64,000 bases of DNA from Actinokineospora pegani (GTDB lineage Bacteria > Actinomycetota > Actinomycetes > Mycobacteriales > Pseudonocardiaceae), in contig NZ_WHOL01000107.1 in the NCBI RefSeq assembly GCF_009745975.1, positions 1-64,000 of the forward strand, given 5' to 3'. Positions 1 to 64,000 of this stretch are shown one piece after another. The notes under the pieces were generated by a model that was not told the origin of the DNA, did no database searches, and was given only the letters and a program-made list of their open reading frames with translations. A program made the translations under genes and the position numbers. How positions within the stretch are numbered: position 1 is the first letter of the stretch; every line of letters begins with the position of its first letter.

Positions 1-336
1 CTGGGAACCCAGCTCGCGCACGCAGCGGGCGGCGCGGTGGCGCAGGTCCCCGCGGTGTGGGTGGTCGCCGGGATCGCGGCCCTGCTGTTCGGGCTCGTCC
101 CGAGGGCCTCGACGGCCGCGTCGTGGGCTGTGGCGGGGGTGGCGCTGGGGCTGGGGCTGTTCGGCCCGGCGCTGAACCTGGGGCAGGTGGTGCTGAACGT
201 CTCGCCGTTCACCCACGTGCCGAAGGTCCCCGGGCCGTCGGTGCCCGTCGAGCCCCTGGTGTGGCTGGGTGTCGTGGCGGTGGCCCTGGTGGTGGCGTCC
301 CTGGTCGCGTTCCGCCGTCGGGACGTCTCGAGCTGA
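1..336 (+). CDS. ABC-2 type exporter permease, C-terminal end (partial)
   Basis: The reading frame is open from the left edge to the stop at 334-336, so only about the last 111 residues are present. They contain at least three hydrophobic segments separated by short loops and end in a short basic tail (FRRRDVSS). An Asn/Pro-rich extracytoplasmic stretch with FTHVPKVPG lies before the last membrane segment. This resembles the end of the large multi-span permeases of actinobacterial antibiotic exporters (ABC-2, TetA/tetronasin type). That assignment is by resemblance only, because the N-terminal part and the partner ATPase are outside the window. The gene converges on the leftward operon ending at 374. 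Confidence 0.55.
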   Translation: MGTQLAHAAGGAVAQVPAVWVVAGIAALLFGLVPRASTAASWAVAGVALGLGLFGPALNLGQVVLNVSPFTHVPKVPGPSVPVEPLVWLGVVAVALVVASLVAFRRRDVSS

Positions 337-373
337 GCAGCGGGGCCGGGCGTGGCGCCCGGCCCCCGTCAGC

Positions 374-652
374 TCAGACGCGGCCGGAGTCGGCCTCCAC
401 CGGGAGCCCCGCCTGCTCGCGGACGATGCGCTGGGCCAGCTCCAGCCCGGCGGCCTGACCCGCGCGGAAGGACTCGTCGGTCGTGAGCTGCTTGGCGTCG
501 CGCTCGGCTTCGGCCAGCTTGGCCAGGCCTTTGCGGACCAGGCGCGCCCCCGGAACCAACGCGAACGCGGCGCAGCGGTCGTCGAGCTTGATCTTGAACC
601 TTCTTCTCCCGTCTCCGGACACCACCCGGACCTGCGCACGGGTGAGCGTCAC
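374..652 (-). CDS. Small conserved-looking protein of unknown function at the end of the sigma/ABC operon
   Basis: A 92-residue protein starting at GTG 652, whose start overlaps the stop of the upstream membrane protein in a GTGA arrangement. It is soluble and charged. A basic N-terminal half with FKIKLDDRC is followed by an amphipathic helix-rich part with many Ala, Glu and Arg. No membrane segment, signal peptide or known motif is visible. The tight overlap makes it the last gene of the six-gene operon running from the ECF sigma factor, so it probably acts with the ABC exporter or its regulation. The longer frame reading upstream to 991 is rejected because it runs antisense-like through the neighbour. 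Function is not recognised. Confidence 0.55.
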   Translation of the reverse strand: MTLTRAQVRVVSGDGRRRFKIKLDDRCAAFALVPGARLVRKGLAKLAEAERDAKQLTTDESFRAGQAAGLELAQRIVREQAGLPVEADSGRV

Positions 653-1209
653 GGGGTGCCCCTGACCGCGTGCACCGCCAGCCCGCCGACCCCGAGCACG
701 ACCGCCGCGAGCAGGGCCGGCGTGCTGTCCTGGGGCTGGACGGGCCAGGTCAGCACCGCTACGACCAGCGGTTCCGACATGGGCGGCATGACCACCCCGG
801 GCAGTGCCCAGGCCACCGGCAGCGTCCAGGCCAGTTGCCGCCCGAACAGCGCCGCGGCGAGTGCGGCGAGCCCCACGAACCCGAGGGCCGCGCGCAGGAC
901 CACACCCGCCGGGGCGGTGCTGACCATGACCGTCACACCGCCCACCAGCACCGCCGCCACCCCGGCGTGGACCATCCGCAGCGGCGGCCACCGCACCGCG
1001 GCGGTTCGGTCCAGTTCGGGGTCGACCCCGCCGAACCCCTGGCCGAGCACCGCCAGGCCCGCGGCCACGGCCAGACAGGCGGTGATCACCTGGCGCTGGG
1101 GGTTGAGCGCCCCCGCCGAGGTCATCACCACGGCCACGACCGCGAGCAGCGACCCGGGCAGCGCCAGCGGGACCTGGCGCGAGCGCAAGTACAGGACCAG
1201 CGGCCTCAC
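649..1209 (-). CDS. Polytopic membrane protein, probable ABC exporter subunit
   Basis: A 186-residue protein with about five or six hydrophobic helices and very short loops. The start is GTG 1209, overlapping the stop of the preceding permease by four bases (GTGA), and its own stop overlaps the next gene the same way. The one notable loop carries a GGVDPELDRTAAVRW sequence. It has no ATP-binding motif and no export signal other than the membrane helices. Its position directly after an ATPase and a larger permease suggests an accessory permease subunit of the same ABC-2 exporter. No family name can be given from the sequence alone. Confidence 0.6.
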   Translation of the reverse strand: MRPLVLYLRSRQVPLALPGSLLAVVAVVMTSAGALNPQRQVITACLAVAAGLAVLGQGFGGVDPELDRTAAVRWPPLRMVHAGVAAVLVGGVTVMVSTAPAGVVLRAALGFVGLAALAAALFGRQLAWTLPVAWALPGVVMPPMSEPLVVAVLTWPVQPQDSTPALLAAVVLGVGGLAVHAVRGTP

Positions 1210-2504
1210 GGTGTGCCCCCGCCCGGGCAGGCCAGGTACTTGGCCCGGACGCCCTCGAACCACCGCAGTTGGTCCGCGGCGGGGAGGGTCTTGATCCGCT
1301 CCCACTCCGCCAGGCGCTCGGCGCCCTCGGTCCCGTGCAGGGGCGGCCCTGGCGCGGGGTAGGCGCCCCAGAGCCACGCGGCGGTCAGGCCGCGCTCGCG
1401 GTAGTCGACCTCCCCGCAGGGACGGGTGCCCCCACCCGCCAGGACGCGGACGCTCAGCGCGTTCCCCTCGGCCTCCCAGCCCTCGCCCGGGGTGTGGTTG
1501 GCCGACGCGAACCAGACCTCGTCCGCGGGCTGCGGTCCGGGGCGGTCGTCGACCACCTCGCGCACGACTGTCGGCGCGGTGGGCAGCACGGCCATCCGCT
1601 CCAGCGCCTGCCGGGCCGGGCCGGTGAGCGAGTCCAGGGCGTCGGCGTGGATCCGCAGGACGCAGACCTTCGGCCCGTCGTCGGTGGTGCAGACCTCCGC
1701 GGCCGCGGCCGGGTCGAGCTGGAGACCGGTCGCCGGGGCGGCGGACACGACGACCATCCCGGCGACCAGACCCAGTCCGGCGGGCGCCAGGGCCGCCAGG
1801 GCGAAGCGGCGCTTGGCCACGGCGGCCGCGGCGAGCCCGGCCAGCGCGAGCCCGGCGAACAGCGCCGCCTGCCCGCCGGTGACCGCCGGAGCGAGCGTGG
1901 TCAGCTCGTCGAGCGGGGAGGACATGTTGGGCGTCAGCAGCCACACCCCGGTCAGCGGCCGGTATTTGCTCAGTTCCATCGGAGCCAGCAGCAGGATGAA
2001 CGACGCCACGGCCAGCACCGGCGGCGTGTAGACCGACGGCAGCAGCCGCCCCACCCCCAGCCCCAACCACGCCGCCGCCACCAGCGACAGCGCGCCGACC
2101 AGCGCGATCGGCGTCCAGCCGAGGTGCTGGTACGGAGTGGACACCGCCACCGCGCCCGCCGCGGTCACCACCAGGTACGCCAGGCCCGCGCAGATCCCCA
2201 CCGCGAACGCGGCGGGCAGCGAGCGCGACCAGGTCGGCCGCGAGGTCGTCCCGACCAGCTCGGTCATGCCCGACCGCCGGTCGCGCCGTGCCTGCCACGC
2301 CCCGGCGGCCAGCGCCGCGGGCCACAGCACGATCAGCGTGACCCGCTGGAGCCCGGCGAGCATCGCCCACTGCGGCTGCCAGAGCCCGGTCTGGTCGGTC
2401 AGTTCGAGGATGTAGAAGTTGGTCACCCCGAAGGAGATGATGATGATCGCGATCGGGATCGCCGTCGAGCGGCGCAGCTCGACCAGGAGCATGCGCGCGC
2501 TCAT
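1206..2504 (-). CDS. ABC-2 type transporter permease with a C-terminal extracytoplasmic domain
   Basis: A 432-residue protein starting at ATG 2504 (ATGA overlap with the ATPase stop). The first 250 or so residues form about six to eight membrane helices, beginning with a cytoplasmic ELRRS motif typical of ABC-2 permeases. After the last helix the remaining 160-170 residues are hydrophilic, with scattered Cys (EVCTTDDG, KVCVLRIH, RPCGE, YLACPGG) and many Trp. This looks like a folded domain outside the membrane, possibly disulfide-bonded, that might bind a substrate or sense the envelope. Such a large terminal domain is not usual for short ABC-2 permeases. The partner ATPase is the upstream gene. 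Confidence 0.7.
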   Translation of the reverse strand: MSARMLLVELRRSTAIPIAIIIISFGVTNFYILELTDQTGLWQPQWAMLAGLQRVTLIVLWPAALAAGAWQARRDRRSGMTELVGTTSRPTWSRSLPAAFAVGICAGLAYLVVTAAGAVAVSTPYQHLGWTPIALVGALSLVAAAWLGLGVGRLLPSVYTPPVLAVASFILLLAPMELSKYRPLTGVWLLTPNMSSPLDELTTLAPAVTGGQAALFAGLALAGLAAAAVAKRRFALAALAPAGLGLVAGMVVVSAAPATGLQLDPAAAAEVCTTDDGPKVCVLRIHADALDSLTGPARQALERMAVLPTAPTVVREVVDDRPGPQPADEVWFASANHTPGEGWEAEGNALSVRVLAGGGTRPCGEVDYRERGLTAAWLWGAYPAPGPPLHGTEGAERLAEWERIKTLPAADQLRWFEGVRAKYLACPGGGTP

Positions 2505-3304
2505 CGCCGCGCCCCCTCGCGGTGCTGGGCGAGCAGGGCGGAGTAGCCGCGCTCGATCGGGGTGTCGCCCAGATCGGAGTCCGCGCCCGCGTCGACCAGG
2601 TCCTGCGGGGCGCCCTGGAACACCGCCTTGCCCGTGTGCATGAGGACCACGCGGTTGCACGCCGCGGCGACGTCCTCGATGAGGTGGGTCGAGACGACCA
2701 CGCAGGACTGGTCGCCGATGTCGCGCAGCAGCTTGCGGAAGTCCAGGCGCTGGGCCGGGTCGAGCCCGACGGTGGGCTCGTCGAGCAGCAGCAGGTCCGG
2801 GTCGTTGACGAGCGCCTGGGCGATGCCCGCCCGGCGCAGCATGCCGCCGGAGAGCGTGCGCATGGTGTCGCCCGCCCGGTCGGCGAGGCCGACCCGCTCG
2901 AGGGCCTCCTGCACCGCGCCGGGGACGCGCCGCCGGTCCACCTCCTTGAGCCAGGCCATGTGCTCGACGAACTCGCGGACGGTGAACCGCTTGTAGAACC
3001 CGAAGTCCTGCGGCAGGTAACCGATCCGCCTGCGCAGCGCCCGCAGGTCCGGCCGCCCCCCGACATCGACGCCGAGCAGCTCCAGCGTCCCGCCCGCCGG
3101 GCGCAGCACGGTGGCCAGCGCCCGGATGAGCGTTGTCTTGCCCGCCCCGTTGGGGCCGAGCAGGCCGTGCACGCCGGTGCCCAGCCGCAGGTCGAGGCCG
3201 TCGACGGCCATCCGCCGCCCGGCGCGCACCCGCACCGCTCCCGCGTCCACCTCCCACGCGTGCTGTGTCGGAGCCAATTCCGCGGGGTCCACGGCCCGAG
3301 CCAT
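2501..3304 (-). CDS. ABC transporter ATP-binding protein
   Basis: A 267-residue ATPase of the ABC-2 exporter class. Visible motifs are Walker A GPNGAGKTT, the Q-loop region GYLPQDFGFY, signature LSGGM, Walker B LLLLDEP followed by TVGLDP, and the switch His in STHLIED. It would hydrolyse ATP to drive the permease encoded next. The start at ATG 3304 is chosen because AGGAAGGA lies seven bases upstream. An in-frame ATG at 3331 overlaps the anti-sigma stop (ATGA) and would add nine residues. The gene follows a sigma/anti-sigma pair, so the exporter is likely a target of that sigma factor, as in envelope-stress detoxification modules. Confidence 0.88.
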   Translation of the reverse strand: MARAVDPAELAPTQHAWEVDAGAVRVRAGRRMAVDGLDLRLGTGVHGLLGPNGAGKTTLIRALATVLRPAGGTLELLGVDVGGRPDLRALRRRIGYLPQDFGFYKRFTVREFVEHMAWLKEVDRRRVPGAVQEALERVGLADRAGDTMRTLSGGMLRRAGIAQALVNDPDLLLLDEPTVGLDPAQRLDFRKLLRDIGDQSCVVVSTHLIEDVAAACNRVVLMHTGKAVFQGAPQDLVDAGADSDLGDTPIERGYSALLAQHREGARR

Positions 3305-3327
3305 CGTCAAGTCCTTCCTGTTGTGAT

Positions 3328-4140
3328 TCATGAGCGGCTGGCCAGGTTGGCGAAGGCGCGTGCGCGGAGCGCGACCACGGCCACGGCCACCACCGCCGCG
3401 GCGGCCCAGGCGGGCAGCCAGTCCGGTCCCAGCAGCGGGGTGAGGGCCCTGGTGGCGAGCGCCGGGGTGATCACGAACCCGGTCCAGGCCAGGCCGAGGG
3501 CGGTCGCCGCGCGGCCCACCCCGATCAGGGTGCCCAGGGCCAAGGTCCCGGTGGTGAACGCCAGGCAGGGCAGCAGCCAGAGGGCGGGGGACAGGCCGGT
3601 GGCCCAGCCCGCCAGCGCCAAGGCCGGGATCACGACCGCCAGGACCGCCGCCGTGCGGCGCAGGACCAGCGGCAGCCCGGCGCCGGGGGTGGCGGCGGTG
3701 AGCTCGTGCATGGGGTCGAAACGCCGAGCCCACGCCGCGGCGACGCCGAACAGCGGCGCGACCGGGGCCACGAGCAGGATCAACGACGGCACGCCCGGGG
3801 TCGTGGTGCCCAGGTCGACGAGGAACGCCAAGGCGGCGACCACCAGACCGGCGCCGATCCACGGACCCAGCGCGGGTGGTGCCCAGGCGCGCCGCGACCG
3901 CCAGGCCGCGCGGGCCGGGGCGGGCGCGGCCGGGGCGGCCTCGGCGATCCGCAGCCAGACCACGTCGAGCGCCGCGCTGACCTCGGGCGCCGAGGTGTGC
4001 ACCGCCTCGCCCAACCTGGCCCGGCAGTCGGCGCAGGCCTCCAGGTGGGCCTCCACCGCCCACTCCACATCGGCCGCGAGGTCGGGGGAGCCCGCGACGT
4101 AGGCCGACAAGGCCTCGGGGGTCACGTGCGCGTCGGTCAT
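3328..4140 (-). CDS. Membrane-anchored zinc-finger anti-sigma factor
   Basis: A 270-residue protein translated from ATG 4140, overlapping the sigma gene stop by four bases. The N-terminal cytoplasmic part has the anti-sigma zinc-finger signature H-x3-C-x2-C in HLEACADC, near residues 32-39, which in this family holds the ECF sigma factor. From about residue 95 onward there are roughly six hydrophobic helices, more than the single span of simple ZAS proteins, so it may sense membrane perturbation directly. Coupling to the sigma gene and to the ABC exporter genes downstream supports the role. The inducing signal cannot be read from sequence. Confidence 0.82.
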   Translation of the reverse strand: MTDAHVTPEALSAYVAGSPDLAADVEWAVEAHLEACADCRARLGEAVHTSAPEVSAALDVVWLRIAEAAPAAPAPARAAWRSRRAWAPPALGPWIGAGLVVAALAFLVDLGTTTPGVPSLILLVAPVAPLFGVAAAWARRFDPMHELTAATPGAGLPLVLRRTAAVLAVVIPALALAGWATGLSPALWLLPCLAFTTGTLALGTLIGVGRAATALGLAWTGFVITPALATRALTPLLGPDWLPAWAAAAVVAVAVVALRARAFANLASRS

Positions 4141-4679
4141 GACATCGCCTCCCGCATCATCAGCCGGGCGCGCCTGGCCCGTGTCTTCACCGTTCCCTCC
4201 GGGATGCCCAGCAGGGCCGAGGTCTCGCGCACGGACAGGCCGTCCAGGACGAGCGCGCGCAGCACCGCCCGCAACTCCGGGGCGAGCGCGTTGAGCGCCG
4301 ACCCGACGTCCCCCGACAGGGACGAGTCCACCACCGCTTGCTCGGCGCCCGGCACGGCGACGGCCCGCTCGGCCACGGCGCGCTGGCGCCCCTCCCTGCG
4401 GAAGGCGTCCACCAGCCGCCGGTTGGCGATCGTCCACAGCCACCCGAGCGCACTGTCCACAGCGGAGGTCTCGGCGATCGATCCGGCCGCCCGCCACACC
4501 ACCACGTAGGTCTCCTGCACCACCTCGTCGACGAGTTCGTGGTCGGCGCAACGCCGCCGCAGCCGGACAGCCAGCCACGGCGACGTGCGCCGGTAGAACT
4601 CCGCGAAGGCGGCGCGGTCGCCACGGGCGGTGCGCCGCAGCAGCGCCCGCTCGTCGTCACCGACCGTTCCTTGTCGCAT
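4137..4679 (-). CDS. RNA polymerase ECF-subfamily sigma factor
   Basis: A 180-residue sigma-70 family protein with region 2 (DRAAFAEFYRRTSPWLAVRLRR, then ELVDEVVQETYVVVWR and a LGWLWTIANRRLVDAFRR helix) and region 4 (LRALVLDGLSVRETSALLGIPEGTVKTRARRAR, a clear helix-turn-helix). There is no region 1.1 or 3, as expected for group 4 factors. It directs polymerase to its own regulon and is held by the anti-sigma factor encoded immediately downstream. The gene begins the operon. A CRP-like palindrome lies about 50 bases upstream. Whether it also transcribes its own operon cannot be decided by eye. Confidence 0.9.
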   Translation of the reverse strand: MRQGTVGDDERALLRRTARGDRAAFAEFYRRTSPWLAVRLRRRCADHELVDEVVQETYVVVWRAAGSIAETSAVDSALGWLWTIANRRLVDAFRREGRQRAVAERAVAVPGAEQAVVDSSLSGDVGSALNALAPELRAVLRALVLDGLSVRETSALLGIPEGTVKTRARRARLMMREAMS

Positions 4680-4723
4680 GTCTTAGGGTCGTGCCCGCAC
4701 CCCTTCCAGGTTCTCCAACACCG

Positions 4724-4739
4724 CGTGACCTGCGTCACA
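4724..4739. promoter_or_regulatory. CRP/FNR-like palindrome upstream of the sigma factor operon
   Basis: CGTGA-N6-TCACA matches the CRP-family consensus TGTGA-N6-TCACA at nine of ten conserved positions. The centre is about 52 bases upstream of the sigma start codon and only a few bases past the stop of the flavoprotein gene, so it most plausibly controls the sigma operon. A regulator of this family is not encoded in the window. Confidence 0.45.
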
Positions 4740-4742
4740 TGA

Positions 4743-5921
4743 CTAGACGAACTCCGGGATCAGCTCACCCACCAGCCTGATGCTGGTCAGCACCGCCTCG
4801 TCGTCGAGCCCACCCATCTGGTGCAGGCACAACAGCCGGTCGACACCGAGGTCTGCGTAGGCCCGCAACTTCTCCCGGCAGGTCTCCTGGCTGCCGACGA
4901 TCAGCGAGTTCTGCGCGCTGAGCACCTCGAACACCTCCTCGTCCGCGACCTGCTCGCCACCGAGCAGCCTGCCGATCAGCAGCGCCCCCTCGGTCGGGGC
5001 GTCACCCTGCTCGGCGCGCAGGAACGACCCGGCCAGCCCGCCGCCGTCGGGCGCGTCGATGAGGGCCTGGTGGCGCTCCATCGCCAGCCGGAAATCGGTC
5101 GCGGCCTCGAAGAACGACAGGGCCCGGGTGCTGTACCAGGCGGCTGCCGCCGCGGCCCCGTTGCGCCGCGCCTGCTCGTCGGTCTCGGCGCAGTGGACGA
5201 ACGTGAAGAAGCCGACCTGGTTGTTGACGAACGCCCCCACCGGGTCGGCGCACGCGGCGACGGCCTCGCGGTACACGGCGATGAGCCGCTCGGCCCGCTC
5301 CAGCGACTCCCACATCGTCGTGCCCAGCACGCCGACACCGCGCCGCCCGGCCTCCTCGAACGACGCCGGGCTCGACGCCGCCTGCCACAGCGGCGGGTGC
5401 GGGTTCTGCAGCGGCTTGGGCTGGATCCGCACGTCGCGGATGTCGGGAATACCCGAGCCGTCCGCGACGTGGCTGAACCGCTCCTCGGTCCACATCCGGG
5501 GGATCATGGCGAACGCCGCCGCCGTCTGCGCCCGCACCTCGGCCTGGTCGATCCCGAACAGCCGCCACTCCGGCACGGTCGAGCGGGTCAGGCCCAGCTC
5601 CACCCGCCCGCCGCTGAGGTGGTCCAGCGTCGCGGCCCGCTCGGCGACCCGGATCGGGTGGTTGAACCGGTGCGGCGCCAGCACCGCGGAGTGCCCCAGC
5701 CGGATGCGGCCGGTGATCTGCGATATCGCGGCCAGCAGCAGTTCGGGGGCCGAGGACAGGCTGAACTCCTCCGCGCCGTGGTGCTCTACCTGCCACCAGC
5801 ACCCGTACCCGGCCTCGTCGGCCAGCCTCGCCTGGGCCAACGCCTGCTGGAACCGGGCCTGCTCGTGCCCGGCCGCCCACGGCCTGGGGTCCTGCACCTC
5901 GTTGAAGACGTCGATCTCCAC
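4743..5921 (-). CDS. LLM-class flavin-dependent oxidoreductase (luciferase-like monooxygenase)
   Basis: A 392-residue TIM-barrel flavoprotein of the bacterial-luciferase superfamily. Typical segments are [10 protein letters not shown] near residue 46, [42 protein letters not shown] positions 72-114, and a late G-S-x-E-T-C-R-E-K-L segment. Members use reduced FMN or F420 for oxidation of small organic substrates, and the substrate here is unknown. The start at ATG 5921 gives the usual N-terminus. A perfect 7-bp palindrome lies 16-31 bases upstream. The gene is monocistronic, diverging from dnaE. Confidence 0.85.
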
Positions 5922-5936
5922 GCTCGCTCCTCGCTC

Positions 5937-5952
5937 TCGACAGCACTGTCGA
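5937..5952. promoter_or_regulatory. Palindrome in the LLM/dnaE divergent region (operator candidate)
   Basis: TCGACAG-CA-CTGTCGA is a perfect 7-bp inverted repeat starting 16 bases upstream of the leftward LLM start codon. A repressor bound here would cover the likely promoter or ribosome-binding region of that gene. No dedicated regulator gene adjoins it. Confidence 0.4.
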
Positions 5953-6044
5953 TCAACTAGTCATCCACCGATGACCGGGCGTTACCGCCGCGCGGTGTTG
6001 ATTTGTTCAAAGGTGGGGGTGACAGCGGGCCGCTGGCCAGCCGG

Positions 6045-6061
6045 GACAACCGGGGGTTGTC
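6045..6061 (+). promoter_or_regulatory. Hairpin in the dnaE leader
   Basis: GACAACC-GGG-GGTTGTC forms a perfect 7-bp stem with a three-base loop about 60 bases before the proposed dnaE start. It could be an RNA leader element, an operator or a weak terminator. It does not match the actinobacterial LexA box. Confidence 0.35.
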
Positions 6062-6117
6062 GGCTGACGCGTGTCGTTTGTTTGCCTGGGGCGCACCGGT
6101 CTCGCTGGACTGCGCCG

Positions 6118-9100
6118 GTGTCCTCATCCTTTGCGCACCTCCATGTCCACACCGAGTACTCGATGCTCGACGGCGCGGCGAAGATCGGTCCGCTGGTCGA
6201 CGAGGCGGCCCGGTCGGGGATGCCCGCCGTGGGGATGACCGACCACGGGAACATGTACGGGGCGGACGAGTTCCACCAGGTCGCCGTCCGCGCCGGGGTG
6301 AAGCCGGTCATCGGGATCGAGGCCTACCTCGCGCCGAGCAGCCGCCACCACAAGAAGCCGGTGTTCTGGGGCCAGCCCGGGCAGCGCGGGACCACCCCCG
6401 AGGGGGTCGGCGGCGACGTCTCGGGTGGGGGCGCCTACACGCACATGACCATGCTGGCGGAGAACGCCGGCGGGCTGCGGAACTTGTTCCGGCTGTCGTC
6501 GCTGGCGAGCATGGAGGGGTACTACCGCAAGCCGCGGATGGACCGCGAACTGCTCTCCGAGCACGCCGCGGGGATCATCGCGACCACGGGCTGCCCTTCG
6601 GGTGAGGTGCAGACGCGGTTGCGGTTGGGGCAGCCCGCGCAGGCGTTGAGAGCCGCTGCCGACTATCGGGACATCTTCGGGCAGGACAACTTCTTCCTGG
6701 AACTGATGGACCACGGTCTGCCGATCGAGAGATCGGTGCGAGAGGGGCTACTCGATATCGGTAAGAGGCTTGGTCTACGTCCTCTTGCCACCAACGACTC
6801 CCACTACGTCAGCAAGGAACAGGCAGAGGCGCACTCCGCGCTGCTGTGCGTGCAGTCCGGCAAGACCCTCGACGACCCGAACCGGTTCAAGTTCGACGGT
6901 GACGGCTACTACCTCAAATCCGCCGAGGACATGCGGGCGTACTGGGACCCGGAGGTGCCAGGGGCGGCCGACAGCACGCTGCTCATCGCCGAGCGCGTGG
7001 AGTCCTACGCCGAGGTGTGGGAGCACCGGGACCGGATGCCGCTCTACCAAGCCCCCGAGGGGCACGACGTCGTCTCCTGGTTCCGCGCGGAGGTGCTGCG
7101 CGGGCTGGCGTGGCGGCTGCCTGGCGGAGTGCCCGCGGAGTACACCGCGCGCGCTGAGTTCGAGATCGACGTCATCGTGCGGAAGGGGTTCCCCGCCTAC
7201 TTCCTGATCACCGCCGACCTGATGGACCACGCCCGCGAGGTGGGGATCAGGGTCGGGCCGGGACGCGGGTCGGCGGCCGGGTCGCTGGTCGCCTACGCGA
7301 TGGGCATCACCAACCTGGACCCGCTGGCGCACGGGCTGCTGTTCGAGCGGTTCCTCAACCCCGAGCGCGTGTCGATGCCGGACATCGACATGGACTTCGA
7401 CGACCGGCGGCGCGGGGAGATGATCCGCTACGCCACGGACCGGTACGGCGCGGACCGGGTCGCGCAGGTCATCACGTTCGGCCGGATCAAGACCAAGGCG
7501 GCGGTCAAGGACGCGGCCAGGGTGCACTTCGGCCAGCCGGGGTACGCGATCGCCGACCGGATCTCCAAGGCGCTGCCCCCGCCGGTCGCGGCCAAGGACA
7601 TCCCGCTCAGCGGCATCACCGACCCCGGGCACGAGCGGTACCCGGAGGCCGCCGAGGTGCGGGCGCTGGTCGAGTCGGACCGTGACGTGTCCACCATCTT
7701 CCAGACCGCGCGGGGCCTGGAGGGGCTGATCCGCAACGCGGGGGTGCACGCCTGCGCGGTCATCATGTCGGCCGAGCCGCTGCTGGACGTCATCCCGCTG
7801 TGGCGGCGCGACGACGGGGCGGTGATCACCGGGTGGGACTACCCGTCGTGCGAGGCGATCGGCCTGCTCAAGATGGACTTCCTCGGCCTGCGCAACCTCA
7901 CCGTCATCGGCGACGCCATCGACAACGTCCGAGCCAACCGCGGCGTGGACATCGACCTCGACACCCTCGCCACCGACGACCAGGCCACGTACGAGCTGCT
8001 GGCGCGCGGGGACTCCTTGGGTGTCTTCCAGCTCGACGGTGGAGCTATGCGCGACCTCTTGCGCCGCATGCGCCCAACGGGATTCGGGGACATCACCGCG
8101 GTGAACGCGCTCTACCGGCCGGGACCGATGGCGATGAACACCCACAACAACTACGCCGACCGCAAGAACAACCGGCAGGCCGTGGAGCCCATCCACCGCG
8201 AGCTGGCCGAGCCGCTGCGGGAGATCCTCGCCGAGACGCACGGCCTGGTGGTCTACCAGGAGCAGATCATGCAGATCGCCCAGCGCGTCGCGGGCTTCTC
8301 GATGGGCCGCGCGGACGTGCTGCGCCGGGCGATGGGCAAGAAGAAGAAGGACGTCCTGGAGGAGGAGTTCGAGGGCTTTCGCGACGGGATGCGCGACAAC
8401 GGCTTCTCCGATGAGGCGGTGCGGGCGCTCTGGGACACGATCCTGCCCTTCGCCGGGTACGCGTTCAACAAGTCCCACGCCGCCGGGTACGCGCTGGTCG
8501 GCTACTGGACCGCGTACCTCAAGGCGAACTACCAGCCGGAGTACATGGCCGCGCTGCTGACCTCGGTCGGCGACAACAAGGACAAGTCCGCGGTCTACCT
8601 GGCCGAGTGCAGGCGGCTGGGGATCAGGGTCCTGCCGCCGGAGGTCAACGAGTCGTCGCTGCGGTTCGCCGCGGTCGGCCGCGACATCCGGTTCGGCCTC
8701 GGCGCGGTGCGCAACGTGGGCGCCAACGTCGTCGAGTCGATCATGGCGACCCGGGCGGCGAGGGGGAAGTACTCCTCGTTCGCCGACTTCGTGGAGAAGT
8801 CCGAGCTGGTCGTCTGCGCCAAGCGGGTCGTGGAGTCGCTGATCAAGGCAGGGGCGTTCGACACCTTCGAGCACCCTCGGCGCGCGCTGATCGACGTGCA
8901 CGAGGAAGCTGTCGACGCCGTGGTGGGGCTCAAGCGGCAGCAGGCCCTTGGCCAGTTCGACCTGTTCGGCACGGGCGACAGCGAGCCGGAGCCGACCTCG
9001 TCACCGCTGGCCCATCTGCGGTTCGACGCCGAGGAGTGGCCACGTAAGCACCTCTTGGCGTTGGAACGGGAGATGTTGGGGCTCTATGTGTCGGCGCACC

Positions 9101-9660
9101 CGCTGGACGGCGCGGATCACGTGCTGCGGCGCGCGGCTCCCAGGTCCATCGGCGCCGTGCTGGCGTCCCCGCCGAGAGAAGGGGAGTTGGTGCTGTCGGG
9201 GATGATCTCGTCGTTGGAGCGGCGGGTGAACAAGAAGGGGGAGACCTGGGCCATCGCCACGATCGAGGACCTGGACGCGTCAATCGAGGTCTTGTTCTTC
9301 CCGAAGTCCTACGCCGCTCTGGCCTCGGACCTGGTGGAGGACGCGGCGGTGGTGGTGAAGGGGCGGGTGAACTGGCGCGAGGACAAGATGTCGATCTTCG
9401 GCTCGGACCTCGCGCCGCTCGACATCAGCACCACTGAAGAACCTGCGCTTGTCCTGGAGATGGACGTGGCAGTCGGCGAGGAGGGGGTCATGGAACTGCG
9501 GTCAACGCTGCAAGCGCACCGAGGGCTCACCCCCGTGCGCATCGTTCTGTGCAATGGGCCGCGACGAACCACTCTTGCCGTTGACGACTTCCCCGTCACC
9601 GTGACCTCGGCCCTGCTGGGAGAACTCCGGTCGGTGTCAGGAATCCGAGTGGTTCGCTAG
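6118..9660 (+). CDS. dnaE: DNA polymerase III subunit alpha (replicative DnaE1)
   Basis: The catalytic subunit of the replicative polymerase, 1180 residues, the usual actinobacterial DnaE1 length. The PHP domain opens the protein with [13 protein letters not shown] (residues 7-19). The palm carries PDIDMDFDD (about 420-428), the fingers follow, then a tandem HhH region, and an OB fold ([20 protein letters not shown]) lies near residue 1030. GTG 6118 is chosen because the protein then begins V-S-S-S-F-A-H-L-H, as in DnaE1 homologues. The frame stays open back to 5059, but that extension runs antisense to the LLM gene and has no homology-like features. The ribosome-binding site is weak. The stop overlaps the convergent LysR stop by four bases. 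Confidence 0.95.
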
Positions 9661-10586
9661 ACCATGGACCAGTCCTCGGCCGGGAGCCACACCTCGTCGC
9701 TGCGGGGTCGCGTGTACTGCGCGGACACGTAGTCGACGAGCCTGCGCACCGCTGGGTTGGCGGTGTCCTCCCGCCACACCAGCGACCACAGGTAGCAGGG
9801 GCGCGGTGCCGAGACGGGTATGGCGACCACGTCCTCCCGGCGGGGCAGCGCGACCAGTTCGCCGCCGAACCCGATCACCGACGACGACTCGCCGAGCCTG
9901 CGCACGAAGTCCTCGTAGCCGAAGTTCGGCCCGCTCACGTCGATCTCGATGCCGAACTCGGGGCCCAGCGCCGCGTAGTAGGCCGCCCACTCGCTGCCCG
10001 GCTCGTTGCCGGGCATCCACGCGGTCATCCCCGCCAGCTCGGCCAGCGCCACGCTCGCGCGGCCCGCCAGCGGGTGGTCCGCCGCGACGAGCAGCTCCAG
10101 CGGGTCCAAGCACGCCGGCGCGCTGCGCAGCCCGTCCAGGGGCCCGGTCACCCTGGCGAACGCCGCGTCGACCCGGCAGGCCAGCACCGCCCCGCGCGAC
10201 TCGCGCAGCCCGGTCGAGGTGACCAGCTCCAGGTCGACGTCCCCGGCGTGGCGGTGGAAGCCGCGCAGCAGGTCGGTGCCCGCCAGGCGGGTGTCGAGGA
10301 CGTCGACGCGCAGCGCGGCCCGGCCGCCGCGCGCCGCGGCCACCGCCGCGTCCGCCGTCGCGAGCAGCCGCGTGGCATGGGGGAGGAACGCGGCCCCGTC
10401 CGGGGTCAGGTCCGCCCCGGACCGCTGTCGGGCGAACAGCGCCACCCCCAGGTCGGCCTCGAGCCTGGCCACCCGCTTCGACACCGCCTGCTGGGTGATC
10501 CCCAGGTCCACGGCGGCGTCCCCGAAGTGCCGGGTCGCGGCCACCACGGCGAACGCCCGCACCGCGGCCAGGTCGAGCTCACCCAC
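9657..10586 (-). CDS. LysR-family transcriptional regulator
   Basis: A 309-residue regulator with an N-terminal winged helix-turn-helix ([29 protein letters not shown], about residues 19-47) and a C-terminal type-2 periplasmic-binding-like effector domain. QQAVSKRV and the LGVALFAR wing are typical of the family. The start overlaps the stop of the DinB gene by eight bases, so the two are cotranscribed. Classic LysR proteins control a divergent neighbour, but none lies here, and the target may be the DinB gene or elsewhere. The ligand is unknown. Confidence 0.85.
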
Positions 10587-11073
10587 GCGGCACCTGGTCG
10601 GCGAGTACCTGTTCGCGCAGGATGTCGGCGTGCCCGCAGTGGTGGGCCAGTTCCCGCAGGACTTGCAGGCACACCCAGCGAAGGGTGCGCGGGCCGGACC
10701 GGTGGCCGGTCACGACGGTGTCCAGGGGCAGGTCCGCGATCGCGGCCCGGGCTGTGGCACAGGCCTCCTGGTGGGCCGCCGTGACCGAGGCGATGGTGTC
10801 GTCGGCGTGGAGCTGGAAGGAGTCATCCGGGCCCCGCGCCAGGCCGAGGTCATGGCGGGGTGTGCCACCGACGCACTCCTCGAACCACACCCGCTGCATC
10901 CACGTGACGTGTTTGAGCAGGCCGAGCAACGTCGTCGCCGACGGGACGAGGTCGCGGCGGGCCTGTTCCTCGGTGAGGGACTCGAGGGTCGCCTCGATGG
11001 CGCCGCGGTAGTCCTCGATGAACGCGGTGAGCTGTGCGCGCTCGTCGTCCAGCGGCACATCGAACACGCCCAC
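10579..11073 (-). CDS. DinB / DUF664 family protein
   Basis: A 164-residue four-helix-bundle protein of the DinB superfamily. It has the N-terminal segment with LLGLLKHVTWMQRVWFEE (first metal-ligand His near residue 54) and a C-terminal L-R-W-V-x4-V-L-R-E-L-A-H-H-C-G-H-A-D segment carrying the other His ligands. Family members bind a divalent metal, and many in actinobacteria are bacillithiol or mycothiol dependent transferases, but the specific reaction is not predictable. It lies upstream of and overlaps the LysR regulator. Confidence 0.8.
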   Translation of the reverse strand: MGVFDVPLDDERAQLTAFIEDYRGAIEATLESLTEEQARRDLVPSATTLLGLLKHVTWMQRVWFEECVGGTPRHDLGLARGPDDSFQLHADDTIASVTAAHQEACATARAAIADLPLDTVVTGHRSGPRTLRWVCLQVLRELAHHCGHADILREQVLADQVPRG

Positions 11074-11111
11074 CAGAGCCCCCCGTCACGCCGCGAGTTC
11101 CGAGACCGAGT

Positions 11112-12332
11112 CTAGGCCCGCAGGCTCGTCGACGCGGCGAAGACCGCCTGCCAGTCTATCCGGTGGCCGCGGGCGTCCAACCGCGCCAGCGCGGCCAGGA
11201 AAGCGGTGACCTCGTCCGGCTCGGTGTGCAGGGCGGGGACCACCCGGTCCTGCTCGTCGTCGGGCAGGCAGCGGGCCGCCAGCCTGCTGAGCACGCCGCT
11301 GGGGCCGACCTCGACGTACGTGTGGGCGCCCCGGGCCCGAAGGGTGTCCATGATGGACGACCAGCGCACCGGCAGACGGCAGTGCCGGGTCCAGTGGTCG
11401 GGGGTCGCGGCGTCGCCGGGTGGGACGAGGTCTCCGGTGGAGTTGCCGATCAGGGGGATCGTGGCGGGGTGGCTGGGGGCGGCGGCGATGGCGGCGGCCA
11501 GGGCGGGCATGGCCGGGTCGACGGCGGGGGAGTGGTAGGCGTTGCCGACGCCGACGCGGCTGGTGCGCACGTCGCGCGCGGCGAAGTGCTCGGCGATGGC
11601 GGTGATCACCGCCAGCGGTCCGGCGATCGCGACCGACGACGTGTCGTGCACGGCCGACACCGACGCCGCCGTGCCCACCAGGGCGGGGGCGACGACGTCC
11701 TCCGGGGCCTCGATGGCGATCATCCCGCCGCCCGGCGGCAGCGCGTCGAGCAGCAGCCCCCGGTCGGTGACGATGGCCGCGGCGTCCTCCAGCGACCACA
11801 CCCCGGCGGCGGTGGCGGCGATGTACTCGCCGAAGGAGTGGCCGGTCACCACGTCCGGTCGCAGCCCGGCCGCCACGAGCAGTTCGAACAGGCCGATCCC
11901 CAGGCCCAGCAACGACGGCTGGGCGAAGGCGCAGTCGTCGAGGCCCTCGGCGGCGCCCGCGACGACCGCGCGCAGCGGGGTGGGGAGCATCGGGTCGGCC
12001 CGCGCGCACACCCGCGCCACGGCCGCGTCGACCCGCGGGAACTCCAGACCGAGCCGGGCGCCCATGTCGACGCGCTGGCTGCTCTGCCCGGAGAACAGGA
12101 ACGCCACCGGGCCGGGTTCGGGCAGGGGCGCGCACGCCGCGGCGGTGGCGGGCGCGGCGGCCAGGTCATCGGGCCCGTGTGCCAGCAGGACCGCGCGGAA
12201 CCGGTGCTCGGGGCGGGCGCGCGCGGCGAGGGCGCGCCCCAGTGCGGGCAGGTCCCCGGACAGTGATTCCGCCTGGGCCACCAGTTCGGCGGACGTGGGC
12301 GCGCTGAGCACCAGCGGGACCGGGACGCTCAT
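11112..12332 (-). CDS. Stand-alone acyltransferase resembling an excised type I PKS AT domain
   Basis: A 406-residue protein that reads like the post-KS linker plus AT domain of a modular PKS. It begins with a PLVLSAPTSAEL linker, followed by the AT start FLFSGQSSQ (family norm is GQGS/GQGA), the nucleophile in GHSFGEY (Ser166), and a substrate-selectivity segment NAYHS where malonyl ATs have HAFH and methylmalonyl ATs YASH. It would move a malonyl-type or other acyl group from CoA onto an ACP or product. The start is ATG 12332. It faces away from the PKS operon across a 654-bp leader, so it is probably part of the same cluster. The PKS already has its own AT, so an editing, starter or acyl-transfer role is possible. 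Confidence 0.82.
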   Translation of the reverse strand: MSVPVPLVLSAPTSAELVAQAESLSGDLPALGRALAARARPEHRFRAVLLAHGPDDLAAAPATAAACAPLPEPGPVAFLFSGQSSQRVDMGARLGLEFPRVDAAVARVCARADPMLPTPLRAVVAGAAEGLDDCAFAQPSLLGLGIGLFELLVAAGLRPDVVTGHSFGEYIAATAAGVWSLEDAAAIVTDRGLLLDALPPGGGMIAIEAPEDVVAPALVGTAASVSAVHDTSSVAIAGPLAVITAIAEHFAARDVRTSRVGVGNAYHSPAVDPAMPALAAAIAAAPSHPATIPLIGNSTGDLVPPGDAATPDHWTRHCRLPVRWSSIMDTLRARGAHTYVEVGPSGVLSRLAARCLPDDEQDRVVPALHTEPDEVTAFLAALARLDARGHRIDWQAVFAASTSLRA

Positions 12333-12580
12333 GCGGGGACTCCTTCCCGGGCGCGACCGCCCAGCGGGACAAGGGCGAGTGGTGGGCCGGGCAGACGCGG
12401 CCAGGGGCCCCGGAGGAAACGGCGCCAGCGGCGCACGCGCCGATTCCCGGAACGGTCGGCACGGCGGCGCCTGAAGGGCACGCGGAATTCGGTGCGGTGG
12501 GTTCTGACATCGTCCTCACTGCTCGTGACGCGGGCCGCGATGTCATCAACCTAGCGCACGGGTGTGATGTTCCGGTGATA

Positions 12581-12602
12581 GTCCGGCGACGATTCGCCGG
12601 AC
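12581..12602. promoter_or_regulatory. Perfect 9-bp hairpin/palindrome
   Basis: GTCCGGCGA-CGAT-TCGCCGGAC: nine perfect pairs around a four-base loop. It has no T-run, so it is either a protein-binding palindrome or an RNA hairpin in a leader transcript. Confidence 0.5.
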
Positions 12603-12644
12603 CGCCGCCGTTGTTTATCCGTGCGCACCGCGCCGGTGCTGATG

Positions 12645-12691
12645 ATCTTGCCCGATCCGTGGTCGAGCGCGTGCGCCGGGTCGGGCAAGAT
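12645..12691. promoter_or_regulatory. 11-bp inverted repeat with 25-base loop
   Basis: ATCTTGCCCGA at 12645-12655 is matched perfectly by TCGGGCAAGAT at 12681-12691. Three more bases on the inside can pair with one wobble. It lies 40 bases after the previous hairpin, giving tandem strong structures before the biosynthetic operon. An attenuator, a terminator or a large operator are all possible. Confidence 0.5.
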
Positions 12692-12737
12692 TGGCTGCGC
12701 CCAACGTGAGCTGCGGGTTCGGTGGTCAGTGTCTAAC

Positions 12738-12756
12738 CTACCCGGGTGGTGGGTAG
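12738..12756. promoter_or_regulatory. CTACCC / GGGTAG inverted repeat (operator candidate)
   Basis: CTACCC-GGGTGGT-GGGTAG, six perfect pairs, just upstream of the AT-richer patch that could hold the operon promoter. The position suits a repressor or activator site, but no regulator gene is present in the cluster. Confidence 0.35.
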
Positions 12757-12986
12757 CGTCTGATTTGCCGGATATGTACTATCGGCGTCGTCGGTGTCGG
12801 CAGGTCCACGCGGGAGGTGGGGCGGTTCGGGCGGTGGTGCGCTGGGCTTTTCCTCGACCGCTCGGATGGTACGACACCAGTGCCGTCACGTTCCATTCCT
12901 GGCTGTTTCTCGCCCATTGTGTCCCGTGCACCCGAATGCGCCGGCCGCGTTTCCCGACGCCCGCGCGGAATCCGGAGGAGTCGACC

Positions 12987-14543
12987 GTGTCCCCACCGGC
13001 CGACCTGCCCGCTGGCGCGCGCGTCGTCCTCGCGCTGCCCAGCGGCGACCGACTGGCCGAGCTGCTGCTCGACTGCCTCGACCGCGCGCTGGTCGCCGTC
13101 CCGCTCGACCCGCGCACCCCGCCGTCGCGCGTTGCCGAGGTCGTGCGCCGCGTCAGCGCCTCCGCCGTGCTCACCCCGGACGGCGTCGAGCCCACCGGCC
13201 TGCCGCACGAGCACCCCGACGCCGACGGCCTCGCGCTGATCATGTTCACCTCCGGTTCGACGGGTGTCCCCAAGGGCGTGATGCTGCCCAGGGCCGCGGT
13301 GCTGGGCAACGCCGCCAAGACAGCCGCCCTGCACGGCTTCGCGCCCGACCGCCCACACGCGACCTGCCTGCCGCTCTACCACTGCAACGCGCTGGTCATG
13401 TCCCTGGTGGGCACGCACACCACCGGCACGCCGCTGGTCCTGCACCCCGGGTTCGACCCCGCCGCCTACTTCGCCGACCTGCGGGCCAAGGAGGTGCGCA
13501 CGGCCTCGATCGTCCCGGCGATGCTGCCCGACCTGCTCGACTGCGCGCCGCCGTGGCCCGAGAGCCTGGACTACCTCATCACCGCCGCCGCCCCGCTCAC
13601 CGCCGACCTCGCCCGCCGCTTCCACGCGCTCTACGGGCCGAGGCTGCGCCAGGGCTACGGGCTGACCGAGCTGGTCAACTTCTCCTTCACCACACCGCAC
13701 CCCGGCCCTGAGCACTGGGCGGCGGAGTACCTCGACCACTACCCGCCGGTCGGCGCCCCGCTGCCCGGCACGGAGCTGCGGCTGGAGTCCGGCGAGGTCT
13801 GGGTCCGCTCCGCGGACCGGATGCGCGGCTACTGGGAGGACCAGGCGGCCACCGCCGCCGCGCTCACCCCGGACGGCTGGCTGCGCACCGGCGACCTCGG
13901 TGAGCGGCGCGGCGACCTGCTCGTGCTCACCGGTCGCCGCAGCGAGCGCATCGAGCGCGGCGGCGAGAAGCACTACCCGCTGGAGGTGGAGCGCACCTGG
14001 CGCGAGGCGGGGCTGCCCGGCCGGTTCGCCGCCGTCCCGGTGCCGGACGACACCTTCGGCCACGAGATCGGCCTCGTCACCGCCGACACCGACGCGGGCA
14101 CGATCGCCGCCGCCCGCGCCATCGCCGAGGACGGCCCGCTGCGCCCCGCCGCGCTGGCCTTCGGCGCGTTCACCGCGACCGCCACCGGCAAGCCGCAGCG
14201 CACGGCCATGGGCCGCGCGCTGGTGGCGGGCCGGGAGAACCCGAGCCGGTGGAACCGCGCGCTCGACCTCGGCGAGACCGCCGCCCTGCGCGCCGCCGCG
14301 CGGACGGCCCGCGCGCGCCTGGCCGACGAGGTCGTGCGGCGCCTCGGCCACACCGGTCCGGTCCGCGTGGCCGACCCGACGGACCCGAGCCGCGCCCCCG
14401 GCGAGCTGGTCGTCGTCCCGCACGGCCCGGGCCCCGGCCGCTGGGACCTGGTCGAGGCGCTGCGCGCGGACGCGGACGCCGTCGGGACCAGCGCCCTGCG
14501 CGCCGGGCGCCACGACCTGGGCGGGGTCGTCTGGGCCCGGTGA
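12987..14543 (+). CDS. Acyl-CoA/acyl-ACP ligase (ANL superfamily AMP-binding enzyme)
   Basis: A 518-residue adenylate-forming enzyme that activates a carboxylic acid with ATP. It shows A3 FTSGSTGVPKG (residues 87-97), A5 QGYGLTE, A7 WLRTGDL, A8 RRSERIERGGEKHYPLEVE and the A10 lysine in TGKPQR (Lys402). About 115 residues follow A10, rich in Ala, Arg and Pro, without a carrier domain. The N-terminus is slightly shorter than in most relatives. GTG 12987 is supported by GGAGGAG six bases upstream. It is the first gene of the operon and could load a starter acid, activate the PKS product, or act with the KASIII-like protein. The substrate is not predictable by eye. Confidence 0.85.
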   Translation: MSPPADLPAGARVVLALPSGDRLAELLLDCLDRALVAVPLDPRTPPSRVAEVVRRVSASAVLTPDGVEPTGLPHEHPDADGLALIMFTSGSTGVPKGVMLPRAAVLGNAAKTAALHGFAPDRPHATCLPLYHCNALVMSLVGTHTTGTPLVLHPGFDPAAYFADLRAKEVRTASIVPAMLPDLLDCAPPWPESLDYLITAAAPLTADLARRFHALYGPRLRQGYGLTELVNFSFTTPHPGPEHWAAEYLDHYPPVGAPLPGTELRLESGEVWVRSADRMRGYWEDQAATAAALTPDGWLRTGDLGERRGDLLVLTGRRSERIERGGEKHYPLEVERTWREAGLPGRFAAVPVPDDTFGHEIGLVTADTDAGTIAAARAIAEDGPLRPAALAFGAFTATATGKPQRTAMGRALVAGRENPSRWNRALDLGETAALRAAARTARARLADEVVRRLGHTGPVRVADPTDPSRAPGELVVVPHGPGPGRWDLVEALRADADAVGTSALRAGRHDLGGVVWAR

Positions 14544-14601
14544 CGGCCCAGCCCCCGCCAACACCTCCCCGCTCGACCCCGCCGAAGAACGGAGAGCCAC
14601 T

Positions 14602-15173
14602 GTGCCGCACGAGACCCGCCCACCCCACACCGGTGCCCCCGCGCTGAACATCGTCACCTGGGCGGACGCCGAACTCGACGACGAGCGCACCACCCTGCGC
14701 GTCGGCCACGGCCCGCTTCCCTCGGCCATGCACGGCGCGGTCGGCGCGACCGGCCGCGAGCTGGCCACGATCGGCGCGATCGGGGCGGACCTGATCCGGC
14801 TCCCGGCGGGCAGCGGCTTCCAGCCGCACACCCACCCCGGCCACCACGTGCTGACCGTCGTCGGCGGCGTCGGCACGATCACCTACGGCGGCAAGGTCTA
14901 CGAGACCAACGCCGGGCAGACCTACCTCATCGAGGGCGACGTCCCGCACGCCGTCGGCGCCATCACCGACCACGTCATCCTGGCCGTGGGCTCCCCGCAC
15001 ATGCCCGTCGACCACGAGAACCGGATGGCCCCGGTGCCCTACGAGGAGGTCATCGCCCCCGACGGCGACCTGACCTGCCTGATCTGCGCGGTCACCGCCC
15101 TGGCCCCGGCCAAGCTGCACGCCGAGGGCTGCCCGCACTGCCCGTGCGCGACGTGCGTCGGTGTCGCGCCGTG

Positions 15174-15174
<1 letters not shown>
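14602..15174 (+). CDS. Cupin-domain protein with a six-cysteine C-terminal tail
   Basis: A 190-residue protein. The central cupin barrel has the metal motif HTHPGHH (residues 76-82) and a second-motif His in DVPHAVG (His116), so it probably binds Fe, Mn or Ni. The last 35 residues carry C-x2-C (159, 162) and C-x2-C-x-C-x2-C (177, 180, 182, 185), a possible zinc or iron-sulfur site that ordinary cupins lack. GTG 14602 has GGAGAG upstream, and the stop overlaps the PKS start by one base (TGATG). Its place between ligase and PKS suggests a tailoring or accessory enzyme, but the reaction is unknown. Confidence 0.8.
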
Positions 15175-20110
<4,936 letters not shown>

Positions 20111-20114
<4 letters not shown>

Positions 20115-21490
20115 GCAGTCAGACCGCGACCACCGAGGAGCTCTTCGCCGACGACCCGCTGGCCTGGGCGGGCGGGGACTACCGCGCGCTGCACCGGCTC
20201 GGGCAGACCGAGTTGGCCGACCTGCAACTGGCGGCACTGCGGCGGCGGTTCGCCGACCTGCGCGGCGAGCTGGTGGTGCTCGACGCCATGGTGGCCGACA
20301 CCGGTGTCGAGGCGGTCGAGACCCTCGGCGACGTGGTCCCGCTGCTGTTCTCCCCGGAGGTCTACAAGTCCTACCCGGCCTCGCTGCTGCGCCGCAAGCG
20401 GTTCGACGTGCTCACCGGCTGGCTCGGCCGTCTGACCACAGTGGACCTCTCCGGCGCCGGGGCCGCGGCCGCGACCTCCATCGACGACTGGCTCGCCGAC
20501 CTGGACGCCAGCACCGACCTGCGGGTCCAGCACTCGTCGGTCACCTCCGGCACCATGTCGTTCGTCCCGCACACCCACACCGAGGTCGACGCGATGTTCT
20601 CCGTCGTCGGCGCCAGGGTGCGCGGCGGCGGCGACCCGGTGCCGGTGGTGTGGCCGATGATCCGCGAGGGCCGCAGTGGCATCATGCGCTGCGCCGACGC
20701 CCTCGCCGAGCACGTCGCGGGCGGCGAGGCGGGAGTGCACGCCATGCACCCGGGCCGGATGAGCGCCGACGTCATGCTGCTCGCCGGGCAGATCGCCGCC
20801 GCCCGCGCCCGCGGCGAGGACGTCGCCGCCGACCCCGGCCTGCTGGCCCGCCGCGAGGAGTTCGAGACGCTGCGCCGCGAGTCCGAGGCGGCCATGCCCG
20901 GTTTCGTCGAGCGCCTCGCCGACACCCTGCGCGGGCAGCGGGTGTACCTCATGAACACCTGGAACACGCTGCACCAGTTGGCCTCGACCGGGCTCGACCG
21001 CGATCTCCACGGCCTGTTCGCCGCCGACTCGCTCATCGAGCCGGGCGGCGGCACCAAGGGCGCGCACATGCCCGGCGACTGGCAGGACCGGGTGCTGCGG
21101 TTCACCGGGGCCGAGCGGTTGCAGCACATCTACGCGATGACCGAGACCACCGCGCTGCACCCGATGTGCGGCGAAGGCCGCTACCACCTGGAACCGTGGA
21201 CGGTCGCGTTCGTCCTCGACCCGGCCACCGACGAGCCGCTGCCGCGCACCGGCACCCAGACCGGGCGGGGCGCGTTCTTCGACCTGCTCGCCCGCACCCA
21301 CTGGGGCGGTTTCCGGTCCGAGGACCTGGTCACGGTCGCCTACGAGCCCTGCGCGTGCGGCCGGTCCACCCCGCAGGTGCACGACGGCATCCGGCGGCTC
21401 AAGGACGTCGGCGACGTCGACAAGATCAACTGCGCGGCGACCGACTCCGCCCACCGCGCCGCCCTGGACCACCTGAGCGGGGGGTCCTGA
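20111..21490 (+). CDS. LuxE-like acyl-protein synthetase (ANL/PaaK-related)
   Basis: A 459-residue member of the LuxE/PaaK/CoF-synthetase branch of adenylating enzymes. The ATP-binding loop reads HSSVTSGT (about residues 142-149). Further on are GGGTKG (about 314), IYAMTET (the A5 equivalent) and a late CACGR (about 412-416) typical of this branch. LuxE activates a fatty acid as acyl-AMP, holds it on a Cys and passes it to LuxC. The next gene is LuxC-like, so the same partnership is likely, with the PKS product or its free acid as substrate. GTG 20111 overlaps the PKS stop and has GGAAGGA upstream. A phenylacetate-CoA-ligase-like role is the main alternative. Confidence 0.75.
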
Positions 21491-22935
21491 TGGCCCTGAT
21501 GGCCCTAGCGGTCCCCGCCGTCGTCCGCGGCGAGCTGGTCGAGGGCCCGCTGGTCGAGTTCGGCGGCCGCGGCGAGACCGGTTTCGCCGTCGCCGACCCG
21601 GCCGCGGTCGTGCCGCGCCTCGGGACGCGGAACCTGGCGCTGAGCCGGGAACTCGCCGCGCTCGACCTCGATGACATCCTCGACTACCTGGCCGAGCTGG
21701 GCGCCAGGCTCGTCGACAACGGCCACCTGGACGAGGCGGTCGAGCAGTCGGCCGGGCTCGCCGACACCCCGCCGGGGCTGGTCCGCTCGAACTACCGGCT
21801 GCTGCCCGGCCTGTTCACCCGCGAGGCCACCGAGGAGGTCGTCGCCGCGATCGGCCGCGACGTGCTGACCGGCTGGCCCGAGCGGCGGATGGCCGACGGT
21901 CGCACCGGGGCGGTGCGCGCGTTCGGTGTGCGGTCCGCGCACATCATCGCGGGCAACAGCCCGTTGATCGCGGCCATGACGCTGGTCCGCACGGCGGTCA
22001 CGCGCGGCGAAGCGGTCGTCAAGACCCCGTCCAACGACCCGCTGACGATGGTCGCGCTGGCCCGCACGATGATCGACATGGCCCCCGGCCACCCGCTGAC
22101 CCGCGCGGTGTCGGTGGCCTACTGGAAGGGCGGCGACGAGGCGCTGGAACGGCGGCTCTACCACCCGGCCGCGTTCGACAAGATCGTGGCCTGGGGCGGG
22201 ATGGCCTCGGTCAAGCACGTCACGCGCTACCTGGGGCCGGGCCTGGAGCTGGTCACCTTCGACCCCAAGCAGAGCGCGACCGTCCTCGGTCCGGAGGCGT
22301 TCGAGCCGGACGCGCTCGACGACGTCGCGCGCAGGCTCGCGCTGGACGTGGGCGCGTTCAACCAGGTCGGCTGCGTGAACGCCCGGGTCGTCTACGCCGT
22401 GTGCGACACCGGGGCCGCCCAGGACCTCGCCCGCCGCGTCCACGCCGAGCTGCAAGCGCTGCCGCCCACCGTGTCCACCCCGGCCGGGCGGGTCGACACC
22501 GAGCTGCGGGCCAGGCTGCGCGCGCTGCGCACCAGCGGCTTCCACACCGTCGTCGGGGGCAGGGCCGACGAGGGCGCGGTGATCGTCTCGCACCTCGACG
22601 AGCCGGTCGACTTCGCTGGCTCGCTGGCCGGGCGGGTGGCCAACATCGTCCCCGTCGAGACCGCCGAGGACGCCGCCCGGCACCTCGACGCCGCGACCCA
22701 GACCGTCGGGGTGTACCCGGCCGCCCTGCGCCACCGGCTGCGCGAGGTGCTCCCGCTGGTCGGGGTGCAGCGCACGGTCGAGCTGGGCTGCGCGGTCAGC
22801 GTGCACCCGGCGCTGCCGCAGGACGGGTTCGAGCCCGCCCGCCGCCTGGTCCGGTGGGTCACCGACGAGCACCTGCCCGCCGGGTCCGACCCGCTCGACA
22901 TCGTGTTCCCGCCACACCGTGAGGAAAGCCCGTGA
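21490..22935 (+). CDS. LuxC-like acyl-CoA/acyl-protein reductase
   Basis: A 481-residue protein of the LuxC family, related to aldehyde dehydrogenases. The catalytic cysteine sits in NQVGCVNARV (Cys295). Earlier segments SAHIIAGNSPLIAAMTLVRTAVTRGEAVVKTPSNDPLT (residues 155-192) form the nucleotide-binding part, and WGGMASVKH is also typical. It would reduce an activated acyl group with NADPH to an aldehyde. Paired with the LuxE-like enzyme and a PKS lacking a release domain, it is the likely reductive off-loading enzyme. ATG 21490 overlaps the LuxE stop (TGATG) with a G-rich ribosome-binding site. The gene is full length, with no luxAB genes nearby. Confidence 0.85.
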   Translation: MALMALAVPAVVRGELVEGPLVEFGGRGETGFAVADPAAVVPRLGTRNLALSRELAALDLDDILDYLAELGARLVDNGHLDEAVEQSAGLADTPPGLVRSNYRLLPGLFTREATEEVVAAIGRDVLTGWPERRMADGRTGAVRAFGVRSAHIIAGNSPLIAAMTLVRTAVTRGEAVVKTPSNDPLTMVALARTMIDMAPGHPLTRAVSVAYWKGGDEALERRLYHPAAFDKIVAWGGMASVKHVTRYLGPGLELVTFDPKQSATVLGPEAFEPDALDDVARRLALDVGAFNQVGCVNARVVYAVCDTGAAQDLARRVHAELQALPPTVSTPAGRVDTELRARLRALRTSGFHTVVGGRADEGAVIVSHLDEPVDFAGSLAGRVANIVPVETAEDAARHLDAATQTVGVYPAALRHRLREVLPLVGVQRTVELGCAVSVHPALPQDGFEPARRLVRWVTDEHLPAGSDPLDIVFPPHREESP

Positions 22936-23936
22936 TCTGCGTCCGCGCCGTCTCGACCTGGCTGCCCGACACCCGCGAGACCCTCGCCGAGGCCCTGGCC
23001 GACGGCCGGATGACCGACCAGGACGTCGAGCGCTCCGGCTACTCGTCCGTCCCGGTCGCCGGACCCGACCTGCCCGGTCCCGTCCTCGCCGTCAACGCGG
23101 CCCGCGCCGCGCTGGCCGAGTCCGGTGTGGACCCCGCGCGGGTCGGGCTGCTGCTGCACGCCTGGACCGAGTACCAGGGCCACGACCTGTGGTCGCCCCC
23201 GCACTACATCGCCGACCAGGTCGGCGCGGGCGAGGCGCTCCCCATCGGCGTCCGGCAGCTCTCCAACGGCGGGGCCGCCGCGACCGAGCTCGCCGCGAGC
23301 TGGCTGCACGCCCACCCCGACGGCCTGGCGGTGGTGACCACCGGCGACCGGTTCTGCCTGCCCGGCTTCGACCGCTGGCGCTCCGACCGCGGCCTGGTGC
23401 ACGCCGACGCGGGCACCGCGATGGTCCTGGCCGCCACGCCCGGACCTGCGGACGCGCTGCGCCTGCTCGGGATCGCCAGCGCCTCGGCCCCGGAGCTGGA
23501 GGGCATGCACCGCGGCGACGACCCGTTCAGCACCGGCCGCTACGACCAGGGCGCCCCGATCGACCTGGCCCGCACCAAGAAGGCGTTCTTCGCCGCCCAC
23601 ACCCGCGAGGCGTTCACCGGGACCGCCACCGGCAAGGCCAAGCAGGTCGTCACCGAGGCCGCCGAGCGCGCGGGCGTCGCCCTCGACGACCTGCGCCACC
23701 TGCTGCTGCCCCGGATCGGGCGGTTGACCTACGAGCTGTACCGCCCGGTGTTCGGCGAGATCACCACCGCCGAGGTCCTCGACCGCGGCGAGCACACCGG
23801 GCACCTGGGCGCGGGCGACCTGCTCGCCAACCTCGCCGACCTGACCACCCTGCTCGGCCCGGGGGAGAGGGCCGCGGTCTTCAACGGTGGCGGCGGGTAC
23901 ACCTGGACGGCCGTGGTCGTGGAGCGACCCGCATGA
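22932..23936 (+). CDS. KASIII-like protein with substituted catalytic triad
   Basis: A 334-residue thiolase-fold protein of the ketoacyl synthase III family. Where FabH has its Cys in A-C-A-G, this protein reads QLSNGG (Ser111). The His region reads LLLPRIGR with Arg, and the Asn region reads NGGGGYTW with Gly. TTGDRF-x3-GFDRW and GHLGAGD are typical of the actinobacterial KASIII-like proteins found in polyketide clusters, some of which transfer acyl groups instead of condensing them (ChlB3, CerJ and AviN type). Here it may use Ser as nucleophile or act as a non-catalytic gatekeeper. The start overlaps LuxC (GTGA), and the stop overlaps the P450. Confidence 0.8.
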   Translation: MICVRAVSTWLPDTRETLAEALADGRMTDQDVERSGYSSVPVAGPDLPGPVLAVNAARAALAESGVDPARVGLLLHAWTEYQGHDLWSPPHYIADQVGAGEALPIGVRQLSNGGAAATELAASWLHAHPDGLAVVTTGDRFCLPGFDRWRSDRGLVHADAGTAMVLAATPGPADALRLLGIASASAPELEGMHRGDDPFSTGRYDQGAPIDLARTKKAFFAAHTREAFTGTATGKAKQVVTEAAERAGVALDDLRHLLLPRIGRLTYELYRPVFGEITTAEVLDRGEHTGHLGAGDLLANLADLTTLLGPGERAAVFNGGGGYTWTAVVVERPA

Positions 23937-25105
23937 CCGACACCGTGGACCGCCTCGTCGCGCGCTTCGACCACCACGACCCCGAGTTCACCCCCGAGGT
24001 GGCCGCGGCCGTCCACCGGCGGCTGCGCGAGGCAGGCGAGCCCGTGCACTCCGCGGCGCACGGCGGCGTGTGGGTCCTGGCCCGCTACCGGCACGTGTTC
24101 GACGCGCTCAAGGACCACGGGTCGTTCTCGTCGGCGCAGGGCGTGTTCTTCCCGCGCGGCGCCGACCAGCCCAGGTTCGCGCCGCTGGAGTACGACCCGC
24201 CCGAGCACACCGCGTTCCGCTCGCTGATGCGCCCGGCGCTGGCCGCGGCGGCGGTGCGCGCGGTCGAGCCGCGCATCGACCGGTTGGCGGCCGACATCGT
24301 GCGGCCGCTGGTGGCGCGCGGGTCGGCGGACCTGGTGGCGGAGCTGACGACGACGCTGCCGCTGGCGGTGCTGGCCACCACCATCGGGTTCTCCGACACC
24401 GCCCGCGGCGAGATCCTGGAGCTCACCCGCACCACGTGGTCGAAGATGGCCACCGGCGGGCAGTTCTGGCCGCAGTTCGCCGCCCTGCTCGACGCCGAGA
24501 TCGCCCGCGCCCGCCGCGACCACGACGGCACGTACCTGGCCGAGCTGGTCCGCACCGAGGTCGACGGCGCGCCGGTCACCGACGAGCAGTTGCGGGTCAT
24601 GCTCGTCGCGTTCGCCATCGCCGGGCACGAGACCACGATGAACACCACCGGGCACCTGCTCTGGCGCCTGGCCCAGGACCCGGACCTGGCCGCCCGGCTC
24701 GCGCGGGACCCGGGCGCCCGCCCGGCGGCCGTCGACGAGTCGCTGCGGCTGGACGCGCCCGTCGACCACGGCAGCCGGTTCACCACGCGCGACGTCGAGG
24801 TGGGCCGCACGACGATCCCGGCCGGGTCGCGGGTGGTCCTGGCCGTCGGCGCGGCCAACCGCGACCCCGAGCAGTTCGACGACCCGGAGGCGTTCCGGCT
24901 CGACCGGGGCGCGGCCCGGCACCTGTCACTGGGCCAGGGCATCCACTTCTGCCTGGGTGCCCAGCTCGGCCGCAGGCAGATCGTCGCCGTGCTCGACGAG
25001 CTGGCCGCCGCGCCGCCGATGACCCTCGACGGGCCCGTGCACCGGCACTACGCCAACGGCCGCCACCTCAACCTCGCCGCCCTGCCGGTGCGGTGGGGCG
25101 GGTGA
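23933..25105 (+). CDS. Cytochrome P450 (tailoring hydroxylase)
   Basis: A 390-residue bacterial class I P450. The I-helix reads AIAGHETT (about residue 229), ExxR is DESLR, and the haem-binding loop is LGQGIHFCLG with Cys340. The soluble form needs a separate ferredoxin and reductase, and none is encoded in the cluster. It likely hydroxylates or otherwise oxidises the polyketide intermediate. ATG 23933 overlaps the KASIII stop (ATGA), and the stop overlaps the transporter start. The longer frame extending upstream is a shadow through the preceding gene. Confidence 0.9.
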   Translation: MTDTVDRLVARFDHHDPEFTPEVAAAVHRRLREAGEPVHSAAHGGVWVLARYRHVFDALKDHGSFSSAQGVFFPRGADQPRFAPLEYDPPEHTAFRSLMRPALAAAAVRAVEPRIDRLAADIVRPLVARGSADLVAELTTTLPLAVLATTIGFSDTARGEILELTRTTWSKMATGGQFWPQFAALLDAEIARARRDHDGTYLAELVRTEVDGAPVTDEQLRVMLVAFAIAGHETTMNTTGHLLWRLAQDPDLAARLARDPGARPAAVDESLRLDAPVDHGSRFTTRDVEVGRTTIPAGSRVVLAVGAANRDPEQFDDPEAFRLDRGAARHLSLGQGIHFCLGAQLGRRQIVAVLDELAAAPPMTLDGPVHRHYANGRHLNLAALPVRWGG

Positions 25106-26328
25106 GGAACGGCCGGAATGGACTGGTCTGGCCGGTCGCGCTGTGCGCGGCCGGGCTGGTCTTCGACGGGTACGACCTGGTCGTCTACGGCGCGCTGGTG
25201 CCGCTGTTCCTGCGCTCGCCCGGCGAGATCGGGGCGCTGACCCCCGCCACGGCCGGGGCGCTGGGCAGCTACGCCCTCATCGGGGTGCTGATCGGCGCGC
25301 TGGCCGCGGGCGCGGTGTCGGACCGGTGGGGGCGGCGGCCGGTGCTGCTGGGCGGGTACGCGTGGTTCTCCGTGGGCATGGGCGCGACCGCGCTGACCTC
25401 GTCGGCGCAGGCGTTCGGGGCGTGGCGGCTGGTGACCGGAGTCGGGATCGGGGTCGTCGTGGCCACGACCGGGGTGCTGGTGTCCGAGCTGGCGCCGCCG
25501 GGGCGCAGGCAGCTCTGCACGACGGTCGCGTACTGCGGCATCCCGCTCGGCAGTGTCCTGGGCACGGTCGCCGCGCTGTCCTTCTTGGACTCGATCGGCT
25601 GGCGGGGGCTGTTCTGGATCGGGGCGCTGCCGCTGGTGACGTTGCTGCCGCTGGCGTGGTGGCGGTTGCCGGAGTCGCCCGCGTGGCGCGGACGGGAGCG
25701 GGGGCGGTCCGGGTTCGCCGGGTTGTTCACCGGTCCGACGCTGCTGCCCGCGGTGGTGCTCGGCGTGGTGAGCGGGATCGGGTTGCTGCTGGTGTTCGCG
25801 CTGAGCACCTGGCTGCCGGAGCTGATGGGGCGGGCCGGGTTCGGCTCGCGCGGATCGCTGGTGCTGCTGCTGGTGCTCAACGGCGGCGCGGTCGTCGGGG
25901 CGCTGCTGGCCTCGCCGCTGGCGGAGCGGTTCGGCCCCCGGCGGGTGGTGGCGGGCTGCTTCGGGCTCGGCGCGGCGGGCATGGTCCTGGTGGGCTCGCA
26001 GCCCTCCGCCGCCGTGGTGCCGGTGCTGGTCGCGGTCGTGGGGTTGGGCACGACCGGCACGCAGATCCTGGTGATCGGGCTGGCCACCGCGACCTTCCCC
26101 ACCGCCGTGCGCGGGGCGGGCGTGGCCTGGTGCACCGGCTTCGGGCGGCTCGGCGGGATCGCTGGGCCGCTGGTCGTCGGGCTGCTCGTCGCGGCCGGGG
26201 CGGGTGTCGAGTCGCTGTTCACCGTGCTGGCGGTGGTCGCCGCCGTCGGCGCGGGACTGGTCCTGCTGGTCAGACCCGGTCGAGCCGCTCCTCGAACGCC
26301 GTCTCCCGTGCCAGCGCCGCACACGTGA
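25102..26328 (+). CDS. MFS transporter, AAHS-like, probable product exporter
   Basis: A 408-residue 12-helix transporter. The first loop shows FDGYDLVVYG, characteristic of the aromatic acid:H+ symporter family, and DRWGRRPV in loop 2-3 is the MFS signature. Members import aromatic acids, but as the last gene of a biosynthetic operon it more likely exports the product or an aromatic intermediate. This would fit an aromatic polyketide. GTG 25102 overlaps the P450 stop. The 3' end overlaps the convergent MHS permease gene by 59 bases. Confidence 0.85.
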   Translation: MRNGRNGLVWPVALCAAGLVFDGYDLVVYGALVPLFLRSPGEIGALTPATAGALGSYALIGVLIGALAAGAVSDRWGRRPVLLGGYAWFSVGMGATALTSSAQAFGAWRLVTGVGIGVVVATTGVLVSELAPPGRRQLCTTVAYCGIPLGSVLGTVAALSFLDSIGWRGLFWIGALPLVTLLPLAWWRLPESPAWRGRERGRSGFAGLFTGPTLLPAVVLGVVSGIGLLLVFALSTWLPELMGRAGFGSRGSLVLLLVLNGGAVVGALLASPLAERFGPRRVVAGCFGLGAAGMVLVGSQPSAAVVPVLVAVVGLGTTGTQILVIGLATATFPTAVRGAGVAWCTGFGRLGGIAGPLVVGLLVAAGAGVESLFTVLAVVAAVGAGLVLLVRPGRAAPRTPSPVPAPHT

Positions 26329-27568
26329 TCGTCACCGCCGCCAGGCCCGCGTAGTACAGCAGCACCCACCACGGCCGCCCGTCGCCCGCCAGCACCAGCG
26401 CCGCGGCGATCAGCGGCGTGAACCCGCCCGCGAGCACCGACCCGATCTGGTAGCCCAGCGACACCCCGCTGTAGCGCAGGTGCAGCGGGAACAGCTCGGA
26501 GAACCACGCGGGCTGCCCGGCCGCCATGGCGTCGAAGAACACGCTCGTGGCCAACACCATCGCCAGCACGATGAGCACAGTGGACCCGGTGTCGACGGCG
26601 AGGAAGAACAGGGCCAACGCGGCGACAGCGCCCACGGCCCCGAACAGGTAGGGCCGTTTGCGCCCGAACTTGTCCGTGAGCCTGCCCCACACCAGCGTCG
26701 TGCCGATCGAGAGCGCCGAGGACACCACCACCGCGATCAGCCCGGCGTCGCTGTCCTCGCCGAGGTTGGTGGAGATGTAGGTGAGGCCGTAGGTGGTGAG
26801 CATGACGTAGAGGCCGATCTGCGACAGCCGCAGACCCGTCGTCAGCAGGACCGGGACCGGCGCCGCGCGCAGCACCTCCAGGACCGGCAGGCGGGCGACC
26901 CCGTCGCTGTCGCGCAGCCGCTGGAACTCCGGGGCGTCCTGCAACCGCAACCGCACCGCCAGGCCGACGCCGACCAGGACGATGCTGAGCAGGAAGGGCA
27001 GCCGCCACGCCCACGCCAGGAACGCCTCGGGCCCGGCCGCCGTCCGCGTGGCCCAGAACACGCCCGTCGCCAGCAGCATGCCCGCCGGGGAGCCGATCTG
27101 GGTGAAGCCGCCGAACCAGCCGCGCCTGCCCGGCGGCGCGTGCTCGACGGACAGGATCGCCGCGCCGCCCCACTCCGCGCCGACCGCGAGCCCCTGCAAC
27201 GTGCGCAGGACGACCAGCAGCGTCGGGGCGAGCACGCCGATCGTCGCGTAGGTGGGCAGCAGGCCGATCAGCGTGCTGGCGCCGCCCATCAGCAGCAGCG
27301 CCCCGACCAGGACGGCCTTGCGCCCGATCCGGTCGCCGAGGTGCCCGGCGACCACCGCGCCGATCGGCCGCGCGCCGAACCCGGCGGCGAACGTCGCGAA
27401 CGCCGCCAGCGTCCCCGTCGCCGGGTCGACCGAGGAGAAGAACAGCTTGTTGAACACCAGCGCCGAGGCCGTGGCGTAGAGGTAGAAGTCGTACCACTCG
27501 ATCGTCGTCCCGATCGCGCTCGCGAACGCCACCCGCCTGGGCGTCCGCGCCGTGGAGCTCCCCGACAC
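26270..27568 (-). CDS. MFS permease of the metabolite:H+ symporter (MHS) family
   Basis: A 432-residue transporter with 12 predicted helices. It starts with the MHS hallmark ASAIGTTIEWYDFYLYATA, followed by GHLGDRIGRKAVL and a second-half GRLTDKFGRKRPY motif. Family members (ShiA, KgtP, ProP type) take up organic acids or osmolytes with protons, and the substrate is not predictable. The start is ATG 27568. It runs against the biosynthetic operon with 59 bases of 3' overlap, so membership of the cluster is uncertain. An 11-bp inverted repeat lies in its upstream region. Confidence 0.87.
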   Translation of the reverse strand: MSGSSTARTPRRVAFASAIGTTIEWYDFYLYATASALVFNKLFFSSVDPATGTLAAFATFAAGFGARPIGAVVAGHLGDRIGRKAVLVGALLLMGGASTLIGLLPTYATIGVLAPTLLVVLRTLQGLAVGAEWGGAAILSVEHAPPGRRGWFGGFTQIGSPAGMLLATGVFWATRTAAGPEAFLAWAWRLPFLLSIVLVGVGLAVRLRLQDAPEFQRLRDSDGVARLPVLEVLRAAPVPVLLTTGLRLSQIGLYVMLTTYGLTYISTNLGEDSDAGLIAVVVSSALSIGTTLVWGRLTDKFGRKRPYLFGAVGAVAALALFFLAVDTGSTVLIVLAMVLATSVFFDAMAAGQPAWFSELFPLHLRYSGVSLGYQIGSVLAGGFTPLIAAALVLAGDGRPWWVLLYYAGLAAVTITCAALARETAFEERLDRV

Positions 27569-27623
27569 GCCGTGCCCTCCTTGAAATGGGCAAAAGTAAC
27601 AAACCGGGTGTATTCAACCATGG

Positions 27624-27682
27624 TGGCCGAGTCGCCCACCCCAGTCCGGGGGCATCTGCCGCTGACCCCGCCGACTCGGCCA
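27624..27682. repeat. 11-bp inverted repeat with 37-base spacer
   Basis: TGGCCGAGTCG at 27624-27634 is matched perfectly by CGACTCGGCCA at 27672-27682. It lies between the leftward MHS gene and a rightward membrane protein gene, so it may be a double operator or a leader structure of the latter. Confidence 0.4.
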
Positions 27683-27702
27683 ACCCCTGTCAGACTGGTC
27701 AC

Positions 27703-28008
27703 ATGGACGTCCGCGGCAAGCACCGAGACACGGCCACGACGGGCGCGGGGTTCGCCGTCGTCGTGGTGGTCTGGCTCGCGGTCCTGGTTCTGCGGTTCGC
27801 CGAGTCCAGGGCGGGGACCGGGAACGCGTTCCCGGTCCTGGCGGGCATCCCGGTCGGCGCGGTCGTCGCCGGCCTGCTGGGCGCGCTGGCCCCGGCGCAC
27901 GGGGTCCGCCGCTTCTCGCTGGGCGTCGCGCTGGGCGGACTCGTCCTCGCGGTCGTGCTGGCGGTCATGATGGCCGTCGGGATCGCGAACCTGCCACACC
28001 GCGGTTGA
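27703..28008 (+). CDS. Small hypothetical membrane protein
   Basis: A 101-residue protein with three hydrophobic helices, after a short basic N-terminus (MDVRGKHRDTATTG). ATG 27703 is preferred over an upstream ATG at 27586, because the extension is Pro/Gly rich and covers the inverted repeat. No known motif is visible. It is followed 48 bases later by another small membrane protein, and the two may be cotranscribed. Function unknown. Confidence 0.55.
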   Translation: MDVRGKHRDTATTGAGFAVVVVVWLAVLVLRFAESRAGTGNAFPVLAGIPVGAVVAGLLGALAPAHGVRRFSLGVALGGLVLAVVLAVMMAVGIANLPHRG

Positions 28009-28056
28009 GTAGTCCTGCGGATGTGACCACCGCCCCCGCACTGCGACGCTGAGGCA

Positions 28057-28401
28057 GTGGAAACCACCGCCGTTCACCACCTCGCCCCGACGCCGTCCAC
28101 CCGGTCGACCGCCACCGGGTTCCTGGTGGGGGCCGCACCGCAAGTGGCGCTGCTGATCGCCAACTCGGGGGGCGCGCTCGCCGCCGCGGGCTGGGACGCG
28201 GGCGGGTACTTCGCCGCCCACACCGCCGTCTCGCTGACGGCCGCGCTCGTCGGCTTCGGCTGGGGCCGGTTCCTGCCCGAGCCCACCCGGTCGGCCGCCC
28301 GCGGCGCCGGTATCGCGGGACTGGTGGGCCTCGTGTTCAGCCTCATGGTCGTGGGCCTGGTCCTCTTCGTGCTCCTCGCGCTGTCGTCCCAGGTCCCCTG
28401 A
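28057..28401 (+). CDS. Small hypothetical membrane protein
   Basis: A 114-residue protein with about three hydrophobic segments. One is near residues 20-45, one near 53-72 ending in GWGRFLPEPTR, and a strong C-terminal helix spans 82-110. GTG 28057 has GAGG just upstream. No family is recognised. It ends about 80 bases before the cobalamin riboswitch, so it is not part of the Btu operon. Confidence 0.55.
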   Translation: METTAVHHLAPTPSTRSTATGFLVGAAPQVALLIANSGGALAAAGWDAGGYFAAHTAVSLTAALVGFGWGRFLPEPTRSAARGAGIAGLVGLVFSLMVVGLVLFVLLALSSQVP

Positions 28402-28480
28402 CCGAACCGGGTCCCCGGCGGTGCTCGTGCCATCACGGACCGTGAACCGGGGCGACGGGGTATGGGGCGGACGCGGGCGC

Positions 28481-28600
28481 GTGCTTATGCTGTCGCCGAC
28501 AGTCGAGGGAATCCGGTGGGAAACCGGAGCGGTCGCGCCACTGTGACCGGTCGTTGACGACGATCGGGAGCCAGACCTCTTGCTGTCGCTGTGCACCCAG
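28481..28600 (+). ncRNA. Cobalamin (B12) riboswitch
   Basis: The conserved core is clear: GGGAATCCGGTGGGAAACCGG at 28507-28527, then GCGGTCGCGCCACTGTGA (28529-28546) and GAGCCAGACCT (28568-28578). These match the B12-box consensus GCCACTG and AGCCAGA. Boundaries are approximate. It precedes a vitamin B12 ABC importer, so binding of cobalamin should switch that operon off. No T-run terminator follows, which suggests control at translation initiation, as is usual in actinobacteria. Confidence 0.9.
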
Positions 28601-28626
28601 GCCGCGCCAGCCACGAGGAGATGCTG

Positions 28627-28671
28627 ATGGTCGACGACCGCGGTTCCCGCTGCCCGGCGCCTCCCCGGTGA
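28627..28671 (+). CDS. 14-codon leader ORF coupled to btuC
   Basis: ATG 28627 follows GAGGAG (28615-28620) at six bases and reads MVDDRGSRCPAPPR. Its TGA at 28669-28671 overlaps the GTG start of the permease gene (GTGA). This is the only good ribosome-binding site between riboswitch and permease, so ribosomes may reach the permease by termination-reinitiation. The riboswitch would then gate the leader ORF and not the permease directly. An ATG at 28621 in the same frame is too close to the GAGGAG. Confidence 0.45.
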   Translation: MVDDRGSRCPAPPR

Positions 28672-29693
28672 GGTTGCGCGTCGGCGCCACCGTCCTCGTC
28701 CTGGCGGTGCTGCTCGGCCTGAGCATCGTGGTGTCCACCGCCTTCGGCGCGGAGCAGCTCCCCCTCGGCTCGGTCGCCAGGGTGCTGTGGGCCCGCGCCT
28801 GCGGCTGCGTCACCACGGACCTGGCCTCGGACACGATCGTCTGGCAGTTCCGCGCCCCCCGGGTGCTGCTCGCCGTCCTGGTGGGCGCCGGGCTGGCGCT
28901 GGCGGGCGTGGGCATGCAGACCCTGGTGCGCAACCCGCTCGCCGACCCGTACCTGCTCGGCGTGTCCTCCGGCGCCGGGGTCGGCGCCTCGGCGGTGCTC
29001 ACCATGGGGCTGTTCGCCTCCGCCGGGATCTACGCCCTGACCGCGGGCGCGCTCGTCGGGGCGCTGGCGGCGGCGCTGGTCGTGTTCGGCGTGGCCACCG
29101 TCCAGGGCGGGCTGACACCGCTGCGGCTGGTGCTGACCGGGACCGTGCTCGGCTCGGCGTTCTCCGCGCTGGCCAGCTACCTGGTCTTCCGCAGCCCCGA
29201 CCCGGCCGCGGCGCAGTCGGTGCTGTTCTGGCTGCTGGGCAGCCTCGCGGGCGCGGGGTGGCAGCAGCTCGTCCTCCCGGCCACCGCCGTGGCGGTGGTC
29301 GGGGTGCTGATGTTGCTGGGCAGCCGGTGGCTCGACGCGCTGCTGATCGGGCCGGAGACCGCCTCGGCGGTCGGCGTCCCGGTGCGGCAGGTGCGGATCA
29401 CCCTGTTCGTGGCGCTGGGGGTGCTGGTCGGCGTGCTGGTCGCGGTCTCCGGCGGCATCGGGTTCGTCGGGCTGGTCGTCCCGCACGCCGCCCGGCTGCT
29501 CGTCGGGCCGCGGCACCGCTCGCTGCTGCCGGTCGCGGCCGTGCTCGGGGCGCTGTTCCTGGTGTGGGTCGACGTGGTCACCCGCATCGCCGTGCGGCCG
29601 ACGGAGATCCCGCTGAGCGTGGTCTCCGGGCTCATCGGCGCCCCGGCCTTCCTCGCCCTGCTGGGCAGGCGCCGCTACCGGTTCGGCTCGTGA
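28668..29693 (+). CDS. btuC: Vitamin B12 ABC transporter permease
   Basis: A 341-residue FecCD/BtuC-family permease with about ten helices. Typical motifs are FRAPRVLLAVLVGAGLALAGVGMQ (residues 61-84), NPLADPYLLGVSSGAG and GFVGLVVPHAARLLVGPRHR. It forms the membrane channel for cobalamin. GTG 28668 gives the usual N-terminal basic stretch (RLRVG). It has no ribosome-binding site of its own except the coupled leader ORF. The stop overlaps the ATPase start by four bases. Assignment to B12, and not a siderophore, rests on the upstream cobalamin riboswitch. Confidence 0.88.
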   Translation: MRLRVGATVLVLAVLLGLSIVVSTAFGAEQLPLGSVARVLWARACGCVTTDLASDTIVWQFRAPRVLLAVLVGAGLALAGVGMQTLVRNPLADPYLLGVSSGAGVGASAVLTMGLFASAGIYALTAGALVGALAAALVVFGVATVQGGLTPLRLVLTGTVLGSAFSALASYLVFRSPDPAAAQSVLFWLLGSLAGAGWQQLVLPATAVAVVGVLMLLGSRWLDALLIGPETASAVGVPVRQVRITLFVALGVLVGVLVAVSGGIGFVGLVVPHAARLLVGPRHRSLLPVAAVLGALFLVWVDVVTRIAVRPTEIPLSVVSGLIGAPAFLALLGRRRYRFGS

Positions 29694-30460
29694 GCGGCCT
29701 CGAGGTGGCGGCGCTGACCTGCGCCGTCGGCCGCCGGACCGTGCTCACGGACGTCACCTTCGACGTCGCGGCCGGGCAGGTCGTCGGCGTCGTCGGCCCC
29801 AACGGCAGCGGCAAGTCGACGCTGTTGCGCGCGCTGGCGGGCATCGCCAAGCCCCCGGTCGGCCGGGTGCTGGTGGCGGGGGAGGACCTGCACCGGCTGC
29901 CCGCCCGCGCACGGGCGCGGCGGGTGGCGTTCGTCGGCCAGGAGGAAGACCTGCCGTCCGGGCTGCTCGTCGAGGAGGCCGTCGCCCTCGGCCGCGTCCC
30001 CCACACCGCGCCCTGGGACACCGACGCCGCCGACCTGCCCGTCGTCCACGGCGCGCTCGCCGCCGTCGGGCTGTCCGACCTGGCCCGGCGGCCGGTGGAG
30101 GACCTCTCCGGCGGCGAGCGGCGCCGGGTGTCGCTGGCCAGGGGACTGGCCCAGGCCAGCCCCGTCCTGGTGCTCGACGAGCCGACCAACCACCTCGACG
30201 TGCGCCACCAACTGCACTTCGCCCACCTGCTGCGCGGCCTCGGCCGGACCGTCGTCGTCGCGCTGCACGACCTGTCCCTGGCGGTGGCGACCTGCGACCG
30301 CCTCGTCGTCGTCCACGGCGGGCGGACCACCACCGCGCTGCCCCCGGCCGAGGCGCTCGCCCCCGACGTCGTGCGCTCGGCGTTCGGCGTCACCGCCACC
30401 CCCGTGACCGACCCGGCCACCGGCCGGACGCACCTGCTCATGTCCCTGGAGGACCTGTGA
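29690..30460 (+). CDS. btuD: Vitamin B12 ABC transporter ATP-binding protein
   Basis: A 256-residue ATPase of the BtuD/FepC family. It has Walker A GPNGSGKST (residues 37-45), Q-loop AFVGQEE, signature DLSGGERRR, Walker B VLVLDEP with TNHLDVRHQ, and switch His in ALHDLSLA. It powers cobalamin import with the BtuC-type permease and the lipoprotein encoded on either side. The start GTG 29690 overlaps the permease stop, and the stop overlaps the binding-protein start, so the three proteins are translationally linked. Confidence 0.9.
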   Translation: MSGLEVAALTCAVGRRTVLTDVTFDVAAGQVVGVVGPNGSGKSTLLRALAGIAKPPVGRVLVAGEDLHRLPARARARRVAFVGQEEDLPSGLLVEEAVALGRVPHTAPWDTDAADLPVVHGALAAVGLSDLARRPVEDLSGGERRRVSLARGLAQASPVLVLDEPTNHLDVRHQLHFAHLLRGLGRTVVVALHDLSLAVATCDRLVVVHGGRTTTALPPAEALAPDVVRSAFGVTATPVTDPATGRTHLLMSLEDL

Positions 30461-31482
30461 ACCGCATCCCAGCCCTGCTCGCCTGCGCCCTGGCGCTCAC
30501 CGCCTGCGGGACGGCGCCGACCGCGGAGCCCGCGGCCGCCAAGACCACGGTCACCAACTGCGGCGAGGAGGGCGAGTTCCCCGCGCCCGCCCAGCGCCTG
30601 TTCGTCAACGACGGCAACATGATCGCGATGGTGCTGGCCCTCGGCGCCCAGGACCGGGTCGCCGCCGTGTCCAGCCTGCAGCGCGACGCCCCGACCCTGC
30701 GCGCGCACTACGGCGCCGCCGTGGACGCGCTCAAGCAGGTCGCGCCCGAGTACCCGGCCAAGGAGACCGTCGTCGCGCAGAACCCGGACGTCATGGTCGC
30801 CGGGTGGAACTACGGCTACAGCGAGGAGAAGGGGCTCACCCCCGACACCCTGCGCGCCCAGGGCATCGCCCCCTACATCCTCACCGAGAGCTGCAGGCAG
30901 ACCGACGGCGAGAAGGCCCGTGGCGTCGTCGACCCGTGGGAGGCCCTGCGCACCGACCTGGCCAACCTGGGCACGATCACCGCCACCAAGCCCAAGGCCG
31001 ACGAGGTGCTCGCCGACCTCGACACCCGCCTCGCCGCCCTGCGCGCGGCCCCGCGGGCGGCCACCCCGCCGACGGTGTTCCTGTTCGACAGCGCCAGCGA
31101 CACCGTCTACTCCAGCGGCCGCTTCGGCGCCCCGCACGCCATCCTCGACGCCGCGGGCGCCCGCAACGCGTTGGCCGACCTCGACGACACCTGGACGGCC
31201 GTGTCCTGGGAGCGCGTGGCCGCGGCCAACCCGGCCGCTTTCCTGTTCGTCGACTACCCGCCGCAAACCTTCCGGCAGAAGGTCGAGCTGCTCACCAGCC
31301 GCCCCGGCATCTCCGAGCTGCCCGCGGTCGAGGAACGGCGCTTCCTGAACCTGCCCTACGCCCTGTGGACCAGCTCCCCGCTCAACATCGACGCCGCCGA
31401 GCAGGTCCGCGCCGCCCTGGAGAAGTGGAACCTGGTCCCCGCCTCCGAGATCGAGCCCCGCGCCGACGACGAGGTGGGGTAG
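30457..31482 (+). CDS. btuF: Vitamin B12-binding lipoprotein
   Basis: A 341-residue substrate-binding protein. A short signal sequence ends in the lipobox LTAC (Cys17), so it is tethered outside the membrane. The body has the two-lobe class III binding-protein pattern: NDGNMIAMVLALGAQDRVAAVSS in lobe one, VVAQNPDVMVAGWNYG before the linker helix, and VFLFDSASDT in lobe two. It delivers cobalamin or cobinamide to BtuCD. GTG 30457 overlaps the ATPase stop. The gene ends the riboswitch-controlled operon, and no terminator hairpin is obvious after it. Confidence 0.87.
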   Translation: MNRIPALLACALALTACGTAPTAEPAAAKTTVTNCGEEGEFPAPAQRLFVNDGNMIAMVLALGAQDRVAAVSSLQRDAPTLRAHYGAAVDALKQVAPEYPAKETVVAQNPDVMVAGWNYGYSEEKGLTPDTLRAQGIAPYILTESCRQTDGEKARGVVDPWEALRTDLANLGTITATKPKADEVLADLDTRLAALRAAPRAATPPTVFLFDSASDTVYSSGRFGAPHAILDAAGARNALADLDDTWTAVSWERVAAANPAAFLFVDYPPQTFRQKVELLTSRPGISELPAVEERRFLNLPYALWTSSPLNIDAAEQVRAALEKWNLVPASEIEPRADDEVG

Positions 31483-31525
31483 TAGCGTTGACGGCGTCGG
31501 TCCCCACCGCGATCTGGAGCCACCC

Positions 31526-31840
31526 ATGAGCGACGTGAACGTCCCCTGGCTCGTCGGGGGCATCCTCCTGGTCGCCGTCGGGATCGGCGCCGTCGTCCTC
31601 ATCGTGCTGCTGGTGCGCAAGTACCGCTTCCTGCGCAGCCCGGACACCCCGTTCCCGGCCAAGTTCGCCTTCTGGGGCTCCCTGGTCTACACCGTCTTCC
31701 CCATCGACGCCCTCCCCGACCCGATCTACCTCGACGACGTCGGCGTCCTGCTGGGCGCGTTCCTCTACATCTCCACCACCCTGCGCAAGAAACGCCGGCC
31801 CGTCACGCCGTCGGATGGCCCCCGGGACGCGGCCGGGTAG
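31526..31840 (+). CDS. DUF1232 (YkvA-like) membrane protein
   Basis: A 104-residue protein with an N-terminal membrane helix (residues 8-28) followed by the DUF1232 core, where FPIDALPDPIYLDDVGVLLG is diagnostic. The tail is charged (RKKRRP). Family function is unknown, and members are common small membrane proteins. It starts 43 bases after btuF and may be read through from it, but its N-terminus and spacing suggest an independent gene. Confidence 0.75.
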   Translation: MSDVNVPWLVGGILLVAVGIGAVVLIVLLVRKYRFLRSPDTPFPAKFAFWGSLVYTVFPIDALPDPIYLDDVGVLLGAFLYISTTLRKKRRPVTPSDGPRDAAG

Positions 31841-32041
31841 GTCCGCGTCCTCGGTCGCCGCGCTCGACGCCATCACCGCCAGGTTCGCCGCGCGCGGCAA
31901 TTCATCCTCGACGGCCACAGCGCCGCCATGCACGGCAGACTCTCCGAGGAATTGGCCCGATCGGGTTGATCTGGCTGGTTCGGGCACAAATCGGACAGGT
32001 CGTGCGTTCTCTCGGGGACGTTGATCAGACGAAGGGACCCG

Positions 32042-32335
32042 ATGAGCATCTTCGACATGTTCAAGGACAAGGCCACCGAACTGCTCGGGGGCGTGACCGA
32101 CCAGGCTTCCGGCGCCGTCTCGGGGGTCGCTGACCAGGCCCAGGAGGCCACCGGGGCGGCCACCGACCTCGCCGGGACGGCCACCGACCAGGCGACCGAG
32201 TTCGCGGGCGGCGCCACCGAGCAGGCCGCGGGCGCGGCAGAGGCCGGACAGGGCTACGTGGGCCAGGCGCAGGACGCCGTGTCCGACCCGGGCGCGGCCG
32301 TGCAGGGCGTCGTCGGACGGTTCTTCGGCAACTGA
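32042..32335 (+). CDS. Small Ala-rich amphipathic-repeat protein
   Basis: A 97-residue acidic protein. After a MSIFDMFKDKATELLGG start, it consists of repeats of the form T/A-D-Q-A-T/S-x3-A-G with regularly spaced Ala, Thr, Gln, Asp and Glu, predicted to form long amphipathic helices like LEA or apolipoprotein-type proteins. It has no Cys, membrane span or catalytic motif. ATG 32042 is chosen for AAGGGA upstream; an in-frame start at 32021 is less likely. A strong terminator hairpin follows directly. Stress protection or membrane binding is a guess from composition only. Confidence 0.65.
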   Translation: MSIFDMFKDKATELLGGVTDQASGAVSGVADQAQEATGAATDLAGTATDQATEFAGGATEQAAGAAEAGQGYVGQAQDAVSDPGAAVQGVVGRFFGN

Positions 32336-32342
32336 CCCGCCC

Positions 32343-32374
32343 CCCGACCCGGTGTGCCCGCACGCCGGGTCGGG
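32343..32374 (+). terminator. Strong hairpin terminator
   Basis: CCCGACCCGG at 32343-32352 pairs perfectly with CCGGGTCGGG at 32365-32374, and four inner bases extend the stem with one wobble to leave a CCCG loop. It starts eight bases after the preceding stop. It has no T-run, as is common in high-GC actinomycetes. Confidence 0.7.
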
Positions 32375-32532
32375 CGCCGGTGTCCACAACATCCGGTGCG
32401 GCCATCGCGGACAGCGGCTCACGAGACGCGGCCCGGCGACACCGTCCGTTACGGTGGCGTTCACTCGCCCGTGCGATGCGGTGCCCGGCCGGCGGATTGC
32501 CGCGCCTGACGCGCTCAGCCATCTTTACCGGC

Positions 32533-33054
32533 ATGGCCAGCGAACTGCAGCGGAAGAAGATGTCCATCGTGTTCACCGCGATGGACGACAACGGCGACGG
32601 ATTCCTCGAGCGCGCGGACTTCGAGGCGCTGACCGACCGGTGGACCAGCATCCGGGGCACGGTCGGGGCGCAGCGGCTGCGCGAGATCATGATGGGCTGG
32701 TGGCAGGTCCTGCTGGAGGCCTCCGACACCAACCGCGACCAGCGGGTGACGGTGGAGGAGGTGCTGGCCGTGGTCGACAACCTGGGCTCGATGCTGCACC
32801 TGGTGCGGGCCACGGCCGAGTCGATGTTCGAGGCGGTGGACGAAGACGGCGACGGGCGGGTGTCGGCGGCCGAGTACGGCCGCATGATCGGTGCGTGGAC
32901 CGGCCGGGAATCAGCCCCCGAAGCGGTCTTCGCCCGCCTGGACACCGACGGCGACGGCTGGATCTCCAAGCCGGAGTTCATCGGCCACTGGGCGGAGTTC
33001 TGGGCCGGGGACGACGAGGACGCCCCCGGCGCCCACCTGTTCAGCGCGGCCTAG
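32533..33054 (+). CDS. Four-EF-hand calcium-binding protein (calerythrin-like)
   Basis: A 173-residue protein with four EF-hand loops: DDNGDGFLERADF, DTNRDQRVTVEEV, DEDGDGRVSAAEY and DTDGDGWISKPEF. All four keep acidic residues at positions 1, 3 or 5, and 12, or close equivalents. Length and spacing match calerythrin-type proteins of actinomycetes, which buffer or sense cytoplasmic Ca2+. There is no signal peptide. ATG 32533 gives the usual MASELQRKK start; the frame opens earlier at 32380, but that extension is Arg/Ala rich and unlikely. The end overlaps the convergent AI-2E-family gene by four bases. Confidence 0.88.
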   Translation: MASELQRKKMSIVFTAMDDNGDGFLERADFEALTDRWTSIRGTVGAQRLREIMMGWWQVLLEASDTNRDQRVTVEEVLAVVDNLGSMLHLVRATAESMFEAVDEDGDGRVSAAEYGRMIGAWTGRESAPEAVFARLDTDGDGWISKPEFIGHWAEFWAGDDEDAPGAHLFSAA

Positions 33055-34187
33055 CGGTTCGGCTGCTCCGGGTCGGGCGCGGGTTCGGGGGTGGCGTCCT
33101 CAACGGGTTCCACAGCGTCCAGCACCTCCTCGCTCACCTGGTCGCGGAGGTAGGCCCACACCACGCCGATCAAGGCGGTCGCCGGGACGGCCAAGAGGCT
33201 GCCGACGATGCCCGCCAGGGTGCCGCCGAGGGTCACCGCGAGCAGCACCACGGCCGCGTGCAGGCCGAGACCGCGGCTCTGCAGCATGGGCTGGAAGACG
33301 TTCCCTTCCAGTTGCTGCACGACGATGATGATCGCCAGCACGATCAAGGCCTGGATCGGGCCGTTGAAGACCAGGGCGATCAACACCGCCACGAAGCCCG
33401 CGAACAGGGCGCCGACGATGGGGACGAAGGCGGCGACGAAGGTCAGCACGGCCAGCGGGAGCACCAGGGGCACGCCGACCAACCACAGGCCGATGCCGAT
33501 GAACACCGCGTCCAGCAGGCCGACGATCGCCTGGGACCGGACGAACGAGCCGAGGGTCACCCAGCAGCGCTCGGCGACGATCGGGACGTCCGAGGCCAGG
33601 CGGCCGGGCAGCTGCTGGGTCAGCCAGGGCAGGAAGCGCGGGCCGTCCTTGAGGAAGAAGAACATCAGGAACAGCGCCAGGACGGTGGTGACCAGGCCGT
33701 TGGCCACGGTGCCGACGCCGGTCACGGTGGCGGTGATGATGCTGCCGACGCTGTCCTGGATGCGGTCGACGGCCATGTCCAGCCCCGCGGTGACCTGGTC
33801 GTCGCGGATGTTGAGCGGTGGACCGGAGGCCCACTGGCGGATCTGCTGCACCCCGTCGACGACGCCCTCGGCCAACTCGGCGGACTGGCTGGCCACCGGA
33901 ACCACGATCAGGGTGATCGTGCCCGCCGCGAGCAGCAGGAACAGCACGGTCACCGCCGAGGCCGCCAGCGCGGGCTTCCACCCGTGCGCGCGCAGGAAGC
34001 GGGCGACCGGCCAGGTGAGGGTGGTGATCAGCAGGGCGATCACCAGCGGCCACACGATCGACCACATGCGGCCCACCAGCCACAGGGTCGCGCCCGCCAG
34101 CAGCACGATGAGCAGGACGTCGAGGCTGACCCGGGCCGACGAGCGCAGCGCGGTCTTGGTCTTCGCAGCGTTCACCCGTCGTGGCAC
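33051..34187 (-). CDS. AI-2E family transporter (PerM/YdiK-like)
   Basis: A 378-residue membrane protein with about eight helices in the order typical of the family. Helix pairs flank a large loop (about residues 105-155). The conserved later motifs are FFFLKDG, a VPLVLPLAVLTFVAAFVPIVGA segment (residues 258-279) and a VQQLEGNVFQPMLQSR segment (313-328). The family exports small molecules or Na+/H+, and the name comes from the E. coli homologue linked to AI-2. The C-terminal tail is acidic and Pro-rich. It stands alone as a leftward gene. Confidence 0.88.
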   Translation of the reverse strand: MPRRVNAAKTKTALRSSARVSLDVLLIVLLAGATLWLVGRMWSIVWPLVIALLITTLTWPVARFLRAHGWKPALAASAVTVLFLLLAAGTITLIVVPVASQSAELAEGVVDGVQQIRQWASGPPLNIRDDQVTAGLDMAVDRIQDSVGSIITATVTGVGTVANGLVTTVLALFLMFFFLKDGPRFLPWLTQQLPGRLASDVPIVAERCWVTLGSFVRSQAIVGLLDAVFIGIGLWLVGVPLVLPLAVLTFVAAFVPIVGALFAGFVAVLIALVFNGPIQALIVLAIIIVVQQLEGNVFQPMLQSRGLGLHAAVVLLAVTLGGTLAGIVGSLLAVPATALIGVVWAYLRDQVSEEVLDAVEPVEDATPEPAPDPEQPNR

Positions 34188-34324
34188 GGGCTCAGCATAG
34201 AGAGCCCCAAGAAGTGCCGCAGACTCGACGTTGTGCAGACGGGTTCACCGCGCGACCGCGCGGCATCAGCCACACCGACGTCCTCCCGGCCACGGCGTCC
34301 GGCTGTCCTTTGCCCGACGTGCGG

Positions 34325-34344
34325 GCCGCCGGACCAGCGGCGGC
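34325..34344 (-). terminator. Terminator hairpin after the PPOX-family gene
   Basis: GCCGCCG and CGGCGGC pair over seven bases with a six-base loop, starting about 14 bases past the stop at 34358. There is no T-run, so efficiency is uncertain. Confidence 0.45.
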
Positions 34345-34357
34345 GTTCTGGGGCTGA

Positions 34358-34855
34358 TCAGCCCTTGAGCTCGACCTTGCCGTGCTCGCCGATGTCGGGG
34401 CGCTCGCCGCGGACCTTGGACTTGAGGAACGCCACCGCGGTCGCGACCTTGCTGCCGGGGGTGTCCCAGTACTCGGCGGACTCGGCGTCCACGCGGATCA
34501 GGACCGCCTCGGGGGAGTCCGGTCCCTCGGGCAGCCAGGCCTCCGCCGCGGAGTTCCACAGGGCGTGGATCTCGCTCTGGTCGTCGACGACCGTGGCCCG
34601 GCCGCGCAGCGAGACCCAGGTGCCGGTCGAGGAGTAGGCGACCAGCACCCGCGGGTCGCGCCGGATGTGCGCGACCTTGCGCGAGCCCCGCTCGGCGAAG
34701 AACCACAGGGAGCCGTCGAAGTCGACGTCCTGGTGGGCCATCGGCCTGCTGACCAGGTCGCCGTCCTCGTCGCGGGTCGCGAGCATGCCGATCCGCTGGT
34801 CCGAGAGCAGCTTCGCGACGGCGGTCGTCTCGTCGGTGTTGTTGTTGTCGGTCAT
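34358..34855 (-). CDS. Pyridoxamine 5'-phosphate oxidase family protein (general stress protein 26-like)
   Basis: A 165-residue split-barrel flavin-binding protein. Family features are IGMLATRDEDGDLVSRPMAHQDVDFDGSLWFFAE (residues 22-55) and VLVAYSSTGTWVSLRGRATVVDD (70-92), with the C-terminal W-x3-A-x-A-W segment. Members bind FMN, FAD, F420 or haem, and the GSP26 branch is induced by stress. ATG 34855 (MTDNNNTDE) is preferred to an upstream start at 34888, which adds a region with no family match. Monocistronic. Confidence 0.82.
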   Translation of the reverse strand: MTDNNNTDETTAVAKLLSDQRIGMLATRDEDGDLVSRPMAHQDVDFDGSLWFFAERGSRKVAHIRRDPRVLVAYSSTGTWVSLRGRATVVDDQSEIHALWNSAAEAWLPEGPDSPEAVLIRVDAESAEYWDTPGSKVATAVAFLKSKVRGERPDIGEHGKVELKG

Positions 34856-35031
34856 GGCGACCGAGTGCCCGGCTCGGGTGGGCGACAATCATTTCTCGTA
34901 TCTGGTGAGCACCGGGTCACGGGGAGTTGTCAGCGGGTGGCGAGCCTGGCGCGGTTCTGGCTGAGCGGGGTGGATCAGGTCATCCGGTAGGGGTACGGTC
35001 GGGCCCTCGATCATGACGAGGAGGTCACGTG

Positions 35032-35580
35032 ATGCGGGCTCGTCCCCTGGTGCGCGCCGTGGTCGGCGCGGCGTTGCTCGCGCTCGCGGCGTGCGGCTCC
35101 GATGACGGGGGCGCCGCGGAGGACGCGCCGCGGACCACACCGCCGTCCGCGTCGTCCACCGCGACCACGGCTCCGCCGCCCCCGTCGACCACGGCGACCA
35201 CCGCCCCGGACGTCGCCGCCACCAGCACCCCCGGCGCTCCCGGGGCCCCCGGGGCGGGCAAGGCCACCACCCCCGGTGTCGCCGAGGCGCCCCCGGAGGC
35301 CCCCCGGGCCGTCCCCACCTCCACGACCATCCCCGGCTACACCCGCCCCCTGGCCCAGGACCCCAAGCGCGAGGCCTACCTCCAGGAGATCGGCGCGGCG
35401 GGCGTTCCCATCGGCCCCACCGGCGACGCCGAGGTGCTCATCGCCCAGGGGATCTGCAAGTCGCTGGCGCAGGGCGCGCCCCGGGCGACCATGGTGTCCA
35501 ACGTGGGCAACCTCGGCGAGGAGTACACCCCCGCGCGCTCCGAGGCGATGGTCGCGGCGGCCGAGCGCCACATCTGCTGA
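35032..35580 (+). CDS. DUF732-like lipoprotein with Pro/Thr-rich linker
   Basis: A 182-residue exported protein. The signal peptide ends in lipobox LAAC (Cys21). Residues 25-105 are a low-complexity Pro/Thr/Ala/Ser linker that probably spans the cell wall. The C-terminal 70 residues form a DUF732-like domain (AYLQEIGAAGVPIG, two Cys in GICKSL and RHIC that may pair). ATG 35032 is favoured because GAGGAGG sits seven bases upstream; GTG 35029 is also possible. Function is unknown, and such proteins are common surface lipoproteins in actinobacteria. Confidence 0.75.
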   Translation: MRARPLVRAVVGAALLALAACGSDDGGAAEDAPRTTPPSASSTATTAPPPPSTTATTAPDVAATSTPGAPGAPGAGKATTPGVAEAPPEAPRAVPTSTTIPGYTRPLAQDPKREAYLQEIGAAGVPIGPTGDAEVLIAQGICKSLAQGAPRATMVSNVGNLGEEYTPARSEAMVAAAERHIC

Positions 35581-35585
35581 CCGGC

Positions 35586-36362
35586 TCAGGCCTGGTCCGC
35601 CCCGAAGCTCCCGTGCCGACCGGCGCCCGCGCTGAACCGGGCCGCCCCGGCCGCGCCCTCCCCGGCCACGACGGGGATGCCCGCCGCGCCCTCCGCCGCC
35701 AGGGCCTCGGCCAGCGGCAGGTCCAGCCCGGCGTAGGTCGACGCCCGGTCGACCAGAACGCACCGCTGGGGGAACGCGGCGATCTGGCTCGCCAACTCGC
35801 GGGCCGCGCGGACCGCCGCACCCGGTTCGACGACCCGGTTGGCCAAACCCATCGCCAGGGCCTCCGCGGCGTCCACCGGGCGGCCGGTCAGGATCAGGTC
35901 CAGCGCGCGGCCCAGGCCGACGACGCGGGGCAGCCGGGCGGTCCCGCCGTCGATCAGCGGGACGCCCCAGCGGCGGCAGAACACGCCGAGGACCGCGTCC
36001 CGCTCGACCACGCGCAGGTCGGCCAGCAGCGCCAGTTCCAGCCCGCCCGCCACCGCGTACCCGCTCACCGCCGCGATCACCGGCTTGCCCAGCGCCATGC
36101 GCGTGGGCCCCATCGGCCCGCCCTCGCCATCGATCTCGTTGCGCCGCTCCGGGTCGTCGACGGCGGTGAGGTCCGCGCCGGCGCAGAACGTCCCACCCGT
36201 GCCCGCCAGCACCGCGACCCGCTGCCCCGCGTCGCGCTCGAAGTCCTCGAAGGCCGCCAGCAGCTCCGCGGCCATGCCCCGGTCCACGGCGTTGCGGCGA
36301 TCGGGACGGTCCAGCCAGATGGTCGTGACGACCCCGTCGACCTCGACCCGCACGTCAGCCAC
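35586..36362 (-). CDS. Enoyl-CoA hydratase/isomerase (crotonase) family protein
   Basis: A 258-residue crotonase-fold enzyme. The CoA-binding and oxyanion segments read GTGGTFCAGADL and KPVIAAVSGYAVAGGLELALLADLRV (residues 93-118). At the catalytic Glu positions this protein has F-C-R-R-W-G-V-P and D-G-G, with Asp where the second Glu of true hydratases lies, so it may be an isomerase or hydrolase and not a hydratase. Substrate unknown. It overlaps the SRPBCC gene by eight bases, suggesting a three-gene operon started by the ArsR regulator. Confidence 0.82.
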   Translation of the reverse strand: MADVRVEVDGVVTTIWLDRPDRRNAVDRGMAAELLAAFEDFERDAGQRVAVLAGTGGTFCAGADLTAVDDPERRNEIDGEGGPMGPTRMALGKPVIAAVSGYAVAGGLELALLADLRVVERDAVLGVFCRRWGVPLIDGGTARLPRVVGLGRALDLILTGRPVDAAEALAMGLANRVVEPGAAVRAARELASQIAAFPQRCVLVDRASTYAGLDLPLAEALAAEGAAGIPVVAGEGAAGAARFSAGAGRHGSFGADQA

Positions 36363-36846
36363 GGAGCTGATCCTCGAAGTAGGGCCGCATCGCCGGGTAG
36401 TAGTCGGCGAAGTCGGGCATGGGCGTGCCCTCGCGCGCGGCGGTGAGCCGGTCGAGGTAGTACTCCCAGCCCGCGCCGGTGCCCGGCACGTTCTTCTCGT
36501 CCTCGAGGTGGTGGACGAACCGCAGCTCGGTGGTCCCCGCCCGCTCGCTGAGCAGCAGCTCCAGGTGCCAGCTCCCGTGCTCGTCGACCATCGACACGGC
36601 CAGCCTGCGCGGCGGCTCGCAGGCGACGACGGTCATCTCGCCCCAGGGCGTGTCGTCCTCGAACGCCATCTGGACCTTGATGACCGCCCCCGGCGCCGCC
36701 TCGCCCTCCCACGGGCCGAACCAGCGCGCGGTGCGCTCGGGCTCGGTGACGCTGGCCCACACGTCGTCGATCGGCGCCCGGTAGGAGCGGACCAGCTCCA
36801 GGTCGAGCCCAGCCGGGGTGCGCAGGATCTTGCCCGTCGGGTTCAT
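36355..36846 (-). CDS. SRPBCC / AHSA1-type ligand-binding protein
   Basis: A 163-residue START-like fold protein of the Aha1/CalC family. The hallmarks are YRAPIDDVWASVTEPERTARWFGPWEGE (residues 22-49) and the late W-E-Y-Y-L-D-R-L segment. Many actinobacterial members sit next to an ArsR regulator, exactly as here, where the ArsR stop overlaps this start (ATGA). It probably binds a hydrophobic molecule, and the ligand is unknown. Confidence 0.83.
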   Translation of the reverse strand: MNPTGKILRTPAGLDLELVRSYRAPIDDVWASVTEPERTARWFGPWEGEAAPGAVIKVQMAFEDDTPWGEMTVVACEPPRRLAVSMVDEHGSWHLELLLSERAGTTELRFVHHLEDEKNVPGTGAGWEYYLDRLTAAREGTPMPDFADYYPAMRPYFEDQLRG

Positions 36847-37196
36847 GCGGTGTTCTCCTGTCGGTCGGTCCCGCGCGAGCGGTCTCGCCGGGTGCGGTGC
36901 ACTTCGGTGGCCAGCGCGTCGAGACGCTGCTCCCAGCCCGAGGGCCGGGTGAACCGGGCGATCCAGCCCGCGAGCTCGGTGAACCGCTCCGGCACGAGCG
37001 TGTAGATCCGCTGCCTGCCCACCAGTTCGTCGCGCACGAGACCGCTGTCGCGCAGCACCCGCAGGTGCCGGGACACGGCGGGCCTGCTGATGGTGAAGCG
37101 CCCGGCGATCTCACCCGCGGGCAGCGGACCCGCGCGCAGGAGCGTGAGGATCTCCCGCCGCACCTCGTCCGCGATCGCGCCCGCCACGTCGTCCAC
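36843..37196 (-). CDS. ArsR-family winged-helix transcriptional regulator
   Basis: A 117-residue regulator with the ArsR helix-turn-helix ADEVRREILTLLRAGPLPAGEIAGRFTISRPAVSRHLRVLRDSGLVRDELVG (residues 8-58). It has no cysteine metal site, so it belongs to the non-metal branch that pairs with SRPBCC proteins. GTG 37196. It heads the leftward ArsR-SRPBCC-crotonase run and probably represses it. It diverges from the guanidine riboswitch gene. Confidence 0.85.
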   Translation of the reverse strand: MDDVAGAIADEVRREILTLLRAGPLPAGEIAGRFTISRPAVSRHLRVLRDSGLVRDELVGRQRIYTLVPERFTELAGWIARFTRPSGWEQRLDALATEVHRTRRDRSRGTDRQENTA

Positions 37197-37311
37197 ACAG
37201 GAAGCGTAACTGATGGGTTACGGGTTTGTCGAGCGGTCCGACTCCGCCCGGTCGGGCGGGTGCGCTGACGGTTGGCCGGGGGTAGCGTCGGGGTGACCGC
37301 GTTTCGCGGTC

Positions 37312-37351
37312 CCGGACGAGCGCGCCGTACCCGGTCAGGACAAGACGGCGC
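37312..37351 (+). ncRNA. Guanidine-III riboswitch (ykkC-III)
   Basis: The 40-base element reads CCGGACGAG, then GCGCCGTACCCGGT, then AGGACAAGACGGCGC. This is almost identical to the known actinobacterial guanidine-III aptamer, a compact pseudoknot in which GCGCCGT pairs with ACGGCGC. It ends 35 bases before an SMR gene of the guanidinium exporter type. Guanidine binding should expose the ribosome-binding site and turn expression on. Confidence 0.92.
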
Positions 37352-37386
37352 AGTGATGGAAGTTCATTGCTGCGAAAGGTGTTGTC

Positions 37387-37701
37387 ATGGCGTGGATCGT
37401 GCTCGTCCTGTCCGGCTTCTTCGAGACCGTGTGGGCCGTCGCGTTGGGCGCGTCCCGGGGGTTCACCCGGCTGGTGCCGAGTCTCGTGTTCGGCGGGGCG
37501 CTCGTGGTGAGCATGACCGGCTTGGCCTATGCCCTGCGCACCATCCCCGTGGGCACGGGATATGCCGTGTGGGTGGGGATCGGGGCGGTCGGGGCCGCCG
37601 TCTACGGCATGGTCGTCCTGGACGACTCCGCCTCCGCGGCAAGGCTTCTGTGCCTCGTCCTCATCGTGACCGGGGTAGTGGGGTTGAAGCTCGTCCACTG
37701 A
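37387..37701 (+). CDS. gdx: SMR-family guanidinium exporter (Gdx/SugE)
   Basis: A 104-residue, four-helix small multidrug resistance protein. The essential membrane glutamate is Glu13 in GFFETVWA, and the helix-2 start and GTGYAVWVGIGAVGA (residues 57-71) are typical of the SugE/Gdx branch. These antiporters exchange guanidinium for protons and act as dimers of opposite topology. The guanidine-III riboswitch upstream settles the substrate class. AAAGG lies seven bases before ATG 37387. A small TTGCCC/GGGCAA hairpin at 37730-37747 may end transcription. Confidence 0.93.
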   Translation: MAWIVLVLSGFFETVWAVALGASRGFTRLVPSLVFGGALVVSMTGLAYALRTIPVGTGYAVWVGIGAVGAAVYGMVVLDDSASAARLLCLVLIVTGVVGLKLVH

Positions 37702-37829
37702 GGCGTGGGACGTCTGGGCGTGTTCGGGGTTGCCCGCGGAGGGGCAATCTCACTTCCGCGCGAGATCCGGCCGTCGCTGGGTACCTCCTCCTGTGAGTCC
37801 GGAACAACCGATCGCGAAGGGGAGGACGC

Positions 37830-38330
37830 ATGAACACGAAGCGAGTGGTCGGGGTCGTGGCCGCTGGGGCTGTCGCCATGGGCGGGGCGCTGGTGGCGGC
37901 GGGGGCCGCGCAGGCGAACCCCACCGACACCAACACCTGCCAGGCGGGTGAGGTGACCGCGGCGTCGAGCCGGGTCGACTCGCCGGACCCGGCGCTCGAG
38001 CGGTTCGCCATCACGTTCACGGCGGCCGAGGGCCAGGACTGCGTCCTGACCGGGTTCCCGCAGGACCTGATCTTCTACCAGCCGGGTGGCTTCCCGGTGG
38101 GCGGCGACAGCGTCCCGGCGCGGGTCGGCTCGGAGAACGACCAGGTCCTCGTGGACGCCGCCAACCCGGCGAACGTCCACATCGATGTCGCCGACCCGGA
38201 CGAGCCGGGCGCGCAGGCGGCCACAGCGACGTTCGGGATGCTGAACTCGGACGGGGTGGTGCCGTTCCGCATCTCGTTCCCGTACGACATCAACAAGGTC
38301 GTCAGCGTCACGTCGGTGACGGGCGGCTGA
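37830..38330 (+). CDS. Secreted DUF4232-like protein
   Basis: A 166-residue exported protein. The signal peptide (MNTKRVVGVVAAGAVAMGGA, cleavage after AQA near residue 29) leads into an immunoglobulin-like domain resembling DUF4232. Two Cys (NTCQAG and QDCVLTGFPQ) sit at family positions, and the G-F-P-x-D-L motif follows. The domain seems short compared with full DUF4232 proteins. GGGGAGGA lies just before ATG 37830. The 3' end overlaps the convergent MFS gene by 23 bases. Function unknown. Confidence 0.7.
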   Translation: MNTKRVVGVVAAGAVAMGGALVAAGAAQANPTDTNTCQAGEVTAASSRVDSPDPALERFAITFTAAEGQDCVLTGFPQDLIFYQPGGFPVGGDSVPARVGSENDQVLVDAANPANVHIDVADPDEPGAQAATATFGMLNSDGVVPFRISFPYDINKVVSVTSVTGG

Positions 38331-39561
38331 CCTCCTGGGCGGACTCGGCCCGAAGGGCGGGCAGGTACAGCGGAGCCGCGGCGGCCAGGACCACCGCGCC
38401 GACCACCAGCGCGGCGCTGGCCGACCACCCGCCCGCGATCGCGGTGAGCGCGATCAGGCCCAGCGAACCGGCTGGTTGGGCGACCATCGAGTTCATGGAC
38501 AGGATGGTCGTCCTCTGTCCACTGTCGACCTCCCGGTGCAGCAGCGCCATGTGCACCGGGTTGGCCGCGCCGTGCACGACGTACGCGGCGAGGTAGCCCG
38601 CGATGGCCCCGGCTGGTCCGGCGAGCAGACCCATCCCGACAACGCTGAGTCCTTGCAGGAGCCGCAACGAGACCGCTGTCCGTGCGACACCGAACCGGCT
38701 GGTCGCCAACGGGATCAGCGCCGCACCCAGCGCGGAGGCCAACCACGCCGCCGAACTGGCCGGTCCGGTGATCGCCGCCGCCGTCTCCCGGTCGCCGACC
38801 TGCTCGGTGAGCCGGACCGGCAGCAGCGACTCGAACGCCACCAAGCCGAAGCCCCAGCTCAGCTCGACCGCCAGCAGCGCGAGCAGCACCCGGGACCGGC
38901 GGACCAGCCGCACCCCGCCCGCGATCACCGCCGGGACCTGCCGCAACGACGCCCGCAGGGCGCGCTTGCCGTCCGGGTGCGGCGGCTCGTGGACCAGCAG
39001 CGCGATCGCCACCAGCCCGGCGAGCTGCACGACCAGGGCCAGCGCGATGGGCACGACCAGGGCAGGCACCCCCGGCACATCGACCCAGGCGACGATCCCA
39101 CCGCTGAGCAGTGCCCCGGCGGCGATCGCCACGCCGAGCGCCGCCCCACCCTCGCTCAGCCCCTTCTCCAACCGCGCGCCGGGGTCTCCGGTCAGCACCG
39201 CGTCCACGTACCACGAGTCCAGCGGTCCACTGTCGAGCGCGCGGTAGACGCCCTGCAGTACATAGACGACCGCGAACATCCAGAACGAGTCGGCGACCAC
39301 CAGCACCGCCGTCGCCACCACGGCGACCCCCGCGGCGGCGATCAACACCGGCCGCCGTCCCCACGAGTCCGACAGCCCGCCCGTGGGCAGTTCCAGCAGC
39401 AGGACGAGCAACCCCTGCAACGATGCGGCGAGCCCGACCTCGGCCAACGTCAGACCCCGGTCGAGCGGCAGCAGGACGGTGAGCGGGAGCGACAAGCCGA
39501 CGGGGAACCAGCGCAGGGCCAGCAGGACCAGGTAGCGCCTGCGTGCTTGGGCGACGGTCAC
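38308..39561 (-). CDS. MFS transporter
   Basis: A 417-residue, roughly 12-helix permease. Motif A reads GGLSDSWGRRPVLI (residues 61-74) and loop 8-9 is weaker. VLQGVYRALDSGPLDSWYVDAV in helix 4 resembles the drug-efflux MFS proteins of actinomycetes. GTG 39561 overlaps the stop of the HTH regulator (GTGA), so the regulator and transporter form an operon under the GTGCAC-repeat operator. Likely an efflux pump controlled by that repressor; substrate unknown. Confidence 0.83.
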   Translation of the reverse strand: MTVAQARRRYLVLLALRWFPVGLSLPLTVLLPLDRGLTLAEVGLAASLQGLLVLLLELPTGGLSDSWGRRPVLIAAAGVAVVATAVLVVADSFWMFAVVYVLQGVYRALDSGPLDSWYVDAVLTGDPGARLEKGLSEGGAALGVAIAAGALLSGGIVAWVDVPGVPALVVPIALALVVQLAGLVAIALLVHEPPHPDGKRALRASLRQVPAVIAGGVRLVRRSRVLLALLAVELSWGFGLVAFESLLPVRLTEQVGDRETAAAITGPASSAAWLASALGAALIPLATSRFGVARTAVSLRLLQGLSVVGMGLLAGPAGAIAGYLAAYVVHGAANPVHMALLHREVDSGQRTTILSMNSMVAQPAGSLGLIALTAIAGGWSASAALVVGAVVLAAAAPLYLPALRAESAQEVSRPSPT

Positions 39562-40130
39562 GGCCGTTGGTCGGGATTCGTCGGCATGGCGTTGAGCAGC
39601 ACGGTCACCTGCCGCGCGCCCGGCGCGGGGGAGTCGATCGCCCGCTGCCGGTGCCGGGCGACGACCTCCTCCAGTTCGTCCATCAGGTCGTTGAGCTGGT
39701 TGGCGTCCATGGTCACCAGCGAATCCGAGAAGTGCGCCGCGTCGCCCCACTCCGCGGGCCACCGCGGGCGCTCCTGCTCCCAGCGCGCCATCTTCTCGTT
39801 GAACATGCCCCAGTAGTGCTGCCGCAACCACCCCGCCGCGGCTGCCGCGTCGGGGTCGTCGGCGAACTCGGAGTCGTTCCACCCGTGCGAGGTCTGCGCG
39901 GCCGCCCAGAAGCGCTGCTTGCCAGTACCCTCCCCGGTCTCGGCGACCAGGTCGACCTCCGCCAGTTTGCGCAGGTGGTAGCTGGTGGCCCCGGTGTTGG
40001 TGTCGAGCCGCTTGGCCAGGTCGGTGGCGGTGGCGGCGCCGTGCACGCGCAGTTCGGTGAGCAGTCGGGAGCGCAGCGGGTGGGCGAGGACCCGCAGCGC
40101 CGCGCCGTCGAGGTGGAGATGGTCAGGCAT
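39558..40130 (-). CDS. ArsR-like winged-helix repressor
   Basis: A 190-residue regulator. The N-terminal winged helix reads ALRVLAHPLRSRLLTELRVHGAATATDLAKRLDTNTGATSYHLRKLAEVDLV (residues 11-62), and the C-terminal half is helical with many Trp and acidic residues, probably for dimerisation or ligand binding. ATG 40130 (MPDHLHLDG) is preferred to the upstream start at 40166, because that extension runs through the three operator repeats. It lies directly behind those repeats and ahead of the MFS gene, so it should be an autoregulated efflux repressor. Confidence 0.8.
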   Translation of the reverse strand: MPDHLHLDGAALRVLAHPLRSRLLTELRVHGAATATDLAKRLDTNTGATSYHLRKLAEVDLVAETGEGTGKQRFWAAAQTSHGWNDSEFADDPDAAAAAGWLRQHYWGMFNEKMARWEQERPRWPAEWGDAAHFSDSLVTMDANQLNDLMDELEEVVARHRQRAIDSPAPGARQVTVLLNAMPTNPDQRP

Positions 40131-40132
40131 GC

Positions 40133-40164
40133 GTGCACAATAACTGTGCACAGAAGTTGTGCAC
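40133..40164 (-). promoter_or_regulatory. Triple GTGCAC operator with 13-bp period
   Basis: GTGCAC occurs at 40133-40138, 40146-40151 and 40159-40164, exactly 13 bp apart, within units of the form GTGCACA-N2-A-N2-T. Each core is a palindrome (TGTGCACA). The first copy begins three bases from the regulator start codon. On the minus strand TTGTGC and TTATTG with a 17-base spacer could serve as -35 and -10, so the operators would cover the promoter and the mRNA may be leaderless. Confidence 0.65.
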
Positions 40165-40293
40165 AAGAGTCCCGTTGTGGGCGCCGGGCTCGGACGGGGT
40201 CCGCCACGGGGGTGGTGGTCGTCGTCGTTGTTCGTGCCCTGTCCGCAGTGGACGAACTCGGCCCGCGGCTGCCCCGGCTGCCGGGGCGCGGAC

Positions 40294-40665
40294 CTACCCG
40301 CTTGTCTCAGCCGGACGGCCCGACCCGCGCAGCGCCGCCCCGACCAGCACCGCGCCGATCACCGCGTCGACGCACGTCGCCAGGGTCGAGTCCGCGCCGA
40401 AGCCGTAGTCCAGCAGCAGGGGGGCGAGCACCAGCGCGACCCCGACCAGCCCGGAGCACAGTTCAGTCGTCGCGGGGCTGATCAGCCCGAGCACCCGCAG
40501 CCCGACCAGGGCCAACAGCGCGCTGCCGCACACCGCGTCCCCGACCGCGGCGTCCACCGGACCGGGCCCGCCGTAGTCGCCGACCCAGGCGTAGGCCAGC
40601 AGCCAGCACCCGGCGAGGGTCCTGGCCGCGCCCGCCGCGGAGCGTCCGCGCGTGGTGGTCGGCAC
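40294..40665 (-). CDS. Small membrane protein, possibly SPW-repeat type
   Basis: A 123-residue protein with about four hydrophobic helices (TLAGCWLLAYAWVG, VCGSALLALVGLRVLGL, LCSGLVGVALVLAPLLL, CVDAVIGAVLVGAAL). The two-fold arrangement and the W-L-L-A-Y start loosely resemble SPW-repeat membrane proteins. GTG 40665 is the most likely start, since further upstream the frame is Arg/Pro rich. It diverges from the response regulator. Function unknown. Confidence 0.55.
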   Translation of the reverse strand: MPTTTRGRSAAGAARTLAGCWLLAYAWVGDYGGPGPVDAAVGDAVCGSALLALVGLRVLGLISPATTELCSGLVGVALVLAPLLLDYGFGADSTLATCVDAVIGAVLVGAALRGSGRPAETSG

Positions 40666-40777
40666 GCCCCCAGCGTGCACCCCGCCTGTTGACACCGCGC
40701 GTTCCGGCACTTTGCGATCGGGTGACGGTGTACGGCCGTCACCCGGGCCCGGCGGCCCGGTTTGACAGCATGACCGG

Positions 40778-41479
40778 GTGGGCTCACGATTGCTGATCGT
40801 CGAGGATGATGACCGGGTCCGCACGGCGCTGCGCCTGGCGCTGGAGGACGAGGGCTACACGGTGGACGAGGCGCCGAGCGGGGAGGCCGCGCTGGACCTC
40901 CTGGCCGCCCGCGGCGACCCCGACCTGATGGTCGTGGACCTGATGCTGGGCGAGATGGACGGGTTCACCTGCATCCGCCGGGTGCGCGCGGGCAGCAACG
41001 TCCCCATCATCGTGGTCAGTGCCAGGGTGGACACCCACGACGTGGTGGCCGCGCTCGAGGCCGGGGCCGACGACTACGTGACCAAGCCGTTCCAGATCAA
41101 GGAGATCACCGCCCGGCTGCGCGCCCTGCGCAGGCGCGCGAGCGCGAGCCCGCCGGACGCCCCCGAGGAGAAGGTGCTGCGCTCCGGCGACCCCCGGCTG
41201 GTGCTGTCCGCGGCGGCGGGGTCCGTCCACCGGGGCGACGAGCAGGTGCACCTCACGCTGACCGAGTTCCGGCTGCTGTGCGAGCTCGCCGAGCACCCCG
41301 GCCGGGTGCTGAGCAGGCCGGCGCTGCTGGAGCGGGTCTGGGACCGCGGGTTCTTCGGCGACGAGCGCATCGTGGACGTGCACATCCGCAGGCTGCGCAC
41401 CAAGATCGAGCGCGACCCCTCCGCACCGGAGATCGTGGTGACCGTGCGGGGGCTGGGCTACCGCCTAGATGTCGACTAG
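40778..41479 (+). CDS. OmpR/PhoB-family response regulator (orphan)
   Basis: A 233-residue two-domain regulator. The receiver has the acidic pair EDDD (residues 8-11), the phospho-acceptor Asp in VVDLMLGEMDG (about residue 54) and Lys in TKPF. The C-terminal winged helix includes LTLTEFRLLCELAEHPGRVLSRPALLERVW (residues 158-187) and V-D-V-H-I-R-R-L-R-T-K-I. GTG 40778. No intact histidine kinase follows; instead a HxlR regulator does, and a decayed kinase fragment is seen near 42.9 kb. Its partner may be remote or lost. Confidence 0.9.
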   Translation: MGSRLLIVEDDDRVRTALRLALEDEGYTVDEAPSGEAALDLLAARGDPDLMVVDLMLGEMDGFTCIRRVRAGSNVPIIVVSARVDTHDVVAALEAGADDYVTKPFQIKEITARLRALRRRASASPPDAPEEKVLRSGDPRLVLSAAAGSVHRGDEQVHLTLTEFRLLCELAEHPGRVLSRPALLERVWDRGFFGDERIVDVHIRRLRTKIERDPSAPEIVVTVRGLGYRLDVD

Positions 41480-41594
41480 GTCGTGTTCCGGGGAGGTCCC
41501 GCCGTGCTTCTCGACGACCGCTCAACGAGACCGTCATGATCCCGTCATGTCCACAGCGGTACCCGGCCGCCCGGTCGGCCGGTTGGGTGGGGAC

Positions 41595-42260
41595 ATGACC
41601 CGATACCACCACCACGGCCCGGAGGCGGCGGCGCTGGAGGTGCTCGGCGACCCGTGGACGCTGCTCGTCGTCCGCGAGCTGCTGCACGCCGACGGCCCCC
41701 CGGAGGAGCTGGCGGGGTGGCTGCCCGGCGCGTCGGCGGGCCTGGTCCGCAAGCGGCTGCGCGCGCTCGCCGAGCACGGCGTGGTCACCGCCGCGGGCGG
41801 GAGCTGGGCGCTGACCCGGTCGGGGCGGGCGCTGCGGCCGGTCATCGACGCGCTGGGCCGCTGGGGCGCCGACCACCTGCCCGGTCCCCGCTCCGACGAC
41901 CTGGACCCCGCGCTGCTGCTGCGCGACATCTGCCGCGGCGTCGACCGCGACGCGCTGCCCGAGCACCCGGTCGCGGTGGCCGTCGGCCTCACCGAGACGA
42001 CCGGTCCGCGCCGCTGGTGGCTGGTGTTCGGCCCGGAGGCCGCCACCGCGACCACCACCGAGCCCCGGCTGCCCGTCGAGACCAGGCTGGACTGCTCCAC
42101 CGCCGCGCTCGCCGCCGTCTGGCAGGGCAGGCGGGACTGGCTGGCGGCCATCCGCGACGGCGCGATCCGGCTCAGCGGCAGCCCGCACGCCGTGCGCGAC
42201 GTGATCGCCTGGATCGGCGCCGCCCCGTACGCGCCGTCGAGCCCGGTCCGCGCGCGCTGA
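41595..42260 (+). CDS. HxlR-family transcriptional regulator
   Basis: A 221-residue protein. The N-terminal winged helix reads ALEVLGDPWTLLVVRELL (residues 12-29), with L-V-R-K-R-L-R-A-L-A-E-H-G-V-V recognition helix and wing, and LTRSGRALRPVIDALGRWGADHL is diagnostic for HxlR. About 120 further residues follow, longer than minimal HxlR proteins and similar to the sterol-carrier-like effector domain found in actinobacterial members. ATG 41595 fits a G-rich site upstream. Target and ligand unknown. Confidence 0.8.
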   Translation: MTRYHHHGPEAAALEVLGDPWTLLVVRELLHADGPPEELAGWLPGASAGLVRKRLRALAEHGVVTAAGGSWALTRSGRALRPVIDALGRWGADHLPGPRSDDLDPALLLRDICRGVDRDALPEHPVAVAVGLTETTGPRRWWLVFGPEAATATTTEPRLPVETRLDCSTAALAAVWQGRRDWLAAIRDGAIRLSGSPHAVRDVIAWIGAAPYAPSSPVRAR

Positions 42261-42323
42261 TCGTCACATAACCGCAAAGTGCTCGACCGGGACCGGTCAA
42301 CGTGGCCGCAGCACGCTGGGACC

Positions 42324-42794
42324 ATGCTGGACACCGTCCCCGCCGTCGTGTTCGCCGCCGCCGCGCACATCCTGGTGCCCCGCGCCGACGACCCCGACGC
42401 GCACGTCGGGACGTGGCCGGTCTACGCGTTCGTGCTGCCGGACGCCGCGCTGGCCGCCGCCCCGGGCGGTCCGGCGCTGCTGACCAGGCTGGGCACGGGG
42501 GAGAACGTGCGCCTGCTCGACCGCCCGGCCCGCTGGTCGGTGCTGTCCCCGGACGGGCCGCTGCTGCGCCTGGAACTGGCCGCGGCCGCGCCGGAGCCGT
42601 TCGCGCTCGGCGTCGCCGTCGCCGCGCACCCGCTGCTCAGGCAGCTCCCGTCCCTGGCGGCGGGCGCCACGGTGGGGGTCACCACCGACAGCCGCGCGTC
42701 GGCGCTGCGCCCCGGCATCGGGGTGCGGGACGCGTTGGGCCTGCTGGCGCTCGCCCGCGCCGAACCGCTGCCCGACCTGGCTGAGCTGGTCTGA
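42324..42794 (+). CDS. Hypothetical protein
   Basis: A 156-residue Ala/Pro/Leu-rich protein without clear motifs. It begins MLDTVPAVVFAAAAHILVPR, has a central acidic loop (RADDPDAHVGTW), and ends with LLALARAEPLPDLAELV. No membrane span, export signal or Cys. ATG 42324 is used; a GTG at 42279 would add 15 residues. It follows the HxlR gene by 63 bases and may be cotranscribed. Good third-position GC supports coding. Function not recognised. Confidence 0.5.
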   Translation: MLDTVPAVVFAAAAHILVPRADDPDAHVGTWPVYAFVLPDAALAAAPGGPALLTRLGTGENVRLLDRPARWSVLSPDGPLLRLELAAAAPEPFALGVAVAAHPLLRQLPSLAAGATVGVTTDSRASALRPGIGVRDALGLLALARAEPLPDLAELV

Positions 42795-42846
42795 TGGACG
42801 GCCGCCGGGCCCTGCCTGTTCGTGGCCGCGGCGTCGTCGCCGACGG

Positions 42847-43018
42847 GTGCCCGTCAACGCCGTAGCGGTCACCGCCCACCTCGCCGCCGTGGGCCAGGCC
42901 GTGGTGTTCGGCCCGCACCCCCGCGAGCCGCACGGCGCGGGTCTGACCATCGTCGAGCGGCGTCGTGCGGCGCCACGGCGGCGAGGCCACCCTGGTCTCG
43001 GAGCCGGGCGCGGGCCCG
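42847..43018 (+). pseudogene. Decayed histidine-kinase ATPase fragment
   Basis: Read in one frame, the DNA encodes GAGLTIVER (ending 42960). If the single base C at 42961 is skipped, it continues as VVRRHGGEATLVSEPGAG. Joined, this is the G2-box end of a HATPase domain (compare GLGLxIV...HGG...SEPGxG). The region upstream lacks the H-box and N-box, and the 3' end runs into the convergent SDR gene. It is therefore a short remnant of a sensor kinase, possibly the lost partner of the response regulator at 40.8 kb. Confidence 0.45.
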
Positions 43019-43786
43019 CTACCGCAGGTGCGAGGCGCCGTTGAGGTCGAGGACGGCCCCTGACGCCCACACCGACCCCGGGTCGGCCAGGTGCACCACC
43101 GCCGCGGCGACCTCCTGCGGCGTCCCGACCCGGCCGAACGGGCTCTGCCCGCGCAGCACGTCGCCCCCGGCGCCCGCGAGCTTGCCCTCCTGGCGCTCGG
43201 TGGCCACGAACCCCGGGGCCACCGAGGCCACCGCGATCCCGTGCGGGGCCAACGCCACGGCCATCGACTGGCCGAAGGCGTGCAGCGCGGCCTTGCTCGC
43301 CCCGTAGGCGGGGAACTCCGGCTCGCCCCGGTAGGCCCCGCGCGACCCGACGTTGACCACCGCGCCCGGCGCGCCGCGCCCGATCAGGTGCCGGGCCACC
43401 GCCCAGGTGGTGTTCGCGGGCCCGAGCAGGTTCACGTCCACCATCCGCCGCCACGCCGCGGTCCAGTCCGCGTAGGACACCTCGGCCACCCCGTGCCGGT
43501 TGTCCGGGGACGGCGCGACCGCGGCGTTGTTGACCAGCACGTCGACCGCGCCGAGCCCGGCCACCGCCGCCGCGACGACCCGCTGCGCCGCCGCCGGGTC
43601 CCCGAGGTCGCCGCCGACGAGGACGTGGCCCGTCCCGTCGAGCGCGGCCAGCGCCGCCGCCGCGTCCGCCCGGTTGGCCCCGTAGTGCACCGCGACCCGG
43701 TCGCCCAGGGCCGCGAACGCCTCCGCCACCGCCCGACCGATCCCCCGGGAGGCCCCGGTCACCAGCACGCCCCGCCGCGTTCCCAT
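43019..43786 (-). CDS. Short-chain dehydrogenase/reductase
   Basis: A 255-residue classical SDR. The cofactor motif is TGASRGIG (residues 10-17), NNAAV follows at strand 4, catalytic Ser in VVNVGSRGAY, and Y-G-A-S-K with Tyr and Lys intact. The Rossmann fold has HYGANRAD after beta-2, suggesting NADP preference. It oxidises or reduces an unknown alcohol or carbonyl. ATG 43786. Monocistronic, diverging from the TPMT-like gene. Confidence 0.88.
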   Translation of the reverse strand: MGTRRGVLVTGASRGIGRAVAEAFAALGDRVAVHYGANRADAAAALAALDGTGHVLVGGDLGDPAAAQRVVAAAVAGLGAVDVLVNNAAVAPSPDNRHGVAEVSYADWTAAWRRMVDVNLLGPANTTWAVARHLIGRGAPGAVVNVGSRGAYRGEPEFPAYGASKAALHAFGQSMAVALAPHGIAVASVAPGFVATERQEGKLAGAGGDVLRGQSPFGRVGTPQEVAAAVVHLADPGSVWASGAVLDLNGASHLR

Positions 43787-43961
43787 TCCCGCACGGTAGC
43801 GGTTCGGCCGACGCGATCCCCGGTGCCCATCCGCGCTTTGAGCCGAACGAGGCGGGGGGCACGGTGTTCGGGTCGCGCTTGCCCGGCCCCGTCACGGTCC
43901 GGGGAGTCAGTGCGATGACCACCGTACTGAGGCGATCGCGTACCTGGAGAGGCTGATCCCG

Positions 43962-44681
43962 GTGGAACCCGACTTCTGGTTTGACTCTTGGCGTGCAGGT
44001 GGTGCCAAGACCAGCTTCCACCTGCCCACCGTGCACCGGCACGCGCGCCACCTCGCCGACAGCGGGCTGCTGGCCGGGGCGCGGGTGCTGGTCCCGTTGT
44101 GCGGCAAGACGAAGGACCTGGTGTTCTTCGCCGAGCACGCCGAGGAGGTGGTCGGCGTCGAGTTGGTCTCCGAGGCCGTGGCGCAGTTCTTCGCCGAGAA
44201 CGGGCTCACCGCGGTCGAGGAGGCCCCGGGGGTGTTCCGGGCGGGGAACATCGTGCTGCGGAACCAGGACCTGTTCACGTTGACCGCGCAGGAGGTCGGC
44301 CCGGTCGACGTGGTGTTCGACCGGGCCTCGCTCATCGCGTTCCCCGAGGACATGCGGAGGACCTACACCGACGCCCTGCTCCGGCTGACCCGGCCGGGGA
44401 CGGCGTACTTCCTCAACACGCTCGAGTACTCGCCGCTGTTGCCCACCCCGCCGTTCTCCCTCGGGCCCGCCGAGGTGGTCAGCCGGTTCGGGGAGGACTT
44501 CGAGGTGGAGCACGTGTTCGTCGACGCGCTGCCCGAGCACCGGATGGTGGCGAAGTTCGGGCTGGCCTCGCTGCACGAGCACGGGTTCCTGCTCCGGCGG
44601 CGCGAGACCGCTCAGCGCTGCTGGACCGGGCGCACGACGATCTCGTTGACGTCGACCGAGTCGGGCTGGGTCAACGCGTAG
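43962..44681 (+). CDS. TPMT-like S-adenosylmethionine methyltransferase
   Basis: A 239-residue methyltransferase of the thiopurine S-methyltransferase family. The N-terminus has FWFDSWRAGG, and the SAM site VLVPLCGKTKDLVFFAEHAEEVVGVEL (residues 46-72) is diagnostic. Bacterial members methylate selenium, tellurite or thiol compounds. GTG 43962. After RRR near residue 217, about 22 residues (TAQRCW to the end) are encoded antisense to the downstream SDR, with which it overlaps by 70 bases. The original stop may have been lost, or the overlap is genuine. Confidence 0.83.
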   Translation: MEPDFWFDSWRAGGAKTSFHLPTVHRHARHLADSGLLAGARVLVPLCGKTKDLVFFAEHAEEVVGVELVSEAVAQFFAENGLTAVEEAPGVFRAGNIVLRNQDLFTLTAQEVGPVDVVFDRASLIAFPEDMRRTYTDALLRLTRPGTAYFLNTLEYSPLLPTPPFSLGPAEVVSRFGEDFEVEHVFVDALPEHRMVAKFGLASLHEHGFLLRRRETAQRCWTGRTTISLTSTESGWVNA

Positions 44682-45310
44682 GCCACCGCGTCGGCGATGG
44701 CGGTCGGGGCGATGGCGTGCTCGCGGTAGGCCGCCATCGCCGCGCGCGCGCCCGGGTCGGTGATCGAGTCCGCCAGTTCGCTCTCCACCACGCCCGGGGA
44801 CACGGTGGTGACCCGCAGGGTCGGCGGCGACTCCAGCCGCAGGCCCTCGGTGATCGCCCACGCCGCGAACTTCGTCCCGGAGTACACCGCCGAGGTCGGG
44901 ACCACCTCGTGCGCGCCGACCGAGGCCACCGTGACGAGGTGGCCGCGGTCCTGGCGGGTGAAGTGCGGCAGGGCCGCGGCGACCGTGTGCAGCAGCCCGC
45001 GCACGTTGACGTCGATCATCCGGTCCCACTCGTGGACGAGCCCGGCGTCCAGCCGCGACAGCGGCATCACCCCGGCGTTGGCCACCACCACGTCGATCGA
45101 GCCGTGCCGCTCGACGATCCCGTCCACGGCCGCGCGCACGGCGTCCCGGTCGGTGACGTCGAGCTCGCACGGCTCGACGCCGTCGAGCTCGCGCAGCAGG
45201 CCGACACGCCGGGCGGCGCCGATCACGCGGTAGCCGTCGGCGGCCAGCTTGCGGGCCACCGCCCGGCCGATGCCGCTGCTCGCGCCGGTGACCAGTGCTG
45301 TCTTGCCCAT
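44612..45310 (-). CDS. Short-chain dehydrogenase/reductase
   Basis: A 232-residue classical SDR with TGASSGIG (residues 8-15), NAGV in place of NNAG, catalytic Ser in TVASVGAHE, and Y-S-G-T-K (Tyr and Lys present). It resembles NADP-dependent oxidoreductases of the YdfG/serine dehydrogenase-like group. ATG 45310 has GGAGGAG just upstream. It diverges from the XRE/MmyB regulator, an arrangement very common in actinobacteria in which the regulator controls the SDR. The 3' 70 bases overlap the TPMT gene. Confidence 0.88.
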   Translation of the reverse strand: MGKTALVTGASSGIGRAVARKLAADGYRVIGAARRVGLLRELDGVEPCELDVTDRDAVRAAVDGIVERHGSIDVVVANAGVMPLSRLDAGLVHEWDRMIDVNVRGLLHTVAAALPHFTRQDRGHLVTVASVGAHEVVPTSAVYSGTKFAAWAITEGLRLESPPTLRVTTVSPGVVESELADSITDPGARAAMAAYREHAIAPTAIADAVAYALTQPDSVDVNEIVVRPVQQR

Positions 45311-45435
45311 GTTCTCTCCTCCGTCGGGTGTCCCCATCCGTTGTAGGAGGTCGAGGTGGGGGCGCGGCAGGACGCCGTCTTCGTGGGAGTGGCGCACCCA
45401 CCCACACGGCCGGTGACCGCCCTAGACTCGACGGC

Positions 45436-46257
45436 ATGGCCAGCACACCGCTGGGGGAGTACCTCACCGCCTGCCGCGCCCGCGTCCTGCCCGGCGACGT
45501 CGGCCTCCCCGTGTCCGGGACGCGACGGGTTCCCGGGTTGCGCCGGGAGGAGGTCGCGCTGCTGGCCGGGATGAGCGCCGACTACTACATCCGCCTCGAA
45601 CAGGGCCGCGAGCGCTCCCCCTCCACCCAGGTCCTCGACGCCCTGGCCGACGTCCTGCGCCTCGATGACGACGCCCGCCTGCACCTGCTCGACCTCGCGG
45701 GCGCCCGCCCCCGCCCGCGCCCGGCCGCGTCGGAACGCGTCGCCCCGGAGCTGCGCGAGCTGATGGCCGCCTGGGCGCACCAGCCCGCGCTCGTCCTCGG
45801 CCGCGCCTACGACGTCCTGGCCGCCAACCACCTCGGCACGGCCCTGTTCACCTTCACCGGCCCGAGGAACCTGCTGCTCGACGTCTTCCTGGACCCCGCG
45901 ACCCGGGCGCTGTACGCCGACTGGACCACCATCGCCGCCAACACCGTCGCGGGCTTCCGGATGCTGCACGGCGCCATGCCCGACGACCCCCGCCTGCGCG
46001 AGGTCCTGGCCCTGGCCCAGCGGCGCAGCCCCGAGTTCACCCGCCTCTGGTCCCAGCACGCCGCCCGCGGCAAGACACTCGAACGCAAGGCGTTCCACCA
46101 CCCCGAGGTCGGCCCACTGGACCTGCGCGTCCACACCTTCGACGTCCGCGCCGCCCCCGGCCAGCAACTCGTCGTCTACCACGCGGAGCCGGGATCGCCC
46201 TCGGCCCAGGGCCTGGCCCTGCTCGGCACCCTCGCCGCCACGAGGGCACAGGGCTGA
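45436..46257 (+). CDS. XRE-family regulator with MmyB-like ligand-binding domain
   Basis: A 273-residue regulator. The helix-turn-helix is in VPGLRREEVALLAGMSADYYIRLEQGRERSPSTQVLDALADVLRL (residues 32-76), and the C-terminal MmyB-type PAS-like domain has the AYDVLAANHLGTAL and D-P-x-T-R segments. This group often binds a fatty-acyl ligand and controls a divergent SDR, here the gene at 44.6-45.3 kb. ATG 45436. The protein is full length. Confidence 0.88.
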   Translation: MASTPLGEYLTACRARVLPGDVGLPVSGTRRVPGLRREEVALLAGMSADYYIRLEQGRERSPSTQVLDALADVLRLDDDARLHLLDLAGARPRPRPAASERVAPELRELMAAWAHQPALVLGRAYDVLAANHLGTALFTFTGPRNLLLDVFLDPATRALYADWTTIAANTVAGFRMLHGAMPDDPRLREVLALAQRRSPEFTRLWSQHAARGKTLERKAFHHPEVGPLDLRVHTFDVRAAPGQQLVVYHAEPGSPSAQGLALLGTLAATRAQG

Positions 46258-46327
46258 GCCCGCCCCGCACACGACACCCCAGCGGACCCGGCGTGGGTCA
46301 CCACGGGAATTTCTGGGGAACACAGGG

Positions 46328-46362
46328 GTTGAACGAGTTGTAATTGCACCTTCAACTATATT
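46328..46362 (+). promoter_or_regulatory. Nested inverted repeat and AT-rich promoter element
   Basis: GTTGAA (46328-46333) pairs with TTCAAC (46351-46356), and AGTTG (46336-46340) with CAACT (46353-46357). TATATT at 46357-46362 is a plausible -10. This AT-rich patch lies 40-70 bases before the LLM start and probably holds its promoter and a repressor site. Confidence 0.45.
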
Positions 46363-46400
46363 GGTCGGACACCCCGGCCCGGAACGACCTGGAGCGTCCC

Positions 46401-47504
46401 ATGCAGTTCGGCATCTTCTCGGTCAGCGACATCACGACCGACCCGACGAACGGCCGCGCGCCCTCCGAGGCGGAGCGGGTCAAGGCCATCGTCGCCATCG
46501 CCAAGAAGGCCGAGGAGGTGGGGCTGGACGTCTTCGCGCTCGGGGAGCACCACAACCCGCCGTTCGTCTCGTCCTCGCCGACCACCACTCTCGGCTACAT
46601 CGCTGGCCAGACCACGCGGCTGCGCCTGTCGACGGCCACGACGCTGATCACCACCAACGACCCGGTGAAGATCGCCGAGGACTACGCGATGCTGCAGCAC
46701 CTGTCCGGGGGGCGGGTCGACCTGATGATGGGCCGGGGAAACACCGGACCGGTCTACCCGTGGTTCGGGCAGGACATCCGCACCGGCATCGAGCTGGCGA
46801 TCGAGAACTACGCGCTGCTGCGCAGGCTGTGGCGCGAGGACGTGGTCGACTGGTCGGGCAAGTTCCGCACGCCGCTACAGGGCTTCACCTCGACCCCGCG
46901 CCCGCTCGACGGCGTCGCGCCCTTCGTCTGGCACGGTTCGATCCGCAGCCCGGAGATCGCCGAGCAGGCGGCCTTCTACGGCGACGGGTTCTTCCACAAC
47001 CACATCTTCTGGCCCAAGGAGCACACCCAGCGGATGGTCGAGTTCTACCGCGGCCGGTTCGAGCACCACGGCCACGGCTCCGCCGACCAGGCCATCGTCG
47101 GCCTCGGCGGACAGGTGTTCATGCGCGCGAACAGCCAGGACGCGGTGCGCGAGTTCCGGCCGTACTTCGACAACGCGCCCGTCTACGGGCACGGACCGTC
47201 GCTGGAGGACTTCAGCCGGGAGACGCCGCTGACCGTGGGCAGCCCGCAGCAGGTCATCGAGCGCACCCTGGGCTTCCGCGACTACGTCGGCGACTACCAG
47301 CGCCAACTGTTCCTCATCGACCACGCAGGCCTGCCGCTCAAGACCGTGCTCGAGCAGCTCGACCTGCTCGGCGAGATCGTGCCGGTGCTGCGCCGCGAGT
47401 TCGCCGCGCTCAAGCCCGCGCACGTGCCGGACGCGCCCACCCACGCGTCGCTGCTCGCCGCCGCCAACGCCCAGCCCGTGGACCAGGAAGTCGCCGCGTC
47501 GTAA
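46401..47504 (+). CDS. LLM-class flavin-dependent oxidoreductase
   Basis: A 367-residue luciferase-like flavoprotein. The N-terminus MQFGIFSVSDIT leads to ALGEHHNPPF, T-T-L-G-Y-I-A-G-Q-T-T-R-L-R-L-S-T-A, and the HLSGGRVDLMMGRGNTG phosphate-binding segment. It most resembles the CE1758-type monooxygenases and uses FMNH2 or a similar cofactor on an unknown substrate. ATG 46401 has GGAG nine bases upstream; an in-frame ATG at 46344 lies within the operator-like repeat and is less likely. A strong terminator follows. Confidence 0.87.
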   Translation: MQFGIFSVSDITTDPTNGRAPSEAERVKAIVAIAKKAEEVGLDVFALGEHHNPPFVSSSPTTTLGYIAGQTTRLRLSTATTLITTNDPVKIAEDYAMLQHLSGGRVDLMMGRGNTGPVYPWFGQDIRTGIELAIENYALLRRLWREDVVDWSGKFRTPLQGFTSTPRPLDGVAPFVWHGSIRSPEIAEQAAFYGDGFFHNHIFWPKEHTQRMVEFYRGRFEHHGHGSADQAIVGLGGQVFMRANSQDAVREFRPYFDNAPVYGHGPSLEDFSRETPLTVGSPQQVIERTLGFRDYVGDYQRQLFLIDHAGLPLKTVLEQLDLLGEIVPVLRREFAALKPAHVPDAPTHASLLAAANAQPVDQEVAAS

Positions 47505-47524
47505 GGCGGCGCACCACCGCCGGA

Positions 47525-47566
47525 GCCCAGGTCGTGGACTTGCGCGAGCGCGCCCACGACCTGGGC
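47525..47566. terminator. Bidirectional 13-bp terminator hairpin
   Basis: GCCCAGGTCGTGG (47525-47537) and CCACGACCTGGGC (47554-47566) pair perfectly over 13 bases, and an outer CCGG/CCGG pairing can extend the stem. It sits between the convergent LLM and CAP genes and can serve both. Confidence 0.8.
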
Positions 47567-47586
47567 CCCGGCTTTCGAAACATGGC

Positions 47587-48105
47587 CTAGACCCGGGGGC
47601 CCACGTTCTGGGCGAACTGGTCCGTGAAGTTGCCGGGCGGGGTGTAGCGGGCGACCACGAACACCGAGGCCTCGGGGAGGACCGTGCCCGCGGGGCAGTC
47701 GGCCGCCGCCACCGCCACCTGTGTGGTCGACTTCCACACCACCTGGGTGAAGTGCCCGGTCGCCGTGGAGAACCCGGGGTTGGCGTAGTCGTAGTCCTTG
47801 ACCTCGCTCATCCACATGTTCACGGCGTCCCTCGCGCTCAGCGCCGGGGTCTGGGCGGCCAGGTTCTCCCCGTAGCGGCCGCCGTTGTCGGAGTGCTCGA
47901 ACTTGCACGACCGCGCCCAGGCGAGCGTGTCGTCGTACAGGCTGTCGTTCCACGTCAACGCCTCCGCCCCGTACTGCGCGCGGGCCTCGTTGTGCGCGGC
48001 GAGCGCCTCTTGCTTGAACTCGGGGGCAGGCGCCTCCGCCGACGGGCTGACCGGTGCGGCCACCGCGGCGAGGGTCATCACCGCGGACAGGATCGAACTG
48101 GACAT
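47587..48105 (-). CDS. Secreted CAP-domain (SCP/PR-1) protein
   Basis: A 172-residue exported protein. A signal peptide ends near residue 24 (SEA/APA). The CAP domain has AAHNEARAQYGAEALTWNDSLYDDTLAWARSC (residues 37-68), YGENLA, and the H-F-T-Q-V-V-W motif. Two Cys (SCKFEH and DCPAG) may form a disulfide. Bacterial CAP proteins are secreted with roles in cell-wall or lipid binding that remain unclear. ATG 48105 with GAGGAG upstream. Confidence 0.87.
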   Translation of the reverse strand: MSSSILSAVMTLAAVAAPVSPSAEAPAPEFKQEALAAHNEARAQYGAEALTWNDSLYDDTLAWARSCKFEHSDNGGRYGENLAAQTPALSARDAVNMWMSEVKDYDYANPGFSTATGHFTQVVWKSTTQVAVAAADCPAGTVLPEASVFVVARYTPPGNFTDQFAQNVGPRV

Positions 48106-48368
48106 CGTGACTCCTCATCTCCGGTATGCCGGTGGGCATTGCCCACTACACAAAGGACAAACCGAAACCACACCTCCGAGCGGTGACGCGTCATGCGGGC
48201 GCCGTTCATGACCTAGCCAGCACGAGGACGGGTGAGGAGGCGCCCGCCCCCGGGTGCCGGCTGATCGCTTCGGCGTCACCTGGATCTTCCGCTACGAGCT
48301 TGGGCGCCCCGACGACCACCGCTCATCCGACACCCCGGCACGACGCGCATTCGCCTGCCCCAGGGGGA

Positions 48369-49565
48369 TCAGTCCCAGGTGAGCGGCAGACAGGCCGGTC
48401 CACGCGTGGCGACGCCGGACTTCCAGGTGATGCCCTGCGGGTCGGCGAAGCGGAAGCCGGGCAGCCTGCGGATGAGGGTGTCCAGGGCGACCTGCAGCTC
48501 GACCCTGGCCAGCGGGGCGCCCAGGCAGTGGTGCGGGCCGTGGCCGAAGCCCACGTGCGTGGCGCCCTTGCGGGTGAGGTCGAGGGAGTCCGGGTCCTCG
48601 AACACCGCCGCGTCGCGGTTGGCGGAGGTGGTGACCGGCAGGACCGGCTCGCCCGCGCGGACCAGGACGCCGCCCAGTTCGACGTCCTCGGTGGCGTAGC
48701 GGGCGATGCCGGTGCCGTTGCCCAGCGGCACGAAGCGCATCAGCTCCTCGACGGCCTTGGGCACCAAGGTCAGGTCCGAGCGCAGGAGCGCGAGCTGGTC
48801 GGGGTGGGTCAGGAGGGTGTGGACGAAGTTCGGGATCTGGGACGCGGTGGTCTCGTGCCCGGCGATGAGCAGGCCCTCGGCGAGCGAGAGCATCTCGTCC
48901 TCGGTCAGCTTGTCGCCCTCGTCGCGGGCGGCGACCAGGTCGCTGAGCAGGTCGTCGGTGGCCTGCTCGCGGCGCTGGGCGATCAGGCCCGCCATGTAGC
49001 CGCGCAGCTTGCCGACGCAGTCGGTGATCTCCTCGATGGAGTACTTCGTGGTCGACAGGAACGCCTCCGACCAGTAGCGGAAGTCGCCGCGGTCCTCGAA
49101 GGGCACGCCGAGCATCTCGCAGATGACGGTGATCGGCAGCGGCAGCGCGAAGTCGGCGACCAGGTCCGCGGGCGCGCCCTTGTCCAGCATCGCGTCGACC
49201 AGGCGGTCGGCGATCTCCTGGGTGCGGGGGCGCAGCGCCTCCACCCGCCGCACGGTGAACGCCTTGGTCGCCAGCCGCCGCAGCCTGCTGTGGTCGGGCG
49301 GGTCCATGCTCATGATGTTGCCCGGCGGGGGCAGCACCGGGCGCATCCTCGGCTCGTCGCGCCCGATGGCCGCCGCCCGGCTGAACCGGGGGTCGCCGAG
49401 CACCACCTTGACGTCGTCGTACCGGGTGGCCAGCCACGCGGGCTCGCCGTAGGGGAGCACCACCCGGCTCAGCGGCTCCTCGACGCGCAGGCGTGCGAAC
49501 AGCGGCTCCGTGTCGAGCTGCTGGGTCTCGCTGAACGGGAAGGACCTGGGCTCCGCGGCGGTCAT
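48369..49565 (-). CDS. Cytochrome P450
   Basis: A 398-residue class I bacterial P450. The I-helix is LLIAGHETTAS, ExxR is EELMR, and the haem loop is FGHGPHHCLGAPLAR. N-terminal LATRYDDVKVVLGDPRFSRAA (residues 46-66) and SMDPPDHSRLRRLATKAF are typical of the CYP105/107-like group from actinomycetes, which hydroxylate antibiotics and xenobiotics. ATG 49565 is chosen for GAGAGGAG upstream; GTG 49595 would add ten residues. It diverges from a TetR gene across a palindromic operator, so it is probably inducible by its substrate. No ferredoxin is adjacent. Confidence 0.9.
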   Translation of the reverse strand: MTAAEPRSFPFSETQQLDTEPLFARLRVEEPLSRVVLPYGEPAWLATRYDDVKVVLGDPRFSRAAAIGRDEPRMRPVLPPPGNIMSMDPPDHSRLRRLATKAFTVRRVEALRPRTQEIADRLVDAMLDKGAPADLVADFALPLPITVICEMLGVPFEDRGDFRYWSEAFLSTTKYSIEEITDCVGKLRGYMAGLIAQRREQATDDLLSDLVAARDEGDKLTEDEMLSLAEGLLIAGHETTASQIPNFVHTLLTHPDQLALLRSDLTLVPKAVEELMRFVPLGNGTGIARYATEDVELGGVLVRAGEPVLPVTTSANRDAAVFEDPDSLDLTRKGATHVGFGHGPHHCLGAPLARVELQVALDTLIRRLPGFRFADPQGITWKSGVATRGPACLPLTWD

Positions 49566-49636
49566 CGCCGAACTCCTCTCATCGTTCTCGGGCACTGACA
49601 GCCGTCAGACGGCCACACTGCGTACCCTACTCGTAA

Positions 49637-49654
49637 GTCAGATGCTTGTCTGAC
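49637..49654. promoter_or_regulatory. TetR operator between P450 and TetR genes
   Basis: GTCAGA-TGCTTG-TCTGAC is a perfect 6-bp inverted repeat centred in the divergent region. The motif GTCAGAC recurs at 49604-49610, where CTGAC-AGCC-GTCAG forms a second smaller palindrome next to the P450 start. The TetR protein encoded alongside is the natural ligand. Confidence 0.6.
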
Positions 49655-49680
49655 GAGTCCGTCGCCGCCGATGGGGTGAG

Positions 49681-50334
49681 ATGGGGGGCATGGACACGCA
49701 GGCCGGACCAGCGACCCGCCGCGAGCGGGCCGAGGCGACCAGGGAGCTGCTGCTGCGCACCGCGGAGCGCCTCTACGCCGAACGCGGCCTCTCCCAGGTC
49801 TCCAACCGGCAGATCGTGGAGGCCGCTGGGCAGGCCAACAACTCGGCCCTGACCTACCACGTGGGCACCCGCGACGACCTCGTGCAGGCCATCGCCGCCA
49901 CGCACACCGGGCCCATCGCGGCGCGCACCCGCGAGCTCGTCGAGCAGGTCAGGGGCTCGGCGGACCCGCGCGACCACGTGGCCAGCCTGGTCCTGCCCTA
50001 CACCGAGCACCTGGCCGAGCTGGGCAACCCGAGCTGGTGCGCCCGGTTCATCGCCCAGGTCAGCACCGACCCCACCTTCACCGGCCTGGTCCGCGGCGGG
50101 CTGATCACCCCGGTGCACGAGGAGGGCATGGCCGCGCTGTGGGCGACCGTACCCGCCCTGCCGCCCGCGGCCGCGGCGCTGCGCGGCCAGACCGTGCGCC
50201 TGGCGATCGTGCACACCTGCGCCGAGCAGGAGCACGCCGCGGCCGACACCGGCAAGCCCGCCGACTGGGCGATGATCGGCTCGGCGCTGACCGACGCCGT
50301 GACGGGCATGCTGCTGGCGCCCGTCCGCGGGTGA
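49681..50334 (+). CDS. TetR-family transcriptional regulator
   Basis: A 217-residue regulator (or 214 if ATG 49690 is used; both have only G-rich sequence upstream). The helix-turn-helix reads LLLRTAERLYAERGLSQVSNRQIVEAAGQANNSALTYHVGTRDDLV (residues 24-69), which fits TetR with a tail like the C-terminal domain of hydrophobic-ligand sensors. It very likely represses the divergent P450 and itself through the palindromes between them. Confidence 0.87.
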   Translation: MGGMDTQAGPATRRERAEATRELLLRTAERLYAERGLSQVSNRQIVEAAGQANNSALTYHVGTRDDLVQAIAATHTGPIAARTRELVEQVRGSADPRDHVASLVLPYTEHLAELGNPSWCARFIAQVSTDPTFTGLVRGGLITPVHEEGMAALWATVPALPPAAAALRGQTVRLAIVHTCAEQEHAAADTGKPADWAMIGSALTDAVTGMLLAPVRG

Positions 50335-50743
50335 GTCAGCCACCGATGTGCCGGTCAGCCGCGAGACCCGTCGCGGCTGTCCGAGAGGCGCACCACGCCA
50401 AGTACGCCGAGCAGGACCACCCGGTCCACCGAATCGACGTACAGCGGGGCGTCGCATGGGGCGGCCAGCGCCCGGGCCCGGCCGGCGCAGCGCGGCCACC
50501 TCGCCCGCCCGGCCGAGTCGTCGGAACCGCGCACCGGATCGCCGTGGTACGCATTCCGCCTCCGACGCCTTGACCCGCAGGATCGTCGAGAGCCAGCCGC
50601 GCGAGATCTCCGGCTCCGCCGTTGGCGAAGTGTCCCCGTCGGCTGGGGAGGACGTGCAGGCGCCCCGCGCCGCGCACGTCGATGTACTGGCTCAGGGTTC
50701 CTGGGCCGCTGGTGCTGCTAGCACCGGGGAACGACAGGCGCGC
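50335..50743. other. Gene-free stretch, possibly with decayed coding remnants
   Basis: No convincing gene is found in this 409-bp stretch. The minus strand, near 50360-50460, has a short run with good codon usage reading LYVDSVDRVVLLGVLGVVRLSDSRDGS before a stop, which could be a remnant of a lost gene. The right end holds the terminator of the flavodoxin-like gene. Confidence 0.4.
50711..50725 (-). terminator. Hairpin after the flavodoxin-like gene
   Basis: GGTGCT-GCT-AGCACC forms a six-base perfect stem about 18 bases past the stop at 50744. It is short and has no T-run, so it is a modest candidate. Confidence 0.4.
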
Positions 50744-51355
50744 CTATCGAGGAGGGTAGGCGGAAATCTTGAGCGCGCGGGCCAAGTGCGCGGCGTTGGC
50801 CGCGAGGGTCGCCGTCGTGCTGGCCACCGGCGCGGGGGTCTCGTCGAGGTCCTTGTAGTCCACGCTCTGCATCGCCTCGCCGTTCCAGTAGGTCGCGCCC
50901 TGCGCCGGGATGGTGAACCCGATGTCGTTGAGCGCCTGGAACACATCGGCGGTGATCTTGTGCGCGCCGTCCTCGTTGCCCACCACGGCCACCACCGCCA
51001 CCTTGCCGAACATCGACGACCTCCCGGCGTCGTCGGTCTCGGACAGTTCGGCGTCCAGCCGCTCCAGCACCCGGGCGGCCACGCTGCTGGGGTGGCCGAC
51101 CCAGGTCGGCGTCGCGATCAGCAGGATGTCGGCGGCGAGCAGCCGCTCCCGGATCGCGGGCCACTCGTCGCCCGGCCCCATGTCCTTCTCGACGCCGGGC
51201 TTGACGTCGTGGTCGACCACGCGGACGACCTCGCCCGCCACGTCGTGCCCGGCCAGGGCGCTGAGGACCTGCCCCGCCAGCAGGTCGCTGCTCGACGCCG
51301 CGGGCGAGGGGCTGAGGGTGCACACGAGGGCCAGCGCCCGCAAGGTCTTCGCCAT
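50744..51355 (-). CDS. Flavodoxin-like NAD(P)H-dependent FMN oxidoreductase
   Basis: A 203-residue flavodoxin-fold protein. The FMN phosphate loop is CTLSPSPAASSSDLLAG (residues 12-28), and the second and third FMN loops are ATPTWVGHPSSVA and VVGNEDGAHK. It is of the multimeric reductase/WrbA-like type common in actinobacteria and might reduce quinones or deliver FMNH2. Terminal ALKISAYPPR is unremarkable. ATG 51355. It diverges from the hydrolase behind the CsoR-like palindrome. Confidence 0.83.
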   Translation of the reverse strand: MAKTLRALALVCTLSPSPAASSSDLLAGQVLSALAGHDVAGEVVRVVDHDVKPGVEKDMGPGDEWPAIRERLLAADILLIATPTWVGHPSSVAARVLERLDAELSETDDAGRSSMFGKVAVVAVVGNEDGAHKITADVFQALNDIGFTIPAQGATYWNGEAMQSVDYKDLDETPAPVASTTATLAANAAHLARALKISAYPPR

Positions 51356-51445
51356 GCGGGGCGGATACCCGGGCGCTGTGCGCGGAAACCAGCCCGAGGC
51401 TGTTCGCCCTGATCAGCGGGTGTGGGCTGGGTCGGCGGGATTGAT

Positions 51446-51463
51446 TACCCCCATTAGGGGGTA
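51446..51463. promoter_or_regulatory. CsoR-family-like palindrome
   Basis: TACCCCC-ATTA-GGGGGTA, seven perfect pairs around four bases. It resembles the G-tract operators (TACCCC-N4-GGGGTA) of CsoR/RcnR/FrmR repressors that sense copper, other metals, persulfides or formaldehyde. It lies 37 bases before the alpha/beta hydrolase start and 90 bases from the divergent flavodoxin start. No CsoR gene is in the window. Confidence 0.55.
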
Positions 51464-51499
51464 CGTCTCGGGGGCGACTTGGAGCACGGGAGGCCGATC

Positions 51500-52423
51500 A
51501 TGGCGCGTCGGTGGGACACAGCGGTGCGGGAATGCGAGATCACCCTGCACGGGCAGCGGTACACGTACCTGCGCGCGGGCAGGCGGGGCCCCGTGGTGGT
51601 GCTGCTGCACGGGCTGGCGGGCGACTCCGAGACCTGGCGGCCGGTGCTGCCGCTGCTGGCCGAGCGGGCGACCGTCATCGCCCCCGACCTGTTGGGGCAC
51701 GGCCGGTCGGCCAAGCCGCGCGGTGGTGACTACTCGGTCGGCTCGTACGCCTCCGGGCTGCGCGACCTGCTCATCGCCCTGGGCGTCAGCGGGGCGACGG
51801 TGGTCGGCCACTCGTTCGGCGGGGGAGTGGCGATGCAGTTCGCCTACCAGTTCCCGGAGCTGGCCAACCGCCTGGTGCTCGTCTCCAGCGGCGGCCTCGG
51901 CCCCGAGGTCACCCCCGCGCTGCGGGCGGCGACCATCCCCGGCAGCCTGGTCGCGCTGCGCCTGATGACCACGTTGACCCCGCGCTGGGTCGGCAACCTG
52001 CTGCACAAGGCACTGCGGGCGGTGCCGTCCATGGCGGCCAACGACCTCGACGAGTTGGCCCGCGCCCTGGCGTCGCTGTCGCACCACGACGCCCGCGCCG
52101 CGTTCATGCACACCGCGCGCGGCGCGCTGGACCTCACCGGGCAGCGCATCGACGCGACCGCGAAGCTCTACCTCACCGCGCACACGCCGCTGCTGTTCAT
52201 CACCGGCGACACGGACGCGGTCATCCCGGCACAGCACACCACCGACGCGCACGAGAAGACCCCCAACAGCCACCTCGCGGTGTTCCAGGGCGCGGGGCAC
52301 TTTCCGCACCTGGACGACCCCGAGCGCTTCGCCGCCACGGTGGCGGGCTTCCTCAACGCCACGAGGCCCGCCCGCCCCGACCCCAGCGGTCTGCGCGACC
52401 GCCTGCTGGCCGGGGCGGGCTGA
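51500..52423 (+). CDS. Alpha/beta hydrolase
   Basis: A 307-residue hydrolase with the full catalytic set. The oxyanion segment is LLHGLAGDSETW, the nucleophile is in VVGHSFGGG (Ser near residue 103), Asp in FITGDTDAVIP and His in GAGHFPHLD. A cap of about 70 residues lies between the core halves. Substrate unknown; mycobacterial and actinobacterial relatives act on esters. ATG 51500 is supported by GGGAGG seven bases upstream, with an in-frame start at 51479 rejected. It converges with the ferredoxin-reductase gene. Confidence 0.88.
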   Translation: MARRWDTAVRECEITLHGQRYTYLRAGRRGPVVVLLHGLAGDSETWRPVLPLLAERATVIAPDLLGHGRSAKPRGGDYSVGSYASGLRDLLIALGVSGATVVGHSFGGGVAMQFAYQFPELANRLVLVSSGGLGPEVTPALRAATIPGSLVALRLMTTLTPRWVGNLLHKALRAVPSMAANDLDELARALASLSHHDARAAFMHTARGALDLTGQRIDATAKLYLTAHTPLLFITGDTDAVIPAQHTTDAHEKTPNSHLAVFQGAGHFPHLDDPERFAATVAGFLNATRPARPDPSGLRDRLLAGAG

Positions 52424-52432
52424 CCCGCGTGC

Positions 52433-53917
52433 CTACCGCCTGAGCAGCCGACCCGCCAGCGCGGCGATGGGCGAGCGCCTCCTGCGCGTCGGCAGGGCGC
52501 CGGACACCGCGTCGGAGATCAGCGCGGACACCGTCTCCTGGGCGCACGTGCGGTTGGCGCCGATCCCACCGCTCGGGCCACGCTTGATCCAGCCGACCAC
52601 GTACACCCCGACCCGGTCGTCCACCCGGCCGCCGGTGTTCGGGACGGTCCCGGTGGCCTCGTCGAACGGCAGCCCCGGCACGGCCACGCCCCGGTAGCCG
52701 ATCGCGGTGATGACCTGGTCGGCGACGATCTCGGTCTCGACCGTGCGCACACCGCGCACCCGCGTGTCACCCACGATCGCCGTCGGCGTCTTGTGGAAGG
52801 CGAGCACGATCCGCCTGCCCGCCGCGGGCGGCGTCGACCAGTCGACCCGTTCGACCGGCAGCGAGCCCAGCAGCCCCGCCTTGGTCCCGCGCGCCCCGCC
52901 CGGCACCGGCTCCGCGCAGTCGACGACGACCGGGACGTCGGCGCGCTGGGTCAGCGCCAGCAGCTCCGGCGCGGTGAACGCGGCGTGCTCCGGACCGCGC
53001 CTGGCCAGCAGCACGACCTCCCTGACCTTGCTCGACCGCAGCCGCCGCAGCGCGTGCGGCGCGATGGTCGTGCCCTCCAGGTCGTCCGGGTCGGCGGTCA
53101 GGATGCGCGCCACGTCGAGCGCGACGTTCCCGTTGCCCACCAGCACCACGCGCTCGGCCGACAGGTCCACCACGTCCGCGGGCACGTCCGGGTGGCCGTT
53201 GTACCAGCCGACGACCGTGGTCGCGGCGATGACGCCGGGCAGGTCCTCGCCCGGCACGCCCAGCTTGCGCGCTGACGACGCGCCGACCGCGCACACCACG
53301 GCGTCGTGGCGGGCGGACAGCTCCTCCACCGTGACGTCCCCGCCCACCTCGACCCCCAGCCGCAGCCGGACGCGCGGGTGGTCGTGGAAGCGGGCGAAGG
53401 TCTCGCCGATCCGCTTGGTGGACGGGTGGTCCGGCGCCACGCCGAACCGGATCAGCCCACCGGGCACCGGGTGCCGGTCGATCAGCGTCACCGTGGCGTT
53501 GGTGTGCAGCACCAGTTCCTCGACCGCGTACATCCCCGCCGGACCGGTGCCGATGACCGCCACGTCCAGCGGCGCCATGTCGCTGGGGATGTCGTGGGCG
53601 AACACCGGCTGGCTCCAGCGGTGGAAGTTCGGCGCCGCCGACGGGGCCGCCGCGGCGGGCTCCCGGTCGGCGAAGTAGGCGGCGTTGATCTCGCCGTAGG
53701 CCGCCAGCGCGCCGGTCAGCTCGTCGAGCGGGTGGATCGCGTCGACCGGGCAGGCGTCGGCGCAGGCGCCGCAGTCGATGCAGGTGTCCGGGTCCACGTA
53801 GAGCATCTCCGTGGTCCCGAAGTCCGGCTCGTCCGGCGTCGGGTGGATGCAGTTGACGGGGCAGACCGACACGCAGGACGCGTCGCTGCAACAGGTCTGG
53901 GTGATCGCGAAGGCCAT
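52433..53917 (-). CDS. fprB: Ferredoxin:NADP reductase with fused N-terminal ferredoxin (FprB-like)
   Basis: A 494-residue fusion. Residues 1-60 are a bacterial 7Fe/8Fe-type ferredoxin (Cys at 9, 15, 19 and 23, then C-x2-C-x2-C-x3-CP at 46-56). From about residue 118 an adrenodoxin-reductase-type flavoprotein follows, with FAD motif GTGPAGMYAVEEL, RHPVPGGLIRFGVAPDH and NADP motif GNGNVALDVARIL. It can transfer electrons from NADPH to its own ferredoxin or the reverse. It lies nine bases downstream of the AurF-type oxygenase gene in the same operon, so it is the probable electron donor for that enzyme. Confidence 0.9.
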   Translation of the reverse strand: MAFAITQTCCSDASCVSVCPVNCIHPTPDEPDFGTTEMLYVDPDTCIDCGACADACPVDAIHPLDELTGALAAYGEINAAYFADREPAAAAPSAAPNFHRWSQPVFAHDIPSDMAPLDVAVIGTGPAGMYAVEELVLHTNATVTLIDRHPVPGGLIRFGVAPDHPSTKRIGETFARFHDHPRVRLRLGVEVGGDVTVEELSARHDAVVCAVGASSARKLGVPGEDLPGVIAATTVVGWYNGHPDVPADVVDLSAERVVLVGNGNVALDVARILTADPDDLEGTTIAPHALRRLRSSKVREVVLLARRGPEHAAFTAPELLALTQRADVPVVVDCAEPVPGGARGTKAGLLGSLPVERVDWSTPPAAGRRIVLAFHKTPTAIVGDTRVRGVRTVETEIVADQVITAIGYRGVAVPGLPFDEATGTVPNTGGRVDDRVGVYVVGWIKRGPSGGIGANRTCAQETVSALISDAVSGALPTRRRRSPIAALAGRLLRR

Positions 53918-53925
53918 GGCTGGGC

Positions 53926-54816
53926 TCAGATCAGGCTGGCGCGGCGGTAGAACCGCAGGGCGGCCTTGGTCAGCAGACCGCAGGAGTCCAGGAAGTCCAT
54001 CAGCCCGGCGCAGCTCGAGCGCAGCATCGACCTGTGGTGCTCGTTGGCCTTGGCCTCGCGGATCGCCCGCTCGCTGTCCAGGCCCGCGTACTGGTACACC
54101 TCGCGGTTGATCATGCTGGTGACGATGAAGTACGAGGTGATCGCGACGGCGATGGCGTTGGCCTCGCGGCGGGCCCGGCCCGCGCCCATGAGGCGCTGCT
54201 TGGTCTCCTCCCGGGCGAACTTCATGTGCCGGGACTCCTCGACCACGTGGATGTTGTTGATCGTCCGCACGAACGGCACCACGCGCTCGTCGCGCATGCT
54301 GTCGCGCTGCATGACGTCGAGGACCTCCTCGGCGACCAGGATCGCCGCGTAGGCGGCCTCACCGGTCGCGATGGCCTTGAACGCCCGGCCCAGCTCCACG
54401 ACGTGGCGCTGCGGGCGGTACGCGGGGGCGCGCAGCTTCTCGGCGCCGCGGGCGAACATGATCGAGTGCCTGCACTCGTCGGCGATCTCGGTCAGCGCCC
54501 ACTGGAACGCCGGGTCGGTCGGGTCCTTGGCGTAGAAGTCCCGCAGGACCATCTGCTGCAGGATCATCTCGAACCAGATACCGGTGCTGGCGACCGACGC
54601 GGCCTCCTGCCGGGTCAGCTCCTTGCGCTGGTCCTCGGTCATCTCGGCCCAGTAGTCGGTCCCGTAGAGCGTGCTCCACTCCGGGCTCATGCCGTGGTAG
54701 GAGGTGTCGAGCGGGGTCTCCCAGTCGACTTCCAGCGCGGGGTCGTAGGACAGCATCGCGGCCGACTCGAGCAACCGCTGCGTCGTCGCCTTGCGGGGGG
54801 TGTCGACCTCAGTCAT
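53926..54816 (-). CDS. AurF-type diiron oxygenase
   Basis: A 296-residue helical diiron protein related to p-aminobenzoate N-oxygenase AurF. Metal ligands are in the two E-x-E/D-E-x2-H helices: TEIADECRH (about 127-135) and HVVEESRH (about 188-195), with the first-helix Glu in WFEMILQQ. Enzymes of this group oxidise arylamines or hydroxylate substrates with O2 and two external electrons. The FprB fusion next door could supply them. ATG 54816, with the TTACC-GAA-GGTAA palindrome 44 bases upstream. Substrate unknown. Confidence 0.85.
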   Translation of the reverse strand: MTEVDTPRKATTQRLLESAAMLSYDPALEVDWETPLDTSYHGMSPEWSTLYGTDYWAEMTEDQRKELTRQEAASVASTGIWFEMILQQMVLRDFYAKDPTDPAFQWALTEIADECRHSIMFARGAEKLRAPAYRPQRHVVELGRAFKAIATGEAAYAAILVAEEVLDVMQRDSMRDERVVPFVRTINNIHVVEESRHMKFAREETKQRLMGAGRARREANAIAVAITSYFIVTSMINREVYQYAGLDSERAIREAKANEHHRSMLRSSCAGLMDFLDSCGLLTKAALRFYRRASLI

Positions 54817-54859
54817 CTCAACCTCTCGGAGGCTCGCTGCATGTTACTTGGATTTACTA

Positions 54860-54872
54860 TTACCGAAGGTAA
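54860..54872. promoter_or_regulatory. Operator candidate upstream of the AurF gene
   Basis: TTACC-GAA-GGTAA is a perfect 5-bp inverted repeat, part of a wider GTTAC...GTAAC pair at 54843-54873. It stands in the promoter zone of the AurF-FprB operon. No cognate regulator is adjacent. Confidence 0.45.
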
Positions 54873-55191
54873 CACCACTTTGGTGTGAGCGCCAGCACTG
54901 AGTTCGAGCGTCCCTGGGGTTCGCTGGGAGGACGTCCGGGCAGGCCGTCGGGTTGCTCGCGCAGAACCCTGTCGATCTCGACCTCGCCGCGCCCGACCTG
55001 GTCGCGGTGGGCAACCCGGCGCGGAAGGGTCGGTGAGGCTCAAAGTATTTATTTTGATGACCAATTTTCTATTTACTATCTCGATATTTGAGTGACCTGT
55101 GGAGATCGGAACACGGGCGGGGGCGATCCTGTCTCGGTGACCCAGACCGCGCCGCGTTGACAGCGGGCGCTGGGTGGATTAGCCAGGTCCC
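54873..55191. other. Gene-free stretch with an AT-rich island
   Basis: No confident gene here. Near 54940-55036 a frame with good third-position GC reads GQAVGLLAQNPVDLDLAAPDLV and ends at TGA 55034, which may be the tail of a lost gene. Between about 55039 and 55092 the DNA is strikingly AT-rich for this genome and is bounded by CTCAAA and TTTGAG, an inverted repeat. It may be a promoter, an attachment-like site or a small imported segment. Confidence 0.45.
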
Positions 55192-55818
55192 ATGGCAAAG
55201 ATGATCGAGTTCGCAGCCGAGGAACGCGTGGAGTTCGCCGACTTCCTCGCGGGCCTCGACCCGGCGCACTGGGACGCCCCGTCCCTGTGCGCCGGGTGGT
55301 CGGTGCGAGACGTGGTCGCCCACGTCACCAGTTTCGACGGCATGCGCCCGCTGGAGCTGGTGGGCCGCCTGGCGCGCAACGGGTTCAGCCTCTCCCGCAC
55401 CAACCAGGCCCGGATGGACGAGATCGCGGCCGAGCCCCCGGCCCTCGTCGACCGGGTGCGCGCCCGCCCCGCGGGCGTCATGAAGGCGTTGGGCGGCACC
55501 GTCGCCCTGGTCGACGGCCTCATCCACCACCAGGACATCCGCCGCGCCCTGGACATGCCCCGCGAGATCCCGCGCGACCGCCTCCGGACCGCGCTCAAGG
55601 CCGGCCTGAAAGCGCCCCCGATCGGCGCGGGCCCCCGAGCCAAGGGCCTCCGGATCGTCGCCGAGGACCTGGACTGGACCCGCGGCGAGGGCCCAGAGGT
55701 CCGCGGCCCCGGCGAGGCACTCCTGATGGCCTTCGCCGGACGGCCGCACGCGCTCCCGGACCTCGCGGGTCCCGGGGTTGCCCTCTTGCGCGGACGGATG
55801 CCCCGGGATACTCCCTAG
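55192..55818 (+). CDS. Maleylpyruvate isomerase family (mycothiol-dependent-like) protein
   Basis: A 208-residue DinB-fold protein of the TIGR03083 type. It has the LCAGWSVRDVVAHV segment (residues 33-46, with metal His45), the DGLIHHQDIRRAL segment carrying two metal His, and an R-x4-G-P-x-A-L-L-M-A-F-A-G-R-P motif. Relatives use mycothiol in maleylpyruvate isomerisation, but many are of unknown function. ATG 55192. Monocistronic, with four bases of overlap with the convergent SDR. Confidence 0.85.
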   Translation: MAKMIEFAAEERVEFADFLAGLDPAHWDAPSLCAGWSVRDVVAHVTSFDGMRPLELVGRLARNGFSLSRTNQARMDEIAAEPPALVDRVRARPAGVMKALGGTVALVDGLIHHQDIRRALDMPREIPRDRLRTALKAGLKAPPIGAGPRAKGLRIVAEDLDWTRGEGPEVRGPGEALLMAFAGRPHALPDLAGPGVALLRGRMPRDTP

Positions 55819-56537
55819 TGGACCGACCAGCCGCCGTCGCAGGGGAGCAGGACCCCGGTGGTGTTGGAGGACTCGTCGCTGAGCAGGTGGGTGATCGTGG
55901 CGGCGACCTGCTCCGGGGTCGCGATCGGGGGGAGGGTGGCCAGGAAGGGGCTGATGCGGGCCAGGCCCGCCTCGGACGGGGAGCCGCCGCCCGCGGTCAT
56001 GCCGGTGGCGACGCCGCCGGGGGCCACGGCGTTGACGCGGATGCCGTGGGGGGCGTACATGAACGCCGTGCTGCGGGTCAGGCCGACGACGGCGTGCTTG
56101 GCGGCGGTGTAGGCCACACCCGCCGCCGAGCCGCGCAGGGCGGCCTCGGAGGCGATGTTGACCACCGAGCCGCGGCCCGCGGCGATCATCGGCGGCAGCA
56201 GGGCGCGGGTCAGGCGCATCATGCCATCGACGTTGACCGCGAAGACCCGCCGCCACACCTCGTCGGTGACCTCGTGCAGCGGGGAGAAGTCGTCGATGAT
56301 CCCGGCGACGTTGGCCAGGCCGTCCACCCGGGACCCGGCGGCCTCGGCGACGCGCGCGATGTCGTCGGGGTCGGTGATGTCGGCCCGCAGCGGCTCCACG
56401 CCGGGCAGGTCGACCGCGGCGATGTCCACCCCGACCACGCGGGCGCCCTCCGCGGCGAGGGCGGTCGCGGTGGCCGCGCCGATGCCGGAGGCGGCGCCGG
56501 TCACCACGACCGTGTGGCCGGTGAAGCGCTCAGACAT
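55815..56537 (-). CDS. Short-chain dehydrogenase/reductase
   Basis: A 240-residue classical SDR. TGAASGIG (residues 13-20), V-D-I after beta-2 (favours NAD), NVAGI, catalytic Ser in VVNIASEAAL, and Y-T-A-A-K intact. It ends with the typical V-L-L-P-C-D-G-G-W. ATG 56537 overlaps the MMPL stop by eight bases, so the SDR is the last gene of the TetR-MMPL-SDR operon. Likely acts on a lipid or steroid-like alcohol, by neighbour association only. Confidence 0.88.
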   Translation of the reverse strand: MSERFTGHTVVVTGAASGIGAATATALAAEGARVVGVDIAAVDLPGVEPLRADITDPDDIARVAEAAGSRVDGLANVAGIIDDFSPLHEVTDEVWRRVFAVNVDGMMRLTRALLPPMIAAGRGSVVNIASEAALRGSAAGVAYTAAKHAVVGLTRSTAFMYAPHGIRVNAVAPGGVATGMTAGGGSPSEAGLARISPFLATLPPIATPEQVAATITHLLSDESSNTTGVLLPCDGGWSVH

Positions 56538-58683
56538 CGACCGCCTGCTTCTTGGCCAGGGCCTCGCCCTCGATGTCCACGTTCGGGATGGCCTTGTCCA
56601 GCCAGCGCGGCAGCCACCAGGCGGCCCTGCCGAGCAGGGTCATCACGGCCGGGACGATGATCATGCGAACCACGATCGCGTCGAAGAACACCGCGATGGC
56701 CAGGCCGAAGCCGATGGCCTTGACGAAAACCTCCGGGGAGAACACGAAGCCCGCGAACACGCTGATCATGATCAGTGCCGCGGCGGTGACCACCCGGGCG
56801 CCGTGGGTGAAGCCGGTGGTGATCGCCTCGGTGGGCTCGGCGCCGTGCACGTGCTCCTCGCGCATGCGGGTCACCAGGAACACCTGGTAGTCCATCGCCA
56901 GGCCGAACACGATGCCGACCAGGAAGATGGGCAGGAAGCTGATGACCGGCCCCGGTTGGTCCACCCCGAACAGGTCGGCCAGCCAGCCCCACTGGAACAC
57001 CGCCACGACCGCGCCGAGCGTGGCCGCGATGCTCAGCAGGAAGCCCGCGGCGGCCTTGAGCGGCACCAGCAGCGAGCGGAACACCAGGATCAGCAGCAGG
57101 AACGCCAGGCCGACGACCACGGCCAGGTAGGGCACCAGCGCGTCGTCCAACTGCTGGGAGATGTCGATGTTCACCGCGGTCAGGCCGGTGACGGAGACCC
57201 CCGCGCCGGGCACCGCGCCGTCGAGGTCGCGGATGGCGCGGACCAGGTCCTCGGTGGCGGTGTCGTTCGGCGCGCTGGCCGGGATGACGGTCAGCAGGGC
57301 GGTGTCGCCCGCCGGGTTGGTCGCCGACGGGATCGCGGCCAGCACCCCGGGCAGGCCCTGGACGCGCTGCGCGACCTGGCCGGCGGCCTGCTGGGCGGCG
57401 CCCGCGGCGGTGTCGACGACGACGGTGAGCTGGCCGTTGACGCCGGGGCCGAAGCCCTCGGCGATGAGGTCGTAGGCCTTGCGCTGGGTGGACTCCGGGC
57501 TCGCCGCGCCGTCGCTGGGCATGCTCAGCCGCAGGTCGAAGGCGGGCACGGCGATGACGCCGAGCGCGATCAGCGCCGCCAGCAGCACCGGGACCGGCCT
57601 GCGGGCGATGAAGCCGACCCAGCGGGCGCCCATCGCGGGCTTGGTCGCGTCGGCGCCCTCCGGGTCGCGGCCGCGCTTGCCCTTGACCTTCTCGCCCGCG
57701 AACCCGAGCAGGGCGGGCAGCAGGGTCAGCGCCAGCAGCACCGACACCGCGACGGTGCCCGCGGCGGCCAGGCCCATCTGGGTCAGGAAGGGGATGCCGA
57801 TGACCGACAGGCCCGCCAGCGCGATCACGACGGTGAGCCCGGCGAAGACCACCGCGGACCCGGCGGTGCCGACGGCGTGCCCGGCGGCGTCCTCGGGGTC
57901 GCGGCCCGCCACCAGTTCGTGCCGGTACCGGGAGACGATGAACAGCGCGTAGTCGATCGCGACCGCCAGGCCCAGCATCAGCGCCAGGACCGGGGTGTAG
58001 GAGGACAGGTCGGCGAACCCGCCGACGATGAACACGCCGCTGACGCCCAGGCCGATGCCCACGAGCGCGGTCAGCAGCGGCAGCCCGGCGGCCACCAGCG
58101 AGCCGAAGGTGATCACCAGCACCAGCGCGGCGACGATGATGCCGACCACCTCGGCCGGTCCGGTCGTCACCTGGGCCAGCAGCGCGTCGCCGCTGGCCTC
58201 CACGGTCAGCCCGGCGTCGCGGGCGGTGTCCATGGCCCGGTTCAGCTCCGCGCGGGACTCGTCGGTCACCAGCGCCCCGGAGACCGTGAAGCCCACCTGC
58301 GAGTAGGCCATGGTCGCGTCCGGGTTGAGCGCCTGGGTCTGGAACGGGTCCGTCGCCAGCGCGATCTGCTCCTGCCCGGCCAGTTCCCGCACCGCGGCGC
58401 CGATGGCCTCGCGGTACTCGTCCTCGGCCACTGAGCGGCCCTCCGGCGCGGCGAACACCACGCGCGCGGTCGCCCCGCCCGCGCCCGCCTCCGGGAACCG
58501 CTCGCCGAGCAGGTCGATGGCCTGCTGGGCCGGGGTGCCCGGGATCTCGAAGGTGCCCGAGGCGGGCTTGGCCAGGGTCAGCGCGCCGATGACGGTCGCG
58601 CCGAGCAGGACCAGCCACACCACAGCGGTCGCCCACCGCTTGCGGAACGAGGCCCGGCCGAGCCGGTAGAGGAAGGTGGCCAA
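56530..58683 (-). CDS. MMPL/RND family transporter
   Basis: A 717-residue RND-type membrane protein of the MMPL group, with two halves each having a first helix, a large external loop and five helices. Motifs in the first half include ALMLGLAVAIDYALFIVSRYRHEL, and in the second GIVFGLAMDYQVFLVTRMREE (the G-x3-D-Y proton-relay signature). MMPL proteins export lipids or drugs using the proton gradient. ATG 58683. It is flanked by a TetR regulator upstream and an SDR downstream in one operon. Confidence 0.92.
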   Translation of the reverse strand: MATFLYRLGRASFRKRWATAVVWLVLLGATVIGALTLAKPASGTFEIPGTPAQQAIDLLGERFPEAGAGGATARVVFAAPEGRSVAEDEYREAIGAAVRELAGQEQIALATDPFQTQALNPDATMAYSQVGFTVSGALVTDESRAELNRAMDTARDAGLTVEASGDALLAQVTTGPAEVVGIIVAALVLVITFGSLVAAGLPLLTALVGIGLGVSGVFIVGGFADLSSYTPVLALMLGLAVAIDYALFIVSRYRHELVAGRDPEDAAGHAVGTAGSAVVFAGLTVVIALAGLSVIGIPFLTQMGLAAAGTVAVSVLLALTLLPALLGFAGEKVKGKRGRDPEGADATKPAMGARWVGFIARRPVPVLLAALIALGVIAVPAFDLRLSMPSDGAASPESTQRKAYDLIAEGFGPGVNGQLTVVVDTAAGAAQQAAGQVAQRVQGLPGVLAAIPSATNPAGDTALLTVIPASAPNDTATEDLVRAIRDLDGAVPGAGVSVTGLTAVNIDISQQLDDALVPYLAVVVGLAFLLLILVFRSLLVPLKAAAGFLLSIAATLGAVVAVFQWGWLADLFGVDQPGPVISFLPIFLVGIVFGLAMDYQVFLVTRMREEHVHGAEPTEAITTGFTHGARVVTAAALIMISVFAGFVFSPEVFVKAIGFGLAIAVFFDAIVVRMIIVPAVMTLLGRAAWWLPRWLDKAIPNVDIEGEALAKKQAVDV

Positions 58684-58741
58684 CGGGGGTTCTCCTGTTC
58701 GGGGCGTGCTCGACCCGCCCCGGGGGGACGGTGGGGACGGT

Positions 58742-59356
58742 TCAGGGGGTGGGCGGTCCCACCGGCAGCCCGGCGCGCAGGTGCTCGAGGCACTGGCGCA
58801 GCAGGTCGGGCAGGGGCTCGTCGGTGTCGTGGGTGGCCCAGTAGGTGACCGCGGAGGCGAGCGCGGCGAGCACGGCGCCCGCGACGACGTGCGGCACGAG
58901 CCGCCGCTCGCCGGTGCGCTCGGCGACGACCTCGGCCAGCAGGCCGCTGGTGCGCTGCAGGGCCAGCAGGTTGTGCGCGAGCAGGGTCGGGCTCTCGGTG
59001 ATCACCCGGATCATCAGGGCGATGTCGTCGCGGCTGCCGATGATCTCCAGGGCCGCCTCGGGCAGCACGCGCACCAGCGAGTCCCACAGCGGCTCGGCCG
59101 GGGGCCGCTCCCGGACCCGGTCGGCGAGCGCGTGGTGGCGGCGCGACCAGCCGTCGATGATGGCCTCCTCGCGGCTGGCGAAGTAGTTGCGGAACGTGCG
59201 CGAGGACACCCCGACCCGTTCGGCCACCGACTCCGGCGACACCGCCGCCAGTCCGTCCTCGACCATGATCGACCACGCCGCGTGGCTCAGCGCGGCGCGC
59301 GTTGCCGCCTTCTTGCGGTCGCGCAGGCCGGGTTCGTCGGACACCCCACCCACCAT
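58742..59356 (-). CDS. TetR-family transcriptional regulator
   Basis: A 204-residue regulator. The helix-turn-helix spans AALSHAAWSIMVEDGLAAVSPESVAERVGVSSRTFRNYFASREEAII (residues 21-67). The C-terminal domain is all-helical and specific. ATG 59356; a GTG at 59344 (VSDEPGL) is an alternative start. It leads the operon with the MMPL transporter 58 bases downstream and is preceded by its likely operator, so it should repress the efflux genes. Confidence 0.87.
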   Translation of the reverse strand: MVGGVSDEPGLRDRKKAATRAALSHAAWSIMVEDGLAAVSPESVAERVGVSSRTFRNYFASREEAIIDGWSRRHHALADRVRERPPAEPLWDSLVRVLPEAALEIIGSRDDIALMIRVITESPTLLAHNLLALQRTSGLLAEVVAERTGERRLVPHVVAGAVLAALASAVTYWATHDTDEPLPDLLRQCLEHLRAGLPVGPPTP

Positions 59357-59363
59357 GGCTGGA

Positions 59364-59393
59364 ACTTTCCGGAATTGCAAATTTTCCGAAAGT
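59364..59393. promoter_or_regulatory. Operator of the TetR-MMPL-SDR operon
   Basis: ACTTTC-C-GGAA at 59364-59374 and TTCC-GAAAGT at 59384-59393 form an imperfect inverted repeat, 8 bases before the TetR start and inside an AT-rich patch suitable for a promoter. Its position suits autoregulation by the TetR protein. Confidence 0.55.
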
Positions 59394-59418
59394 GAAACGT
59401 ATCTCAGCGTGCTGGCCG

Positions 59419-60762
59419 TCAGGTCCGCTCGGCGTCGCCGCGGTCGCGCTGCAGGGCCATGCGGGCGAAGATCTGCTGCTCGGTGGCGACGCGCTCGGAG
59501 CGGGCCTGGCCGAGGAACGTGACCGCCCAGTGCAGCAGGGTGGTGACCCGGTTCTTGAAGCCGATCAGGTAGACGATGTGCACGGCCAGCCACATCAGCC
59601 AGGCGACGAAACCCGCCAGCCGCACGCGGGTGCCGACGCTGGCCACGGCGTGGAAGCGCGAGACCGTGGCCATGCTGCCCTTGTCGCGGTAGTGGAAGGG
59701 CGGCAGGTCGGGCTTGCCCGCCAGGCGGTCGACGATGGTGCGGGCGGCGTACTTGCCCTGCTGCATGGCGACCTGGGCGACACCGGGCAGGTTGTCCAGC
59801 GCCATCATGTCGCCGATGGCGAAGACCTCCGGGTGCCCGGGCAGCGTGGTGTCGGGTCGGACCTTGACCCGGCCCGCGCGGTCGAGCCCGGCGCCGGTCT
59901 GCTCGGCCAGCAGCCGCGCCAGCGGCGACGCGGCCACGCCCGCGGCCCACACCTTGGTGCGGGTGGTGATGCGCTGGGGGGCGCCGTCGGCGTCGGTGAC
60001 CTCGACGCCGGTGGAGTCGACGTTGACCACCTTGACGTTGAGCCGCACGTCGACGCCGAGGCGCTCGAGCTGCTGCTTGGCCTTGGTCGAGAGGCGGTCG
60101 CCGAACTGGCCCAGGACCGCGGGGGCGGCGTCGAGCAGGATGACCTTGGCCGTGGTGGGGTCCACGCGCCGGAAGTCGCGGTCGAGGGTGTTGCTGGCCA
60201 ACTCGGCGATCTGGCCCGCCATCTCCACCCCCGTGGGCCCGGCGCCCACGACGACGAAGGTGAGCCACTGCTCGCGCTCGACCGGGTCCTCGATCAGCTC
60301 GGCGATCTCGAACGCGCCGAAGATCCGCCCGCGCAGCTCCAGCGCGTCGTCGATGCTCTTCATGCCGGGCGCGAACTCGGCGAAGTGGTCGTTGCCGAAG
60401 TAGGACTGCCCCGCCCCGGCCGCGACGATCAGGCTGTCGTAGGGCGTCGTGGTCTCGCCGATGGGGCTGCGCGACACGACCTCCTTGCGCCGCACGTCGA
60501 TCCCCGTCACGTGGCCCAGCAGCACCGTGGCGTTGTCCTGCCGCCGCAGGACCTCGCGTGTGGCGGGCGCGATCTCGCCCTCGGACAGCACGCCGGTCGC
60601 GACCTGGTAGAGCAGCGGTTGGAACAGGTGGTGCCCGGTGCTGGCCACCACGGTGACGTCCACCGGCGCGCGTTTGAGCGTGCGGGCGGCGAACAGCCCG
60701 CCGAACCCGCTGCCGATGATGACGACCCGGTGCCTGCCGCCCTCGACGCCCCCGTCTGCCAC
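59419..60762 (-). CDS. ndh: Type II NADH:quinone dehydrogenase
   Basis: A 447-residue FAD-dependent oxidoreductase. FAD motif GSGFGGLFAARTL (about residues 17-29), FQPLLYQVATG, the NADH motif VVGAGPTGVEMAGQI, and the second FAD segment FAIGDM are those of NDH-2. A C-terminal hydrophobic stretch (FVAWLMWLAVHIVYLIGF) provides the membrane anchor. It passes electrons from NADH to menaquinone without pumping protons. GTG 60762 is preferred because GGAGGAG lies six bases upstream and it avoids overlapping the glycosyltransferase gene; a GTG at 60807 would extend it by 15 residues. Confidence 0.9.
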   Translation of the reverse strand: MADGGVEGGRHRVVIIGSGFGGLFAARTLKRAPVDVTVVASTGHHLFQPLLYQVATGVLSEGEIAPATREVLRRQDNATVLLGHVTGIDVRRKEVVSRSPIGETTTPYDSLIVAAGAGQSYFGNDHFAEFAPGMKSIDDALELRGRIFGAFEIAELIEDPVEREQWLTFVVVGAGPTGVEMAGQIAELASNTLDRDFRRVDPTTAKVILLDAAPAVLGQFGDRLSTKAKQQLERLGVDVRLNVKVVNVDSTGVEVTDADGAPQRITTRTKVWAAGVAASPLARLLAEQTGAGLDRAGRVKVRPDTTLPGHPEVFAIGDMMALDNLPGVAQVAMQQGKYAARTIVDRLAGKPDLPPFHYRDKGSMATVSRFHAVASVGTRVRLAGFVAWLMWLAVHIVYLIGFKNRVTTLLHWAVTFLGQARSERVATEQQIFARMALQRDRGDAERT

Positions 60763-60790
60763 CTGGTTCTCCTCCACGCGGTCGGTCACC

Positions 60791-62134
60791 TCATCCCATC
60801 CTGACACCGGGCCCTGGCCCCGGGACCGGGGCGGGCGGGCGGTGTTCGCTGCTCGCTGAGAAGTACTGGTCGACCGCCGTGTCCTGCCTGATTCGCGACC
60901 CGGCCTCCACCACGGCTGTCCCGAACAGGTCGGCCACCTCGCAGGCGTCGAACCGGCGCCGCCAGCGGTGCGCGCGGCCCAGGCAGCGGTTGCCGGTCAG
61001 GGTGGCGGTCGTCGAGCGCCCGTCCACCAGCTCGACCGTCCCGAGGTCGCCGTCGACGAGCGCCGCCATGGCGGCCGCCACCGCCGACGGGTGCAGGGGC
61101 GCGGACGCGGTGAGCCGGGCCCGGCAGCGCCGGAGCTGGTCGGGGGTCCAGGCGCCGCGGTGGACGTTGGCGCCGTAGAGGTCGGCGACGTGCGGGGCCG
61201 TGCCCGCGGGCAGGCGCACCCGCAGGTCCCGGAAGGTCTGGTTGAGCAGGGAGTGCGTGGTGCGGATGGGGTCCGCGCCCTCGGCGAGGTCGACCAGGAC
61301 GTCCGGGAGGTCGGCGGGCAGCGGGGCGCCGCGGGTGTGCGGCTCGGGGACCAGCGCGGCGAGCCGGATCGCCTGGGCGTCCAGGGAGTCCGAGGCCGCC
61401 GCCCGCCCGGCCCAGTCGGGCCCGTCGTGCCAGGCGACGGCGGCGCGCTCGCGGACCAGCACCGCGCCGCGGTTCCAGGCCCGGTAGGCCAGGTCCCAGT
61501 CCTCGCCGCCGTAGCCGACGAAGCGCTCGTCGAAGCCGCCCAGCTCGTGGAACAGGCTGGTGCGGCAGGCGAGCACGGCGCTGATGACGAAGCGGAAGCT
61601 GCGCCCGTCGGCGTTCAGGAGGTCCTCGGATCGCGCGTACTCCCGCTCCAGCCACTCCGGCGGCGGCAGCCTGCGGGCGGTCCGGGGATCGGCGTCGAGG
61701 GGGACGCCGGTGAAGTCGCCGTGCTCGCGCCTGCCGACGGCCAGGGCGTCGGGGCAGCGGGCGACCGTGCGCGTGATCGCCGCGAGGAAGCCGGGCTCGG
61801 GGGCGGTGTCGGCGTCGAGGAAGACCAGGACCTCGCCGATGGCGTGCGCCGCGCCGAGGTTGCGGGCCGCCGCCGCGCGGAAGCCCCGGTCCGGCTGTGC
61901 CACAACGCGCACGGGGACGCCACCGGCGGAGGGGGTGGGTGGGCGGGGTGACCCGTCGTCGGCGACGATGATCTCCGCGGGGAGCGAGGTCTGCGCGGCC
62001 AGCGCCCGGCACGTGCGGTCGAGCTGCGCGTGTTGTTCGAAGTGGACGATCACGACGGAGACCGACGGGGTGGGCAGCGGGTAGCGGTCCACCAGGTCCC
62101 AGCGGTTGTGCGGGACGAAGACGTCGGTCAGCAC
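60791..62134 (-). CDS. Family 2 glycosyltransferase
   Basis: A 447-residue GT-A fold enzyme. The N-terminal SVSVVIVHFEQHAQLDRTCRALAAQ, DDGS, and the DADT (DXD-like) motif are GT2 hallmarks, with the later GGEDWDLAYR segment (GalNAc-T/chondroitin-type acceptor region). About 170 extra C-terminal residues carry a second domain without clear motifs. It adds a sugar from a nucleotide donor, and the acceptor is unknown. GTG 62134 overlaps the preceding gene, and the three glycosyltransferases form one operon. Confidence 0.87.
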   Translation of the reverse strand: MLTDVFVPHNRWDLVDRYPLPTPSVSVVIVHFEQHAQLDRTCRALAAQTSLPAEIIVADDGSPRPPTPSAGGVPVRVVAQPDRGFRAAAARNLGAAHAIGEVLVFLDADTAPEPGFLAAITRTVARCPDALAVGRREHGDFTGVPLDADPRTARRLPPPEWLEREYARSEDLLNADGRSFRFVISAVLACRTSLFHELGGFDERFVGYGGEDWDLAYRAWNRGAVLVRERAAVAWHDGPDWAGRAAASDSLDAQAIRLAALVPEPHTRGAPLPADLPDVLVDLAEGADPIRTTHSLLNQTFRDLRVRLPAGTAPHVADLYGANVHRGAWTPDQLRRCRARLTASAPLHPSAVAAAMAALVDGDLGTVELVDGRSTTATLTGNRCLGRAHRWRRRFDACEVADLFGTAVVEAGSRIRQDTAVDQYFSASSEHRPPAPVPGPGPGVRMG

Positions 62135-63078
62135 GAAGCCTCCAGCACCGAGGCGTAGAGGTCGCGGTGCATCCCGCCCACGTCGAACCACCGCGCGGGC
62201 CCCGCCGCCCGGGTCACGGCCTCGTCGCGCAATGCCCGGTCCACCAGGTCGTCCAGGTCCTGGTCCGTCTCGTACAGGTGGACCGCGGAAGGGGCCATCG
62301 CGGCCAGCTCCCGCGAGTAGGCGCCCGCGGCCACCAGCGGACGACGGCCGACCGACAACCAGCTCATCACCGAACCGCTCGCGCTGACCCGTCGAGCAGG
62401 CGCCACCGGCACCGCCACCGCGGACAGCCCCGCCGCCATGCCCGGGTCGTCCAGCGTCCCGGTCACTGTGAACCGGACACCGAGCTCCTCGGCCACCGCG
62501 GCCAACCCCGCGGCGAGCCCCGCGTGCCCCGCGCTGGCCGCCCCCAACGCCACGACCTCCGGGCGCCACGGGTGCCGGGCCGCCGCCCGGATGACCTCCT
62601 CGTGCCCCTTTCCCGGGTAGACGAACCCCGCCACCCCCAGCGCGGTCCGCCGCCGTTGCCCGGCGTGCGCCGCGCGGTGAGGCAGCGGCAGCGGGATGAC
62701 ATCGGGCTTCTCGCCCGTCAGCGCCAGCACCTTCTCCGCCTCGTGCCCCGCCGACACCACCACGCGCGCGCCGGAGTCCAGCACCCGCCGGTAGGCCGCG
62801 CCACGGCGGGCGTCCCGCCCGGGGTCGGGGTCGTCCCCGGGCAGGTCGTGCACGGTGACGACCACTGGCCCGGCGACACCCGCGGCCCACCCCTCGAACG
62901 CCGACGCCGCCGTCGCGGCGGCACCGTCGTAGAGGCTGTCCGAGAACTGGACGTGCACGAGGTCCGCGCCGGACTCGACCACCCGCACCCCCCGTTCCAG
63001 GAGCAGTGTCGACAGGCACCGCGCGTGCCGTGCGACGCCGTGGCCCTCGGGCCCCGGGCAGTGCATCCGCACCCTCAT
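62128..63078 (-). CDS. GT-B type glycosyltransferase
   Basis: A 316-residue, slightly short GT-B fold glycosyltransferase. VHVQFSDSLYDG and VVTVHDLPGD belong to the N-terminal Rossmann domain, and FVYPGKGHEEVIRAA and V-x-P-V-A-P-A-x3-S-A-S-G-S-V to the donor-binding domain of GT4-like enzymes. The E-x7-E motif is not obvious, since SASGSVMSW stands in that place. ATG 63078 overlaps the preceding stop (ATGA). Probably works with its neighbours on a cell-envelope glycan or glycolipid. Confidence 0.8.
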   Translation of the reverse strand: MRVRMHCPGPEGHGVARHARCLSTLLLERGVRVVESGADLVHVQFSDSLYDGAAATAASAFEGWAAGVAGPVVVTVHDLPGDDPDPGRDARRGAAYRRVLDSGARVVVSAGHEAEKVLALTGEKPDVIPLPLPHRAAHAGQRRRTALGVAGFVYPGKGHEEVIRAAARHPWRPEVVALGAASAGHAGLAAGLAAVAEELGVRFTVTGTLDDPGMAAGLSAVAVPVAPARRVSASGSVMSWLSVGRRPLVAAGAYSRELAAMAPSAVHLYETDQDLDDLVDRALRDEAVTRAAGPARWFDVGGMHRDLYASVLEASC

Positions 63079-64000
63079 CCCCGCCACCGGGCCAGGACGT
63101 CCCGGTAGACCCGCTCGTGCGCGGCGGCGATCCCCGCGCGCTGCCGGGAGCGGTCGTCGGCCGAGGCCTGCCACCCGGGGCGCAGCTCCCACGCCGACCG
63201 GAGCTGGGCGGTGAGCGAGTCCGGCTCCGCCGCGGCGGCCTCCCAGCGGTACACCAGGCACGGGGCCTGCTCGGCGTAGCAGCCGCACGACGGCACCAGC
63301 GCCGCCGTCCCCAGGTCGTGGCACGCCTCCAACCAGCCCGAGTGCGTGCCGAAGCGGTACGGGAGCACCGACAGGTCGAGCGAGGCCAGGTACGCCCACA
63401 GCTCCTCGTCGCCGAACCGGGGGTGGACGCGCAGGTCGACACCCAGCCGCTCCACCCGCCGCGCGACGGCCCGACCGCGCTCGTCGTCGTGGGCGTCGAC
63501 GCGGACGGTCACCCCCGGCAGCGCGCTCGCGGCCTCGGCGAGCCGTTGCGCCACGGTGACCGGGTCGCTGTTGGCCCGCTGGCTCTTGGCGTGCACGCCC
63601 ACCACGAACCCCGGTCGCACGGGTCGTCCACCGCCCAGCCACCGCTCGTCGACGACGTGCGGGTGGGGGATGACCGACGCCGTCCTGCCCCAGCGGGAGC
63701 GCACCCGCGCAGCGGCGCCGCGGGTCAGCGTGATCAGCGCGTCCGCCGCCGGGATCAGCGCGTCGAGCGCCGCCGTGTGCCGCTCCGGCGTCTCGTGGTG
63801 CGGGTTGCGCAGGTCGTGCACGGTCAGCACCAGCGGCTTGCGGGCGGACCGCAGCGCGTCCGCCACGGCCAGGAGCTCGGCCGGTGTGCGGTCGTCGAAG
63901 CCGAAGTGCAGGTGCAGGAGGTCGAAGTCGGCGGCGTGCGCCCGCACCCAGTCCGGCCGCAGCATCACCGGGGGCCACCACTGCCCGGCGGGCGCGCCGG
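63075..64000 (-). CDS. GT-B type glycosyltransferase (5' end outside the window)
   Basis: The reading frame is open to the window's right edge, so the N-terminus is missing. The visible 308 codons have DFDLLHLHFGFDD, LTVHDLRNPHHE, VIPHPHV, and a donor-domain FGDEELWAYLASLDLSVLPYRFGTHSGWLEACHDLG (HSGW replaces the usual E-x-F-G). The W-W-P-P-V-M-L segment before the first start-like codons suggests coding continues upstream. Role as for the next two genes. Confidence 0.8.
   Translation of the reverse strand, partial: GAPAGQWWPPVMLRPDWVRAHAADFDLLHLHFGFDDRTPAELLAVADALRSARKPLVLTVHDLRNPHHETPERHTAALDALIPAADALITLTRGAAARVRSRWGRTASVIPHPHVVDERWLGGGRPVRPGFVVGVHAKSQRANSDPVTVAQRLAEAASALPGVTVRVDAHDDERGRAVARRVERLGVDLRVHPRFGDEELWAYLASLDLSVLPYRFGTHSGWLEACHDLGTAALVPSCGCYAEQAPCLVYRWEAAAAEPDSLTAQLRSAWELRPGWQASADDRSRQRAGIAAAHERVYRDVLARWRG

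What the first reader, a model, noticed from the sequence alone, without database searches (positions are those of the whole stretch)
11112..26328. Compact cluster pairing an iterative-type PKS with LuxE/LuxC-like enzymes
Eight genes overlap almost without gaps (ligase, cupin, PKS, LuxE-like, LuxC-like, KASIII-like, P450, exporter), and a separate AT faces away. The PKS has no release domain, while the next two genes are the pair that bioluminescent bacteria use to turn an acyl group into an aldehyde. The sequence shows the order and motifs. That the pair reduces the polyketide in trans is inference. I recall no characterised cluster with this full set, which is memory only.
Basis: partly seen in the sequence, partly recalled or inferred. 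Interest (0 to 1): 0.88.

Follow-up and report, generated by a model that had tools for sequence, protein, structure and literature searches.

The report
Sulfonamide polyketide cluster with Lux reductases
A soil-type bacterium carries a compact gene set that probably builds a small aromatic molecule, adds a rare natural sulfonamide group made from cysteine, and turns the molecule's acid end into an aldehyde with enzymes related to those that feed bacterial light production; no product is known yet.

Summary
In detail: nine genes at 11112-26328, eight of them in one run whose seven joints overlap or leave 58 bp. The region is Actinokineospora-like.

The LuxE/LuxC reading is supported. LuxC's only PDB match is Photobacterium LuxC (E 2e-52); the LuxE profile's best is its partner LuxE, weakly (E 8e-5). 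Pfam's LuxE model does not match. PKS-linked pairs form one clade among 69 pairs, but one orphan LuxE without PKS or LuxC falls inside it. A core PKS-LuxE-LuxC-P450 recurs in Streptomyces, Nocardia, Frankia and Actinokineospora; LuxC is fused to the P450 in two Streptomyces. Sibling PKSs mostly carry an aryl-acid AMP ligase instead (9 of 14; 0 of 12 LuxE loci).

Best reading: an aromatic PKS, probably primed with a sulfamoylacetyl unit, whose aryl acid LuxE/LuxC reduce to an aldehyde. A 2021 review had noted SbzM-PKS-ligase clusters in these genera.

The parts
11112..12332 (-). Stand-alone acyltransferase (AT), 406 aa, divergent; candidate partner in starter loading or editing
   Evidence: PF00698 138 bits; kept at 92%, 59% and 47% in A. 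spheciospongiae, A. bangkokensis and Pseudonocardia pLS1-1
12987..14543 (+). AMP-forming ligase of the SbzM-associated family (start GTG 12987; GGAGGAG upstream)
   Evidence: PF00501 153 bits; 50-67% relatives sit next to SbzM-like cupins in 13 of 20 loci outside this cluster type; alignment A6
14602..15174 (+). SbzM-type cupin, predicted sulfonamide synthase (L-cysteine to 2-sulfamoylacetaldehyde)
   Evidence: phmmer to 9ug7_A E 1.3e-124; entry title 'sulfonamide synthase SbzM from Actinokineospora mzabensis'; reaction from PMC6331615 passages
15174..20114 (+). Type I PKS, 1646 aa, KS-AT-DH-KR-ACP, aromatic-iterative (6-MSA/AviM-like) type
   Evidence: Domains; DH domain best PDB match 7vwk, the AviM product-template structure, E 1e-37; catalytic residues kept
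20111..21490 (+). LuxE-like acyl-adenylating enzyme, 459 aa, conserved C-terminal Cys441
21490..22935 (+). LuxC acyl reductase, 481 aa, conserved Cys295
   Evidence: PF05893; 7xc6_A E 1.9e-52, the only PDB match at E 0.01; Cys295 in 12 of 12 PKS-linked rows
22932..23936 (+). KASIII-like acyltransferase, closest to DpsC; Ser111 at the nucleophile place, His291, Asp296, but Arg261 where DpsC has His266
   Evidence: Profile to DpsC 4xs7 E 3.5e-61, CerJ E 6.7e-40, ChlB3 E 9.2e-36; residue roles from PMC9573744 passages; positions; DpsC numbering by my count of the alignment
23933..25105 (+). Cytochrome P450 with heme Cys and AGHETT helix motif; its relative is fused to LuxC in two Streptomyces
   Evidence: PF00067; motifs; fusion
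25102..26328 (+). MFS exporter, nearest to the aromatic acid/H+ symport family (below its cut-off)
   Evidence: PF07690; TIGR00895 221 bits, cut-off 419

Best explanation
It is a biosynthetic cluster for a sulfonamide-bearing aromatic polyketide that passes through an aryl aldehyde. Steps: (1) the SbzM-type cupin turns L-cysteine into 2-sulfamoylacetaldehyde [enzyme identity shown by sequence; activity inferred]; a housekeeping aldehyde dehydrogenase would oxidise it to 2-sulfamoylacetate [inferred; none was found in the cluster]. (2) The SbzM-partner ligase activates that acid, and the DpsC-like KASIII and/or the stand-alone AT load it on the PKS as starter [inferred]. (3) The KS-AT-DH-KR-ACP PKS extends it with malonyl units and cyclises it to a salicylate-like acid, in the 6-methylsalicylate mode [type shown; product inferred]. 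(4) The acid leaves the ACP by hydrolysis, as AviM releases orsellinate without a thioesterase domain [inferred]; LuxE adenylates it, carries it on Cys441 and hands it to Cys295 of LuxC, which reduces it to the aldehyde [pair and residues shown; reaction inferred]. (5) The P450 acts on the aldehyde or its derivative [LuxC-P450 fusion in relatives shown; reaction unknown]. (6) The MFS protein exports the product.
For: LuxC and LuxE relation to the Photobacterium LuxC-LuxE complex. One clade of PKS-linked LuxE-LuxC pairs, SH-aLRT 100, 12 of 69 rows. Core PKS-LuxE-LuxC-P450 in seven loci of four genera plus five loci of the full type, one of them without the cupin. LuxC-P450 fusion in two species. 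Sibling PKSs carry a 2,3-DHB/salicylate-type AMP ligase in 9 of 14 loci against 0 of 12 LuxE loci. DH domain nearest AviM. SbzM identity and its ligase partner in 13 of 20 loci. KASIII nearest DpsC. Catalytic residues kept, purifying selection.
Against: A. bangkokensis has the cluster except SbzM, and no SbzM match at E 1e-8 in its genome (98% complete), so ligase, KASIII and AT can be kept without a sulfonamide. No match to an aldehyde dehydrogenase of other SbzM loci in the four full-type loci tested. KASIII has Arg261 in place of DpsC His266. An orphan LuxE of Virgisporangium, 48% identical, lies inside the PKS-linked clade without PKS, LuxC or P450 within 10 kb. The PKS tree does not follow the LuxE-LuxC tree: full-type PKSs group with non-Lux PKSs (AU p 9e-5). 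The LuxE match to LuxE (8e-5) is little better than to PaaK-type 4r1l (2e-4). Several rows, window included, have an odd letter make-up in the tree. Nothing here shows product or activity.
Confidence: 0.5

Rival explanations
1. The PKS is primed with acetate and makes plain 6-methylsalicylate-type acid; LuxE/LuxC reduce it; the sulfamoylacetyl unit is made separately and joined later as an amide or ester by the ligase and the KASIII acyltransferase.
For: The seven core loci show no hit for SbzM, this ligase or KASIII in the DNA held, so PKS and reductases work without a special starter. CerJ and ChlB3, relatives of the KASIII, are acyltransferases acting after chain assembly (PMC9573744 passages).
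Against: KASIII scores best to the starter enzyme DpsC and has its Ser nucleophile; no obvious amine or hydroxyl acceptor is made by the cluster other than the phenol (inference).
Confidence: 0.3
2. LuxC takes the acyl group straight from the PKS ACP (true reductive release in trans) and LuxE is a partner or salvage enzyme.
For: No release domain in the PKS and no thioesterase among the nine genes; overlapping genes suggest tight coupling.
Against: LuxE keeps the ATP-binding loop and C-terminal Cys in 12 of 12 rows, which direct transfer would not need; its kin occur in many loci with no PKS hit; 9 of 14 sibling PKS loci have an acid-activating ligase.
Confidence: 0.15
3. LuxE/LuxC serve the sulfonamide branch (interconverting sulfamoylacetate and its aldehyde) and have nothing to do with the polyketide.
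For: LuxC belongs to the aldehyde dehydrogenase superfamily (recalled), and no dehydrogenase of the kind seen in other SbzM loci lies in the cluster.
Against: LuxE-LuxC accompany the PKS in seven core loci without an SbzM hit and in A. bangkokensis without SbzM; no LuxE or LuxC hit appears in the 20 other SbzM-like loci in the 10-20 kb held.
Confidence: 0.07
4. LuxC and the P450 form an aldehyde-removing pair: the aryl acid is reduced and the P450 deformylates or oxidises the aldehyde, so that the final product is a phenol or hydroquinone with no aldehyde.
For: LuxC-P450 fusion in two species; a P450 of this family lies directly after LuxC, or after LuxC and KASIII, in all 12 LuxE loci.
Against: The P450 has ordinary motifs, with one Glu-to-Gln change in L037; none of the 11 PDB names at E 1e-40 says deformylase; ring hydroxylation would explain the linkage as well.
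Confidence: 0.12

Closest known systems
SB-203208/altemicidin (sbz) sulfonamide pathway
   Same: SbzM cupin family making the sulfonamide from L-cysteine; AMP ligases in the cluster (PMC6331615 passages, PMC9113183 section 6)
   Different: The sbz genes named in those texts include no PKS; here no such aldehyde dehydrogenase was found, and a PKS-LuxE-LuxC-P450 set is present
SbzM-PKS-AMP-ligase clusters of PMC9113183 Fig. 7B
   Same: Very likely this cluster type: SbzM homologues beside PKS and AMP ligase, with Actinokineospora and Pseudonocardia among the genera listed (text and legend read, figure not seen)
   Different: The review's text names no reductase or LuxC and gives no product or mechanism
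Bacterial luxCDE fatty acid reductase
   Same: LuxC and LuxE relatives, adjacent, with the conserved cysteines
   Different: Order LuxE-LuxC, no LuxD or luciferase match among the nine genes, PKS instead of fatty acid supply
GriC/GriD aryl acid reductase of grixazone
   Same: Two-protein reduction of an aromatic acid to an aldehyde in a Streptomyces metabolite pathway (PMC10179220 passage)
   Different: Homology of GriC/GriD to LuxE/LuxC is recalled only and was not tested; no PKS
6-MSA/orsellinate-type bacterial PKSs with KSIII acyltransferase (ChlB1-ChlB3, AviM, polyketomycin)
   Same: PKS type and a KASIII-like neighbour (ChlB3 passages; ChlB1 and polyketomycin gene sets recalled)
   Different: There the aryl unit is passed on as an acyl group; here an acid-reducing pair is present
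DpsC (daunorubicin starter enzyme)
   Same: Best PDB relative of the KASIII; Ser at the nucleophile place; His297 equivalent kept
   Different: DpsC His266 is Arg261 here; the PKS is type I

Membership tests
LuxC acyl reductase (PF05893) | Match above the curated family cut-off and the conserved cysteine | tested here: met
   138 bits, cut-off 21; 7xc6_A E 1.9e-52; Cys295 in 12 of 12 PKS-linked rows. NCBIfam's stricter LuxC equivalog is matched at 127 bits, under its cut-off of 750.
LuxE acyl-protein synthetase | Match to the Pfam/NCBIfam LuxE models | tested here: not met
   No match at E 0.001 in Pfam or NCBIfam, no LuxE model in Pfam at E 10; two core-type relatives also without a match at E 0.01
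LuxE acyl-protein synthetase | Adenylating fold related to LuxE, and a cysteine near the C-terminus | tested here: met
LuxE acyl-protein synthetase | ATP-dependent acylation and transfer to LuxC | not testable with these tools
   Needs enzyme assay
SbzM sulfonamide synthase | Sequence relation to a protein named as SbzM | tested here: met
   185 of 190 residues identical by my count of the alignment; entry title
SbzM sulfonamide synthase | Conversion of L-cysteine to 2-sulfamoylacetaldehyde | not testable with these tools
   Reaction known for Streptomyces SbzM (PMC6331615 passages)
Aromatic iterative type I PKS (6-MSA/AviM type) | KS-AT-DH-KR-ACP without TE, DH/PT domain of the AviM type | tested here: met
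   DH to 7vwk E 1e-37, next match 8e-5
Aromatic iterative type I PKS (6-MSA/AviM type) | Iterative use of one module to an aromatic acid | not testable with these tools
   Inferred from type and from sibling loci with aryl-acid ligases
DpsC starter KSIII | Ser-His-His triad (Ser, His266, His297 per PMC9573744 passages) | tested here: not met
   Ser111 and His291 kept, His266 place is Arg261, invariant in 5 of 5
lux bioluminescence operon | Luciferase (PF00296) with LuxC/LuxE | tested here: not met
   None of the nine cluster proteins matches it at E 0.001
GriC/GriD carboxylic acid reductase | Sequence relation to GriC and GriD | not tested
   Sequences not at hand; only passages of PMC10179220 read

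The most novel reading that the evidence does not exclude
The PKS is primed with 2-sulfamoylacetate, giving 6-(sulfamoylmethyl)salicylic acid; LuxE/LuxC reduce the carboxyl group, which stands ortho to the sulfamoylmethyl group, and the aldehyde closes on the sulfonamide nitrogen to a six-membered cyclic N-sulfonyl imine (a hydroxy-1H-2,3-benzothiazine 2,2-dioxide), which the P450 then tailors. LuxE-LuxC-P450 would be a portable acid-reducing cassette that replaces the aryl-acid ligase beside aromatic PKSs.
Probability: 0.15. Interest if true: 0.88.

Novelty: new variant of a known kind. Interest (0 to 1): 0.72.

Why it matters
Natural sulfonamides are rare, and none was known from SbzM-PKS clusters as of the 2021 review. 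If right, this cluster shows how a cysteine-derived sulfonamide enters polyketide chemistry, and gives a third route, beside ligases and KSIII transferases, for handling the acid made by aromatic PKSs: a Lux-type two-protein reductase. The cassette is short, occurs in named Streptomyces and Actinokineospora strains, and includes natural LuxC-P450 fusions, so each step can be tested with purified proteins.

Tried and rejected
Rejected: KASIII as a dead pseudo-enzyme. I first read the Cys-to-Ser change as loss; the DpsC alignment shows Ser at that place in a solved relative, although His266 is replaced. Rejected: LuxE/LuxC as a chance neighbour; the set recurs in several genera. Considered: LuxE/LuxC pairs as general catabolic acid reductases. 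Likely for many kin: four Streptomyces loci looked at (L129-L132, of 13 non-self matches) lie beside what I read from translations as transporter, thiolase-like and dehydrogenase genes, with no PKS seen, and a LuxE locus with an aldo/keto reductase hit of 41% or more occurs in 16 of 80. This does not explain the PKS-linked clade. Considered: strict co-inheritance of PKS and LuxE-LuxC. Not supported: the PKS tree joins full-type PKSs with non-Lux siblings (the core-type group itself has only 83/90); either the cassette moved or siblings lost it; the PKS tree is unrooted, so I cannot choose. Against a fixed LuxE-PKS tie: the Virgisporangium LuxE (L051), dropped because it has no LuxC, falls inside the clade in a LuxE-only tree (98-99, long branch) and has no PKS, LuxC or P450 hit in 21 kb.

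Led nowhere: paper searches for LuxE/LuxC with PKS or for 6-methylsalicylaldehyde listed no title that I recognised as a cluster of this kind; the Pseudonocardia pLS1 search (20 papers, 10 listed, none opened) likewise; the passages seen of the A. bangkokensis genome paper and of the actinospene paper do not mention it. The PLSDB DH search found only the two Pseudonocardia plasmids and one Nonomuraea record. The cupin fold model was poor (pLDDT 36); one search was used only to read the title of an entry already matched by sequence. MIBiG is not available here.

Counts to read with care: the 12 LuxE loci were chosen by having LuxE, so LuxE 12 of 12 is by construction; 0 of 12 for the aryl-acid ligase and 0 of 14 for LuxE in siblings are not. 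Of the 12, L038 holds 6.3 kb and L025 is cut at 20 kb. The 14 sibling loci are hand-picked from the upper part (49 of 297 genomes matched); all 14 were searched by tblastn, gene lists were printed for seven. In one search, 69 of 88 loci given had a usable adjacent pair; L038 counts as without PKS there because its contig is cut. L021/L035, L023/L036, L024/L133 and L026/L043 are the same places.

Full report
OBSERVATION. The AT (11112-12332, minus strand) faces away across 654 bp; ligase to exporter run on the plus strand with gaps of 58, -1, -4, -1, -4, -4 and -4 bp. Pfam shows KS, AT, DH, KR and ACP in the PKS and no thioesterase or reductase domain. The own genome (6.44 Mb, 128 contigs) has one LuxC-family match and one LuxE match, both here. 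The nearest named relative of the region is Actinokineospora spheciospongiae EG49. Against it all nine genes show dN/dS of 0.19-0.36.

DISTRIBUTION. A scan of named genomes with the LuxE alignment kept the best 80 of 121 confirmed loci. Nine of the 80 have PKS domains beside LuxE: two of the full type (A. spheciospongiae, A. bangkokensis) and seven with a core PKS-LuxE-LuxC-P450 (S. ochraceiscleroticus, S. fumigatiscleroticus, S. nymphaeiformis, Nocardia coubleae, N. ignorata, Frankia CiP1, and a second locus of A. spheciospongiae); the Frankia contig is cut inside the PKS. In the full type the KASIII gene stands between LuxC and P450. The full type is also on plasmids of two ant-associated Pseudonocardia, HH130629-09 (pLS1-1) and HH130630-07, on the first among transposase and toxin-antitoxin genes. 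It is rare: 5 of 297 family genomes, the own one included, have a LuxE of 77% identity or more, and of 392 Streptomyces genomes 14 match the S. ochraceiscleroticus LuxE at E 1e-60, of which only the query's own exceeds 38% identity (neighbours of four of the other 13 looked at).

TREE. In a tree of 69 adjacent LuxE-LuxC pairs (of 88 loci given) the PKS-linked pairs, with the cut Frankia one, form one clade of 12 rows with SH-aLRT 100, split into full type and core type (quick method, no bootstrap; the program flags an odd letter make-up for the window and other rows). One LuxE without LuxC, from Virgisporangium (L051, 48% to the window), had been left out; in a LuxE-only tree it sits inside the clade on a long branch (98-99), and its 21 kb hold no PKS, LuxC or P450 hit. 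So the tie is strong, not absolute. Residues expected for activity are kept in every row that holds the domain: KS Cys-His-His, AT Ser and His, DH His and Asp, KR Ser-Tyr-Asn, ACP Ser, LuxE Cys, LuxC Cys, P450 Cys (12 rows).

FUSION AND EF-HAND. In S. ochraceiscleroticus and S. fumigatiscleroticus LuxC and P450 are one open frame of 884 and 880 residues. This links the P450 to the LuxC product. In six of seven core-type genomes an EF-hand protein of about 200 residues lies directly upstream of the PKS (57-65% to the A. spheciospongiae one; not found in Frankia); the three full-type genomes without a core locus that were searched have none above 36%.

WHAT THE PKS MAKES. Its DH domain matches one PDB entry strongly, 7vwk (E 1e-37; next 8e-5). 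The paper that deposited 7VWK (PMC9135731; abstract and passages) describes the AviM product-template domain, and AviM as an orsellinate synthase without a thioesterase domain. With a KR present, a 6-methylsalicylate-like product is the natural guess. A search for this DH in 297 family genomes found it in 49. I fetched 14 neighbourhoods: none has a LuxE or LuxC hit; nine have a ligase of the 2,3-dihydroxybenzoate type (tblastn 429 bits or more; in five tested the best NCBIfam model is (2,3-dihydroxybenzoyl)adenylate synthase at 567-620 bits, under its cut-off of 724); three have a KASIII and no such ligase; two have neither. None of the 12 LuxE loci has that ligase at this level. So LuxE stands where the aryl-acid ligase stands in relatives. 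PKS phylogeny is not parallel to LuxE-LuxC: full-type PKSs are sister (100/100) to four loci with KASIII, aryl ligase and, in L168 by Pfam, a carrier protein; one clade of Lux-linked PKSs is rejected (AU p 9e-5). Either the LuxE-LuxC-P450 genes moved to another PKS or siblings replaced them; the tree is unrooted.

THE CUPIN. It matches 9ug7_A over its full length (E 1.3e-124; 185 of 190 identical by my count). The entry is titled 'Structure of sulfonamide synthase SbzM from Actinokineospora mzabensis', released 2026-03-04. SbzM converts L-cysteine to 2-sulfamoylacetaldehyde, and SbzJ, an aldehyde dehydrogenase, oxidises that to the acid (PMC6331615 passages; PMC9113183 section 6). [quoted passage not shown] I saw text and legend, not the figure. 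SbzM-like cupins occur in 10 of 392 Streptomyces and 14 of 297 family genomes, four of these the full type, both at E 1e-20. Of the 20 loci outside the full type, 13 have a ligase 50-67% identical to the window's beside the cupin (L189-L192, L213, L215-L222; in L221 in two pieces of 50% and 38%), 7 have an aldehyde dehydrogenase (query from L192, PF00171; not compared with SbzJ itself), 1 has both, and none shows a hit to this KS, LuxE or LuxC in the 10-20 kb held. Two of the ligase loci tested by Pfam adjoin an NRPS (L213, L217). The ligase therefore goes with the cupin rather than with LuxE. A. bangkokensis lacks the cupin in the cluster and in its genome (98% complete); this speaks against a fixed need for the sulfonamide.

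KASIII AND AT. The KASIII profile scores best to DpsC (E 3.5e-61), then CerJ and ChlB3. Ser111 stands at the nucleophile place. By my count of the printed alignment DpsC His297 is His291 here, and DpsC His266 is Arg261 in all five sequences; PMC9573744 (passages) gives Ser-His-His for DpsC and Cys113-His296-Asp301 for ChlB3. His291-Asp296 as the counterpart of the ChlB3 pair is my inference; that alignment was not printed. Acyl transfer is thus more likely than condensation. A starter-loading role with the stand-alone AT is inference; that daunorubicin uses DpsC together with an AT, DpsD, is recalled.

VERDICT. Shown: the gene set, the Lux and SbzM relations, the conserved core and fusion, the ligase found in siblings where LuxE is found here. 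Inferred: every reaction and the product. My preferred route is sulfamoylacetyl priming, an aromatic acid, reduction by LuxE/LuxC, then P450. The most novel reading adds that aldehyde and sulfonamide, standing ortho, close to a cyclic N-sulfonyl imine. No paper that I recognised as describing this route appeared among the rows listed by ten searches of an open-licence library.

Noticed in passing
L037:3945-4583, L039:4445-4990, L041:3717-4319, L042:3933-4532, L026:4161-4745 (= L043): An EF-hand protein gene sits directly before the PKS in six of seven core-type genomes (sixth: N. ignorata, G299) and was not found at that level in the full-type genomes searched; a calcium switch or carrier for the pathway is possible.
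   Followed up: partly
L037:11368-14022 and L041:11428-14070: LuxC and cytochrome P450 fused in one open frame in two Streptomyces species.
   Followed up: yes
L051:9974-11317: An orphan LuxE of Virgisporangium aliadipatigenens inside the PKS-linked clade, with no LuxC, PKS or P450 hit in 21 kb.
   Followed up: partly
L133 (NZ_CP011869.1 167593-198948): The full-type cluster lies on a plasmid of an ant-associated Pseudonocardia, with an extra aldo/keto reductase and MFS gene on the AT side, among transposases and toxin-antitoxin genes.
   Followed up: partly
L047, L052, L053, L055-L057, L059, L063, L065, L066, L071, L079, L088, L096, L103, L113: LuxE-LuxC loci with an aldo/keto reductase hit nearby, without PKS, in proteobacteria and actinobacteria (16 of 80 loci), some with two LuxE-LuxC pairs: perhaps a general acid-to-alcohol module.
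   Followed up: no
L064, L086, L089: LuxE-LuxC relatives in Hodarchaeota and Heimdallarchaeota MAG contigs.
   Followed up: no
L189-L192, L213, L215-L222: A conserved ligase plus SbzM-like cupin pair, beside an NRPS in the two loci tested (L213, L217); the ligase carries a long C-terminal extension, with a weak methyltransferase match in L219, shortened in the window.
   Followed up: partly
window 28668-31482: ABC uptake operon of iron-siderophore type downstream of the cluster: FecCD permease, ATPase, periplasmic binding protein.
   Followed up: partly
window 26270-27532 (-): A second MFS transporter converging on the cluster end; a like gene lies at the same place in A. spheciospongiae.
   Followed up: no
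window 32476-33054: An EF-hand-like protein in the window, 31% to the core-type EF-hand, not part of the cluster.
   Followed up: no
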